DNA from: Buxus sempervirens | Lineage: Eukaryota; Streptophyta; Magnoliopsida; Buxales; Buxaceae | Assembly: GCA_947561395.2 (NCBI GenBank) | Contig: OX387190.1 | Coordinates: 28,080,858 to 28,144,857, forward strand | Direction of reading: 5' to 3' | DNA: 64,000 nucleotides | Shown: positions 1 through 64,000 of the stretch, piece after piece | Layout of the letters: each line of letters opens with the position of its first letter | Numbering within the stretch: the first letter of the stretch is position 1 | Translations under genes and position numbers: made by a program | The notes under the pieces: model-generated | The model's database searches: none | Told to the model about the DNA's origin: nothing | Seen by the model: the letters and a program-made list of their open reading frames with translations, nothing else

Positions 1-742
1 TAGGGACACGATGATTAGAAGTAAACCATGAATATTGAAAGATAAAAAAAATGCTAAGTAAATTAGAGAAAGAAAATGAAATTGAAACATTATCAACTAG
101 TTAACAATATGCTATTTATACTTCAAAATTAAACTAAACTACCTCCTAATTCTAAGAACAAAATTAATCAAAATAAACTAACCTAATTCTTTATACACAC
201 GAAAACATTAGATATAAGATAAGCATGACATTAAAATTCCATAATAGATTCTTAAAATTTGCATGAAGGAAATTGAGATTACTTAACAAAAATTAAGAGA
301 AATAGAATGCTGAATTCATAAGCAATTTAAAATTGAAAATTAAATCTTTCTAAGGATAAAAATATCAAACACCTAAGCTTCAAGTCTTGCCCTTCCATGG
401 ATTGAACCTCTATTCACTCTCAAACTCTCTCCTACGAATGCCAAATCAGTCATGACATAGGTATTCGGATGATTCATCTTTGAAAACCCAAATACAATCC
501 ACCTAAGCTACCTAATAGGATTCAATTAGATCTAGATTGCATAGCTGATTAGGAAAACCCAAACAATAATCCAAGCATTCAATGTGTCTACTGTCAACAG
601 TGAATCAAAGACTGCTTTGAAGAAATCCAATCATAATAATAAGAAATGATTTAAAGTCCAGAAGGTTTAAACATGCTAACCAATATGAGTTTGATGAAAA
701 TAGAGATCACAAACCATATTCGGACTCCACCTAAGCTCAGGA
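1..742 (-). mobile_element. LTR fragment, Ty3/gypsy-type (fossil), left edge
   Basis: Reads as the reverse complement of 4613-5350, which is the 3' part of an LTR that ends next to a tRNA-Asp-type primer site. The similarity stops near 742 and the element runs off the left edge of the window. It is a broken relic: no coding region accompanies it here. A stretch on the same strand near 3015-3070 (a G-rich run followed by a sequence encoding nothing) resembles the region just before a 3' LTR and may belong to the same insertion. Family assignment is inferred from the primer-site type of the sister copies. Confidence 0.6.
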
Positions 743-1426
743 ACAAATTCACTCAGTCATGAAGAAAGTTCTGATGTGTTCATTCAAACCCAACTTCGGA
801 AAAAACGAAAATACAGCAAATAAAAGTCAAGAAGAAAACTAAAAAACTAAACCTAAAACCTATCCGATAGCTCACTTGAACGACCTCATCTCTCCTTCCT
901 GGATGCTTTCGTTCAGTTCCTTTCTCTCATTTGTCATTTCCCCACGAACTCCCCTCCATTGGTTGAGCTCCAACGACCTCCCCTTCATTGGTTGAGCTCC
1001 CCATTTTACCCTTGTTAAATAAACAAATCAATATAAGTGGGAGGGGTATACAAGTAAATTGCAAAATCTTAAAAAGAGAAATCAGAACCAACGCCCCCCC
1101 CCCCCCCCCCCCCCCCCCCCCAACTTGCTACTTGCTAGTCCCTAGCAAAAGAAGTGATTATCTAAGTTTTTGAAATCAAATCTTATACTGAAAAATAGAA
1201 CAAGATAAGTGACTTGGGCGTTGAAACTAAAATAATTTAGCTTGTAGGCCACATGGAGCTTCTTGAGTTCTTAACAATTCAACCAAGTGTAAGGTTCTGA
1301 AATTGCTTTCATTAAGTGTAAGTGTGTGGACAATTTGCATTTAGTGACTTCTAAGACCTCTCAAAGTGTTATTCAACCCAGTAACCCTCCAAGCAAACCA
1401 AGTTGGTTTTTACTCTAAGTCAAAAC
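743..1426. other. No gene seen; poly-C tract
   Basis: AT-rich spacer with no coding region I can support. It holds a run of about 27 C residues (near 1095-1121), which is prone to length error in sequencing. Confidence 0.5.
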
Positions 1427-1993
1427 TAGGGCTGGCAACGGGTCGAATACGGTACGGATCTGTCATGATCCGAATCCGAACCGAAAATAAAAATCCGATA
1501 TCCGAATTCGATCCGAAATCCGACGGATCTTTTATATGTGAATCCGAATTCGAAACCGAATTTATATAATGTATCCGAATTCGAAATTCGACCGAATAAA
1601 TAACCGAAATCCGAATTCGATCCGAATTAGATCCGATTTAAACTTAAAATTCAAAAGTTAAGTTTAACTATTAAAGCAAATTTTAATTATCAAAACTAAT
1701 GAGCCATATAAATATTAAAGCAAGATATGAATAAGGATAGTTCAACCATGGTTTATACAAAGTTTACCAATGATTTAATGAAAAGTATATGTTAATTTCG
1801 GTTCGGATCTTTTTCGGATCGGATATGGACAGATTCGGATTCGGATCCGAATTCGGTCGGATCCGAATTCGGTCGGATCCGAAATCCGATATCCGTATTC
1901 GAACCGCGGATCTATATTTTCGGATCGGATTCGGGATTTTCGGATCGGATTCGGGTCGGATTCGGATATATATCCGACCCATTGCCAGCCCTA
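1427..1993 (+). mobile_element. hAT-type non-autonomous element, copy A
   Basis: 567 bp. Starts TAGGGCTGGCAACGGGTCG and ends with the inverted complement (CCATTGCCAGCCCTA). An 8-bp target duplication, GTCAAAAC, flanks it at 1419-1426 and 1994-2001, which with the TAGGG end points to the hAT superfamily. The arms are filled with short CGGAT/ATCCG repeats, which is why spurious Arg-Ile-Ser-Asp-rich reading frames appear here. No transposase is encoded. The same family occurs inverted at 18748-19274. Confidence 0.85.
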
Positions 1994-3186
1994 GTCAAAA
2001 CCATTGCAATGGCGACTTTCACACTATTAATTACACTACAAAAGGCCCTTTATTGATTGGCACATGCCTTATTCGTTGTTTCTGCCTTTTTCTTTCAAGC
2101 CCCGATAATAGGTAGCCTTTTCCAATGCACTTTACAAAGAGGTCACATTGTCCCTCTTCTTTTTCACTTGATCTCAGGCCACTTTTGCTTTCTTTCTTTT
2201 CTTTCCTTTCCTTTTTTTAGCAGAATTTTTTCTGCTCTTTTTCTCTCTCTCTTTTTTTTTTTTTGTATATTTCTTTTTGATTCCTTTTTTCTTTTCTTTT
2301 TTTCTTTTTGGGCCTTGAAGATATTTTTCAATAGAGCTCTTGGGGGTTGATTTGTGAAAAACACTAATTGAGGCTTAAAAATTAGCTAAACACTCACTGT
2401 TGTGCATGAAATTCCGTGATAGCAACTATACATTGCATTACCCAGATTTGAATGGTCAAGAACATCACTATAGCCCCATGTGAACTACACTCCAACCATT
2501 CAGAATTAATGTAGACCATGAAACTCATTGTTCTATGTTTCAGTAAAGGAAATTGATAACTTTAGAATGAAAAGCAAGCTGAAACCCAGATAAATAATCT
2601 TAAGCATAGGACTAACTTGAATAATTTGCACACTTGAGGGAATGAAAACAAGGCATGAGGATATGCATGAGAGTTTATACCACGAGCTACCCCTAATACC
2701 CCCAACTAAGATCAAGCAATGCAATTAAAATTTGGAGGTTAAGGGCAAAAAAAAACATGGCAGTTATGAAGAGAGTAATAACAGATTTTTTTATGATGAT
2801 AGCAGAAAAAAAATAAAACAGTACTTCTTTTACCAAGAACATGCATTAGTCTTACCAATATGCATGAAAATTCGCCCAAATGAGCTGAACCCAAACTAAT
2901 CTAAACATGGGCTTCAAAGTTCAAAATTCACTCAAAATTGCTCAAATTCACTTAAGCTAGCTCAAAAACAAAGAAATCAGTGAAGATTTACTCAAAGTAG
3001 TGAAGTAGTATGAAAAAATTTAAATTCCCCACCCCCAACTAAAAATAAACATTGTCCTCAATGTTCGAAAGGTAAAGAACAAAAATAAACAATGTCTAAG
3101 TGAAAAGAGGATGTATATCACCTTTACTAGCTGAAACTTGCATGAAATGGATGAAAAATTTCAACCCTACCTTGAGAAGTGCATGG
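1994..3186. other. No gene seen; CT-rich and AT-rich spacer
   Basis: Contains a long pyrimidine-rich block (about 2180-2310) and, near 3015-3070 on the minus strand, a purine-rich tract followed by a short sequence like the 3' end of a gypsy-type internal region. I see no host gene. Confidence 0.5.
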
Positions 3187-5640
3187 GCAAGCGAGCAAGG
3201 TAACATCTAAAAATGCTTGAGTAAACCTGATGGTACTTAAAACCAATGTGAAAAGTAACTGGAACTGCAAAATAGAGATTAGAACAAGAGCAAAACAAAA
3301 ACAAAGTGGAGAGAAAGCAAAAAGGATTGGAAAAAAAGTGATACCTGTAAGACCTGAAACAATTTGGGGGAAAGGACAACGTGGTGTCTAGCTAAAATCA
3401 CCTGAAAAGTATGGAGTGGGATGAGATTGTGCAAATTCTGAGGATGATCCATGGTAAAGTCAAACCAAAGAATGATGCAAGCCATTTTTCTTTGCCATTC
3501 TTGCTCTTGACAGCATGGTTAAATTCAAAATACACCCAAAACAGAGATAATTCCCTCCACTTTATACTGCTTTTCTAAACCACAAGTTGCCCCACACATT
3601 GAGCTTTTCAAAGCTAATTTCCACTCCGTTTAGTGTGATGTAATCATTGCCCAACTATGGTCAGATCTATGCATTAACTGTCACCCAGCTGATTCAGTAA
3701 ACATTCCATAATAGAACATGGTTCCTTTGCTTCCCATGGTTTTTAAGGAACTAATCCTCCTCATCTCATCAATTTTTAATGCCTTGAAACCCTCCTTATT
3801 TCCTTGATTTTGTTGGAACCAATCCGGAGTTGAGTTTCCCAAGTTTCAAAATATAGAAGGCTGTTTTTACCATAACAGGTGCTCAGAACCCCCTTTAGTA
3901 AAATTGCCATAAGTTCCTCCAGAAAACTCTAAATTACACACCGTTTGTTGTGTTGGAAACTATACTGATAGGGCTTTCCAATGGTGTGTGGCATGCATTC
4001 CAACTCCTCACAGACTGAATCAGGTTTGACCCTATTTATAGGGCAAAAATCTGAACTGCAGGGGATTTTTTTTGTCTCCTAGATGGGGGTGTTCAAGAGG
4101 GTTGTTTTGCCTGAACTTTGAGTTAATTTGAGCATTGAGCTGACCAACTTGGAATTCAAGATATCACTAAACTAATCAGATTTATTGTAGATTTGAAATC
4201 CACAGTGAATTTTATCTCCATAAGATTGAAAGTAATGCCTTCATCATAAAAGCTGCCTCAACTGTGTTCCAACTGATCCTCGTCCTTCTCAAGTTTATGA
4301 ATCTTCACATTTGAGCTTGTTCCCTTGAATTTGAAACAATTAGTGATCCAAATTACCCATGTTGCCTTTAGAAAATCAACTCCTCACCTTATTTATTATT
4401 ATTATTATTATTATTATTTGCATCCAATACGTGATCTAGTTGCAATCTTCTTTCTTGATTGTGTAGCAGCAAAGCACTCTTGTGCAATGAGCTAACCTGA
4501 ACCTTAGGTTGACCTGTACAAGCATGAATTTGATTTGACAACAAGCCTAGGCACTTGCAAGCTCTAAAAGCACACTCAATTTTTAAAAAGCTCAAATCCT
4601 TCTTGTTCCTGAGCTCAAGTGGAGTCCTAATATGGTTTGTGATCTCCGTTTTCATCAAACTCAGATTAGTTAGTATGTTTAAACCTTCTGGACTTCAAAT
4701 CATTTCTTATTAATATGATTGGATTTCTTCAAAGTAGCCTTTGATTCACTGTTGACAGTAGACACATTGAACGCTTGGATTGTCGTTTTGGTTTTCCTAA
4801 TCAGCTATGCAATCTAGATTTGATTTAATCCTATTAGGTAGCTTAGGTGTATTGTATTTGGGTTTTCAAGAATGAATCATCCGAATGCCTATGTCATGAC
4901 TGATTTGGCATTTGTAGGAGAGCGTTTAAGAGTGAATAGAGGTTCAATCCATGGAAGGGCAAGACTTGAAGCTTAAGTTTTTGATATTTTTATACTTAGA
5001 AAGATTTACTCTTCAATTTTAAATTGCTTATGAATTCAACATTCTATTTCCCTTAATTTTTGATAAGTAATCTCAATTTCCTTCATGAAAATTATAAGAA
5101 TCTATTATGGAATTTTAATGTCATGCTTATCATATATCCAATGTTTTCGTGTGTATAAGGAATTAGGTTAGTTTATTTTGATTAATTTTGTACTTAAAAT
5201 TAGGAGGTAGTTTAGTTTAATTTTGAAGTATAAATAGCATATTGTTAACTAGTTGATAATGTTTCAATTTCATTTTCTTTCTCTGATTTACTTGCCATTT
5301 ATTTTTTATCTTTCAATATTCATGGTTTACTTCTAATCATCGTGTCCCTGTGGAAATCGACCTTGGGGCTCACCCAAGTATTACAACTTGACACTCCTGC
5401 ACTTGGGAGCAGCACTTTTGCGATCACATCAAGTTTTTGGCGCCATTGCCAGAGACATCGATGTAATTAGATGTAGTTCCATCAATGTTATGCATGCTAG
5501 ACAAGAGCATTAATTTCACACAATCCACTCTAACACACTATTTGCTTAGACATGGATCCAACTCTACAACCAAGCCCACTAGACCATAAAAACCAACCCC
5601 TGTTTCCCTATGCTCAATTACAAACAATCTCAAAAATCTA
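3187..5640 (+). mobile_element. LTR plus primer site, Ty3/gypsy relic (fossil)
   Basis: The LTR ends at the CA at 5430-5431 and is followed after a few bases by TGGCGCCATTGCCAGAGA (5438-5455), which matches the 3' end of plant tRNA-Asp, a primer used by Athila-type and related Ty3/gypsy elements. The 5' end of the LTR is not defined because the duplication starts inside it. Only a short leader follows, and gag-pol is absent, so the element is broken. It predates the segmental duplication, since the same relic is in both copies. Confidence 0.7.
4391..4421. repeat. (TTA)n microsatellite
   Basis: About ten ATT/TTA units within the LTR relic. The corresponding place in copy 2 (near 40985) lacks the expansion. 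Confidence 0.85.
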
Positions 5641-8220
5641 AGCTTCTAGCGTGAATTAGGTTCACTACCCTCAATACCTGAAGGCATGTGGTGAACTTGA
5701 GTTCACTACCCCAAGAATTAAAATTTGTCATAGGCCTCTGGCTCTTTCAAGTGCCTATATTTTATTATAAAAATATCATATACTGTACTTGTACAATTCA
5801 CAGATGAAACTAGTTCCAAATTATCTAACTCAATTAAGATCAAAAGAAAGAACACAATTTCCTTAAAATCCCAAATCAAAACCAATTTTAGTAGAACATA
5901 CCCAAAAACCTTGTTAGATTTAATGTTAAGATAAATTCAGTAGAGATACTTTCTAAACACCTAAAATTTATTCATACAAAGATTAAATTTGATAAGAACA
6001 CGTTCAATAATTAAAATCTACTAAAAAATGTACAAAAACAACTTTTCTGTGTTGGGCGCTTGACCCTGTGCTTGAGCACAAGTGTTGAGCGATCAGAAAA
6101 TTTTCCATATTCGCACATTTTCGAAACCTCTCTTTTTCTGAATCTAAACTATATAACTTGTTTTATTCAATCTAAATCACTTAGAAAACATTAATAAGGA
6201 TTCAAGAATCAAAACCTAACAGTTTACAACCTAATTTACACAGTATAAAATTTTCTGACCCAAATCAAACATCTGAACTGCGAAAATCTCGTCTGAAACA
6301 GAACAAATAATTATTCTCTATTTAAAACCGAAATTCCTACACAATCTAAGAGTAGAAAGGTGCTACTTACAGATTCGACCTCTTCTCTTCTTCTTCCTTT
6401 GCTCTCCTTATCTTCTCCTTCTTTCTACGCGCGACTGGAATGTTTTGGTCTCCTCGGGTAATTTATAACTAAACTTAAACCAATTTAAACCGGTCCACTT
6501 AAATGAACCAACCCAAACCAAACCAAAACCAAAGGGTTTTTTTTTTTTTTTAAATTTGATTCAATGCATACACTCCCATCAAATTAAATTACTACCACTA
6601 AATCCTTATATCAATAACTTAACATTAGCATCCAATATCTTCAAACCGTCAGATTTCTACAAACCTTTGAAATTTGAGTCATATCAACCTTTTCTATTCT
6701 AATCAAGAGTTAAATTACTAAATTAATTTATTTAATTAATCTAATTAAATCACTTAACATCTATTTACTCTTAAATAAAAATACTTACAATTATAGGATC
6801 TTCCATTTAGAGTCCCAAAATAAATTCTCAAGAAAATTGAAAAATAATTTTTAATTTTTACAAATAGTCTTCTTATATTAAATAATAAAAAATAATAACC
6901 TACTTATCATAATTCAATGATAAATCTTCAAGAACGAAAGAAATATCGTTAAATAATTATAAGTGAAATTCCTAATAGTATATATAAGAGGAGCATGACT
7001 AAGAAAATTATTCAAATAATTATAAGTGAAAATGTTACCAATTTTCAAATATTAAATCAAATAATATATTTCTTTTAAATATCTATACAATTTTCATATA
7101 TTAATTTAAATACTATATTTATTTTCGTAATTATAACATTTTAAAAAGGGAAGAACATTAAATATATAAAAACTATGGGACTACATGCACTATGTGCATA
7201 TCAAATCACGTAGGGCCTACTCAGAAAAAGCTCCAGCAAAAGTCCAAATCGCATGCAGTTCAGTTACGCTAATGTAGCATAACAAATCGATAAAATAGGA
7301 AAAAACTGGGGATGATTTGGGCATATATTATCAGACTAGAATCTTGCCATTTCCCTTTTTATGGTAGTATAGATTAAGTTGCAAGTCTTTATATATTCCC
7401 AAAAAAAATTGATAAAATATGCTAATTTCTAATAGTAAGTAATAAATTTATAAAGTTTGTGTTTTAGTTACTTTTTATTCTTTTTATGAAAAACAAATAT
7501 TTTTTTTATAATAAAAATAAGATATTTCTAAAATTTTCATTTTTATCATTATATGTATATATCTTTATTTCAAAATTATTAAGTACTAGGTCCTTAAAAT
7601 AATTTTTAAAATGAAATTTAAACTTGAGTTGTATTGAGGAGCAAAAGAATCACAAAATATGAAATAATTCTCAACGGGCAATGCATGTTCACATTTACTA
7701 GTATCTATATATATAATCGATTGAAATATTGGAAAATGTATTTCCAATTTTGGGCATGATCCATATGACTTGAATTATGGTCCCAAATGATAGATGCAGT
7801 ATAAAATTTGAAAAGAATATATATATACTTTTTTTTTAAAAAGAAAATTGATTGAAATATTGGAAAATGAATCTTTAATTTTGGGTATGATACAAATATA
7901 TGATTTGATTTATGATGAAAACTATAGATGCACTATACATCATCATTGGTATTAAAGAAGAAAAATTACCTTTGGATACCTAGTTTAAAGTTTTTGGATA
8001 TCCCATCGCTCTCACATGCTTTAAAACTGAGTTAGCTGCTGATTCTAAACATAACCGTTGGTGTTAAATACACACACAATTTTGATCTGTTATTATTGTT
8101 GTTGCAATAAAAGCGAGCAATTGGTAAGAATGAACCATCACTTGATTCCTTCTATGGCCAAGGTAGATAGAATTAACCTTACATAGAGATCAAATTACGG
8201 ATCGAGCGCTAAAATAGCCG

Positions 8221-8411
8221 ACGCATCCTTTTTTGAGGTAAATGATGTTTTGATAACACATAATTTAATTGAATGTCTCACGGAGAAAAAATGAATATTT
8301 CTAACCTGTGGTGATTTGTCAACAGTAATTATTGGTAGAAGTTCTCAACTTTAAGCAGCGGATACGAAGATTCTATTCTGCGTTGATTTCACTCACACTG
8401 CCTATAAATAA
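8221..8411 (+). promoter_or_regulatory. Orphan VTL promoter, first unit of a 191-bp tandem duplication
   Basis: This block matches the proximal promoters of both VTL genes (24554-24722 and 45838-46013) and ends right after their TATA box (CTATAAATA, 8402-8410). Instead of the 5' leader it is followed at 8412 by a repeat of its own first 20 bases (8221-8240 equals 8412-8431). It is therefore the upstream unit of a 191-bp tandem duplication, and the downstream unit was then split by the Helitron insertion. The nearest downstream VTL start codon is 16 kb away, so its promoter activity is unlikely to serve that gene. Confidence 0.8.
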
Positions 8412-9056
8412 ACGCATCCTTTTTTGAGGTACTAGTTAAACCCCACGTGCTACGCACGTGGTGGGCCTTTGAATTAAAAAATGAAAATAAACAGCTTCTT
8501 AAACTTTTATAGTAAGGAAAAAAAATTTTAATTAACTTTCTAATGGTTTCTTTAAGTAAGAAACTTATTAAACATACTTTAAAAACAAAGTGCACGCTCA
8601 AATAACAAGGAACAATTATGCTAAATAAAGAAATACTAATGGAACAAAATATATGGGAATAAATATATTTAAATATAAGGTATTTAAAAGTAAAAATCCT
8701 TTGTAATAAGATCATAATATGCAAGAACTATGATGAGGACTTTTCCTTAGGCATCAACTTCATGTAGGTGCATCTTGTAGATATGTCCTTACAATTCAAA
8801 CCCATACCTATCCATGTAGATATCCAATAAAGACCAACAAATAGCCTGTAAGTCTAAACTATTTCTCTTGGATAAGGATATTGCGTACCCATCATCCTAC
8901 CATTATGAATGAATAGTAAAATAACAAAATAATAAAGGATAAATGGCTCTACAAAGTTAGATAAAATAATGGCATGTACCTGTGAACTTAAAAATAATCA
9001 AAACTGGCTAAAGGAAATAAGAAGCTTTTCCCAAAAAGTTGCATATAATACCTAAA

Positions 9057-9196
9057 TTATTGATTATTCTCTGCAAGGTATTTCATGGTCATGGCAATGG
9101 AAGCAACGCATTTCAGTTCTCTAATCTCCAAAACTGAGCCACGAGAAGGGGCAAAGTCCTGCATATTTGGAGCACCAACAACCACAGGGACAGCTC
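9057..9196 (-). pseudogene. Captured exon of alpha-1,3-fucosyltransferase
   Basis: The minus strand encodes GAVPVVVGAPNMQDFAPSRG followed by about 27 residues ending in KYLAENN. This matches the donor-binding core of plant core alpha-1,3-fucosyltransferases (FUT11/FUT12 family, GT10, Golgi enzymes that add alpha-1,3-fucose to the N-glycan core), which carry a VPVVVGAPNIEEFAPSPDS-like segment near residue 300. A splice acceptor (TTTTGTAG) precedes the exon at 9197. The frame meets TAA at 9057-9059 where the family continues, and no other FUT exon could be recognised nearby. It is a short captured fragment inside the Helitron and cannot make an enzyme. Confidence 0.75.
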
Positions 9197-9284
9197 CTAC
9201 AAAAGTTCGTTATCAACAGATACTAAAGACATATGTAAAGTCCTTGTATATTATAAAATTTAAGCATATATCAATTGTAGCAAC

Positions 9285-9800
9285 TTACAGAAACTTCTTA
9301 TAAGCAAATACTTTTTTTTTCCAGTTTTTAATGGTTACTATCTGGAAAAAAAAAAAAAGGGAAGACGAGACCAAAGAGGATGTTGTTGCTTCGCTTTTGA
9401 TGATTTGGAGGTTCCTACAACGTGAATGTCTGAATTGGCAATGTACTTTTAAGTAAGAGCAGGAACTATCCTCCAATCCTCCCATCTCTTTAACACTTGA
9501 CCAGCTCTCTTCTCCATGCGTAGCTGCTCCACTACATTCCCATAAGCTAATCAATATTAAATGACAGATACATATAATGGATCAAAATAAACTTAATTCA
9601 CTACCCAATCAGATATAATGTAATTCATTTATCAAACAAAAACTAAAGCTTAAATCAATACCAACAAAGAACCCTTTGTTTTAGCTCGAACTAAACTATC
9701 ACCTGATCCTTCGTGAGAAGTGCTTGCCAATCATTCGTCTTCGGTAGCTCATCAGCGTTACCAATCATGCCCTTCCATTTCCAAATAGCAGAGAACGAAT
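9285..9800 (-). pseudogene. Unidentified exon-like pieces
   Basis: Two stretches look like coding exons on the minus strand. One (about 9460-9548) follows an AG acceptor and reads AYGNVVEQLRMEKRAGQVL followed by KRWEDWRIVPAL. The other (about 9707-9800) reads WKWKGMIGNADELPKTNDW followed by QALLTKDQ and then a GT donor. I do not recognise either family. They lie between the fucosyltransferase fragment and the internal repeat and share the orientation of the other captured pieces, so they may be further captured exons. Confidence 0.35.
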
Positions 9801-10145
9801 TTGATCTTTGATAGAGAAATGCTATACAATTTAACATGAAGATATTGTGAACACAAATGACAATCTTGAAATATGAAAAATTTAGTTTCATGTTTTTTAA
9901 GTTAATGCATTATCTACAAGGTAGTAGACCAAACAACACCTATTGAATTATTTTGGAACTAAGAAATTTTGATAAAGAATTTCAAAACAAGCCTAAATCC
10001 CTTATTGACAATCTTATGTTTGTTCGGTAAGTTAGGGGATCAAACAAGTCCTTATTTGAGAGGAACCCTGAAATTCATTCTCAAGTTCCTGAGAATGAAT
10101 TGGTAGGCAGATATGGAAACAAAATAAGATAGAGAGTTACAGAGT

Positions 10146-10925
10146 TCTTGTTTTGAGTCTAGAGCCTCAAATTTCCTTCTGTTTTACACTCATGATAAGG
10201 TACACAACAAACCAGTTAAAGCACATATCACCTCACATGTAGATATTCATTACGCCTCAAGGATGCCTTTTTAGCCTTGTTTAGTTATTCCCACCAAAAT
10301 AAGAGCATTCAATGATTACCTCAAGTATAAAAAGAATAATAATGCAACCAAAAAGTTAAACATTCCCGAAAAAATCACTACACAATACAGTGAAGATGGT
10401 TTCCACAACTCCAAATTGAAGCAAACTTTTTTCCCGAAATTCATATTCCATCATAAACAATACAGCTCAATTTTATACACACGGCACCACAGACTTATCA
10501 CAAGTAGTAGGATTCATAGTATTGTTAATATAAATTAATCATGAAACCATGTTGAGCTTAGTTGCAGAAGGAAGGCTTAGCAATTATGTTATGTGGATAA
10601 ATATTTTTGTGTACCTTGCCAAAGGAATGAATAGAAATTAATCATTTAGGAAGAACAGTGTAGTATGTATATGGTACATAATGTTGAGAATACAATATGG
10701 CAATCAACACAACTGAACAATGGAAAAGGAAGTATAACAAATTTCAATAAACAAATGCAAAGATGGAAAAAGTAGTGATAGAAGAAAAAGGGGGAAGAGA
10801 GAGAATGTGATCAGCACCTATGGTAATCATCGTGGTCAAAGTCATAGCCAATGGCCTGCAAGTGCAAAAAATAGATGAAAACCCACAAATAATCTCATCA
10901 ATAACTTGTTTTTTCTTAATTTTTT
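10146..10925. repeat. Internal Helitron direct repeat, copy A
   Basis: About 778 bp that align almost without gaps with 20008-20785 in the same orientation. The repeat includes one exon of the HAD nucleotidase gene near its right end. Both copies are inside the Helitron, which suggests either an internal duplication or two captures of related loci. Confidence 0.85.
10818..10855 (-). pseudogene. HAD pyrimidine 5'-nucleotidase-like exon (second copy)
   Basis: A 38-nt exon encoding AIGYDFDHDDYH on the minus strand, bounded by TGCACTTGCAG and a GT donor. It is the same exon as 20679-20717 but with the family's expected length and phase, so here it remains in frame. None of the upstream exons of that gene accompany it; it is an isolated exon within repeat copy A. 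Confidence 0.65.
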
Positions 10926-11169
10926 TAATAGAAACAATATATATCCTTGAGATTACTAATTCTGCCTAACAATGCAAGCAATGTGATTGGTATTTCTCAA
11001 TAAAAGGGGACTTACCCGAAATGTTTCTTATCCGAAATGTGTTGTGTGTGGTGATCTTGTGATCTAAGGACTGAGAATCCCAGTCTAAATAGTATAGTTG
11101 TAGTCCAAGCAACGTCTATAGTTATGTAATCCATATTTTGCAGCAACAAATGTTCATCTTAGTCCTACC

Positions 11170-11470
11170 ACAACAAATTTGACATAAACTTCTTGAATCT
11201 GCTGGTTTCCGAGAATAAAATCTTTTATAGACCCACATAAATAGACAATATGGGTACCACACTCGATGTTCTCATCAATATTTATTGATCCTTCTGTCCC
11301 TGATTCCTGCACTTGAATTAGCTTGGAAAGAGGACGAGGCTCTCTATTAATTTCATTTTTTTAGGTCCTCCATGCGGATAATAATTTTCTTGATGCTTTT
11401 CCTTCTTATTTGTTGTGGAAGCCATATGCTCCCCCTTGAAACCATTCAAATCAACACTTTTTGTCTGGAC
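11170..11470 (-). pseudogene. Unidentified coding-like stretch
   Basis: On the minus strand, adjacent frames carry long protein-like runs such as SVDLNGFKGEHMASTTNKK, then INIDENIECGTHIVYLCGS and IQEVYVKFVV, with one frame change near 11345. Composition resembles a real protein more than translated spacer, but I cannot place the family. It may be another captured fragment in the Helitron. Confidence 0.3.
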
Positions 11471-12168
11471 TATGTGACTTTGTATGACCAATATATTTAA
11501 TAGGATAAAAAGGAGAAGAGAAAAGAAAAGAGGGCTAGGGGGTTATGAGAGTGTGTGTATCCAGGAACCCAATATCACCTATCTATTATTCTAGTTCTAG
11601 ATATGCACTAAAATTGCTTTTACCATAATGTAAACAACAGTATTTCTGGATCCTAACAATATCTTTAACCTAACTTAGGTCAACTTATTGAACAATCTAC
11701 ACCTAAACAAAGTCAGTGGTAGGCGAATATAAAGAAAGTAATAACAATAAAGTTACAGCAACAATGCTAAAGAGATTTTATTTCAACAAGAGGTTGGTCC
11801 ACATAAGATTTATTGTATCTTGAGCATCCAAATAATAAAAACATATAATAACAAGGTAACAATTTTTTTTCTTCGCTTTATATATATAAAACCTTCATAA
11901 TCGATAAAAGAGAAAAAAAGAAAACATATAATAACAAGGTAACTGAAGATAATTAAATTGATAAAAAATGAAATAATAATCTGCACCATCATCGCTGATA
12001 TTGTTGGCAAAAATGTGAGAAAAGGACAGGAAAGGAGATAACAAAAATTCTAGTAATGTGATTCGAGTCAGACCTCAGCAAGATGACATAACTCCAATCC
12101 AAATATAGGGACATCCAGCCAAGAAAAATACACCCTATTTATAAACCAAACCAACAATAATACTTTAC

Positions 12169-12663
12169 CCATTCATAATTTCATGAAATAAATTCGGCAA
12201 CAATAGACGTGTGCCTTGTCAGAAGCTCCTGCAATAATGTGCTATTAGCACCAGAATTCCAATATATAAACAAAGGCCATATCATACAAATCGCAAAATG
12301 GACATATCCACATTTGAGCATACTTCGCATTGAGAACCTACCTATGGTAATACAAAGGGAGAAATTCTATTGCATGAAAATAATATATAACTGAAGATAT
12401 TCAAACGTAAAGGAAGAACAAGTGCATTTTATTCCAAGATATAAACCTAAATAAGGCAAAAGCTAACAAGCAAGGGCAGGAAGCAAGTGGCTGTCTATAT
12501 GATTTAAAGAAAGGGGGAAGAAGGCACTTCAGAAAAATCACTCAGGAGTAATAATATTTAATGCCCCTTGACCTTAAAAGTTGCTGCAGCATCTGAAGCG
12601 ATATCAAAGTTTGGAAGCTGAATATAATCAAAGAACCTCATGTGCTCAGATTCGAAAACATAC
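12169..12663 (-). pseudogene. MO25: Captured MO25 (CAB39-like) gene fragment, two exons
   Basis: Exon 12573-12663 encodes [15 protein letters not shown] followed by [15 protein letters not shown], and exon 12169-12228 encodes ELLTRHTSIVAEFIS then NYEW. Together they match the armadillo-like MO25 scaffold that activates STE20/GCK-type kinases, whose family sequence runs [20 protein letters not shown]...ATFKELLTRHKSTVAEFL. Acceptors (TTTTTAG; ATTATTGCAG) and donors (AAG/GTCAAG; GG/GTAAAG) sit where expected and the intron is about 340 bp. The second exon contains a TGA where the family has lysine. The rest of the roughly 340-residue protein is missing, so this is a non-functional captured piece. 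Confidence 0.85.
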
Positions 12664-13469
12664 CTAAAAAAGACGGCAGAAAAATTAAAAGGATCACATA
12701 ATTCCAGCATAACAAAACCAAAAAAAAAATTGCAATATAAATATAAAAATCAGTAAATAAAGTTAAACAGACAACACAGCCAAAACAGCCTCCACTGTGC
12801 TTTATGGTTTTTCTGTTTGCAAGTGGGAACGTGATTCAGAGGCTTGAACTTCATGAGCACAGAAGACTGCGAAGACCAGAGAGAAAAATTTCCATAGCTG
12901 CAATAGCAAATTTCTCATGGATTTTAACCATCTCAAAGTCTGAGTTGGTGGTGTTACATCAAAACCTATCATTCAATTGAAGCCATAACACAGAGTACCA
13001 ATGATTTGGATAACTTTACATAATATTTGCGTTCCCTAACCACACTCCCATGAAAATGAAGATTGTCCTATTTGTACTATGCCTGACTCTAATACGACCA
13101 ACAACAGATAATATGAAAAAATATAATCTCCTATATAGAAGTATTCACCAAGTCACTAAGTGGAGCCAGAAGTGACTTAATACTATAGATTTTTTTATGG
13201 CACCAAGTGGATAGGATGACCACAAGTTAAAAAAATGAGAAATTCAAAAGAATTTAAGGATCGTGATCACATATCGCCTACTCCAAAAAAGGGATTAACT
13301 GCTGTCACATTGAGGAAACTATTGAAATCCATGAATATAATGATTACCAATCTACTGTGTAATAATAAGACTGAGAAGTTATTCACATACTAGAATGCAG
13401 CAATAGGTATTAGATAGAGATGCCTGACTATTTACACTGGTAAATCCTGTTATATTATTCTCGTTAAAG

Positions 13470-13950
13470 TTGTCAGCTCCAGCCTTTCTGAAAAAGCTTC
13501 GGTTTCAATTTCCTCTTCCAGTGTTTCTCCTTCTCCCTCCTTTGGAAAAAGCATTCTCCCATCAAGCCAAATCGGATAGGAATTAGTGGACAGATGGTGC
13601 TCCTCCAACAAAGGGTAGCTACATTCCGATAATCAAAGGTGAATTAAATCAAAGAAACCAATGCCTAAATATCTACACAAGGAAAAACATTTCATGATGC
13701 CTGTCATGGCATTATTGTTTTGAATCTGCCAAGGCTTTCCCCATGTTAGACAAAACCCTTTCCCATTACAATTTATTATCAAGTCAACACATTTCGCATC
13801 CTCAAGCTCAAGGCAGACATAATCTTCTATGAGACAATTCTCTGATAAAAAAATCCAAATGCTTGACAATCTCTGATAAAAAGAGATCCAAATGCTTTGC
13901 TTGCCCCTTTTTCCGCCAGTTTTCAACACATCCAAGGTCAATCTCAAATT
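13470..13950 (-). pseudogene. Unidentified coding-like stretch
   Basis: The minus strand reads without stops through segments such as YPLLEEHHLSTNSYPIWLDG and LFPKEGEGETLEEEIETEAF (about 13470-13620); a separate open frame of 104 residues lies at 13633-13947. I do not recognise the family. Nothing recognisable lies between this region and the MO25 pieces. Confidence 0.3.
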
Positions 13951-15017
13951 CCAGGAACTGAGTAATATAATTGAGGCTTTATTGAATGACCAAATACAGA
14001 GAAAGCTACACTTAGAAATTGTAAATTGCTGTCAAAATACCTTCTCAATTACGGAGTATTATGCATCACCCTACGAATACAATATCAAGTTCTAGAGATC
14101 TCTTACAACCACAAGCTCTCAAAACCTATGAAAATTCGTCTGTATATGAAGCTTCTAGATCGTTTTAGTGTCATTAAAGGCTGTTAGAAAATGCCTAGGC
14201 AGCCACCTATGCCACTATGGTTTTTTGAGAATCCAGCTTACCTTGGAGGTTAGCAAATTTGGGTATCTAGGCAACCACCTTTCCTACAGCATTTTGAATT
14301 TCCTTTTCACCTCAGTTGCTAAATTAGCACCCTACAGAATCTAAAGGAATTCAGTCCACTACATAAGAAGAAACAATATTGCCACAAATACTCTATTGTT
14401 CTGTTCTGAATTTTATCAGACCCTAAGTCCATATAGCACAGCCTTGAGTTAATGCACAGGTTTCATGTACAAAATGGAATGAAAAAAAGGCTTGACTGAA
14501 ATAGTGCACCTTGACAATTGAGAACCCAAAAAAGGGACCAAGAACAAAAGCAAACAGTTGGCCATGCATAACAATCAAGGCCCTCATTTTGTATCTAGAC
14601 CACCAAAAAATGCGATAAATGAATCTTTTATGTCAGAAATCTTTACTGTCCCACTTTTATCAAATTCATCTTCATTAGACAACACATAAAAGAGAATTCA
14701 AATGTAGATCTCAGAATACAATTCATAATAAAAAGCAATTTATCATTAGGAAAAAATTAATCTAGTTTTTATAATGGGATAATTTGAAATCAAATGAGTT
14801 GAGACAAATGTAAAGCTCCATACAGTACAGTGCTAATTTAGATGAGGTCTGGGATTTCCATGTCCCAGTCTCTACAAGCTCCTGGATTCTCACTTGTTAG
14901 TAATTAAGGGAGGAAGATGTGATATCTATTTACATAATATTCAAGGAGCTTCCACCGGAACTAATCTTACAAGAGCAATATGCACTGTGACTACTGGAGC
15001 TCAACGTTAGGATACTG

Positions 15018-16899
15018 CTAACTAAAAAACAGAGATGCAATTAGCATGGTTGATAAAGGAACGGATAGATTGTCATCTACTACCTGTGTAATTGGAAGAG
15101 ACTCCACTAGTGTTGCTATCATGGCCACTAGAGCTACCCTTTCTGCTGTCCATACCCAATCCAAATGGAAGTATCCCAAAGCAGAAAAGTAGTAAACAAG
15201 GTTTTAAGTATCGGCCGATACCGAGAAGTATCGGCCGATACGTATCGGTATCGCCATAAGGCGATACAACTCGGTATCGGCCGGTATCGGCCGGTATCGG
15301 ATTTGGTATCGGACGTATCAGTTGATACAACTCGGTATCGGGCTAGACCGATACCAAACCCGATACCGAGTTTTTAAACCTTGGTAGTAAAGCATCCTAT
15401 AACAAGGAAAAAAAAATTCATGTAAGCAAACCAAATAAGGTCAAAATCCACATCAAGCAATTAACTATCTGCACTTCGTTCGATTAGATGAGAAAAGACT
15501 TTGCTAGATATGTTCAATTAATGACATGATGAAACCCTTCTAATAGATTCCCATCTTCAAAGCAATAAAACCTTCATTTGGAAGAGATGTTACCAGGATT
15601 GATCATGGTGCTCAACATGAATGTTACTGATTGATGGAACACAAGACAAATCTAAGAAGACAGGGTGGATCTTTAGATTGTTAATTCGAAGTCTGTAAGA
15701 TATGTTAAACTTTTGAGGCTGGGTGGCTGTTTGCGGGAAACAGAAACTAGCTTTTATGCTCATGGTATTTTTATGCTTCTCTATCCCCCTCCTCTCTCTT
15801 ATTTTTATTATTTTTTGTGCCGAACATATGGGAGGGGGAAAAAAGGGTAAAACTCTTGAGGGCATCAGTCATTCCAAGTATGGAGGTAGTAGGCTTGCTA
15901 GTTGAGCCTTCTTTCAATGTGTTGCCTTGAATTTGAAGGAATTGAAAATATATTAAATGGGAAGGCTTCTCATCTAAATTCGTGAGTGCTTTACCAATCT
16001 AAAAAAAAACTAAATTCAAGAGCGTTATCCATGACGATTCATACATCAATCACCACACAATCTAATTCATTGTTTATTTTGTCAATCTTGTCGCAAATCA
16101 TCATTAAAAATAAAATAAAATAACTATCAGGAAAACAAAAGTATCACTGGTTCAAACCTACCCAATGGAAATCAAGAAACCCAATAGAAACATGAAGATG
16201 CTTCCAACCCAACTCTTTTGTTGGTTATAAGGAATTTTTATAATTCCATACCTTCTTCCCATTATATCTGCAATACCTATAAAAAGAAAGAAGGAGATGA
16301 CTGGAAGGTAAGGAAACCAAATTCGGAGGAGCAATAGGAGTGTTACCATCCCCGCCACACATCATAGCCAATGAGATCACCCCAACTGGAGACTCACGCC
16401 AGAAGATGATAGCACACAAAATCAACACCATAACATAACAGAGAGGACCTTTAAGCAGTTCCCTGAAAAGATGAACAGATTTAAGCTAAACCACATGATT
16501 TCGTGAGTGTGAGAAAGAAATGAAGAGAGTGAGGGAGAGAGAAAAAGGAACAACTTCCTATGGTGTTGGAGCAATTACTCTGGGTTTCCCTCTCTTGTAA
16601 CAGATTTCACAAGACCTTCATCATTAACCAATGAGAGGCCATGAACGACAAGCCTTAAGCAATTTACAAGAGGAACTAATGCAGCAAAGTAGCGGGCCTG
16701 CTTTGTCGTACTATTCTAGGTAAAGATCAACAAATTAATTAAGGAAAATATATACATATATCTCTGTGTGTGAGTGTGTGTGTGTGAAAGAGGCATATTT
16801 GTAAACAATAACAGAGTATTCTAAGCTATGAAGAAGGAATACCTGAAAAGTGGCCAAGAGCACAAGAAAAGCAACCCAGATAATATATGGACCAATTTT
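15018..16899 (-). pseudogene. VTE5: Captured phytol kinase (VTE5-like) gene, 3' two thirds
   Basis: Five exons on the minus strand match chloroplast phytol kinase, the membrane enzyme that recycles phytol for tocopherol synthesis. They are 16843-16899 (KLVHILSGLLFLCSWPLF), 16579-16715 (ARYFAALVPLVNCLRLVV...KSVTREGNP), 16347-16462 (ELLKGPLCYVM...SLAMMCGGDG), 16162-16276 (IADIMGRRYGIIKIPYN...), and 15018-15396 (MLYY...FSALGYFHLDWVW...VESLPITQVVDDNLSVPL to the stop). GT and AG borders and phases fit for the last four exons; the first junction appears out of phase by a base. The CGGDGIADIMGR core is intact. The N-terminal transit-peptide exons were not found. A 187-bp MITE interrupts the last exon and brings an in-frame TGA. 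The rest of the reading frame is well preserved, so capture was probably recent or the copy was long under constraint. Confidence 0.88.
15197..15383. mobile_element. Short foldback MITE in the VTE5 exon
   Basis: 187 bp, starting CAAGGTTTTAAGTATCGG and ending with the near-inverse (CCGAGTTTTTAAACCTTG), with internal TATCGG/CCGATA repeats. An 8-bp target duplication, GTAGTAAA, lies at 15189-15196 and 15384-15391. An 8-bp duplication suggests hAT, though the terminus is not a typical one. It inserted into an exon of the captured VTE5 gene, so it is younger than the exon structure it breaks. Confidence 0.85.
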
Positions 16900-18747
16900 C
16901 TGCTCACATTCTGCTTTAAACAGGGAAAAAATGGGGCAGAAATGTCAAAACAAAATAATCAAATTATGTGGATGTATTAAGCTGAATCAGAGTAGATGTT
17001 CCCTTTTACATAAACTTAACTTTCAAATGCTGAAATACTCAAAAAAATAAAAATGTTTAATTTCTGGTCTTAAATAGATAATAAAAAAAAAACCCTTTTT
17101 TTTCCCTTTTTTAAATAACTTTACTAGTGTAAGTTCAAAAAGTCAAATTTTAAAAGAGATGTATCAAAATAGATGTATTGCTACCAATCTCATTGCTAAT
17201 GCTGAAATTGCAGCTTCTAATCGAGAAAACTTTCAACAGTTTCTAATCACCAAACCCTTTCACACAAGAACACAATTTCAAAGAGAAGGCACCTTAAAGT
17301 GCTCTACTGATGTCATATCAACATCTAGTTGCAACTTTTATAGAAATCCTAACACAATTATATCTATATCTTAACAAGTGGTTGCATTGTGTAGTTTGCT
17401 CTACTACACTAATCAAGATGTAGAATTTCTGTAGAATAGCTCAAAATTTTGTTTCGGATGTTACTTTGGATATTAGTTACTCAAAAGGTTGCAAGCACAC
17501 AATACTCACAATCCTTCATAACAAACACAGAGGATTACTAATAGGTGATGTATATGAATGAACTAATGGAGTCTCATTATCCATGTCTTCAATCTGGTAA
17601 AATGACAAGTGACAACCAAGAGAATGAGAAATCAACAAGGACAGAGGAACCTGCCAAACCCCACTCTCCATGTCTTCAATCTAGTAAAACCACCACCAAG
17701 AGAATGAGAAACCAAAATGGACAGAAGAAGCTGCCAAACCCAACTTTATTTCGACTCTGAGGAGCATGTTGTGAGTGTTGTTTTTGGGTTGGGGTGGGTG
17801 GTGCGGGTGATGTTGAGTTTGGCTGAGGCAGCATATTATTTAAAAAATAGTGCAATTCTCCCGAGATGAGCTTAACGGGAACATAAACCTCAAGCAGGAA
17901 CTGAAAACTTGAAATACAATACAAGTCTTGAAAGTGGGTAAATTCATCCTATGGGCTTCTGGAATTTGAAGCAGAGATATCAGAGACATTGCCATGGGAA
18001 TAACAGCTTGTGGCACCTTTAGTCTGTTCAAGAGATAACGTGGATTCTTAATAATATTGCAACTATCAGAAATACTAAGACTTGTATCAATTAGAACTTC
18101 CAATAAGCTATATCTCCATTGTTTTTTTTCCCCTTTGGAAAAGAGCAAACAACTCATTGACTAATCAGTTTCAATCAAGTTGTGATATATCTGACAACTA
18201 TGACAATCAATTCATGAAATTGCATCAGAATAAAATTTTCAGAACTGTTACTATTTATCAATTAGTTCAGATATACAATCAAATCTCATTATAGAGCACA
18301 CGGTTCAAATAAACCAATAGGACCTAAGCCCTATTATAAGATCCACTGAAAGGGAAGGGTCGGTCATTTTGAGCAAAGAAACTATTTTTCGGAAATTTTC
18401 AACATAACTTCTTCAATCTCCTAGATTTATTTAATAAGGAAATTTCCCTGGAATTAGGACACTCTCTATAATTAAACTAATCACATTTTTAACAGAATCA
18501 TAACAACTATTGAATCCTAAACAACCTACCCTACCAAAAATTTAAAAGCAGCAAAGAAAAGGAGATTTCTAAACTCACTCTTCAAATCAGCATTGTCCTC
18601 AAGGCTATGGATCACCATCAAATTCTTAACCCTCCAAGAAAAGCTATTAGACTTTGCATTGGTGCCCACATGGAAACTTTTCCTCACAGTTACAACGAAG
18701 ATCTTTTTCTCACAGTTCATCCATACCTCACAAGTATAAGTTTCTAG
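16900..18747. other. Helitron interior, no gene recognised
   Basis: AT-rich sequence that should cover the 5' part of the captured VTE5 locus, but I could not find its N-terminal exons. A 64-residue minus-strand frame at 18526-18720 has no family I recognise. Confidence 0.4.
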
Positions 18748-19274
18748 TAGGGCTGGAAATGGGTCGGATATATATCCGAATGCGACCTGAATCCGATCCG
18801 AAATCTCGAATTCGGATATGAGATATAGATCCGTGGTTCAAATACGGATATCAGATCCGACCGAATTCGAATCTGTCCATATTCGATCCAAGGACCAAAT
18901 AGGATCCGAACCGAAATCAACATATACTTTTCATTAAACCATTGATAAACTTTGTATAAACCATAGTTGAACCATCCTTACTCATGCCTTGCTTTAATAT
19001 TTACATGGCTCATTAGTTTTGATAGTTAAAATTTGCTTTAATATTTAAACTTGACTTTTGAGTTTTAAGTTCAAATCGGATCTAATTCGGATTTCGGTTA
19101 TTTATTCGGTTGAATTTCAAATTCGGATACAGTATATAAATTCGGTTTCGAATTCGGATTCACGTATAAAAGATTCGTCGGATTTTGAATCGAGTTCGGA
19201 TATCGGATTTTTATTTTCGATTCGGATTCGGATCATGGTAGATCCATACCGTATTTGACCCATTGCCAGCCCTA
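18748..19274 (-). mobile_element. hAT-type non-autonomous element, copy B
   Basis: 527 bp with TAGGGCTGGAAATGGG at one end and CCATTGCCAGCCCTA at the other, flanked by the 8-bp duplication GTTTCTAG (18740-18747 and 19275-19282). Its body is the reverse complement of the copy at 1427-1993, including the AT-rich centre. It is nested inside the giant Helitron. Confidence 0.85.
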
Positions 19275-20007
19275 GTTTCTAGTTGATATTAAGCACTATT
19301 TTTCTCCTAAAATCAATATATTTAAAATTTTCTTCATTTTTTATTATGACAATATAAAGCACTAATATATGTTTATTTTCAAACTACAAACACATAAATA
19401 GGGCCTTAATTAATATCCATACCCAAAAAAAATTAAAAGTAATAAGAAACACTTTAAATGCCTTCTAAAATAATAATTACAAATGTAAAAAAAAAATATG
19501 TATGAATTGTGTTGAATAATTTTAATTTTAATTTTTTTACAATATAAAATTCTCTAATATCTACAAATCAATTTCAATAAAGTATAATAATTAAAAATCT
19601 AAAAAAAAATCATGAATAAATTGTGTTGAGTAATTTTATTTTAAATTTTTTTACAATATAATAAATTCTTTAATATCTACGAATCAATTTCAATAAAGTA
19701 TAATAATTAAAAATCTACAAAAAAATCATGTATAAATTGTGTTGAATAATTTTATTTTAAATTTTTTTACAATATAATAAATTCTTTAATATCTACAAAT
19801 CAATTTAGGATAAAGTAATTGAATATAATACTTTTAAAGTTCTCAAAATATCCTACATTTAGAATTCTAATTCAAAAACCATTATTCTGTGCAAGATCCT
19901 AAACCACATGAAAAAATCTTGAAGAAAAGGAACAAAGGGAAACGTAATATAATAAAACTACTTTTTATTTTTAATAAAACAATTTATAAAATTCATCATT
20001 TTTTATA

Positions 20008-20785
20008 ATCTTGTTTTGAGTTAGAGCCTCAAATTTCCTCCTGTTTTACACAAATGATAAGGTACATAACAAACCAGTTAAACCACCTATCACCTCACAT
20101 GTAGGTATTCATTAAGACTCAAGGATGCCTTTTTAGCCTTGTTTAGATATTCCCAGCAAAAGAAGAGCATTCAATGATTGCCTCAAGCATAAAAAGAATA
20201 ATAATACAACCAAAAAGTTAAACATTCCCAAAAAAATCACTACAAAGTACAGTGAACATGGTTTCCAAAACTCCAGATTGAAGCAAACTTTTTTCCCCAA
20301 ATTCATATTCCATCATAAACAGTACACCTCACTTTTATACACACAGCGCCAAAGAGTTATCACAAGTAGTAGGATTCATAGTATTGTTAATATAAATTAA
20401 TCATGAAACCATGTTCAGCTTAGTTGAAGAAGGAAGACTTAGCAATTAAGTTACGTGGAGAAATATTTTTGTGTGCCTTAACAAATGAATAAATAGAAAT
20501 TAATCATTTAGGGAGAAGTGTGCAGTATGTATATGGTACATAACATGAGAATACAATATGGCAATCAACACAACTGAATAATGGAAAAGGAAGTATAACA
20601 CATTTCCATAAACAAATGCAAAGATGAAAAAAGTAGTGGTAGAAGAAAAAGGGGGAAGAGAGAGAAGGTGATCAACACCTATGGCAATCATCATAGTCAA
20701 AAGTCATAGCCAATGGCCTGCGAGTGCAAAAAATAGATGAAAACCCAGAAAAAATCTCATCAATAACTTGTTTTTTCTTAATTTT
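20008..20785. repeat. Internal Helitron direct repeat, copy B
   Basis: Partner of 10146-10925. In this copy the flanking sequence on the right continues into the upstream exons of the HAD nucleotidase gene, so this is probably the parent copy. Confidence 0.85.
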
Positions 20786-21235
20786 TTTTTTTAAAAACCC
20801 CCCATTAATAAGATTAGAGCATCAAATACGTACCCTCAGACAAGCCATGGCTCTCGCATAATTCTTGTACAATAGATTACACATATCAGAGATTTTGCTT
20901 TCATGAATGCCAAGCTTCTAAATAATATAATCTAGATAGAGACCCAAAAGAATAACCATGATTAGGAAATATTTAATAATTTGTAAGTGAACCTAAGCAT
21001 GATCATCTACATGTACCTCCAATATTCTTGCGGCATTCTGCAGCCAGACCAGAACTCAGGGAATAAATAGTATCATCTGGTTCTGGAAGTTATAAAAAAT
21101 ATATAAATAATTGTTGAAATCGTCCTTACAAATAGTCCAGTTGAAGAACAAAATGTTCTGTGAATGAGGACTTACCAAAGAGAAGGCACTCATATTTAGG
21201 TTGCTTTGCTTGGTGATATCAGTGCTCGTATTCCA
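20679..21235 (-). pseudogene. Captured HAD pyrimidine 5'-nucleotidase-like gene, 5' part
   Basis: Four exons on the minus strand: 21176-21235 (MEYEH, then YHQAKQPKYECLLF), 21017-21082 (EPDDTIYSLSSGLAAECRKN), 20834-20917 (KLGIHESKISDMCNLLYKNY then ARAMACLR), 20679-20717 (an AIGYDFD-type exon). They match the plant SDT1-like haloacid-dehalogenase hydrolases, which dephosphorylate pyrimidine nucleotides and start MEYEN...DCLLFDLDDTLYPLSSGLA. Introns have GT/AG borders. Damage: TGA replaces an arginine codon in exon 1, the catalytic DLDDT motif reads EPDDT (nucleophile Asp to Glu), the exon for GDYMVE is not recognisable and exon 4 has one extra base. The C-terminal half is absent. It is a clear pseudogene fragment. 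Confidence 0.88.
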
Positions 21236-21259
21236 TTTTGATCTGAGAAGAATAGAAGA

Positions 21260-24200
21260 CAATGAAATGAAGTGTACTTAAGCACAATAAACACACAACT
21301 AAACATGCGACTACAAGGTTTCTATTAGTAAAAATGTACTAATAAAGTATCATCTAGAGAAGGTTTCTATTAGTAAATCTTTACTAATAGAAACCAACAC
21401 ATGAGAATACAATATCTACTAAAAATGCCACCACAGGGTTTCTATTAGTAATATAATACAAGGAAAATCACCACAAGGGCATATCAACATTTAAAAAAGG
21501 AAAAAAGCAGTCATGCTTAAATGCAAGAGCCATAAGGGCAACCGGAAATAAAAAAATGGACTTCTTTTGATTTCTCACTTCTGAAATATTAAAAAAAAAA
21601 AAGGAGTTTAGAAGAACATAAAGCCATCATAATGGGCCAGCAATACCTTCTTATCTACGCTAATATAAAATTTGGATTCCATTAGGGGTGTTCCAAAGGT
21701 CATGAGGTATGTTATCATAAAAGATTCAAATGAAAAGAGGGAAAAAAAAAATTTCTGGGTCATGGATCCTATATGGATATATGTGAACTTAAACCCACTA
21801 TAGGAAAAACTTTGGATGAAACTCTGCCGAATAATTTCCATGAATACTCTTGTAGGTGATGCCATCATCCATCTTGGATGACATAAGGCTCCTGCCAGGA
21901 GCCCTCTTAGATATGCAATGCCTTAAACATCGCATATCAATTCTTTGAATGCTTTTCAGAGTGTTGACTCTTATGAGTCCATCTAGACCGATTTCACTTA
22001 CCTAAATATTAACTCGAAGGAACAACCAAATTTTTCAAGACGGAATCCTAGGTTAGTTCATTTACACTATCTTCTCCCATCAGGTTGGAAGCAAGGCTTA
22101 CATTTTTGTTTTTTATTTCAGGTACCAACCCCCCAAATCTGAAATGTTATAGCAAAAATCAACTGATACATCGAGTGTTAGATCTAACCATGAATTGATG
22201 TTATCAATGATGCATGGACTAATACTACTGCCAAAAGAAGTTCAAGAAAATATGGTCCAGTAAAAGAATATGGGAAAATAATTTATCTGATTGATATCAA
22301 ATGCCTAATTGCAGATATTGATTCCGTAGATCAACAGTACCAACCATATTAACATTTAGGTAATATTCAAGCTATGCTGATGGGTCAAAGAGTTATAAAC
22401 CATCATGCCCGGGAAAACATTGGAAATCAAGTTTCAAACACAAGTAAGATGTGTGGTCTGAGATTTGGCAGCTCAGTATGATTCTCCAATTTAATAGTGT
22501 CTCAATGGACACCTGTTAGATTACTGAGATATTCAATTTATATTATTTTATTTTAAATTCGAATCTTCAAAACTAATTAGACTTGAGACTCCAACAAAAC
22601 CTTCCTTATAAATTGAGAGCCTTGTCGTAACAAGCATTGGTGGAAGCCTAAATAGTGTACATCCCTGAATAATTTATTCATAAAAGATATAATAGACACA
22701 AATGAAGAACAAAAATCTCCATAGGTAAACAACACACCTGATATTGAGTTCTGGTGTTTCTAGCATTCATATAATGTTCTAACTGTTGATTCACAGGCTA
22801 TCCCATCAGACCAGAGATGTATAAATAGTAACGAAGAAAAAGAAGAGAAAAATAATATAGGCCACTTTTGGTTAGACAATTAGTGAAACTGTCCAATTGA
22901 AAAATGAAATGGAAATAAAACAAAGTGGTCAATGTTAAACGTATACAATTCATCAACATTCTCAAATGAAGAATCCAACCTGTTAAGATAAAAATTATAA
23001 ACATATGAGTGAAAACCTCAACCTAAAACAGTAATAACATGAGCATGTGAAAGTTGAAACTTCCTCAGGAAAGGAAACAGTAAAATCAACAATGCAACTC
23101 GTTCAATATGCATTTTTACTCACAACGGAGTTGTTTTTACTTCTACTTTTAAAGCTTTGCAATGCAAAATAGTAGAACCTATGAGTAAGAGATGATGAAC
23201 AGAAATAGTCTTAATGCAAAGAAATGAATCAGTAAAATATATCTTGAAAATCATTTCTCTTCTTGGAAGGTAAAGCTTCAATTTAAGCTTCCGCTACACA
23301 TTTATTGTTCACACCAATTCGTTGAGTGTAATAACTGCACACGGGAAATTAACCAACAAATTGGGAGGAAAAAAGAATAAGAAGGAATTGGAAACTACAG
23401 AGTGAAAACAAATAGGTTTCCAGTACGAAATTGTAGAAATTGTGCATCCAATGCACAATGGAGACCATGACAGCAAATCAAAGCATAACAAAGAAAGGAA
23501 AAAAAAATTTGGAACTATACCTTTTATCGGCCCAAAAAAACAAATCTGAAACTGGATATCATGTTCTTCGATCTTTGTTCGTCGCTGATGTACGCAAGAA
23601 TTTGGGTGTGATCGGAAGCCATCACCATCCCTAGCATTAAGAGAGAACCCTAAATCCGCCTCATGCACAGAGGCTGACCTGACGATTCACAGAAAAACCT
23701 TGTAGGGTAGGAGCTTTGAGGAAAATCAGCAACTTGGTGTACATGGATAAAAATGAGGGCGGCATTTGAGTAGAAGAGAGTGATAATACCGTACATTTAA
23801 AAGGCAGACGAAACCGCTGGCTTTTGCTCCCTTTTGGATTGTTGTTTCATTGTTCTCGATTTGTGGTTACTCATACCCAAATCTCAGGAGAACCTTTCAA
23901 ATTCAAAGGCAAAAGGAGGTAGGAGAATCATGTTCCCTATTTTGAAACGAAACAGAGAGAAACCTTACCAGTTGAAGGCAGAAGGGGAAGAGAGCTCGTA
24001 GAAAAAGTAAAACCCTTACCAGTTGGAAAAATAGTCAGTAAACATAAAAAGACCTCGGAGAAACCTAACCAAAACCCTTACCAGTTGAAGGCAGAAGGGG
24101 AAGAGAGATGAGAATCAGTAGTGTTTCTTCTTTCAAACCAAACAGAAAGCAGGGGAAAAGAATCGGAGAGTTCTATAGAAGCTTGCACAGCAAGCCAAGG

Positions 24201-24553
24201 TAATGAAACGCCTGATTCCAATCTCCTCACAAAAGATGGGATTGCTTGCTACTACTACCTCTGCCAATGCCGATGCCCTCTCCAATGGTCACAGCTTGCT
24301 TCCTGCAGATCGCCGCCAACTGGCGAACAAAATCCTTTTCTGTAACAATGGGCGAACCCTAGAAACAAATCCTAGAACCCTAGAAGCAACGCCCAATGGG
24401 CGAAGGAGAGGGGTGTTGTGTGATAACTCGGGAAAAGAGAACTGGAAGGGTATTGCTAATTCCGTGAATACATGGGGAGAAAGGGCAATTTGGTCAGTTC
24501 GATAAGTCGGGTGAAAACCAGAAAACCTTCCCTTTTAAGTACAGGTTTGCAGA
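21260..24553 (-). other. Helitron 5' third, origin unclear
   Basis: No family recognised. Stretches such as MDDGITYKSIHGNYSAEFHP (about 21790-21850, minus) and an open frame at 23309-23668 (minus) look partly coding. The segment 23880-24120 holds three near-copies of a short block ending in ACCCTTACCAGTTG or similar, and 24120-24450 resembles the 5' leader or transit-peptide region of some plant gene on the minus strand. Confidence 0.35.
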
Positions 24554-24713
24554 AATGATGTTTTGATAACACATAATTTAATTGAATGCCTCACAGAGAA
24601 AAAACGAATATTTCTAACTTGCAGTGATTTGACAACAGTAATTACTGGTAAAAGTTCTCAGCTTTAAGCAGCGGATACGAAGATTCTATTCGGCGTTGAT
24701 TTCACTCACACTG

Positions 24714-24722
24714 CCTATAAAT
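24714..24722 (+). promoter_or_regulatory. TATA box of VTL copy 1
   Basis: CTATAAATA about 75 bp before the start codon. The same box occurs at 46006-46014 (copy 2) and 8402-8410 (orphan unit). Only about 160 bp of native promoter remain upstream before the Helitron 5' end. Confidence 0.7.
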
Positions 24723-24793
24723 AGCAACGGAGAAACACCTTCTTCCTTGTATTTTTTTCTCTCTCTCTCTGCTTCTTCTTCTTCTACTCTTTC

Positions 24794-25441
24794 ATGGCAA
24801 TCCACGAGGCTCATGACCAACCATCGCTCGCCAGCTCCTCCAAACCGGCAATTTTCCCTGATAACAAGGAATTTGATTATTCTGGAAGGTCCCAATGGCT
24901 TCGAGCTGCAGTGCTTGGAGCCAACGACGGACTGGTCACGATAGCATCGTTGATGATGGGTGTTGGAGCTGTCAAGCGAGACACCAAGGTCATGATCCTT
25001 ACTGGGTTCGCGGGGTTGGTTGCCGGGGCTGGCAGCATGGCCATAGGAGAGTTAGTGTCTGTGTACTCACAGTATGACATAGAGGTGGCTCAAATGAAAA
25101 GAGATGAGAGGAGCGATGGAGGTTGGAGCTCGGAGAAAAGGGAGAGGGAGAGGAAGCGCTTGCCATCACCGATGAAGGCTGCAGTGTCGTCGGCGGTTGC
25201 ATTTGCAAGTGGTGCAGCTGTGCCGCTGCTGAGCGCCTCATTTATAAGGGATTATAAGGTGAGGGTGGGAGTGCTGGTGGGAGCATCTAGCTTGGCCTTG
25301 TTGGTGTTTGGAGGGGTAGGAGCAATGTTGGGGAAGTCTCCTGTGGTGAAGTCTTCTGCTAGGGTTTTGATTGGAGGATTGCTGGCGATGGGCATAACCT
25401 TTGGCTTGACTAAGCTGATTGGGTCGAGTAGCAGACTGTAA
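24794..25441 (+). CDS. VTL: Vacuolar iron transporter homolog (VTL), copy 1
   Basis: Intronless, 215 residues, member of the CCC1/VIT1 superfamily in the short plant nodulin-21-like branch, which moves Fe2+ into the vacuole (family knowledge). Visible features: hydrophilic N-terminus, five membrane segments at about 38-60, 67-91, 128-150, 157-178 and 190-210, the WLRAAVLGANDGLV signature at 35-48, and a short basic loop at 101-122 where VIT1 proteins have a larger metal-binding domain. Compared with copy 2 it lacks 12 residues in the N-terminal tail and departs from family consensus in conserved spots (VTIASLMM for VSTASLMM; GAGSMAIGEL for GACSMAIGEF). The frame is fully open. The start was chosen by alignment with copy 2. 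Its distal promoter was displaced 16 kb by the Helitron, so expression may have changed. Confidence 0.93.
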   Translation: MAIHEAHDQPSLASSSKPAIFPDNKEFDYSGRSQWLRAAVLGANDGLVTIASLMMGVGAVKRDTKVMILTGFAGLVAGAGSMAIGELVSVYSQYDIEVAQMKRDERSDGGWSSEKRERERKRLPSPMKAAVSSAVAFASGAAVPLLSASFIRDYKVRVGVLVGASSLALLVFGGVGAMLGKSPVVKSSARVLIGGLLAMGITFGLTKLIGSSSRL

Positions 25442-25789
25442 CATGTGTTGATATATCTTGTTTCCTTTTGTGTTGTTCTGGTGTATTTTCTTTCTGCAAC
25501 TTTGTATTCTGTTGATGATAAAGAAGCACTAAAGGAATTAAACCCTTTTCTTTGGTTTGTTGTTAATCATTTATTACTTAATTTGATGCTTCTGCGTACT
25601 TTTGTGGGGTTTGAAGATCTAAATAACCATAGCTATTACTTTACTCTTACCCACAATCAAAACGAAGGGAAGGCTAACATCTCTATGTGCACCTTGCAAA
25701 CAAAATTCACCTCTATATATCTCTCTCACTGGCCATCTTCTTCCCCCCTCCTTTGTAAAATATACTGTGGAATATTTTTTTCTCAATGG

Positions 25790-25925
25790 GTGGAGTAAAG
25801 ATTTGAACCCAAGACCTTGGCGTTTGCCTAAAGTTCTGATACCATGTAGAACACCATTCCTATTAAAGCTTAAGCTGATAGTAGGGGTGAACTTATATCT
25901 GTAGTTATATTCCTATCATCCTCCT
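25790..25925 (-). repeat. tRNA-like SINE or retroelement scrap
   Basis: The minus strand contains CATGGTATCAGAACTTTAGG and, about 30 bases on, CTTGGGTTCAAATC. These resemble initiator-tRNA-derived A- and B-box sequences found in plant SINEs, and also the primer-site region of copia elements. The same scrap is at about 47140-47270 as part of the duplication. I cannot tell which it is. Confidence 0.3.
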
Positions 25926-28701
25926 CCCTGGTGTAACCCAGTTATACCCAAATACGGCTTGCATGCCAAATCAACAAGCGAAGTCTCAACATTTACTTAT
26001 CCACATGCTGTTACATGTACCCATCAAAGTAAAGATACACTACTAAAAAATTGACTTTTACCGGTGGTTCTAAAACCGCCGAAAAAAATAAAAAAAATGC
26101 CACTAATTCCTTTGGGGCCGTTTCCCAAATCTCACTAAATCGATTGTTGCAGATTGCTTTTGCGGCGCTTTAAGCGGCATTTTTTAAAGCGCCGGTAATA
26201 AGTATGGTTTTTACCGGCGCCAAACGCCCCTATTCTTCAAAAGCGGGTTTTGACTATAAACCGCCGGTAATGTTTTTACACTTTTCTCGCCCTCTTAATA
26301 AGCCAATCACCCGTTTTTTTTTATATATATTTATTTTGGGCGCTCTCGATCATCAAAAGTATCTTTTTGCAGGTTTAGGAGGGGTTAATCGTTCAACTTG
26401 CGTTGCTCATCATCATCTAGCATATTGTTATCTTTGTGGCGCACTCAGCTCAAGCTACGACTATAAATCCAAGGCAAGTCGTCTATGTTGCACCACCAAG
26501 TCTAGCAACAAGTCTTCGAAGACCCTATTGATTAGCTTGAAATCTAGATTAATTGAAAGGGAGGGGATTTCTTATTACTATAGAAATATTTAAAAAGGAA
26601 GCTACCACGTTTACAAAGTTTTTCTCCTCCTACAGAGCTTATGATGGTGTGGGTATCAATGGTAAGGAAAGGAAGCCAGACCTTAGTTAAATTTGAGTAG
26701 AGAGAACATCAGTGATCAGAACTAGAAGATAAGAGGAATTCAAAAGGAGTTGTGATGTACAAAATTCTGAAGTACAAGGTTCAATCAGACCCACTTACAG
26801 CTGATTGCACCAGCGTATAGATGGGCGTGTTGCTGTTTAAGCTCTTCGATTCTAGCGTGGGTCTCTGCGTTTTCTTCTTCATTTGTGGCACTCAAACATC
26901 GCTCCAAGTTTTATATTGTCCATACTCTTAATCTGTTTCACTAAAATACGAATTGCAAGCACGTATGAGAAAGAAAATGTTAACCTGATTAAACTTAGAA
27001 CAACAAGCACACGTAAGAAAGATAGACCTTTCTGTGGGGTCATCGAGACATTCCATACTTCCTGCATATCTTCTTAAGAACTGTGGGGCATATGTTTAAT
27101 TCTTTAGCAGCCTCTTCTATTGGTAGATGAAAATATTTCCCCAAGTCCTTCAGTGTCATTTTCCCTGTTCTCTCCCTCTGCATATTATGCAAGAGAATAG
27201 AAATTCATCAAAAAAAGAAAACAAAACAAAGGCGAAATTTACAACGACAATGTTTTTATTTGATGTGAATGTAAAAACCCTTTCACATAGAACAAAGAAG
27301 AATTTGGTTACAGAAAAAAAAAAAAAGGAAAGAAGTATTTGGTTACCTGTGCTGCTAGGCTGCTTTTGGTAGTCTCGCTACATCAATTTTTGCTGCTTGG
27401 TTCATGTCATGCATTGCTGTACTAATTTAATAGTTCAAATAGATCAAAGAAAATAAACACAGCAGAAATAATTGCACATATTAGACTGAGGCCTCGGGAT
27501 GCTACCATACTTGCCTGTATCTGTTTGGGGGTGTTGAATAAACTCCATTGGGTCAACATTTTCTTCCTCCCAATTTAGACCTACGCATAGAGCACCGTAG
27601 AAGATGGAGAGGGGATCTTGCATCATGACATACCCTGCTTGTTTGTGATCATGGCAGTACAGCACCAAAAACTCTTTTACACTATCCATGCTTTGGTTGC
27701 TAAAACTGGACACGCCATTAAAGTTCTAAAAGAACCGAACACTAAAATTCTGGATCATCAAATGTGTTCAATCCCAACAGGTATGATAGATTTCTTGCCA
27801 CCAAATAATTGGGTTTATGCTTACCTGCATACGTATGCTGCAAAATCTTGACTCCATTGTTGGTTCAATAGTTCCTCTCTCTTGAACTCAACAAACTGAA
27901 AAATTTTTGCTGCATATGAATGCACCAACTCCAACTGATGAAGCACCAGGACCTACCAAGAAATCCCAAACACATTCATAGAAATGACCCATCAAGCTAA
28001 ACTATTAATCTAATTAAACAAAACCATAAAAAGATTTCTCATCATATTCTATCCTCAAGTAAAAGAATAGAAAAGAAAAGCTTCTTCTATATATGTGCAA
28101 ATGAACTACCTCCATTAAGCCAGAGAACCAGATGCTTTGTATATAGGTTTGTTTTTGCTTCAAAAAGATAGTAAAAGAGATGCCTCTGCTGTTTCTCATC
28201 AACAGTAATAATAAAAAACATAAGATAAGAGTGCTGAAGTAAAAAAACAAAAAAGAACAATTTATAGAGATTCAAACAGTGTCATTAGATCAGCATCCAA
28301 AATGTAAAAAGAAATAACCCATGAATCTAATTCAAGTGCAGAAATTTCTATTGTTCCCAAATATGCTTGAAGAAATTTCTGTAGTTCCTGAAATTTCTAT
28401 TGTTCCAAAAGTGAAGGTTGCAAAAAATTTCTGTAGTTCCTTCTTAGATTCGCTTGATGTAGCTTGCAAAAAATACTCTTCACATTGCACCTACAAAACC
28501 CAGGTTTTAATAAACTTATCACATAACAATGAAGCAACTACCAGAAAATAAGTTGAAAAAAAATGCAAAATATATATTTCGAGGGCTGTTGAAAATAAAT
28601 TCAAGAAACACTTACATAGTATGAAGGCTGAACTAGCTAGGTCCAGCAACATCGTTAGATAAAGGGGATGGTCCGCACTGTCATTTTAGAATGTTTAGTT
28701 A

Positions 28702-29860
28702 TTATACGATGGATTTTGGAAGTTTGAAAGAAATATATGAGCAAATAAATCGTAGGAGACTTGTTGAGACTACTTGTTTTGATAAAATCTCTACCATATT
28801 CTTGAGACGTTGCATCTCGACCTCCACTTGTTGCATGTGCTGCTGGACATGCTCTTGCATCTGTTGCTGCATGTTCTCCTCCAACGATTTTACTTTCTCC
28901 CTCAAGGCAGCCATCTCTGGTGCATCACTAGATGGTCTAGAAGAACTCAAGGAATACCCCCAAAGTTTTGTTGGTGTTGGGCCTAAGCCATAGCCACAAA
29001 CACATCCATGCGTCTCTAGTCCCATGACATGAGAGTACACATCGTGTCGGCTTGTACTTTCTTGTGATCCCTCTGATTGTTGTCCCATCATCTCTTTCAT
29101 TCGTTGCTAATTAAATAGAAAAGTATACACTATGAGTTGGAAATCATTTTAATTACTTATAGAGAATGAATAAGATATCCAAACTTACTATTTTTTCTAC
29201 CGCAACACTATTGATAGGATTTCCATTTTTATGCACATGAGTATCAATGAAAAGTTCTGTTCGTGTAGGAGATGTCTGAGTGGAGCTCATTAATTTCTAT
29301 AAAATCCACCAACCATTTAGAATTTGCTCAATCATATTAATTAAGTATGGCTATTAAATTAAAACAAATACAATCACGTCACTTTGAATCCATACCTTTT
29401 CATGATACAACCTAGCAAAACTCTTAGTACCAGAAGTGTGGAGCAATTTTTGGTGTGATCGGTTATTTTTATTCAATTGACTTCTCTTCTGCATTATATA
29501 ACCAATTTCTTTGTGAGAATGCAGCTAATATAACAAAATAAAATCTTGTACATTACCGTAATTAACATGATTTAGTATCCATAATTAAAAAGATACCTGT
29601 CCTTCTCTAGCGTCCCAAAAATTAATTAGAGACCGCCATTGGAACTTATCTACACTATGAGGGCATGCATTGTACTTCTCCTCATCAGTCATGCAAGCAT
29701 CATAGTACTTTTGCTTGAGGAATGACTTGTAATCTCTCCATTTTTTACTAAGTGACTTCGTGAAGCAGCCCCTTAATGTAGCCGGAACATTAAATTTAAG
29801 CTGTGCAATATTATTAAATTTAAGGTATAGTAAAGCACTATGAAAAAGAACAATGATCAA
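28702..29860 (-). pseudogene. CACTA Transposase_24 (TnpA-type) gene, broken
   Basis: The exon-like stretch 29585-29800 encodes NVPATLRGCFTKSLSKKWRD and a KYNACPHSVD...W motif. The frame 28702-29100 encodes DVYSHVMGLETHGCVCGYG then LGPTPTKLWGYS, followed by a Gln- and Glu-rich coiled coil. This order is typical of the accessory protein encoded behind TNP2 in plant CACTA elements, which binds subterminal repeats. The pieces lie in separate frames with non-coding sequence between them, some of which may be introns. Confidence 0.75.
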
Positions 29861-30406
29861 GCTATATAGTAAAATTATAGCATTATAAATAGTTTACTTG
29901 TACTCTCATCCAAGCTTGTTCCTTTGAATTCTCATCTATATCTCACCGACTCTGGTTACTCAAAGGCAATAAATGCCAATCCCTAGTGATAATACCACAT
30001 TAGTTTGTAAATTTAGACGTATTTGGGCCAACAAGGCCCCCTCTGTTGTCAATTTCCACCGACATCTTTTGTCCCGGTGGCATGTTATGAACATCAATAC
30101 ATCGTGTAGGCCCTCGTCCCCTCCTCTATCTAACTTGGTCATCCATTTGTAACATTCAACAATACTGTACATCTAGCATATAGTAATATGTTACAAAAAC
30201 ATAGGTTATCAGTCAATGAAAATGAACACCAACGAATACAATTATATGAAAGTAATGAATTGTTACTAGATAAATACAATGTTTCATGTTACTTTAAACT
30301 GAAAACAAATACGCAGATGCTATTCAAGTTCCTCCTCATCAAAGTCAATTTGGGTGTGATACTCGAGCATCAATAGTTATTGCAAGCACATCTTCTCTAA
30401 CCCAAT

Positions 30407-30914
30407 TCATGCCATCACTACCATAATTGTTGACTGTGTGTATTCACATGATCCGCTATCTAATGAAGTATCATCATCGATAGTAACATCAAAATGATCT
30501 TTTGGTTTACTTTTCATGACAACATGCCAATCCTCATCAGTTGGATCTTGTACGTAAAAAAATCTGCTTAGCTTGAGACGCCAATATAAACGGTTCATTT
30601 GTTGATTGTTCTACGGAAAACATCAATTTTTTGAAATTCACTAACGTAAATCCAAACTCATCAGTCTTTACTCCTTTTCCATGTCCTGTTACGTCAACCC
30701 AGTCACACTTGAACAATACAACCTTCAGATGCTCAGTATATGTCATTTCAATTATGTCCGTCAATCGACCATAATAAGCCAATGGTTTAGCAATAGGATT
30801 TTTACCCTTAGCATCGACAAAGCTTACAATAGTAGCTGTGACAACAACACCACTGTTTTGACATTTACCTAATTTCTCTTTGTTAATGGTGCAGAATTTG
30901 TATCCATTAATCAC
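30407..30914 (-). pseudogene. CACTA TNP2 C-terminal DUF4216 segment
   Basis: Reads PLAYYGRLTDIIEMTYTEHL, FKCDWVDV and then a shifted frame with RFFYVQDPTDEDWHVVMKSK, the usual DUF4216 signature (Y.G.L..I.E..Y......LFKC.W.D; Q.FYV.DP....W.VVL). Two frames cover the domain, so it is broken. Confidence 0.8.
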
Positions 30915-31347
30915 GTATCCCTTAAATCTTCAGGCAACAATATCTGGACCTTGGGCAAGGCATACAACTTCATTTGGAATTGTTGCATTTGTCCTTTGCA
31001 ACAACTGGACCTATTTAAAGTAAACAAAATGTTCTTATGTGTTGCATTAATCACATAATAAGTGGTAATTATAGTGGTTAGAAATTAGAATCACTTACAT
31101 GATTCTTAAACCAATTGATGAACTTCTCATTATGCATTCTCCATATTTCATGAGGTTGTGACTTATGATATTGCATCTTAAGTATCATCTCATGTTGACT
31201 ACAAAGAAATGAATATGGAATATGCTTAAGTCTTTAAATGCAAATTCCTTATTGAAAGACATAAAAAAAGTATGGACAAATATCATCTTACATTTGAAAA
31301 TCTTTGACCGTCATGCTGTTAAATAGTACATAACGATGTACTTGAGT

Positions 31348-33575
31348 CTATTCTATGTTGATAAGCTGAAATGATATGGCACCCCCTATAAAATTATCAT
31401 CATAATGCTTTGCAAGTCTGTTCAACCTTGTCTCTACATTGTGTAAGTATCTTGAGCAAAACGTGAGACATTCATCTGCAAGGTACCCTTCGGCAATCGA
31501 GCCCTCTGATTGAGCTCTATTACGCACATATGATTTCAAAGTGTACAAGTACCTATACGTAAGTGGTGTAATTTTGAATAAGTGTAAGATTACATAAGAC
31601 CATAAAAATAATGATTTAAATAACATAAGACAGACCTTTCAATGGGATACATCCATTGGTATTGAACAGGCCCACCTAGCATTGCCTCTGATTCCAGATG
31701 AATATGTAGGTGTACCATGACGTCAAAAAAAATGCTGGAGGAAAAATCCTCTTCAAATGACAAAGTGTTAGAGCAATACGATCCTCAAGATTCCTCAACT
31801 TCTCAACATAACATGCCTTAGAACATACTTCACGAAAGAAGTTAACATGCCTGAGAAAATGACATTATGACATGGGAGTCATGGTTTTTCAACCCTGATA
31901 CTTTGCATTGTTTGACATTAACATGCCTTGAAATATTAGAAGAGTAACCATCTAGAACTCTCAAACTCTTCAAAACTTTGCATAATGTCATTTTCTCCTT
32001 TTTGTCCATGGAGAAGCATGCACTTGGTAGACATGCTTTACTTGTGCATGGTAGCCACTTTGGGTGAAGTGACTGTCTCACCCCCATTTTTACTAAGTCA
32101 ACATGAGATTTCAAGTTATCCTTGGATTTTCCTTCAATACCCAACAATGTATCCATCACATTGTCACATACATTTTTTTCGATATGCATGACATCCAAAT
32201 TGTGTCATAGTAAATTGTGTTGCCAATATGATAACTTGAAAAAAATGCTCTTCTTCTACAATTGAATGGCATACTTACATCTTTTGTAGTTCTTGAACTC
32301 TTTCTGCCATCAATCTTCCCAAATGTATGAGTAGTGCCCTGTAACTGACACAACACATCGGAACCTAGAAGTGGAGTTGAAGTAGATCCATCCTCCGTAG
32401 TACCATCAAAAGAATGTTTCTGCTTCCGAAAAATATGATTTGATGGTAAAAACCGATGATGACCCATATAATAACACTTCCGCCCATTATACAAGTACTG
32501 GCTACACGTGTCCTTATGGCAAGAAGGGCATGCATACTTCCCTTTTGTGCTACACCCTGATAACATTGCATATTCTAGAAAGTCACTAATTGTCTATAAT
32601 AATGCTACTCGAAGTTTAAATGTCTCATTTTTTGATGCATCATAAGTGTCCAACCCAGGTTCCCACAAGTCTTTCAATTCTTCTATCAGTGGCCTCAAGT
32701 AGACGTCAATATTATTTCTTGGCCCAGATGGTCCTAGTATAAGCAATGATAATATCATATTTGGTTGTTTCATGCATAACCAAGGGGGCAAATTATATGG
32801 AATTATGACAACTAGCCAAATGCTATATGCAGTACTCATTGTTCTAAATGGGTTAAAGCCATCACTCACTAACCCAAGCCTAACATTGCGATTATCTGTT
32901 GCAAAAGTTGGGTTATTATTGTCAAAATGTTTCCAGGCCAAGGAATCTGAAGGATGCCTTAAAATCTCATCTTTAATACAACTCTCTGCATGCCATGTCA
33001 TGTTCGAGGCAATTTTTGAGGACATGAACAAATGCTATAAATGTGGTTTTAATGGAAAATGACGCAAGATCTTGGCTGCCTTCTTCTCCTTTTTCCCCAA
33101 TGAATTGTCATCTCCAGACTTCCATCTTGAAGTACCACACACATCACATGTCTGTTTGTCGGATGACTCTTTCCAATATAACATGCAGTCATTCGGGCAC
33201 GCATCAATTTTATCATATTTTAATCCCAAATCTGAAATACTCTTTTTCATTTTTGAATATGTATCCTGTAAAGTTGACCCTTCAGGTAATACTTCACTGA
33301 ATACATCAAGAAACACAGTAAATGTCTTGTTACTCAACCCGTTGAGGCATTTGATGTGAAATAGTTTACCATAAAAGATAACTTTGTATACGTCTTACAT
33401 CCAGGGTACAACTCTTGTTCACCATCATGTAACTTTGTATACCTTTTACAACTGGTTCTACCCATTCAGCATCAGAGAACCATCCAACAAGCAAATTTTT
33501 ATTAGTTCCAACTTGTCAATTAATGGACATAACCATCCGCCAACATGTCTATCAAGTGTCAACCTACTTTGCTAA
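31348..33575 (-). pseudogene. CACTA TNP2-type transposase, broken
   Basis: Successive minus-strand pieces match plant TNP2 in order. First comes ELYPGCKTYTKLSF (about 33390) running into NKTFTVFLDVFSEVLPEGS and CPNDCMLYWK..SDKQTCDVCG, then FATDNRNVRLGLVSDGFNPF with LPPWLCMKQPN and GPSGPRNNIDVYLRPLIEEL (32594-33031). Next is YACPSCHKDT (32156-32566), MDVMHIEKNVCDNVMDTLLG (31842-32198) and finally the DUF4218-like AEGYLADECLTFCSRYL (31348-31626). At least three frame breaks separate them, so no working transposase is encoded. Confidence 0.85.
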
Positions 33576-34639
33576 TCCTTACAATTTCCATGTCAATCAC
33601 AATTTTCCATATCACAACCTGGTTTTTCTATTAACATAGAGATAATTACAAACATTCAATGATGGCTATATGGAGACTAAACCTACTCACTAATCCAAAA
33701 GAGTGAAAATAACAAAAAGAGAGTAATTACAATTTTGAGAAGTTAAGTCACATGCCTCATGAAATTAAGATAATCCAAGCTGATTTTGAAATGGAATTAG
33801 TTAGTCGGGATTTACCTGATATGGAAACGGAATTTTTTGGTTCCTATTGCCCAACTATTATTAGAATTATAATAGAAATGCCTACTTTCTTTTGTTGGTG
33901 ACTTTACCTTCTCAGACCCATTAGTCCATCCTTTTGGGTTTGGTAGAGGTTGCTGTTTGCTGGTATCAAGCCATCAAATTTTCATAGCATGGCTTTTAAA
34001 CGTGATATTTAATCTAAATCCCATTTGGTTTGGTGATATAAGTGTATTGACACAGTAAGAACAGGCTAGAACATGTTGACATCTTCATGGAATGTCTACT
34101 GTGATATAATAATCAGTTATAAGCTTGATTTCAACTTTCAAACACTATCATAGACAAGTAGATTTCATTACTTTCAATTTTCAAACACTGGAATGTCTAT
34201 TGGCTTTAATCATCCCACATTTCCATTACTTATATTAATGCTTGATTTCACCCTTTTCAACTTCAAGATTAATTCCACTATCATAGACAAGTAGATCAAA
34301 TTTAAGTCCTCAAAAAGAGTGTATAACATGTTGAATCAATTTTCACTTGTTGAATCAATTTTCTCCGCAGAGTATAGGCTTTGCCTGGATGAAACAATTA
34401 TTAGTGCCTTTGAATGGTTTCAAAATATAAAGTAAAATGGTAGGATGAAAAAGACATGCTGTGTTCATGAAACTAAAAATAATCAAGATTCCTATGAGAT
34501 TACGATTAGCAGCACCATGTTCTTGACAGTTACCAGAAGCAATTTGGAAGCATCTTTCTGGAAAAACTTTCATCTTACTTCTCAGATGGCCCGGGTAATA
34601 GTTTGGAAATCTGTAATCATGAGGATGCTTTGATAAGTT

Positions 34640-35030
34640 AATACACTTGCAATCCTAATCATGGAATCGAAACAATTATTCACCATAAGGTGATGAACTA
34701 GAAATTAATATCAGACTTGATAGAATAGAAAAACAACTAGGAAAGAAACTAGAAACCAACCTAGATATAAAATCTGAATTAGATGACCTTATTAATAAGA
34801 TTGATAATTGGAAACCATTTGGAGAAGACTAGCATAAGCTGCCTAAGAAGAAGGAACCATGGAACGTTTTTCGAGTCGAGCCCGTACAATCTCAAAAACC
34901 ATAGGAAGAGACAGAGCCAGTAGTTGGATATTAGAAACCATAGATTTAATAGAAGGACAATTAAATATTATCAGAAATAAAATAGAAAAACTAGAAAGCA
35001 TATCAAAGAATATTAAGTGATAGCAAGAAT
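34640..35030 (+). other. Two short open frames of unknown origin
   Basis: A frame ending at 34832 and a second one at 34859-35020 (53 residues, starting MERFSSRARTISKTIGR) lie close together. Both are charged and look able to form helices. Such compact spacing occurs in plant pararetroviruses, but no reverse transcriptase, movement or coat region accompanies them, so that link is only a guess. If viral, this is a fossil scrap. Confidence 0.25.
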
Positions 35031-35188
35031 AGAATCTAAGCTCAAATGGGAGCAGCCATTTGAGTTTTGAAGTGTCATCCTATGGTATTTATGCTAATTA
35101 AAGTATTGGAGTACAGCATTCCAAAATCACATGATTTGGTACTTCACTGGTTTTTCGTCCTCCACATGCCACATTGTTAAACCAAGCA

Positions 35189-37310
35189 TGTAACGCCCTG
35201 GATCCGAGTTACGTAGAAAAACCATAATTCATCTCCAGAGGTTAGTATGTAACATAGGATCGCAATATCAGAGTGAAGGAACAACATGAAATGACAATAA
35301 CTAAAAAATCAAAGTACGCTAAAATAACCCCAAACTGAAATAAACTCATATGACAAAGCAACTACTCGCAGTATCGTCCTCTCCAAGATGCAGCTGAAAA
35401 CAAAACAAAACAAACGGAATGAGATACAAATATCCCAGTGAGCAGCACATGCATGCACAAAACCATTTTACTTCAGTTCTAAAAACATGACACTGTGCAA
35501 CACATATACGATGACGATAACACGTCTAATCAGAGTAATCTAATAGAATCCCAATAATCCATGTGATATAAAATGCGGAAATCCATCATGTAAATCGAGC
35601 AATAACGTCGGTATCAAATCGTGCATATAGCCGTAAAGTCACGTATAACTCAAATATAAAACGAATCTTGTACCAATCTCATATCAAACTTGATGAGGGA
35701 ACCACGCCGGGTCTATGTACCTCATCCCAATACCATATCCAATGAGGGAGCCACACGGGGCCTGTGTTACCTAATCCCAACACAACACTCGATGAGGGAG
35801 CCACACGGGCCTGTGTTACCTCATCCCAACACAACACAGGCCTGTGTTACCTCATCCCAACACAACACTCGATGAGGGAGCCACAGGCCTGTGTTATCTC
35901 ATCCCAACACAACACTTGATGAGGGAGCCACACGGGGCCTATGTTACCTCATCCCAACACAATTCATCACAGGTCACTCCAGACCAGAACAATACTCATA
36001 ACATCTCAGTAAAATTTTCCACCCCAAATACACTGATAGTAAAACCATTTTACTCACACCAAGATAGTTTTACAATTACGATTCAGCACTTTAAAATCAA
36101 GCAAACCCAGATTAAACAATTTTACAATCGGAAAACAAATGTAAACAATAAAGGAACTAATTTATTAACTCCTAGTGTCAGGAACAACAAAATAACCTGC
36201 CAACAGTCCTTCAATTATCACTTTGGGAACTCATAAGACTACCAATAAATTTAACTTAATGTTCTCTGGGTATTTTGAGCAGATAGAATAATTCTAATAT
36301 CCTAATCTAGTCTTGGGCTAAGAGGTTGAAGCCTCAAAGTATCAAAATTTGGCTTGATTTGGTCAGACACACCTTTCGGTAGATTTTAGTGGGTGCGCTG
36401 ACCTCTGGTGCTTGGCGCGAGGTCGGCCCCAACTCGGCGTATACCCAAACAGTGTCTCGCATGGACTAAAATACTTGGCGCAAGGTCGGCGAGAACTCGG
36501 CAAAACCAAAAGTCTATCTCATGCTAAGCTACCGCTGAGGTAGATAGGTCGGCGGCAACTCAATGAACCCAACTCACGATTTTTCGACTCTCTGTTAAAT
36601 CTAGAACTCCATGACTAACCAAGTTTTTGCCCTTGTAACAACTTTTCTATGTTTCTACCATCCCTAGAACACGTTTAAACATGTTTCGAATTTAATCTAA
36701 ACAAACTTTATATCACGACTCTAAACTCACCCTAAAATCCACGCTCGCAGACTATGTTATTCAGAAACCATGCTTCACGGCTAAACTATTAGATCAAACC
36801 AAAACACTGGATTAAAACGATGCTACTCACCTGTTACACACTCAAATCCCTGCAACCAAAACTCCTTTAACAGCAAGTTCACTGATCAATCTCCACCCAG
36901 TTCTTCTTCTGTTCGCAAGAGATTTCTGAACACACTGATCGGCAGGAACCACACGTTTGCTTCTCTCCAAAACACTAGAACTCCAGCCGCAAATTCCTTC
37001 CGCTCAAGTTATGCGAAACCTACGAATCTCAATACATTAAGTATTTATACTTACCCTTTATACTTTGCCGCTCGACAAATTTTAAAACCCCTGATTCAGT
37101 GCATGCTTGCCCACCGAATTTTTCCTACATACATAGCTTTCCAGCCCTTGATTCACTGACTTAACTTTCCACCTTAATTTACCCCGCTTCCATGCCTAAT
37201 GTTTCGAATCCCCAATATACCCCTGCTTTACAGATCTCTGAAAATTTCACCCATACAGACTTATTAATTCCATTAAACAATAATCACGTAGGAAATTTTG
37301 GGGTTTTACA
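35189..37310. mobile_element. Solo LTR (fossil), 2.1 kb
   Basis: Begins TGTAACGCCCTGGATCCGAG and ends GGGGTTTTACA, flanked by the 5-bp duplication AAGCA (35184-35188 and 37311-37315). The TG...CA ends, 2,122-bp length and absence of any internal region identify a solo LTR left by recombination between the two LTRs of one element. It is probably Ty3/gypsy, but family and orientation are not secure. It contains an array of GATGAGGGAGCCACACGGG-type tandem units at about 35692-35960. Confidence 0.85.
35692..35960. repeat. Imperfect tandem repeat inside the solo LTR
   Basis: Five to six units of roughly 45-60 bp, each with GATGAGGGAGCCACACGGG-like and CTGTGTTACCTCATCCCAAC-like halves. The halves contain short inverted complements (GATGAGG/CCTCATC), so each unit can fold. 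Confidence 0.8.
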
Positions 37311-37315
37311 AAGCA

Positions 37316-38120
37316 GAACTAGGACTTCTGATCTATTCTATCAAGGTGCTAAATTCCAATTTAAAACATCCAAACAATGTGACTTTGTGCTACTTAACTC
37401 CAGGTGCTAAATTCCAGATGCTGAAACCTCAATTGCTCAAAGAAATTTCGGAATTCTCCACTCTAGATCTAAATAACTGAACTTTTTTGCAGAGATTTGA
37501 ATAACCGGATCAAATCTATTCAGATCTGAGTCTCCTCTTCAAATAAGGATAGAGTTCAGCAAAATAAACTTTAATTAAGTTAATCACACCTGGATTATCT
37601 CAAATTTGCTGGAACACAGGTCTTGGATGAAATTTGGAGTTGCTGCCGCAGGTGCGAATAGCTCCAATTCCAACAAAGATGAACGACCAAATCCAAATCC
37701 CTCTCTGGTCACCTCAGAATTCGACTATTCTCCTCAAATCCAAGCTCTCCCTCCTGAAATCTCTGCTCTTCAGTTTGTTCGCTCAAATGCCAGATGAACC
37801 AACGAACGAAATCAACTGCATAAATAGTTGCCTTCAGCAACTCAATTCATGATCCCATATAGCTGCTCCCCACCAATTTCTCTACACCAGCACCTTTATT
37901 TGGTTGATATCTCATATGTACCCCATCATCAAACCAACTTAAACTTCCCAATTAAAACTAAATAATTTTTCTTACTTTAATAAATAGAATTTCTAAGTTG
38001 GTTCACTCGAGCAACCTCGATTAACTCCTTTGATCTCATTTTCTGCAAAATTTTGCCAAAAAGCCTCACTCTACTTACTAAAATAATAAATTTGATTACG
38101 TTAAAATTTGAGATTTTATA
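37316..38120. other. No gene seen
   Basis: AT-rich spacer between the solo LTR and the second copy of the segmental duplication. A short direct repeat (GGTGCTAAATTCCA, near 37344 and 37401) is the only structure noted. Confidence 0.4.
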
Positions 38121-38414
38121 GCAAGTGAGCAAGGTAACATCTAAAAATGCTTGAGTAAATCTGATGGTACTTAAAACCATTGTGAAAAGTAACTGGAACT
38201 ACAAAATAGAGATTAGAGCAAGAGCAAAACAAAAACAAAGTGGAGAGAAAGCAAAAGGATTGGAAAAAATGAGATACCTGTAAAACTTGAAACAATTTGG
38301 GGGAAAGGACAAAGTGGTGTTTAGCTAAAATCATCTGAAAAGTATGAAGTGGGATAAGATTATGCAAATTTTGAGGATGATCCATTGTAAAATCAAACCA
38401 AAGCATGATGCAAG

Positions 38415-40086
38415 TGTAGACACCCCAAATTGCACTACAAGATGAGAAAATAAGGGAAAATATTTAATTGAGATTTGAAACATGCAAAAAGTTGAAAAAT
38501 TGGTCCAACATGTGCTGCCCGCATTAAATATGCGGATTGCCCTTGCCCCCATTTGATCTGCTATTTATACTTGACCGCATAGAGTATGCGGTCAAGGCAT
38601 GACCGCAATGTATATGCGTTCATGCGTAATTTAGGCCATTTCGCAAATACTCGATTTTTTAGCCTTATTTACACTCATACCTCTCTCTAGGAGATTCGAG
38701 TTTCCTTTTTTACCCTCCATGGTTTGTTAAATTTACTCTAACCCATGTTTTAAAATTGAGTTGGAACATTCTAGAACCCTAATTTAGCATACCATTATGA
38801 CCAAGCATGCCCCTTGGTTTGCCTATAAATAGAGAGTCTCTCCTCAAGCAAATGGCTGGGAATTGAAGTTAGAAGAGCTCCAAGTGAAGAAGGGAACCCC
38901 TGCCTCTCTACTTTCTCAAACCCAGGTAAGCCTCTCTCCCCTCTCCTTTTCTGTTTTTAAATTATAGGGTTAGTCTGATCTTCTACTTTCCTATAGAATA
39001 AGGCCTCTTTGTTTTTGTAACCCCATACCTAACTCTAAGTACCTCAAGCATCCTCTCTAGCCGTAAAACGGGAAGAGAGAGCTAGGGTAAAGGAGAATAG
39101 GAATGGATCCTTAGGTTAGAACCCTGTTATGTGATGATCTTCTATACCTTTTGGATTTTCTATTTGTGGTGTTATCATTGATTTTTTATTTTGAATCTAG
39201 AGGAATCCTATGGATCCATGCTGTTGATAGCATGAGATCCTCTTCTCTTCCTAAAGGTCTTGATTTTTCACACAACTACACACACCTCACTCATTTCTTT
39301 CTTTTGGTTATTATATGCTAGGATTCTGGATCTACCTTGATCAATATGGTAGATCTAAGATCAGAAGCCTTAAAGTAACCTCTAGGGTTTCATGAGGTGA
39401 TTTTTAAGTTGTTTTAGTCTTTGAGAGAGGATCCTATGGTCTAAACTCTCCGTTTTTGATTTTTTTTTCATCAACATGGGTGTATCTGGTTTAGGTCTCT
39501 AAACTAATAAGAGATCTGGTCCAGATCTGTACCCTAAATAATCCAAGTTTATTCTTCAATTTTTTTTTTGTCAAAAGATTTTTAATTCTTATCATGTAGT
39601 TCCAAGATTTTAATGATTTAACCTAAAACTAGTTTCTTTTTCAAGTTTCACTTTAGGTTTGTTTTCTTTATCTTGATTTCTTACTCAATCATGAAACACT
39701 AAGGATGGCATATTTATATGAAGGATCCAGAATTAATTGGGCCATTCATATAGAAAAAGCCATACATTTCTTTACTCTTTTTCTTTACTTTTGATTTGAT
39801 TTTTGTTAGCAAACCCTTTTCAAAACATGAACAATACTTGGCAATCACCTTGTGTGGATGAATAGGGGTGCCTAACACCTTCCCCTATTCATAACCTAAT
39901 CTCTTTACCCATCTCCGGTTTTTTATTTTAAAGTAGGGTTAATTTTTAAATCTAGTTTTGCCTTTTGTATTTTATTTGATTATTTTGGTGTCCATTCACA
40001 CCTAAAACTGAATGGTGGCGACTCCTTGATTTTTTAATCCCATGTGATGATAAGGAATTCATTAAATTGATTTTCCATGTCTCACA
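38415..40086 (+). mobile_element. Solo LTR (fossil), 1.7 kb
   Basis: Starts TGTAGACACCCCAAATTGC and ends CATGTCTCACA, flanked by GCAAG (38410-38414 and 40087-40091). Copy 1 of the duplication has the empty site near 3475-3482. A GAATGGTGGCGACTCC stretch near the 3' end resembles LTRs of the Tat/Ogre-type gypsy lineage. Only one LTR remains. It inserted after the segmental duplication. Confidence 0.88.
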
Positions 40087-40091
40087 GCAAG

Positions 40092-42230
40092 CCCTTTTTC
40101 TCTGCCATTCTTGCTCTTGATAGCATGGTTAGATTCAAAACACAACCATAAAAGAGCTAATTCCCTCCACTTTATACTACTTTTCTAGACTACAAGTTGC
40201 CCCAAACATTGAGCTTTTCAAAGCTAATTTCCTCTCCTTTTAGTGTGATGGAATCATTGTCCAACTATGATCAAATCTATGCATTAACTGCCACCCAACT
40301 GATTCAGTAAACATTCCATAATAAAACTCCCAATGGGTTTTAAGGAACTAATCCTCCCTCATCTCATCAATTTTTAATGCCTTGAAACCCTCCTTATTAC
40401 CTTGATTTTGTCCGAACCAATCCGGAGTTGAGTTTCCCAAGTTTCAAAATATAGAAGGCTGTTTTTACCATAACGGGTGCTCAAAACACCCTTTAGTAAA
40501 ATTGCCATAAGTTCCTCCAGAAAACTCTAAATTACACACCGTTTGTTGTGTTGGAAACTATACTGATAGGGCTTTTCAATGGTGTGTGGCATGCATTCCA
40601 ACTCCTCACAGATTGAATCAGGTTTGACCCTATTTATAGGGTAAAAATCTGAACTGCAGGGGGTTTTTGTGTCTCCTAGATGGGGGTGTTCAAGAGGGTT
40701 GTTTTGCATGAACTTTGAGTTAATTTGAGCATTGAGCTGACCAACTTGGAGTTCAAGATATCACTAAGCTAATCAGATTTATTGTAGATTTGAAATCCAC
40801 AGTGAATTTTATCTCCATAAGATTGAAAGTAATGCCTTCATCATAAAAGCTACCTCAACTGTGTTCCAACTGATCCTCGTCCTTCTCAAGTTTATGAATC
40901 TTCACATTTGAGCTTGTTCCCTTGAATTTGAAACAATTAGTGATCCAAATTACCCATTTTGCCTTTAGAAAAACAAGTCCTCGTCCTTTTTTTTTGTTGC
41001 TTCCAATACCTAATCTAGTTTCGATCTTTTTTCTTAATTGTGTAGCCGCAAAGCACTCCTATGCAATGAGATAACTTGAACATTAGGTTGACCTATACAA
41101 GCATGAATTTGATCTGACAACAAGCCTAGGCACTTGCAAGCTCTAAAAGCACGTTCAATTTTTAAAAAGCTCAAATCCTTCTTGTTCTTGAGCTCAGGTG
41201 GAGTCCTAATATGGTTCGTGATCTCCGTTTTCATCAAACTCAGATTAGTTAGTATGTTTAAACCTTTTGAACTTCAAATTGTTTCTTATTAATATGATTG
41301 GATTTCTTCAAAGTAGTCTTTGATTCACTGTTGACAGTAGACGCATTGAATGCTTGGATTATCTTTTGGGTTTCCTAATCAGTTATGCAATCTAGATTTG
41401 ATTGAATCCTATCAGGTAGCTTAGGTGAATTGTATTTGGGTTTTCAAGGATGAATCATCCGAATGCCTATGTCATGACTGATTTGGCATTCGTCGGAGAG
41501 AGTTTGAGAGTTAATAGAGGTTCAATCCATGGAAGGGCAAGACCTGAAGCTTAGGTGTTTGATATTTTTATCCTTAGAAAGATTTACTCTTCAATTTTAA
41601 ATTGCTTATGAATTCAGCATTCTATTTCCCTTAATTTTTTTTAAGTAATCTCAATTTCCTTCAAGAAAATTTTAAGAATCTATTATGGAATTTTAATATC
41701 ATGTTTATCTTATATCCAATTTTTTCGTGTGTATAAGGAATTAGGTTAGTTTATTTTGATTAATTTTTTCTTAGAATTAGGAGGTAGTTTAGTTTAATTT
41801 TGAAGTATAAATAGCATATTCTTAACTAGTTGATAAAGTTTCAATTTCATTTTCTTTCTTTGATTTACTTAGCATTTTTTTTTATCTTTCAATATTCATG
41901 GTTTACTTGTAATCATCATCATCATGTCCTTGTGGAAATCGACCTTGGGGCTCACCCAAGTATTACAACTTGATACTCCTGCACTTGGGAGCAACACTTT
42001 TGCGATCACCTCAAGTTTTTGGCGTTGTTGCTGGGGACATCGGTGTACTTAGAAGTAGTTCCATCAGTGTTATGCATATTGGACAAGAGGATTAATTTCA
42101 CACAAGTCACTCTAACACACTATTTGCTTAGACATGGATGCAATTCTACAACCAAGCCCACTAGACCATAAAAACCAACCTCTGTTTCCCTATGCATAAT
42201 TTCAAATAATCTAAAAAATCTAAGCTTTTG
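40092..42230 (+). mobile_element. LTR plus primer site, second copy of the gypsy relic (fossil)
   Basis: Duplicate of the relic ending at 5640; its left part is at 38121-38414, on the other side of the solo LTR. The LTR ends at 42012-42013 (CA) and the tRNA-Asp-type primer site is at 42020-42037. No coding region follows; it is broken in the same way as copy 1. Confidence 0.7.
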
Positions 42231-43847
42231 GGGTGAATTAGGTTCACTACCCACAATACCTGAAGGCATGTGGCGAACTTGAGTTCACTACCCCAGAATT
42301 AAAATTTGTCATAGGCCTCTGGCTCTTTCAAGTGCCTACATTTTATTATAAAAATATCATATATTGTACTCATACAATTCACGAATGAAACCAGTTCCAA
42401 ATTATCTAACTCAATTAAGATCAAAAGAAAGAACACAATTTCCTTAAAATTCCAAATCAAAACCAATTTTAGTAGAACATACCCAAAAACCTTGTTAGAT
42501 TTAATTTTAAGATAAATTTAGTAGAGATACTTTTCTAAACACCTAAAATTTATTCATAAATAGATTAAATTTGATAAGAACACGTTCCATAATTAAAATA
42601 TATTCAAAAATGCACAAAAACTACTTTTCTATGTTGGGCGCTTGACCTTGTGCTTGAGCACAAGTGTTGAGCGATAAGAAAATTTTCTAGATTCGCACAT
42701 TTTTGGAACCTCTATTTTTCTCAATCTAAACTATAAAACTTGTTTTATTCAATCTAAATCACTTAGAAAACATTAATAAGCACTCAAGAATCAAAACCTA
42801 ACAGTTTACAACCTAATTTACACGGCATAAAATTTTCCAACCCAAATCAATCATCTAAACTAGGAAAATCTTGTCGAAACAAAGCGAATAATGATTCTCT
42901 ATTTAAAACCAAAATTCCTACACAATCTAAGAGTAGAAAGGTGCTACTTATAGATTCGACCTCTTCTCTTCTTCTTTCCTTCTTCTTCCTCTGCTCTCCT
43001 TCTCTCGTTTCTGTCCTTCTCGATCTTCTCCTTCTTTCTAAGCGCGATCAGAATGTTCTCGTCTCCTTAGGTAATTTCTAACTAAACCTAAACCAATTTA
43101 AACCGGTCCACTTAAAATGAACCAACCCAAACCAAACCAAAACCAAAGGGTTTCTTTTAAATTTGATTCAATGCATACACTTCCATCAAATTAAATTACA
43201 ACCACCAAATCCTTACATCAATAACTTAACATTAGCATCCAATATCTTCTGACTGTCGGATTTTTGCAAACCTTTGAAATCTGAGTCATATCAACCTTTT
43301 TCTATTTTAATCAAGAGTTGAATTACTAAATTAATTTATTTAATTAATCTAATTAAATCACTTACATCTATTTACTCTTAACTAAAAATACTTACAATTA
43401 TATAATCTTACATTTAGAGTCCCAAAATAAATTCTCAAGAAAATTGAAAAATAATTTTTAATTTTTACAAATAGTATTCTTACATTAAATAATAAAAAAT
43501 AATAACCTATTTATCATAATTCAATGATAAATCCTCAAGAATGAAAGAAATATAGTTAAATAATTGTAAGTAAAATTTCTAATAGTATATATAAGAGGAG
43601 CATGACTAAGAAAATTATTCAAATAATTATAAGTGAAAATGTTACCAATTTTCAAATATTAAATCAAATAATATATTTATTTTAACTATATATACAATTT
43701 TCATATATTAATTTAAATACTATATTTATTTTCGTAATTGTAACATTTTAAAAAGAAAAGAACATTAAATATATAAAATCTATGGCGCTACATGCGCTAT
43801 GTGCGTAGCAAATCACGTAAGGCCCACTCAGAAAAAGCTCTAGCAAG

Positions 43848-44396
43848 TAGGGGTGCAACTCAATTCGGTTTGGTCCAGGTTGATGTCAACCCAAGACCAA
43901 ACCGAAAATATATATAGTTAAACCGAACCAAACCGAACCGAATTAAAAACCGAAACTACTAGACTGAAAACCGAACCGAAAATATATAAAAAAAATCGAA
44001 ACCCAAACCGAACTATATGAAAACTATTCGGTTTGGTTCGGTTCGGATCGGGTTAGACCAATATATTCTTATCTCAAACAAGGGTTTTTTGTAATATCCT
44101 TAAAGTTTAAAGATAAACTTTAAAATTTTAACGTATATTATATTATATATATATAAAACATAGATTATATATTATAATATATATATATATATATATGAAT
44201 TCGGTTTGATTCGCTTTAGGGAAATACATGAATTCGGTTCGGTTTGGTTTAACCAAACATGAAACCCAAAACCGAACCGACCTAGTTCAGTTTAGGGTTT
44301 TTTGGATCGAAACCGAACCGAACCACTATAAAACCGAACCAAACCGAACCGAAGTCGGTTCGGGTTCAGTTTTAACTGGACCGAGTTGCACCCCTA
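43848..44396. mobile_element. hAT-type non-autonomous element, second family
   Basis: 549 bp with ends TAGGGGTGCAACTC and GAGTTGCACCCCTA, flanked by CTAGCAAG (43840-43847 and 44397-44404). The body is made of ACCGAACC/GGTTCGGT repeats around an AT-rich centre. The matching place in copy 1 (about 7228-7245) is empty, so the insertion followed the duplication. No transposase. Confidence 0.88.
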
Positions 44397-45337
44397 CTAG
44401 CAAGAGTCCAAATCGCATGCAGTTCGGTTATGCTAATGTATCATAACAAATCGATAAAATAGGAAAAAGCTGGGGATTATTTGGGCATATATTATGAGGC
44501 CAAAATCTTGGCAGTACCCTTTTTATTAGATTAAGTTGCAAGTCTTTATATATTCCCAAAAAAATATTGATAAAATATGCTACTTTCTAATAGTAAGTGA
44601 TAAATTTATAAAGTTTGTGTTTTAGTTACTTTTTTATTCTTTTTATGAAAGACATATATTTTTTTATAATAAAAATAAGATATTTCTAAAATTTTCATTT
44701 TTATCATTATATGTATATATCTTTATTTCAAAATTATAAGTACTAGGTCCTTAAAATAATTTTTAAAATGAAATTTAAACTTGAGTTGTATTGAGGAACA
44801 AAAGAATCACAAAATATGAAATCATTCTCAACGGGCAACACACGTTCACATTTACTAGTGTATATATATATATATATATAATCGATTGAAATATTGGAAA
44901 ACGTATTTCCAATTTTGGGCATGATCCATATGACTTGAATTATGGTCCAAAATGATAGATGCACTACACAATTTGAAAAGAATATATATATATATATACT
45001 TTAAAAAAAATTTGATTGAAATATTGGAAAATGAATCTTTAATTTTGGGTATGATCCAAATATATGATTTGATTTATGGTGAAAATTATAAATGCACTAT
45101 ACATCATCATTGGTATTAAAGAAGAAAAATTACCTTTGGATACCTAGTTTAAAGTTTTTGGATATCCCATCGCTCTCACATGCTTTAAAATTGAGTTAGC
45201 TGCTGGTTCTCAACATCACTGTTGGTGTTAAATACACAAACAATTCTGATATGTTATTATTGTTGTTGCAATAAAAGCGAGCAATTGCTAAGAATGAACC
45301 ATCACTTGGTTCCTTCTATGGCCAAGGTACATAGAAT

Positions 45338-45556
45338 GGAATGAGATCCTCTAAGGTTGAGCCCGTAAATGGGCTCAACCGTAGCCAATGCTTGCTTGCC
45401 AAGTAGGCAAGCAAGCACCTTCTCTCATCTCTTTTACATGGGGAAATGAAACAGTGGTTTTCACTTTTTGAGGAGATGCTTGCTTGCCTACTTGGCAAGC
45501 AAGCATTGGCTACGGTTGAGCCCATTAACGGGCTCAACTGTAGAGGATCTCATTCC
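45338..45556. mobile_element. Foldback MITE upstream of VTL copy 2
   Basis: 219 bp with terminal inverted repeats of about 80 bp (GGAATGAGATCCTCTA outermost) and a short unique centre, so the whole can form one long hairpin. Flanked by CATAGAAT at 45330-45337 and 45557-45564. The 8-bp duplication suggests hAT; the long arms would also suit a Mutator-like element, which normally makes 9 bp. Copy 1 lacks it. Confidence 0.88.
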
Positions 45557-45557
45557 C

Positions 45558-45817
45558 ATAGAATTAACCTTACATAGAGGTCAAATTAAGGATCAAGTGT
45601 TAAAATAAAATAGAATTAACCTTACATATAGGTCAAATTAAGGATCAAGTGTTAAAACAAAATAGAATTAACCTTACATATAGGTCAAATTAAGGATCAA
45701 GTGTTAAAACAAAATAGAATTAACCTTACATATAGGTCAAATTAAGGATCAAGTGTTAAAACAAAATAGAATTAACCTTACATATAGGTCAAATTAAGGA
45801 TCGAGTGCTAAAATAGA
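45558..45817. repeat. 52-bp tandem repeat array, five units
   Basis: Units start ATAGAATTAACCTTACAT at 45558, 45610, 45662, 45714 and 45766, spaced exactly 52 bp and almost identical. Copy 1 has one unit (8166-8217). The array lies about 190 bp upstream of the VTL copy 2 TATA box and immediately beside the MITE. Confidence 0.93.
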
Positions 45818-46005
45818 CGACGCATCCTTTTTTAGGTAAATGATGTTTTGATAACACATATAATTTAATTGAATGTCTCACAGAGAAAAAACGAATATTT
45901 CTAACCTGTGGTGATTTTACAACAATAATTATTGGTAGAAGTTCTCAGCTTTAAGCAGCGGATACAAATATTCTATTCTGTGTTGATTTCACTCACACTG
46001 CCTAT

Positions 46006-46014
46006 AAATAGCAA
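46006..46014 (+). promoter_or_regulatory. TATA box of VTL copy 2
   Basis: CTATAAATA about 90 bp before the chosen start codon. The roughly 170 bp upstream closely match the other two copies of this promoter. Confidence 0.7.
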
Positions 46015-46101
46015 CGGAAAGAGCGTGTGTCCTCTACACGCCTTTACCCTTCCACCTTCTCCCTTGTATTTTTTCTCTCTCTCTACTTCTTCTACTCTTT
46101 C

Positions 46102-46785
46102 ATGGCAGCCCACGAGGCTCATGACCAACCATCGCTCGCCAGCTCCTCTAAACCGGCAATATTCCCTAATAACGATATTGAACAGCAAATGGACCAAAAA
46201 TCCTCGGACAAAGAATTTGATTATTCTCAAAGGTCCCAATGGCTTCGAGCTGCAGTGCTTGGAGCCAACGATGGACTGGTCTCGACAGCATCGTTGATGA
46301 TGGGTGTTGGGGCTGTCAAGCGAGAAACCAAGTTCATGATCCTTACTGGGTTCGCGGGGTTGGTTGCCGGGGCTTGCAGCATGGCCATCGGAGAGTTTGT
46401 GTCTGTGTACTCACAATATGACATAGAGGTGGATCAAATGAAGAGAGATGAGAAGAGAGATGGAGATTGGACCTCGGAGAAAATAGAGAGGGAGAGGAAG
46501 CGCTTGCCATCACCGATGAAGGCTGCAGTGTCGTCGGGGGTTGCATTTGCAAGTGGTGCAGCTGTGCCGCTGCTGACTGCCTCGTTTATAAGGGATTATA
46601 AGGTGAGGGTGGGAGTGATGGTGGGAACATCTAGCTTGGCCTTCTTGGTTTTTGGAGGGGTAGGAGCTGTGTTGGGGAAGTCTCCTGTGGTGAAGTCTTC
46701 TGCTAGGGTTTTGATTGGAGGATTGCTGGCGATGGGCATAACCTTTGGCTTGACTAAGCTTATTGGGTCGAGTGGTGGACTGTAA
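46102..46785 (+). CDS. VTL: Vacuolar iron transporter homolog (VTL), copy 2
   Basis: Intronless, 227 residues, paralogue of 24794-25441 and closer to family consensus (VSTASLMMGVGAVK; GACSMAIGEFVSVYSQ). Five membrane segments as in copy 1, with a short charged loop between the second and third. The N-terminal tail has 12 extra residues (around DIEQQMDQKSS). An in-frame ATG at 46027 would add 25 residues but lies only about 13 bases past the TATA box and has no counterpart in copy 1, so the start at 46102 is preferred. Role inferred from family: Fe2+ transport into the vacuole. Upstream lies native sequence altered by a MITE and a 52-bp repeat array. Confidence 0.94.
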   Translation: MAAHEAHDQPSLASSSKPAIFPNNDIEQQMDQKSSDKEFDYSQRSQWLRAAVLGANDGLVSTASLMMGVGAVKRETKFMILTGFAGLVAGACSMAIGEFVSVYSQYDIEVDQMKRDEKRDGDWTSEKIERERKRLPSPMKAAVSSGVAFASGAAVPLLTASFIRDYKVRVGVMVGTSSLAFLVFGGVGAVLGKSPVVKSSARVLIGGLLAMGITFGLTKLIGSSGGL

Positions 46786-47386
46786 CATGTGATGACATAT
46801 CTTGTTTCATTTTATGTTGTTTTGGTGTATTTTCTTTCTGCATCTTTGTATTCTGTTGATGATTTCATAAAGAAGCACTAAAGGAATTAAACACTTTTCC
46901 TTGGTTTGTTGTTAATCATTTATTACTTAAGTTGATGCTTTTGCATACTATTGTGGGGTTTGAAGATCTAAATAACCATAGCTATTACTTAACTCTTACC
47001 CCAAATCAAAACAAAGGGAAGGCTAATATCTCTATGTGCACCTTGCAAACAAAATTCACCTCTATATATCTCTCTCACTCCCCATCTTCTTCCCCCTCCC
47101 TCTGTAAACTATACTGTGGAATATGTTTTTCTCAATGGGTGGAGTGAAGATTTGAACCGAAGACCTTGGCGTTTGCCTAAGGCTCCGATACCATGTATAC
47201 CATTCCTATTAAAAGCTTAAGCTAAAAGTAAGAGTGAGCTTTTATATGTTTAGCTATATTCCTAACATCCTCCTCCCTGGTGTAACCTAGTTATACCCAA
47301 ATACGGCTTGTATGCCAAATCAACAGGCGAAGTCTCAACATTTACTTATCCACAAGCTGTTACATGTACCCATCAAAGTAAAGATA

Positions 47387-48435
47387 TTTTTGCATCTAGA
47401 GTCTGTTAATTTGTTTATCTTATGACAACCAACTTGGATATGGATCTTAAACAGTATGGCTATCTAGAAATAATTTAGAACTTAATTGATTTACCTTCAC
47501 CGTATATAGAAGAGATTGAAAATCTTCTGTGATATTGGTTATGCCATGCATATCTTAGCTTGTTATGTAAACATCGAGTACACCATATTGCCCAAGGTAG
47601 CACTTATTGGACATGTTGATCGAAAGGATGGGCACATACCTTATTTGTTAGATTGGCACTCTTATGCAAAATTGAATACTAATGTTCGTGCCACAAAGAA
47701 TGTCACAGGCAATGCCCCAGATGATTATGTCCCATATACTATGGAATGCATTTCGATGAGTCCAAAAATCCGATGGTACTGTGATACCATTGGCTAGCTG
47801 GGATGTGTTTTGGGGTATGGGGACCCCTATTGAAACAAGGCATCCGTCCGCTTGTATCACTGAATGGTACCAAAGGAAATCATCTCTATACTATGGGGAC
47901 CCTACAATTTCACACTCTATTTAATTGTAGATCTACAATATCTACAAGCATAAGATATAAAAGGTTAAGAAAATAATTAAAATTATAAATTACTTGGAGA
48001 GAACCATGGCCTCCAAGGTTAACACAGTGTTCAGATAATAATCAGCATACCTACCTACTCATCACATTACTCTTAAATAGATTTCAATCTACAATTTATA
48101 GTCCAAGATACGATGAATCCAACAGTTAAGGTAAATCCAAGAAACTACATAACAAGTAGGATAACTCAAAGATAACTCCTTGATTGACTTAGATTAAAAA
48201 AAAACTATAAAAATTGGATTGTTATTAGAAGTTTAAAAAGTCCTAATATAAGCACCCTAATCTTTCACATAGTTATGAAAACGAGGGCGCATAAATAATG
48301 GGAATTGGAAAAGCTCAAAACCGTAATTTGTAGTATGAATTTCTCAACAATCAGTTATTCATATGATAGAGGACTCAAAAAGATGATAATTGTAAAAATC
48401 ACATGTACGTGAAAGGCCCCTGAAATAAAAAAACA
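47387..48435. other. Spacer with one unidentified open frame
   Basis: A plus-strand frame at 47516-47797 encodes 93 residues including HVDRKDGHIPYLLDW and NAPDDYVPYTMECISMSP. It is vaguely like the C-terminal part of plant transposase-derived or PP7-like mobile-domain proteins, but I cannot confirm this. Its 3' end (about 47726-47880) resembles 60596-60740. Nothing else is seen. Confidence 0.3.
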
Positions 48436-48668
48436 CTAGAAGGGGTGCACGTGTAGTACTACACGTGTGTAGGAAGGGACGAAGGGAGAATTTTGGAGCG
48501 AACTATTGCAAAATGAATGTAAGTTTTTATAAAAGTTGAGACAGATTTGACCGTTATACCCTTTTATTAATAAATCTTTTCAAAATTGTGTAAGGACTGT
48601 TTTGGGAAGCTACGTATTTTGTTCGTCACAATTCCCAAAGGGCCTCTTCTCATTATATATAGTATAGA
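48436..48668 (-). mobile_element. Micro-Helitron 1
   Basis: About 233 bp. On the minus strand it starts TCTATACTATATATAATGAG after a host A and ends with hairpin CACGTGTAG-TA-CTACACGTG, 12 nt, then CTAG followed by host T. All three Helitron hallmarks are present; no coding capacity. The exact 5' base is ambiguous because of ATATAGA repeats. Confidence 0.75.
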
Positions 48669-48887
48669 TATATAGAAGGAAATATAGTCAATGGCAAAAC
48701 TATAAATTCAAGGCTGGAATAGCGTAAACCGTTGACCCAACTACTCTCTTAATTAGAATGGTTCACCCTCTCTTCTTTGTATAACTTGGAAACCTTAGCC
48801 ACCTATAAGATTCTCCTACAAACCACATTTCCAAAAAACCCTAGGCCTAGAGTGAGAAAACACAGATCTAGAAAGAGACCTTGAATA

Positions 48888-49168
48888 TCTATTACTATTA
48901 TAAAGCGAACAAAAGGTTTTCTGACTGACATTCTACACCCAAAATACCCTCCAACTTTTCCCTATTTTACAAGTTTGTTATCATCACGTCAACATCATCA
49001 TAACTAACCAAATGAAAGATTCCTGCAATTTAGGCTTGGCTTTTGCTTTTAAAGTGGGATGCTTCCATGTGGAGTATCCCATAGTGTTTTTCTAAGTGGG
49101 CTCACATAAAACATTTACCGAAAGTGAAAACACTTACCATTATTTTGCTACGCGTGGTATTCCCCTAG
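48888..49168 (+). mobile_element. Micro-Helitron 2
   Basis: 281 bp. Starts TCTATTACTATTATAAAGCG after host A (48887) and ends TATTCCCCTAG before host T (49169). The 3' hairpin is weak (ACCA...TGGT). It lies about 490 bp before the ATP synthase start codon. Confidence 0.7.
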
Positions 49169-49391
49169 TATTTAAAGATATAAACCCTAGAAAGACCGAA
49201 AGAGCTTCAAGGAGGCCCCTTTCGCTGATACAGGGCCTTATCTGTCTATATTTCAAGTAATATAATGTCGTTTGATTTGTTTACTTCCTGATTTATAGAT
49301 TTTCAGTAGTTTTTTTAATCAATAAAAGGAGTTCTGTAGGTTATTTATCTTGCATGGCTTGAATAGATGTTAAAAAAAAGGGTATTCTTGA

Positions 49392-49480
49392 TGGGCCTAG
49401 AAAGGGACGAGCCCGGCTCATACCGAATAGCTGACTTAAAATTTAGCAGAAGCCCAGCCTGTCCAAAACATTTCAGCCCA
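49392..49480 (+). promoter_or_regulatory. Site II (TGGGCY) motifs, ATP synthase delta' promoter
   Basis: TGGGCC at 49392-49397 and, in reverse orientation, AGCCCA at 49451-49456 and 49475-49480. Clusters of TGGGCY bind TCP-family factors and are common in promoters of plant nuclear genes for respiratory-chain subunits. Position 180-270 bp before the ATG fits a proximal promoter. Confidence 0.55.
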
Positions 49481-49657
49481 GTCCATTTGAACCAAAAGAA
49501 CCGAACAGGCAGTGAACTCGCCTGGGTTTTATCTGGTTTCTCTGCTACTGGGGTACAGAGAAGAAAGAATCGAAGAACTCGAACTAGATCAAGGGAGACG
49601 TACAGAGGGCTTGTTTCGTTCTCATCAATCCGATCTGATCGACTGCACCCTCCGACA

Positions 49658-52600
49658 ATGTTTCGCCAAGCGCCTCGCCTCCTGGCTCGAGCCACCTCCA
49701 TGCTTAGATCCCGGCCCTTCTCGACCGATCTTCCGGCGACTCCCGCCGTTGATTCGAAGTTCATCGAGGCGTGGAAGAGTATGATCCCAAACATTGAGCC
49801 ACCTAAGACTCCTCTCGATTTTATGAAGTCTCGTCCTCCCACGCCTTCATCAATCCCCTCTAAGATCACCGTAAATTTCGTCCTTCCTTACGCGTCAGAG
49901 CTCTCGACAAAGGAGGTCAGTCAGTTAATCGGGCCTTTTTGTTTTGACTGCTGCGTTTATATCTTTCAATTTCAGCCTTTGTTTGGATTCTGTGTGTTTT
50001 TTTTCCTATAGGTGGTGAAGATGCTATTTTATCTTTTTGTAATAATTTTTTTTATTTGAAGTTTCTTAAATTCATGTCTTATGATAGGTCTAATTATGTT
50101 GTAAATTAATTTAGGATCTTGGGTTTTGGTTTTTGAGGATTGTGACGAGTTTAATTTGACCTGGTTTTGCTTTTATATTTTACAGGAATTTGCTTTTAAA
50201 GCAAAATGGCCTATTGTAGGAGTATAGATATTGCAAATTTCAGTAGAGATTTTCTGCTGTAGTGATTGCCATAGCCATTCATAGAGGCCATAATCGTCTT
50301 TGTGCTTTATATCAAACATATATGTGTTCTCAAAATTATTCTCCTCAAAATTATATTACAATCTTTTAGGGTGTGATCATACCAGTACTAGTGCACCGGA
50401 TCCCATCAGAACTCCGAAGTTAAGCACGAGAGTAGTACTAGGATGGGTGACCTCCTAGGAAGTCCTCGTGGTGCACCCCCATCCACTTTTACTTTCCAAA
50501 AAAAAAAATTATTCTCCTTTATGATGCTAGGATTGTCTGATTAGTGAAAGCGATTTTGTGGATAAATAGTCATGGTAATGGATCCTTACTTATGCAGCAG
50601 TATAGCAAGAATGCAGATAGTGATAAAGGATATAGAAATGGCAAACAATGTGAAGCTGTTGCACAACGCTTGGATTTTCCCTCTAGGACATGGAGATGAG
50701 GCCAAAGCATAACTTACCAATAACTAATATTGAGAAAGCTGATTGAAAGTAGAAAAGGCATAAAAAATCTGGGTCTTAAGCAGATAACCGAGCCTTTTTA
50801 ACAGGAGAAAGGAATCTGGGGAAAACTGATCTGTAATGACCATGCTACTGCTTTGAATTTGGAGTAGAGGTTCAAAATTGCTTTTCGACAGCTTATTGAT
50901 GAGGGAAACAATTGTTCAAAGGAGATTAAATAGAAGGCCTGATCCTAATATGTAGATTGTCCCTTCAATGCTTCATGATAAGAGGGGCAGGAGCTTAAAT
51001 ATAAGGCATGATCCTAATATGTTGATTGTCCCTTCAATATGAACCATGTAAAATTTTATCCATCATGATCAAGGAGGCATTATCTTTTGGATTTTTACTT
51101 CTTCCTTTCTTAATTCGCTCAAAGTAATGACCAAATAAAAATAGTCAAAACTATAATCTCTCTCAGTCTTGCTCCTCAGCACATCATTGGAATTTGGAGC
51201 TACTTTCTCCCCTCTCTGCATCTTGCTCCAGCCCTCCCTCCATAACCTCTTCAAAACCCTGGACATCACCCAATTTCATCTGCATATTCTCTAAGAACCA
51301 AATCAAATATTTACACAAAGATTTTTAAATGAATAGCTTGAACAGGATAAACTTATGTGCCACTCTGGCTGATTTTTAACACCCATTTCATCTTTTTTTG
51401 ACCTATAATTCACAAGGGATGGACTTACAAGATCAGTTAGTCCCTAAGATGAGGTTTTAGCTTGACAATGGGAGTGCTTATGCAAAATATGCTATTTTAG
51501 ATAGAAAATTCTCTAATATTGTTTTTTTAATTCACTTGGCAATACTCAAATGCCATTAGAAAGGCAAAAATGGTCTTACCTTTACATCCTCCGAGATCCC
51601 TGTCCAGTGAGTGAAAGTGAATATTGTAATGAAAGAAAGGAAGAGATCATTTCTGGAACTGAATATTGATTTAAATGATATGAATATTAATTATCTTATT
51701 TGAATCATTATCTATCAATAAAAACAAAAAATTCATGTGATCTCATTGGATTATAACTTGAGGAAGATATTGGTGTTGGGGGGGGGGGGAGCGGGCGCAT
51801 AAAAGGATCTCTTTCTTTTAGTTCTTCAGAGTTTGATGCTTATACGATAAGTGGGCATCATAGCCTATTGACATCATGTGAGTAGCATATATAATGTGGA
51901 TTAAATATTGAGAGGACAAGTATTTGGGTGATATACATGTTTGTGATAGTCTAGATGCAAGTTACCATCATCTTTATATTCAAATGTACTGGACCAAAGG
52001 GGAATATGCCATTGAAATATTTTGTTATGAACTACCTGTGTATTCTTGGCCATTGAAGGAAAGGACTATGGTTTCCTCTACAAATAAACAGAATTGTTGA
52101 ACTTGATATTCTACTTCTCATTTCAGGTCTTTGTGAAATATAGGTCTAGATAAGCTGATGAGAAAGTTGGTCATTTGGAGGCTTGTTGTTTCATTGTCAG
52201 TGGGAAGATTGATCATTTTGCTTATGGTTTGCCCGGTTATCTTCATAGATTTATATGTTCTTGGAGGATGAAGAAACTGTTCATTGTTTGCCTTTTTTAG
52301 GAGTTGGGAGCATAATTTTTCGTTGTTCGAGTTTCAAGGGAGAAGACAATGAGAAGGTTTTATTAAATATTGATGTCAAAGATTTATATGGCTGTTTGGT
52401 GGGGTTCTATTAAGTATGTTGCAATATTGAAAGGGTTATGAAACGTGATGATGAATTCTAATAAAGGGACACGAATTAAAAAGCTTGTAAAAATGTGAAA
52501 GGTTAAGTCTATATCCAGTTCACCCTTTCCGAGGCAGAGCCTACACTGTGTTATGGTCATTTATGGAAATAAATGCAAAATTTTGCTAGTGATGGAATCT

Positions 52601-55600
52601 GATATCCATGTATAATAGGCCAACATTTTGTAGAAGCCAAAGGCTAACTAATATACTAGCTTGATTGATCCGCAATCACATAGGTGATTTATTTAGCTGA
52701 TTCTATGAATTCTTTTTAGCATTACAAAATGCTTTTCTGTTACTGTTCAGAAAAAAATGGTTGATTTAGGCTCCATTTGGTTTTGCTTTTCAAAATTGCT
52801 TTTTCGATTATAGAAGGAAAATGTACTTTTGAAAAGTAAAAGTAATATTTAGTTCGTAATCCATGAAATACCTTTTTTCTGCTTAATTGAAGCAAGAAAG
52901 CAAAATTTTTTTTTCTTTTTGGTGTCTAATGGAATCCAACACTTTTTGTAAAGAGGAGAGGCGTTCATCTAATTTCTACTAAATACCCATCTTCTTCGCT
53001 GACCACCTCAAACAGCACATCTTCCTTTCTTTTTTTTGATAAGTGAAGGAATTGTATTAAAAGATGATAGTAAAGATCAGAAAAACAAGAAAAACCAGAA
53101 AATAGGAAGATAACACCCCACAACTAGAGCTCGTTATCCCTCAGGTTTCCTGCGAACTTAAAGAGATATCTCCAACAATCAAATCCTATCTACTTGCTCA
53201 TGCGTTTGCTAACCTGTCTGCAACTTCATTAGCCAACCTTGGCACATGGTTGAAAGAAATATTCAACCCATGCACCAAAGATCTAGCTAATCTGATTGTC
53301 TCTCGTTAACCCCAAGGCCCATCCACATTCCTCCTCATCCACCTCCAGATGGTGGCATCATCCCCCTCAATCATAACGTCATATTTTTCTCTATGGATAA
53401 GTAACAATCCTGCGAGAAGTGCCATAATCCTAGCATTAGTCGAATCAGACACTCCTAAAGGCCCACAAAAAGTGGTGATCTCTATACTCTTATGATCCCT
53501 GAAATCTCCACCCACTCCTGAAGGTTTGAGATTCCCAAAAGAACACTCATGAAAGTAAGCTTAATGGTCCCTTCAATGGGTGGCTTCCACTGACAGTCAT
53601 GATCCCCCACAAAAAGGGAAGGAAAGGTCCTCTGTACACAACTCAAAGAAAGACTGTCAAGAAAATGACCCTGAAGGATCATGATACTAGACATGACTGT
53701 TAGAACAATTTGCATCAATAAAAAACATCCTGGAGGTACTTAAACAGGAAGACAACTCAACAAGCTCAATTAGCGCAGATCCCTCCTTAGAGGGAGATTC
53801 CGATTCAAGCTGAGGACAATTAAGAAATAACATTGCCAATAAATACCTCAGGAGAGATAACAACCCGAAATTATGGGGGAACTGAGAGGATAACATGTAT
53901 CATCCCCACCAATGATCATTCTAAAATCTGATGGATGATCTCAATCCAACACCAAAGCAAGTATTATTATTATTATTTAAAAAAAAAAAAAAAAGAGGGT
54001 TAAGGGTCGCCACACTTGTCTTAGGACTCAGTGCAGACATATGAGCTCTACCATTAAGATCCCAACCATTATTAACAAAGCCGAATTTGCTAGTAATAAC
54101 TTTATGCCACAGACTTTGCCTCTCATTGCTGAAATGCCAAACCCATCTGGCCAATAAGGATTAGTGCCAAGCAAAAAGATTTCCACATCAATGCCTCCTT
54201 TCTGTTTGCTCCTACACACTGCTTTCCAAGTTCGCAAATGATCTTTCTTAGAAGCCCCAACCTCCAACAAAAAGTCCTCCTGAAGTTTCTCAATGATACT
54301 CATGGCCTTCTTAGGTGTCATAAAGACGATATAATAAACCAGAATATTAGAGATAGCAGATTTGGTAAGAGTAATGCGCCTACTAATGATTAATAATTCC
54401 TTCCCACCACGCCAACTGACCGAGAGTACTGTTGTGCATCCTCAACTATATTCAGAAACCAGTTAATATCCTTTCTATTAAACTGCTCCCAGGAAGTCAT
54501 ATAAGCATTTTTTTTCACGCCACTCTTAGTGTAACAACATGATTTTCCAATAGCACACTCAAAATAAAAGCTCTTCCCCTCAATATAGACCATCTTTTTC
54601 AGAGTCATCACCTTTTTCCCCACTGGAAAACTGCCTTTTGAACCCCATCCATGAAGAGAAAAAAAAAAAGGAAGGCCCTCTTTTAACAACTTAGGGGTAA
54701 CAGAGAAAGTTCCTTGTCTCGTCTTCTAGCGGAATTCCCTCTTCTATCCTGATGACTTCGAACCATGACCAGCAGAAGAAGAACCCATCAGATTAAAACT
54801 CCCTCTCCTTGGCCGACCTTGCTTCACTGCCAATGAACCTTCATCATCCTCAGAGTACGCTTTTGCCATTGATTGTCACACAGTCACTGTATTCCCACCA
54901 CCATACCAATACTGTTATCTAACCTTCACTCAGCCCATCTTCCTTTCGCTGTATTTGAGAGTACATTTTTTCTCCTTTTATAATAGATTCTAGTAACCAA
55001 AATTGACAGTTCAAAATCATTAAAAACAAATACCAATGACCACTCAATTCAATATTTTCCGCCCCTTCTGTAAGAAGAGTTTGGCTTATGTTGAGCAAAA
55101 TCCAATAAAAAATATACCCAAACTTCAAGATGATCCCTGTGCTATTTTTAAGGGCAGTCTACATGATAGAGTTTCATTCAATATGGTTTATCTTCATTCA
55201 CAATTGTTAATGGACATTTTTGCGCCAAAAAAATGACATAATATCAAATCTTCTTTCTTGCTTTTCAGCATAAAATTAATATTTTACTTTTGCTTCATAA
55301 GATCTTATGAAAAGTTGCTTTTTTTTTTTTTTTACTTTTTCTTTCTTACGTTTTACAGCAACCTATTTTATTCAAATCCAGATGGACCCTTTTTGTTACT
55401 CTATAAAAACAAAATCTTTGACTGTGCATTTGCCATTCTGGCTTCTCATCACTTAATGGTTAGTATGTGTTGCTTTTATGTATGATGATGTTTAGAATTA
55501 AAAGGACAGGCATTGTGTAACAGATCCTTCTTTGCACATTGATTGAATATCTACATAATTTTAAGGTGCAGGCATGTGCTTTAGTTTCTCCATACCCTCG

Positions 55601-57285
55601 TAGGTAGTCCACACACGTTTGTCATTCCTCTTCACCTACATGTTTTTTTTATCTGATCATATGAATTCTTTTTATTATTAACAAAATGCATTTCTGTTAC
55701 TGGTCAGAAATGATGGTTGATCTAGATATTACTCTGTAATAAAAAAATATTTGACCATGCATATGTGTTCTGGATTTTTTCCCCCTTAGCAATAAGGATT
55801 ATGTTGCTCGTATGTATAAGGATAACTAAAAATTGAAGGCCAGATTTCAGAACAGGATCTTCTGTGTATATTGATTGAGTATCTACATCATTTGAAGTTG
55901 TAAGCACGTACACTAATTTTCCATAGCCCTTGCAGGTACATCTGGGCCACTCTAGGAATCTTGCAGACGAATGCCACAAGGCCATCTTATTAGCCTACCA
56001 CCATATTGAAATGTTGATTTAATAAGCCCATATTGGGAAAATTATATGTTTTTTTTTTTTTTTTTGACTCATCTGGATTACAAACTTTCTCAACTTGATT
56101 TATTGCATTGTTATATAAGTTGTTTGGTTTTCAGCTCGCTCTCATTTCCTTAAACAACTTGAAAGATGATGGTCATTTGTTACATTTATCAAATTATTCT
56201 ATCAATGTGTTTCTTGATGTGCATTTTAAGGATTTTCTGGATCAATATAATAAAATCCAACCACATTACTGATTGACTATCAGTGCATGTTTTTCATTGG
56301 AGAAAAAGAAGAAGAAGAAGATTGACTCTCAGTTCATTTCGGATATTCTCATGAATTTGGAAACCACATGCTCACCTGATTTGAGTGATTATATGCGTCA
56401 GCTTACACATTAACAAGATCAAGCATGGAAAATGTGCAAGAAAGAAAACAAATAAAAACAAATTATTGATAATGTGATAAGTTTCTCCTGCCTTAGAAAG
56501 CACTCAATCAGGTCCCACCCAGGATTCCATGCTGTTAAAAAGGAAATTTGTGAGAGGTCTCCTAGTGCCTTATTTAAGTATTCTCTAAGCTTTCTTCTCT
56601 ATTGGGCATCGAGTTCGGAGTCTTGTGAAGGTTTAAACCTTTAAGATGTATTACTTTGTAAAAATTTCAGGGAGTTGTAGTGACCTTGGTGAAATCAGCT
56701 GTACACTCTTCGTGTACAGCTTTGTAATCCATGCTATTTGATCTTCTAATTTAATAGAATCCTTATTACTGATAAAAAAAAAAAAAAAAAGGAAATTTGT
56801 GGGCCGGTCTTTTGCAGTCATTTCAAAGATGCTTATATCTCTTACCCTAGTACTATTTCCAAGCCTGAAATGGTTGATAATGATGGTAAGATACAGTGCT
56901 TTTGTTTTTGTTGATTTTGAACAATCTTGTGTACTTCCAGGTTGACATGATCATAATACCGGCGACAACTGGGCAGATGGGTGTTCTGCCTGGACATGTA
57001 GCAACAATTGCAGAATTGAAGCCAGGTATCTTGACGGTGCATGAAGGGAATGATGTGACAAAGTACTTCGTTAGCAGTGGTTTCGCATTCATCCATGCAA
57101 ATTCTTTTGCGGATGTAGTTGCTGTTGAAGCTGTACCAATTGACAGAATCGACCCAAGCCTTGTTCAGAAGGGACTGACAGAGTTCACACAGAAGCTTAG
57201 CTCAGCCTCAACCGATCTGGAGAAGGCCGAAGCCCAAATTGGGGTAGATGTTCACAGCGCTCTCAACTTTGCCCTCACTGGCTAG
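49658..57285 (+). CDS. Mitochondrial F1-ATPase delta' (epsilon-type) subunit, two exons
   Basis: Exon 1 is 49658-49915 (86 codons, donor GAG/GTCAGT); exon 2 is 56941-57285 (114 codons plus TAG, acceptor TTCCAG). The 200-residue product has the family's usual length. Residues 1-23 are rich in Arg, Ser and Ala with no acids, a mitochondrial presequence. From about 66, [18 protein letters not shown] joins across the intron to [19 protein letters not shown], the beta-sandwich with its conserved [10 protein letters not shown]. The C-terminal helical hairpin follows (ends NFALTG). The subunit sits in the central stalk of ATP synthase and couples c-ring rotation to the catalytic head. The 7,025-bp intron is unusually long because of nested retroposons. 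The frame is open far upstream of 49658, but the presequence and gene context favour this start. Confidence 0.95.
50346..50504 (+). pseudogene. Retroposed 5S rRNA copy in the intron
   Basis: 50369-50479 matches plant 5S rRNA (GGGTGTGATCATACCAG ... GGATGGGTGACCTCCTAGG ... GTGCACCCC) but is 111 nt rather than about 120. Eight bases are missing in the AAGCGTGCTTGGGC region, which is part of the internal Pol III promoter; the C-box GGATGGGTGACC remains. A 3' tail ends in about 11 A residues and a 14-bp repeat, AAAATTATTCTCCT, flanks the unit (50332-50345 and about 50505-50518). This suggests L1-type retroposition of a 5S transcript or 5S-headed SINE. A 23-base leader before the 5S start is unexplained. 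Confidence 0.8.
52771..55392. repeat. Possible long foldback element holding the L1
   Basis: The ends look like diverged inverted repeats (GGCTCCATTTGGTTTTG at the left; CAAATCCAGATGGACC at the right), with complementary AAAAGTAAAAGTAATATT / GCAAAAGTAAAATATT segments further in. Similarity is imperfect and no clean target duplication was found. Flanking intron blocks at 52690-52765 and 55655-55730 also resemble each other. Confidence 0.3.
53030..54935 (-). mobile_element. L1-type LINE, internally deleted
   Basis: On the minus strand the 3' end is an A-run at 53030-53037, and a 12-bp target duplication CATCTTCCTTTC lies at 53018-53029 and 54936-54947. Coding remnants in order: a [13 protein letters not shown]-type N-terminal piece (about 54400-54690), then [20 protein letters not shown] and [19 protein letters not shown] from behind the reverse transcriptase core (54030-54400), and an RNase H-like [13 protein letters not shown] (53306-53718). 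The reverse transcriptase core itself is missing, so 5' and 3' parts are joined around a deletion, and several frame changes are present. It sits in antisense inside the ATP synthase intron. Confidence 0.85.
55430..55925. repeat. Diverged tandem duplication in the intron
   Basis: 55430-55610 and 55745-55925 share a common plan (GACTGTGCAT / GACCATGCAT; TTGATTGAATATCTACATAA / TTGATTGAGTATCTACATCA; CATACCCTCGTAGGTA / CATAGCCCTTGCAGGTA). Old, imperfect copies without coding potential. Confidence 0.55.
56553..56790 (+). mobile_element. 5'-truncated L1 3' end
   Basis: 238 bp ending TTACTGATAAAAAAA with about 17 A residues, flanked by GGAAATTTGTG at 56542-56552 and 56791-56801. The last 30 bases resemble the 3' end of the L1 at 53030-54935. 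Inserted in sense orientation 150 bp before exon 2 of the ATP synthase gene. Confidence 0.85.
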
Positions 57286-59390
57286 TGGTAGATACCGATA
57301 TTCAGTTTTTTCTTATGTTTCTAATTTTATCTGCTGAATGTGTGTTTGGTTGCCCTCTTCTGGGCTATGAAACTGTGGGTTGGTAAATTCCTTTCTCCAT
57401 CTAGATTTTGTTATGCTGATTTCAGAAAACTGAATAAATTTCTAGAAACAAAATCTTTCTTAAGATCATTATTCCACTTTTAATGATCTAAGACGGAAGG
57501 TTCTTTTTCCCCCATTTCCAGGGTTCCATTACTTTTTGTATTAATGAAGTTTCTTTTTGGTGCTTTACCCTATGTTGAATTTTAGGGTTTTTTTTTTTCA
57601 ATATGAATGAGGGTTCTTTTTCCCCCATTTCCAGGGTTCCATTGAAATTTTAGCAGATTTACAGTGACATGCCCTGAAATTTTCCCAAATCCTGGACAGT
57701 CTCGCACCAAGCAAGCAAAGTGCAAACTTTCAATTGAAATATCACCCATGTTTGGCAACATCTCATCAGAAACACTTCTTTCTATTTTTGAGTTTTTACT
57801 TCAATATCTTTGTTAAAGCTCCTAAAAAATATTCATTTGTGTGTTTTTTAAACATACAAGCTTTCTAGTCAGATTTGGTAATGATTTGACTTATATTGTC
57901 TTTTTCTTTTTGAGTTTCTTTCTCTTGGGTTAATGATGTCATACCATATGCATATATTTCAGCGTTTTTTGATTTATTTCTTTGTTATTATCTCTTGTTT
58001 GGACATGTACAAAATTTCACACCATAAGTCCATCAATTAGGCATAATGTCCATATATCTATCTTACTTGATATATAACCTTACTAGATTATAAATATGTA
58101 AAAGACCATTATGTGTATTTCTTTTGAATTTTTTAGGTTTTTAGGCATCTCCTAATCACATCCCACAAAAATTTTCAAATTTAAACTCTATCTGTTTAAT
58201 GAAATTTCGCCAATTTTTTTTTCTCACTTCTGAGGAAACTCGGGAAAAAAATTTCGGCATGTCCGTGAAATGTGGTTGGCATGCTGGTGAAATTTCTCCA
58301 AGTCCCTCTAGTGAAATTTCCATCAATGCGAGATTGAAAATCTTGCTTGTAACTGCTTGAGCAAGAGGAAAAAACCTTTTCTTAAGAGAAAGAGAGCCAT
58401 TGCTACTATGAACACGGAAGAAAGAATGGACTCTACACATGGATCAGCTTGGAAACAATGAGGCAAGAAATTAGGCTTTGCTTAATAAGTGGCTCTGACC
58501 ATTTAACTATGTGAAGATCTTTGATATGAAGCCATTTTTGTAAAATAAAGTGTTGGAGAAATTTTGGTACACTGATCCTTGAGTAAAGGCGTGCAGTTCT
58601 TGTCTATGGAAAATGTTTGGTCACTTTTATGCATTGTTCTACCCTGGTATGGTTTACTGTTAATTTGACTTCTTGAATTTGATTTTAATGTGCCCTCTGG
58701 CGAGTAGACACCCTTTGCTTCTGACTTTCCTTGATTCTTGATGCTGGCTTCTTCTAACAATACATAAGGTGGCAGGTATTCTCTTGTTCATCCTTGGATG
58801 ACAAGAACTTGTACGGTTAAACCAGCTAGCTATGTTGAGGATCTTGCATTTTTTGTGCCTAGTCTCTTACTTCTAGATCTCCTTGAGGAGGGTGGATTTA
58901 GAATTCATAAATGGGTCCCACAACCAGTTTTCATGTTTTGGGATCAATGTATTTGCTCAAACCTCAAATGCTGAGCCGATTGCTAAATAATTTTCTAGTG
59001 TATCACTGTGCTGCATGATCAAATGTTTGAGTGCATGCCCTTAACTATATGCATTTCGGCTTTGGGGTGATAAATACTCTGAATTGTTAGAATGTAATGG
59101 TATGAGGAAATCCAATGAAAAGGGTCGTATAGGGATTAGACAAGGTGATGAAACTAAGCAAATAGGTTGAAGAGAGAAATGCAGCATTGCAAAGGATGAT
59201 GGTCCACGGAGAGATTCCATGACTGGGTAGCATAAGGCTGAGATGAGAGATTTTTAAACGACGTAAAGGAGATATGTATTTACTAGGGTCATACAAATAT
59301 CTGAAGAGCATCTAAATCAATGTTTTTAATCATTTCATTCCATCATATTCATTTTTGTGTGTGTGAAAAAGACTCATAAAGATAGGGAAT
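57286..59390. other. 3' flank and spacer, no gene seen
   Basis: A 35-bp direct repeat (GGGTTCTTTTTCCCCCATTT...) occurs near 57499 and 57610. No supported coding region. Confidence 0.5.
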
Positions 59391-59399
59391 TAATATATT

Positions 59400-59715
59400 C
59401 GAGAGTTTATTGGTGTTCGCTTGAAAAGTGATAAGATAAATGAGAATAGATTGAGACGGTTTGAGCTTATAAAGTGAAAATCTAAGGAGATAGTCATGAC
59501 AAGGTGTGAAATGGTATTCATTGAAAGATCTAAGAAAGCAAATGAAGACTAGAAAGACTAGAAAGAGTATAGATGGAATAGATCAGAAAGGATTTTGATA
59601 CCTATAAGCTGATTGAAGATACGGTTTATGATAGATTTCGATAGAGGAATATGATTTATATTATCAGACCCAATCAGTTGCAATAAAATATTTTGTTATT
59701 GATTGATTTGGTTGA
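59400..59715 (+). mobile_element. RTE-type LINE scrap, degraded
   Basis: The frame around 59430-59530 reads DKINENRLRRFELIK, similar to the KIRENRLRWFGHVQR motif at the C-terminus of plant RTE reverse transcriptases. It is followed by weaker matches to the DR..W...IHVADP tail (about 59630-59690). Several stops interrupt it. Confidence 0.4.
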
Positions 59716-62700
59716 TTGATCTTTTTATAATGAAAGCAACATGAAAGCGTGACTGCAGAGTATCAAATCATGTTATAAAAATATATCCTATCGTATTGAT
59801 TTAGATAATCTCCATATTGGAAATTATCAGAACATTCCTGGCACTTGCATAAAGTGACTGGGGCAGAAATTTCAATTTTTATATTTACTTTGTATAAAGC
59901 AACGTATAGAAAACCTAATCAGGTTGATCCATCAAGTCGGTAAGCCAGCTCCCTCATCTGGGTACTGTCCTAGAAAATTGATTAATATATAGATAATTCA
60001 GAAGGTCATACAGCTAGATACCAGTGATGATTTATTTATCTTTTTATGGCAGTATATTTTCTTAAATTCACACAGGATATTAAAGAAAAAACAGAAAGGT
60101 TGAGGGGAATTTTAAATAAGATTATCTTAGAAGGAAGACAAAACCAATTGAAATAATAAGCAGCTGATTTAGTCTAATCACACAAAGCATTAGGTGAGCC
60201 AACTTGCTGTATTTCCTTTGTTAGTCTAAAAATATTCTTTTCAAGCAATTTGCCTACTAGTAAGGAGAAACATCATGGTGGGGTGGGCTTTTTCTGGCTG
60301 AAATTGAGGTGGCAACCCTTTATTCCCTTTTCCTTTCTTTTGATAGGTAAAGCTGTGATCAAATCAGCTCTGTGGGTTGCTTTACAAGAAGTTACCAATG
60401 AGATCGAGCCTTACAGTTCTTAATGCAGGCTGTGAAGGAAACAAGTATTGATTAATCAAGGTAGTAATTATACCCCACTAGTACAGAACCATTTGAGTGT
60501 ACTTTGACAATGTTATTATCATCTTTATCTTGTTAATAAAGTGGGTAAGGGTAGGCTAATGAATGCATAGTTATTGCTTTTTTCCTGCAGCCGTCTTTTA
60601 CAGGAATGCATTTCCTGTAGTGGTAGAAGCCGGTAGTCCGGTGGTACCACTGTGGGATTTTGTTTGGGGGTGTGGGTCCCGCTATAGAAACGGATCTATA
60701 ACCGTTCGTTTCATTGATGGTACCATGGAACACACTAAATGAGTCTCTCTACTTTTAGAGTGGCTTTTGTGGTTGCTTGATTCACCTAAAAAACTCAATT
60801 TTGTTTTTTAAATAAAAATAATTTTTAATTGAATGAAGCAACCACATGGCATCTACAGGAACGATTGTATGATTTAGCTATTAGATAGTGTGAGTAGTCA
60901 ATGAGCAGATTTGAGGGCATACTTTGTATCTGTTCTAGCTTTTGGCTTTCTGCTTAATATATAATATGTATAGAATATTGTATTAGATCCTTTTGAAGCA
61001 TCTTCCTCTAAGAAGCTAGAATCTACAACCTGAGATCAGGTTATGATCAGTCTCCATGCAAGTTGAGTAAAAACAAATTAAATCATCCACTTATAGTAGC
61101 TAACTATGAGGGATGAAAGTTTTTCTCTTTTTGCTGTTATCTTTTGTCAATCTAGACTTTCCTTTTGGTAGGGGAATTTTTGGAATGGTCATATCTATAG
61201 TAGCTAAACCTATATAACTCCCAAATAATATTTTTGTTTTAGATTTTGTTTTGCACATGATCACTGTTTAATCTTTTTAGTATTCGTAAAGTTTGTAAAA
61301 AGAAGAAATTTGTTTTACGTGAGTCCTTTATGCCATGTGAAAAAATCTTTTTTGCCTTAAAATTTAAGACCTAGATCTGATTTAATAGTACATTTGGAGA
61401 AGTGGGGTTGTCCAATAAGTTTCCACGTGATAATTACCTACTATTAACTGTCAAACAGTTAACTATGCTGGAGTAATGCTCCAATTAACACATCTCTTAA
61501 GTAATGGATTTCCACATTGCATAGAAGGCTGAATAAGGAAATACAAATCTACAGATAAGAGTTTTTCTGAACTGCTGGCTTTTTGCTTCTTCCCTCCAAA
61601 AATGGAAGATACAGGAGACAAAAGCAGAAAAATCAAACAACTAGGAGTCTAGCTTGTGGGTCTCACATATTTATGTTTTTAACATCTTTGAAATTTTGTC
61701 TTGAGCCACCTACCTTTTATGTTGTTTTGAGTGCTTGAAGCCTCTTTTGGAACCACGAACAGCATATTAACTACTTCTTGAAATACAAATCCAACCATTA
61801 GAGTTATGAATCCAGGATTTTGACAACTTTATTAAAAAAAAAAAGGATAATTACATCTCCTTAATCTTACCCTGTTTCATCATACCTTACTAACATATGC
61901 ATCATTAAAAACAAAAAGGGTTAGGTGGGGTTTTATATATCTGTGCATCTTTTTCGTACATTAGAATATTATGTCTCCTGAAGTGCCTTTTCTATGAAAT
62001 TTCTTGGAGTGGAACTGCTTTTGTAGTGGATAAAATCAAATCATCCCTGCGAACTTTACAGTTTGAGTTTTCTATTTGCATAGATCTCTTCCTTTTATGG
62101 CTATATCTGATAGATATTGTAGTTTTAGTTAGCAGCCACAAAGGTAATCGGGCAAGTTGAATGTTGCTAGATTGCAATCAGATGGAGAGATAGGTATGAA
62201 TCTGTAGTTTGATTTCTTTACAAGAAACAACAAAAAGGGGGATTGAAAAGGAACCAATATGGTATCTCATTGTGATCGTATGACCATTGAAGAAGGATTA
62301 CAGAGATCTTGCTAGCACTGTGGGGCATAAAAAAAATGTGTTGTGTTTGCAAATTGTGAATTATATAATGATTTAACCTTTTAGCTTAAGAAGAATGTTG
62401 AAGAAATGAGAATAAATATATACATCCAGTGACAACTTGTGGAAAGGCGATGGGTGTTACTTGCAGGATTTGTGGCTTTACAGCTGAGCATATATCTCAG
62501 AATCCACATGAGATTGAAGGGTTTTGTTTATAATTTTCTTCAAGAATGGAGATCGAAATGCTTGAGAACGGCAACAAGTCATGTGACCCGGTATGAGTCG
62601 CCTTGAGTAATAGTGGTTGAAAGTTGGAACCATGGATTCTGGATGGTCATCATCCTCCTTTGACTCATTTGCCATTGGATAACTCAGTGAGTCGACTCGT

Positions 62701-63250
62701 TATCAGGTCATGCATCCTTCCTACCTACTGAGTCAAGAAGATCAGGTGAACTAGCCGTCTTGGGAAGATAAACAAGTTTATGTGGAATTCAATGGAACAA
62801 TAAATAGATTTCCAGACTAAGCGAGTCAGTGACAACAACCCATGAGTTGAATTGGGTCTATGAAGGATTTTGGATTGTGGATTTCAGTACTGAGTCAGGA
62901 AATGTCACTCAAATGCAAAATTGCCCTCCCATGAAAAGTTCGAAAAAGTCCCATGTAACAGAGATAAGGATTTGAGCACTTAGTAGGTCCCATGGCTCAA
63001 AATTCAAAAAGAAGCTTTGCTCTTGAAGTGTTCTTAAGCCACGCGGAATTCTCCTATGAGGACAAAGATACATGACCCCATCAAAACTACTTGGGGCTTA
63101 GTGGAGGTTCCAAGTGATGGGACCTCAGGAAGATATTTAATAACACTTTAGAACCATAATGGGGTTCAAGCCTAGCGTGTTAAAAAGAGCAAAAAGCATC
63201 CTTGATGCATTGAATATCCCCAGTTCATCAACAGTTCTACCATCCCGTTT
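59716..63250. other. Spacer, no gene seen
   Basis: AT-rich; 60596-60740 resembles 47726-47880 and may be an uncharacterised short repeat. From about 62450 onward the GC content rises towards the ATL gene. Confidence 0.45.
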
Positions 63251-63253
63251 CTC

Positions 63254-63262
63254 TATATAAAT
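63254..63262 (+). promoter_or_regulatory. TATA box of the ATL gene
   Basis: CTATATAAATA near 63252-63262, about 85 bp before the start codon, followed by a C-rich leader. Confidence 0.65.
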
Positions 63263-63341
63263 ACTCCCTCAAGCCTCAAACTTCTCAAACCACCTCCTCC
63301 TTGTAGTTAATTGTATCGATTCAACTCACGAATCAACAAAC

Positions 63342-64000
63342 ATGTCTTCTTCTACTTCTTTCTCCGCTCCGAAGCTCTTCCAAAACTTTCTGGGAAATCT
63401 TCATTCAAGGAGACTTCTACTAAACACACCTCTTCACAAGTCACCAGCCACAACAGCCTCTGCACCAGTCGCAGCGAAGGACCATGAGACCCTCGCAGGC
63501 GAAAGCAACTTTGATGCAAATGTGGTGATGATATTTTCAGTGCTCCTGTGCGCGCTAATCTGTGTTGTGGGGTTAAACTCGATCATAAAGTGTGCAGTAA
63601 GGTATTCAAGACAAACAGGGACCGGGAACAACAACACTTCTACAAGGTTGGCCAACACAGGAGTGAAGAAGAAGGCTCTCAAGACCTTCCCTACAGTGAC
63701 TTATACACCAGGGTTGAAGCTACCGGGGTTGGACACAGAGTGTGTTATATGCCTCTCTGAGTTTTCAGCTGGTGAACGTGTAAGGATCTTGCCCAAGTGC
63801 AACCATGGCTTCCACATCTCCTGCATCGATAAATGGCTCACATCTCACTCGTCCTGCCCCACTTGCAGGCACTGCCTTCTCGAGACATGTCATAAGATTG
63901 TTGGGTTTAGCCAGGCTGAGCAACCTTTGCAGTTGCAAGGAATCATTTTACCCTTAGAACCAGAAGGCTTGGTGCGTAGCTACAGGGGAGATCTTCCTTG
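63342..64000 (+). CDS. ATL: RING-H2 finger protein, ATL family, partial at right edge
   Basis: 219 codons are visible in one intronless frame, running off the window at ...SYRGDLP, close to where the family usually ends. Features: N-terminal [10 protein letters not shown] motif common in the ATL78-like subgroup (residues 23-32), one membrane segment at about 60-82 ([20 protein letters not shown]), a basic KKKALKTFP stretch, a GLD-type motif (LPGLDTEC, 127-134), then a C3H2C3 RING from Cys134 to Cys175 with the H-x2-H pair at His155/His158 and Trp165. Such proteins are membrane-anchored E3 ubiquitin ligases. The C-terminal [13 protein letters not shown] is typical of this subgroup. The exact orthologue cannot be set. 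Confidence 0.92.

Follow-up and report, generated by a model that had tools for sequence, protein, structure and literature searches.

A 64,000-nucleotide stretch of Buxus sempervirens DNA (hereafter the window) carries a non-autonomous Helitron with a TC 5′ end and a hairpin followed by CTAG and T at the 3′ end. Very probably, the element is an ordinary Helitron with captured fragments, the latest of which, a patch that now spans 5,449 bp, was acquired in place by break repair. This reading is based on the comparison of the window copy with a sister copy occupying the same site, with an independent insertion of the family, and with the places in the genome that the patch resembles.

The minus strand read ...AACATCATT / TCTGCAAACCTGTACTTAAAAGGG across the 5′ junction and ...CCACGTGCGTAGCACGTGGGGTTTAACTAG / TACCTC across the 3′ junction. 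The hairpin (8-bp stem, 3-nt loop) stopped 11 nt before the element end, and in Helitrons this distance is usually about 10–12 nt; its DNA fold had a z value of −3.57, and 0 of 200 shuffled sequences were equally stable. The uninterrupted target was found in two paralogous promoters (Table 1). It read GAGGTA^AATGATG in the tandem promoter copy, which was the single match when up to 3 mismatches were allowed (0 expected in 100 shuffles), and it was confirmed by sequence reading in the other promoter. Compared with both empty sites, the Helitron had no target site duplication, leaving a 1-bp ambiguity (T), for which the canonical TC/CTAG placement was chosen. The original prediction had placed a TC 5′ end and a CTAG 3′ end behind a hairpin on the minus strand and had fixed both ends by two empty sites within the window; the junctions, the fold and both sites agree with it. 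The interrupted promoter belongs to a VIT1-family (iron-transporter-family) gene.

Table 1. Features of the Helitron and its surroundings (window positions)
Feature	Position	Strand	Remarks
Non-autonomous Helitron, insertion as now, 16,122 bp	8432..24553	-	Two empty sites; both ends recurrent in genome
5′ terminus (TCTGCAAACCTGTACTTAAAAGGG...), first 100 bp common to family	24454..24553	-	About 100 bp 83–87% identical to other members; 97% to C6 copy over 1.7 kb
Module A	20009..24318	-	Common to C11 member (93%), C12 sister (98%), C6 copy (97%); matched too at C15, C3, C8, C10
Patch part 1, 714 bp, like C19:5636729-5637440 (99%)	19295..20008	-	Missing in sister and C6 copies
Patch part 2, like C1:61417387 to about 61421919 (95–98%), plus MITE	14560..19294	-	Missing in sister and C6 copies
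MITE in patch, 187 bp, ends CAAGGTTT.../...AAACCTTG, 8-bp duplication TTTACTAC	15197..15383	.	
Module B	13134..14559	-	Common to C12 sister, C6 copy, C9:44584526
Module C, two consecutive weak MO25-like exon matches (12573-12671, 12166-12240)	11133..13140	-	
GGATTA scar, probable deletion	11127..11132	-	Sister has about 3.7 kb here, about 3.1 kb of it also in C9 and C21 members
3′ module	8432..11126	-	Common to C12 sister, C9, C21; C11 members partly
3′ terminus: hairpin 8443-8461, 11-nt spacer ending CTAG (8432-8435), then T	8432..8461	-	
Uninterrupted target, tandem promoter copy (site 8240^8241)	8220..8258	+	
Uninterrupted target, paralogous promoter, one base shorter	45819..45856	+	Sequence read
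VIT1-family gene, 215 aa, downstream of insertion	24794..25441	+	PF01988, E=6.6e-38

The host genome (676 Mb, a single assembly) was then searched with both ends, as the original prediction had proposed, and a family was found. Both ends recurred, often paired; they were neither confined to this locus nor derived from different elements. The window-derived queries gave 40 matches for the 3′ end (best 40 of 110 candidates) and 49 for the 5′ end (best 40 of 73 candidates), and position 24553 was the exact start of many family matches. With patterns modelled on the most frequent form in the family, 27 five-prime and 47 three-prime matches were obtained, counts that exclude the window copy with its indel at each end; 8 and 7 of the matches, respectively, sit in one duplicated C9 region, and reversed controls gave 0 each. 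TC was present at 18 of 20 five-prime loci, the other two (L024 and L035) being without a readable terminus, and occurs at 24553 in the window. Of 17 three-prime loci examined, including the window site, 16 showed CTAG followed by T; the C9 group was cut off inside the hairpin. Interiors were compared in 12 copies, including the window's, and family members were found to differ by whole modules.

The base flanking the 5′ end was A at 8, T at 3 (the window site among them) and G at 1 of 12 family loci, with the C9 copies counted once, the two C12 copies counted once, and L024, L035 and the internal 5′ ends of five 4.3-kb copies left out. An A/T insertion preference was thus seen at the family level, from which the window copy deviates. 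The predicted T^T target, unlike the usual A^T, is correct for this copy; T^T as a family trait was ruled out by the A at 8 of the 12 loci. The five 4.3-kb class copies fetched were 98–99.7% identical, and their new 5′ end is not an assembly accident, since all five have it at different sites, with A^T.

When all six frames were scanned against Pfam at E up to 0.1, no Rep/helicase was found in the window Helitron, as had been noted originally; the only matches, a weak MO25-like one and a marginal one to a glycosyltransferase, were both under Pfam's cut-off. Three minus-strand frames of 14560–18740 returned 0 matches each in a PDB sequence search. Elsewhere in the genome, at C1:54.01 Mb and C19:13.35 Mb, Rep and helicase were joined in one stop-free open frame (1107 aa and 1123 aa), and a family-type 3′ end, the only end located at these loci, lay about 9.7 kb downstream of each frame. 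Both domains also occurred between related ends at C6:48765216–48777103 and C4:31374027–31383581, with one stop codon in each helicase match. The Rep/helicase loci that share the 3′ end are candidate partners of the window Helitron.

A sister copy was detected at the same site at C12:27.97 Mb, about 119 kb from the window copy. The two have identical junction bases at both ends, their 3′ flanks are 97% identical over 2.2 kb (the entire fetched stretch) and their 5′ flanks 94% over 8.6 kb, and 171 of the 10,559 aligned element columns carry a substitution (1.6%). Divergence of the pair is therefore uneven, at 1.6% in the element, 2.6% in the 3′ flank and 6% in the 5′ flank; identity falls to 80% in the nearest 167 bp of 5′ flank, a stretch that also contains a 21-bp gap and, in the sister, additional local tandem copies. 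Beyond simple duplication, gene conversion or unequal exchange among tandem paralogs may have contributed to this unevenness. Nested in the sister copy, at an A^T site, is a second Helitron, 4,739 bp long and from a different family. The copy at C6:32.2 Mb, with unrelated flanks and an A^T target, is an independent insertion; its two ends, compared over 1.68 kb and 0.97 kb, matched those of the window copy at 97%, and its modules A–C matched at 97–99%.

Both of these copies are uninterrupted at the patch point, where they read AACAAGAAATTTGCGCTCTTATTAACTGTTTGC, while the window copy reads AACAAGA, the patch and then AACTGTTTGC. Since the split from its sister, the window copy has gained 5,449 bp here, made up of DNA from two likely sources and a later MITE, with 16 target bp gone and no target duplication. 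Sequence reading of the sources covered their edges and the MITE site, and identities were taken from search output, in which the C1-like stretch of about 4.5 kb matched at 98% in two blocks and at 95% in a third. Among the best 40 of 325 candidates, one other place, on C1, matched this query almost throughout. C19 is a less certain source than C1, because the C19 stretch is part of a dispersed AT-rich repeat, whose next best match was 92% over 401 bp (best 40 of 157 candidates). GCTT stands at the join of the two parts. Microhomology amounted to 1 bp at each outer join, with none clear at the inner join, and no terminal motif was seen when the joins were examined; a 17-bp C19/C1 microhomology hinted at by overlapping match ends was dropped after the source edges had been read. 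The 187-bp MITE, which we take to be of the hAT type, appears to have landed after patching, because the C1 source has TTTACTAC once and no MITE.

The original prediction had regarded 16.1 kb as unusually large. That figure holds for the present length, about a third of which is the apparently later patch, whereas the length at insertion would have been 14.3 kb. The size is moreover unexceptional, because six further end-pairs of the family are spaced 13–16 kb apart and maize Helitrons of up to 20,874 bp are described in PMC3288121. Besides gaining the patch, the window copy probably lost about 3.7 kb after the split, at the GGATTA scar. The left edge of module C coincides with the edge of a dispersed repeat, and the 14.3-kb ancestor would have combined two family lineages with captured DNA holding the two weak MO25-like exons. 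A 780-bp direct repeat (10146–10926 and 20009–20788) was considered as the LTRs of a nested retrotransposon. This candidate was rejected: no TG/CA edges or target duplication were seen, and the repeat belongs to the family's own sequence, with one match in the C11 member.

Alternatively, the patch could have been taken up during transposition, by stepwise capture, with the window and sister copies being separate insertions or one of them having been overwritten by conversion from another copy. Such capture is the published reading in maize, as given in PMC3288121, and it would fit a family whose members differ by whole modules and a C12 pair whose 5′ flanks, particularly the nearest 167 bp, diverge more than the elements. 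The pair nevertheless shares its junction bases at both ends, and because these, the 97% identical 3′ flank and the 1.6% divergent element all agree, a single insertion that was later duplicated is a simpler account than two hits on the same base pair; we consider capture during transposition unlikely. An ordinary nested transposon insertion, for which the Helitron inside the sister provides a precedent, would hardly be expected to combine a 16-bp target deletion with two sources, no target duplication and no terminal motif seen at the joins. The nearly complete match of the C1-like query to one other place among the best 40 of 325 candidates also speaks against it, and this explanation is very improbable.

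Still less credence is given to an old patch that was precisely deleted from the sister and C6 copies. Copies do lose internal DNA, as the window copy itself probably did, but the same 16 bp stand at the patch point in both other copies, and precise deletion would need to have spared identical bases twice, which is a strong argument against it. All data come from one assembly, which could in principle have misjoined the C1 and C19 stretches into the Helitron; an assembly chimera is just as improbable, because the MITE in the patch, with an 8-bp duplication of its own, is missing from the C1 source, and the stretches are 95–99%, not 100%, identical to their sources.

For capture in place by break repair, the sequence comparisons, made in one individual of one species, show the order of events and the likely sources of the patch. 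A composite of about 14.3 kb, with TC and hairpin-CTAG ends and with modules B and C between left and right parts drawn from two different family lineages, would have been mobilised by rolling-circle replication through the Rep/helicase of relatives and inserted into the promoter of the VIT1-family gene, the insertion itself being directly visible. The region would then have been duplicated, giving rise to the sister about 119 kb away. After the split, at a single internal position, the window copy would have gained about 5.25 kb, as 714 bp of C19-like DNA joined to the C1-like stretch, and the later MITE would have brought the total to 5,449 bp. As the mechanism, we infer a double-strand break repaired from ectopic templates by a filler-DNA route. 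Some observations weigh against patching in place: the 0–1 bp of microhomology at the joins is weaker than at Spodoptera Hel1A junctions, and simple duplication does not account for the uneven divergence of the C12 pair. Because patching left the ends untouched, the Helitron could still move, as a 16.1-kb unit. A broader proposal, which we regard as speculative and rather doubtful, is that Rep nicks Helitrons in place in abortive starts, the resulting breaks being patched with kilobase pieces from other chromosomes; capture would then be largely in-place repair, and later transposition would only spread the result.

How Helitrons capture fragments is unsettled, with end bypass and filler DNA both proposed, according to PMC6544945. 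The maize helA/helB elements, as described in PMC3288121, resemble the window family in their hairpin and CTAG 3′ end, in a 5′ end of the TC type, in carrying several captured fragments and in having members with more than one terminus. Putative autonomous maize members encode Rep and helicase, for which the window family has candidate loci. The maize captures are read there as stepwise with transposition, whereas here the latest capture is dated after insertion through the sister and the independent copy. Internal fragments traced to separate loci are also reported for Spodoptera Hel1A Helitrons (PMC6544945); the pieces with stated coordinates measure 67–100 bp, have 2–13 bp at their end junctions and belong to elements that were then amplified, unlike the about 5.25 kb with 0–1 bp in a single copy here. 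At maize p2/p1, filler from two sources likewise accompanies a deletion at the break (PMC2686159), but that filler amounts to 50 bp taken from nearby sequence, whereas the window patch, inside a transposon, runs to kilobases with matches on two other chromosomes. Patching on the kilobase scale is not in itself new: PMC3445842, citing Wicker 2010, describes gene-carrying fragments serving as filler through strand-annealing repair, with gene-sized patches in grasses. Rice Mothra, like the window Helitron, is non-autonomous, with TC, CTAG and a hairpin, and is thought to use the Rep/helicase of a related family that has termini in common with it (PMC4683698); its termini differ from those of the window family, and the available text of PMC4683698 describes no comparable patch.

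What this locus offers is one insertion in two versions at one site, together with an independent outgroup insertion and both likely sources still in the genome. One large capture can thereby be placed, in all likelihood, after insertion and apart from movement, and the present spacing of Helitron ends need not equal the length that was transposed.

Rereading of the sequence confirmed both termini of the minus-strand Helitron at 8432-24553 (the window copy) and both uninterrupted targets of the original prediction, which lie at 8220-8258 (1 match versus 0 expected, 100 shuffles) and, 1 base shorter, at 45819-45856. In the 3′ hairpin, an 8-bp stem closes a 3-nt loop, and 11 nt separate the hairpin from the element end. 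The target is a promoter present in tandem, and since its 171-bp copies (8240-8410 and 24553-24723) are 94% identical, the promoter was probably duplicated before the element inserted. Six-frame searching of the window copy for Rep and helicase found neither. Elsewhere in the window, a single 5S rRNA match (50369-50479, 67 bits) was the sole Rfam match over gathering score.

Features of the window copy, its surroundings and its closest relatives (C followed by a number, host chromosome)
Feature	Coordinates	Size	Remarks
Module A	20009-24318		
Module B	13134-14559		
Module C	11133-13140		
3′ module	8432-11126		
Patch	14560-20008	5,449 bp	C19-like part 19295-20008; C1-like part 14560-19294
MITE	15197-15383	187 bp	Inside patch; 8-bp duplication TTTACTAC
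VIT1-family gene	24794-25441		Right of insertion; PF01988, E=6.6e-38
Sister copy	C12:27970216-27989296		Target bases joined are those of window copy, both ends
C6 copy	Ends C6:32220278 and 32285199		A^T site; flanks unrelated to window's

A sister copy occupies the same site about 119 kb away, and the promoter beside its insertion carries additional tandem copies of a promoter unit of some 60 bp. Its 3′ flank is 97% identical to that of the window copy over the whole 2.2 kb fetched and its 5′ flank 94% over 8.6 kb, and 171 substitutions in 10,559 aligned columns (1.6%) separate the two elements. We read the sister as a duplicate of the window copy's insertion, so that both would descend from one insertion event. 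Identity falls to 80%, however, in the 167 bp of 5′ flank nearest the insertion, where the sister also shows a 21-bp gap; this uneven divergence makes conversion or unequal exchange among the tandem promoter paralogs possible. A 4,739-bp Helitron belonging to another family (GTGCATCGCAC hairpin, CTAG) is nested in the sister at an A^T site, at the module B/C junction, and the window copy is its empty site. The window copy is missing approximately 3.7 kb of sister sequence, about 3.1 kb of it shared with C9 and C21 members of the family (Helitrons with related TC 5′ ends and hairpin-CTAG 3′ ends), and has GGATTA at the scar; the patch is absent from the sister. Less its nested Helitron, the sister measures 14,313 bp, which we infer to be the element length when inserted; the predicted 16.1 kb is thus the present extent but not the inserted length.

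An independent insertion, the C6 copy, served as outgroup. Stretches of 1.68 kb and 0.97 kb at its termini are 97% identical to the window copy, and modules A, B, and C appear in order in its interior (97-99% identical), spread across 65 kb with additional sequence but without the patch. Hence the composite transposed as one unit, and the patch is a later gain of the window copy.

The patch has two likely sources. Among 40 of 325 candidates scored, 14570-18700 had one other near-full-length match, C1:61417397-61421336, at 98%, interrupted by the 187-bp repeat; 18650-20010 resolved into a C19-like part (99%) and a C1-like part (95%) (40 of 1973 candidates scored). Searched alone, the C19-like part matched C19:5636729-5637440 at 99%, the next best match being 92% over 401 bp because this part belongs to a dispersed AT-rich repeat. 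The patch site is AACAAGAAATTTGCGCTCTTATTAACTGTTTGC in the sister and C6 copies and AACAAGA, patch, AACTGTTTGC in the window copy; 16 bp were replaced, with no duplication and 1 bp of microhomology at each outer join. At the inner join, the C19-like part ends at 19295, GCTT follows, and C1 sequence is clear from about C1:61421919. The C1 source reads GCTTGCATAATATC at this position, and GCTT may thus be C1 sequence after a 4-bp loss. A misassembly is argued against by the MITE, which arrived later than the patch; the C1 source carries the octamer TTTACTAC once and no MITE. Subtracting the MITE and the duplicated octamer leaves a patch of about 5.25 kb. The window also contains a roughly 530-bp dispersed repeat, matched many times in the genome, at 1423-2001 and, in inverted orientation, at 18740-19278 in the C1-like part.

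The mobile part is itself composite. Its left part (20009-24318) is 93% identical to a C11 member, and its right part is 94-96% identical to the C9 and C21 members. A 780-bp family segment is present in both parts (10146-10926 and 20009-20788) and is single in the C11 member, the pattern that fusion of two family lineages around other DNA would give. The intervening DNA contains two consecutive MO25-like exon matches in correct order, both weak and under the Pfam cut-off (E=0.00013 and 0.032), and the exon places are matched pairwise also at C8, C14, and C4. The start of module C (13135) coincides with one edge of a roughly 310-bp dispersed repeat, and matches to this repeat on C10, C11, C21, C12, and C19 begin at the identical base.

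Copies of both ends recur elsewhere in the 676.5-Mb host genome, where the window occupies C12:28080858-28144857, and interiors differ by blocks among 12 fetched copies including the window copy, as the original prediction had envisaged for a family. The 141-bp 3′ query gave at least 40 matches (40 of 110 candidates scored) and the 191-bp 5′ query at least 49 (40 of 73 scored). Patterns of the commonest family form matched 27 five-prime and 47 three-prime ends, with 0 and 0 for reversed controls; 8 and 7 of these, respectively, come from one duplicated C9 region, and the window copy is not among them because of an indel at each of its ends. Members defined by same-orientation ends span about 4 to 65 kb, and six end-pairs besides those on C12 are 13-16 kb apart (C11, C22, C8, C15, and two on C1). 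The predicted T^T target holds for the window copy but not as the usual family site: the 5′ flank base at 12 readable loci was A in eight, T in three (window site, C21, and C1:14.35 Mb), and G in one. Of 17 three-prime loci inspected, 16 had T after CTAG; the remaining one is the C9 group, which ends inside the hairpin.

In this group, an 11-kb member is represented by eight end-pairs, which lie inside 2.4 Mb (C9:28.46-30.80 Mb). All eight share an identical 5′ flank, and the three 3′ sides read share a flank and are truncated after the first hairpin arm; the spread resembles segmental duplication more than transposition. At C22:28574654-28574684, a family 5′ end comes immediately after CTAG, which may mean that this member landed at another Helitron's 3′ junction.

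Candidate partners of two kinds were found at four loci. At C1:54.01 and C19:13.35 Mb, 3′ ends of family type carry the hairpin of the window copy and are 81-82% identical to its last 130 bp; about 9.7 kb upstream, Rep (PF14214) and helicase (PF05970) matches share one stop-free open frame, 1107 aa long at the former locus and 1123 aa at the latter. The same 3′-end spacing suggests one kind of element. C6:48765216-48777103 and C4:31374027-31383581 have Rep and helicase matches between related ends, with A preceding the 5′ end and one stop codon in each helicase match. The C6 candidate matches the window copy 3′ end at 88% over 51 bp and two other members at 98% over 52 bp. The 5′ end of both, TCTCTACTACTTAAAAAG, is unlike that of the window copy and is the outer 5′ end type of a 4.3-kb class. 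Five fetched copies of this class (C1:67465244, C3:60609170, C11:33716971, C12:29278108, and C12:40002145) are 98-99.7% identical and lie in distinct A^T sites; pattern positions suggest two further C22 copies. Their 5′ end TCTCTACTACTTAAAAAGC sits about 0.3 kb outside an older window-type end, TCTACAAAC. We read the class as a 5′-end exchange followed by recent amplification, so the family swaps 5′ ends.

Taken together, one site exists in two versions, an independent insertion is unpatched, two likely sources lie on other chromosomes, and the joins lack target duplication. Break repair using ectopic templates would have produced the patch. This matches the filler-DNA idea for Helitron capture and is thus of a known kind: filler-DNA capture is favoured for a fungal element (PMC4289320), maize capture is read as stepwise, along with transposition (PMC3288121), gene-sized filler is stated for plants (PMC3445842), and pieces of 67-100 bp are reported for an insect (PMC6544945). 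Among the titles and abstract openings listed for open-licence papers (10 of 198 in one search), no same-site demonstration of such capture was seen. Less usual here is that the same-site sister, together with the outgroup, dates a kilobase capture to after insertion.
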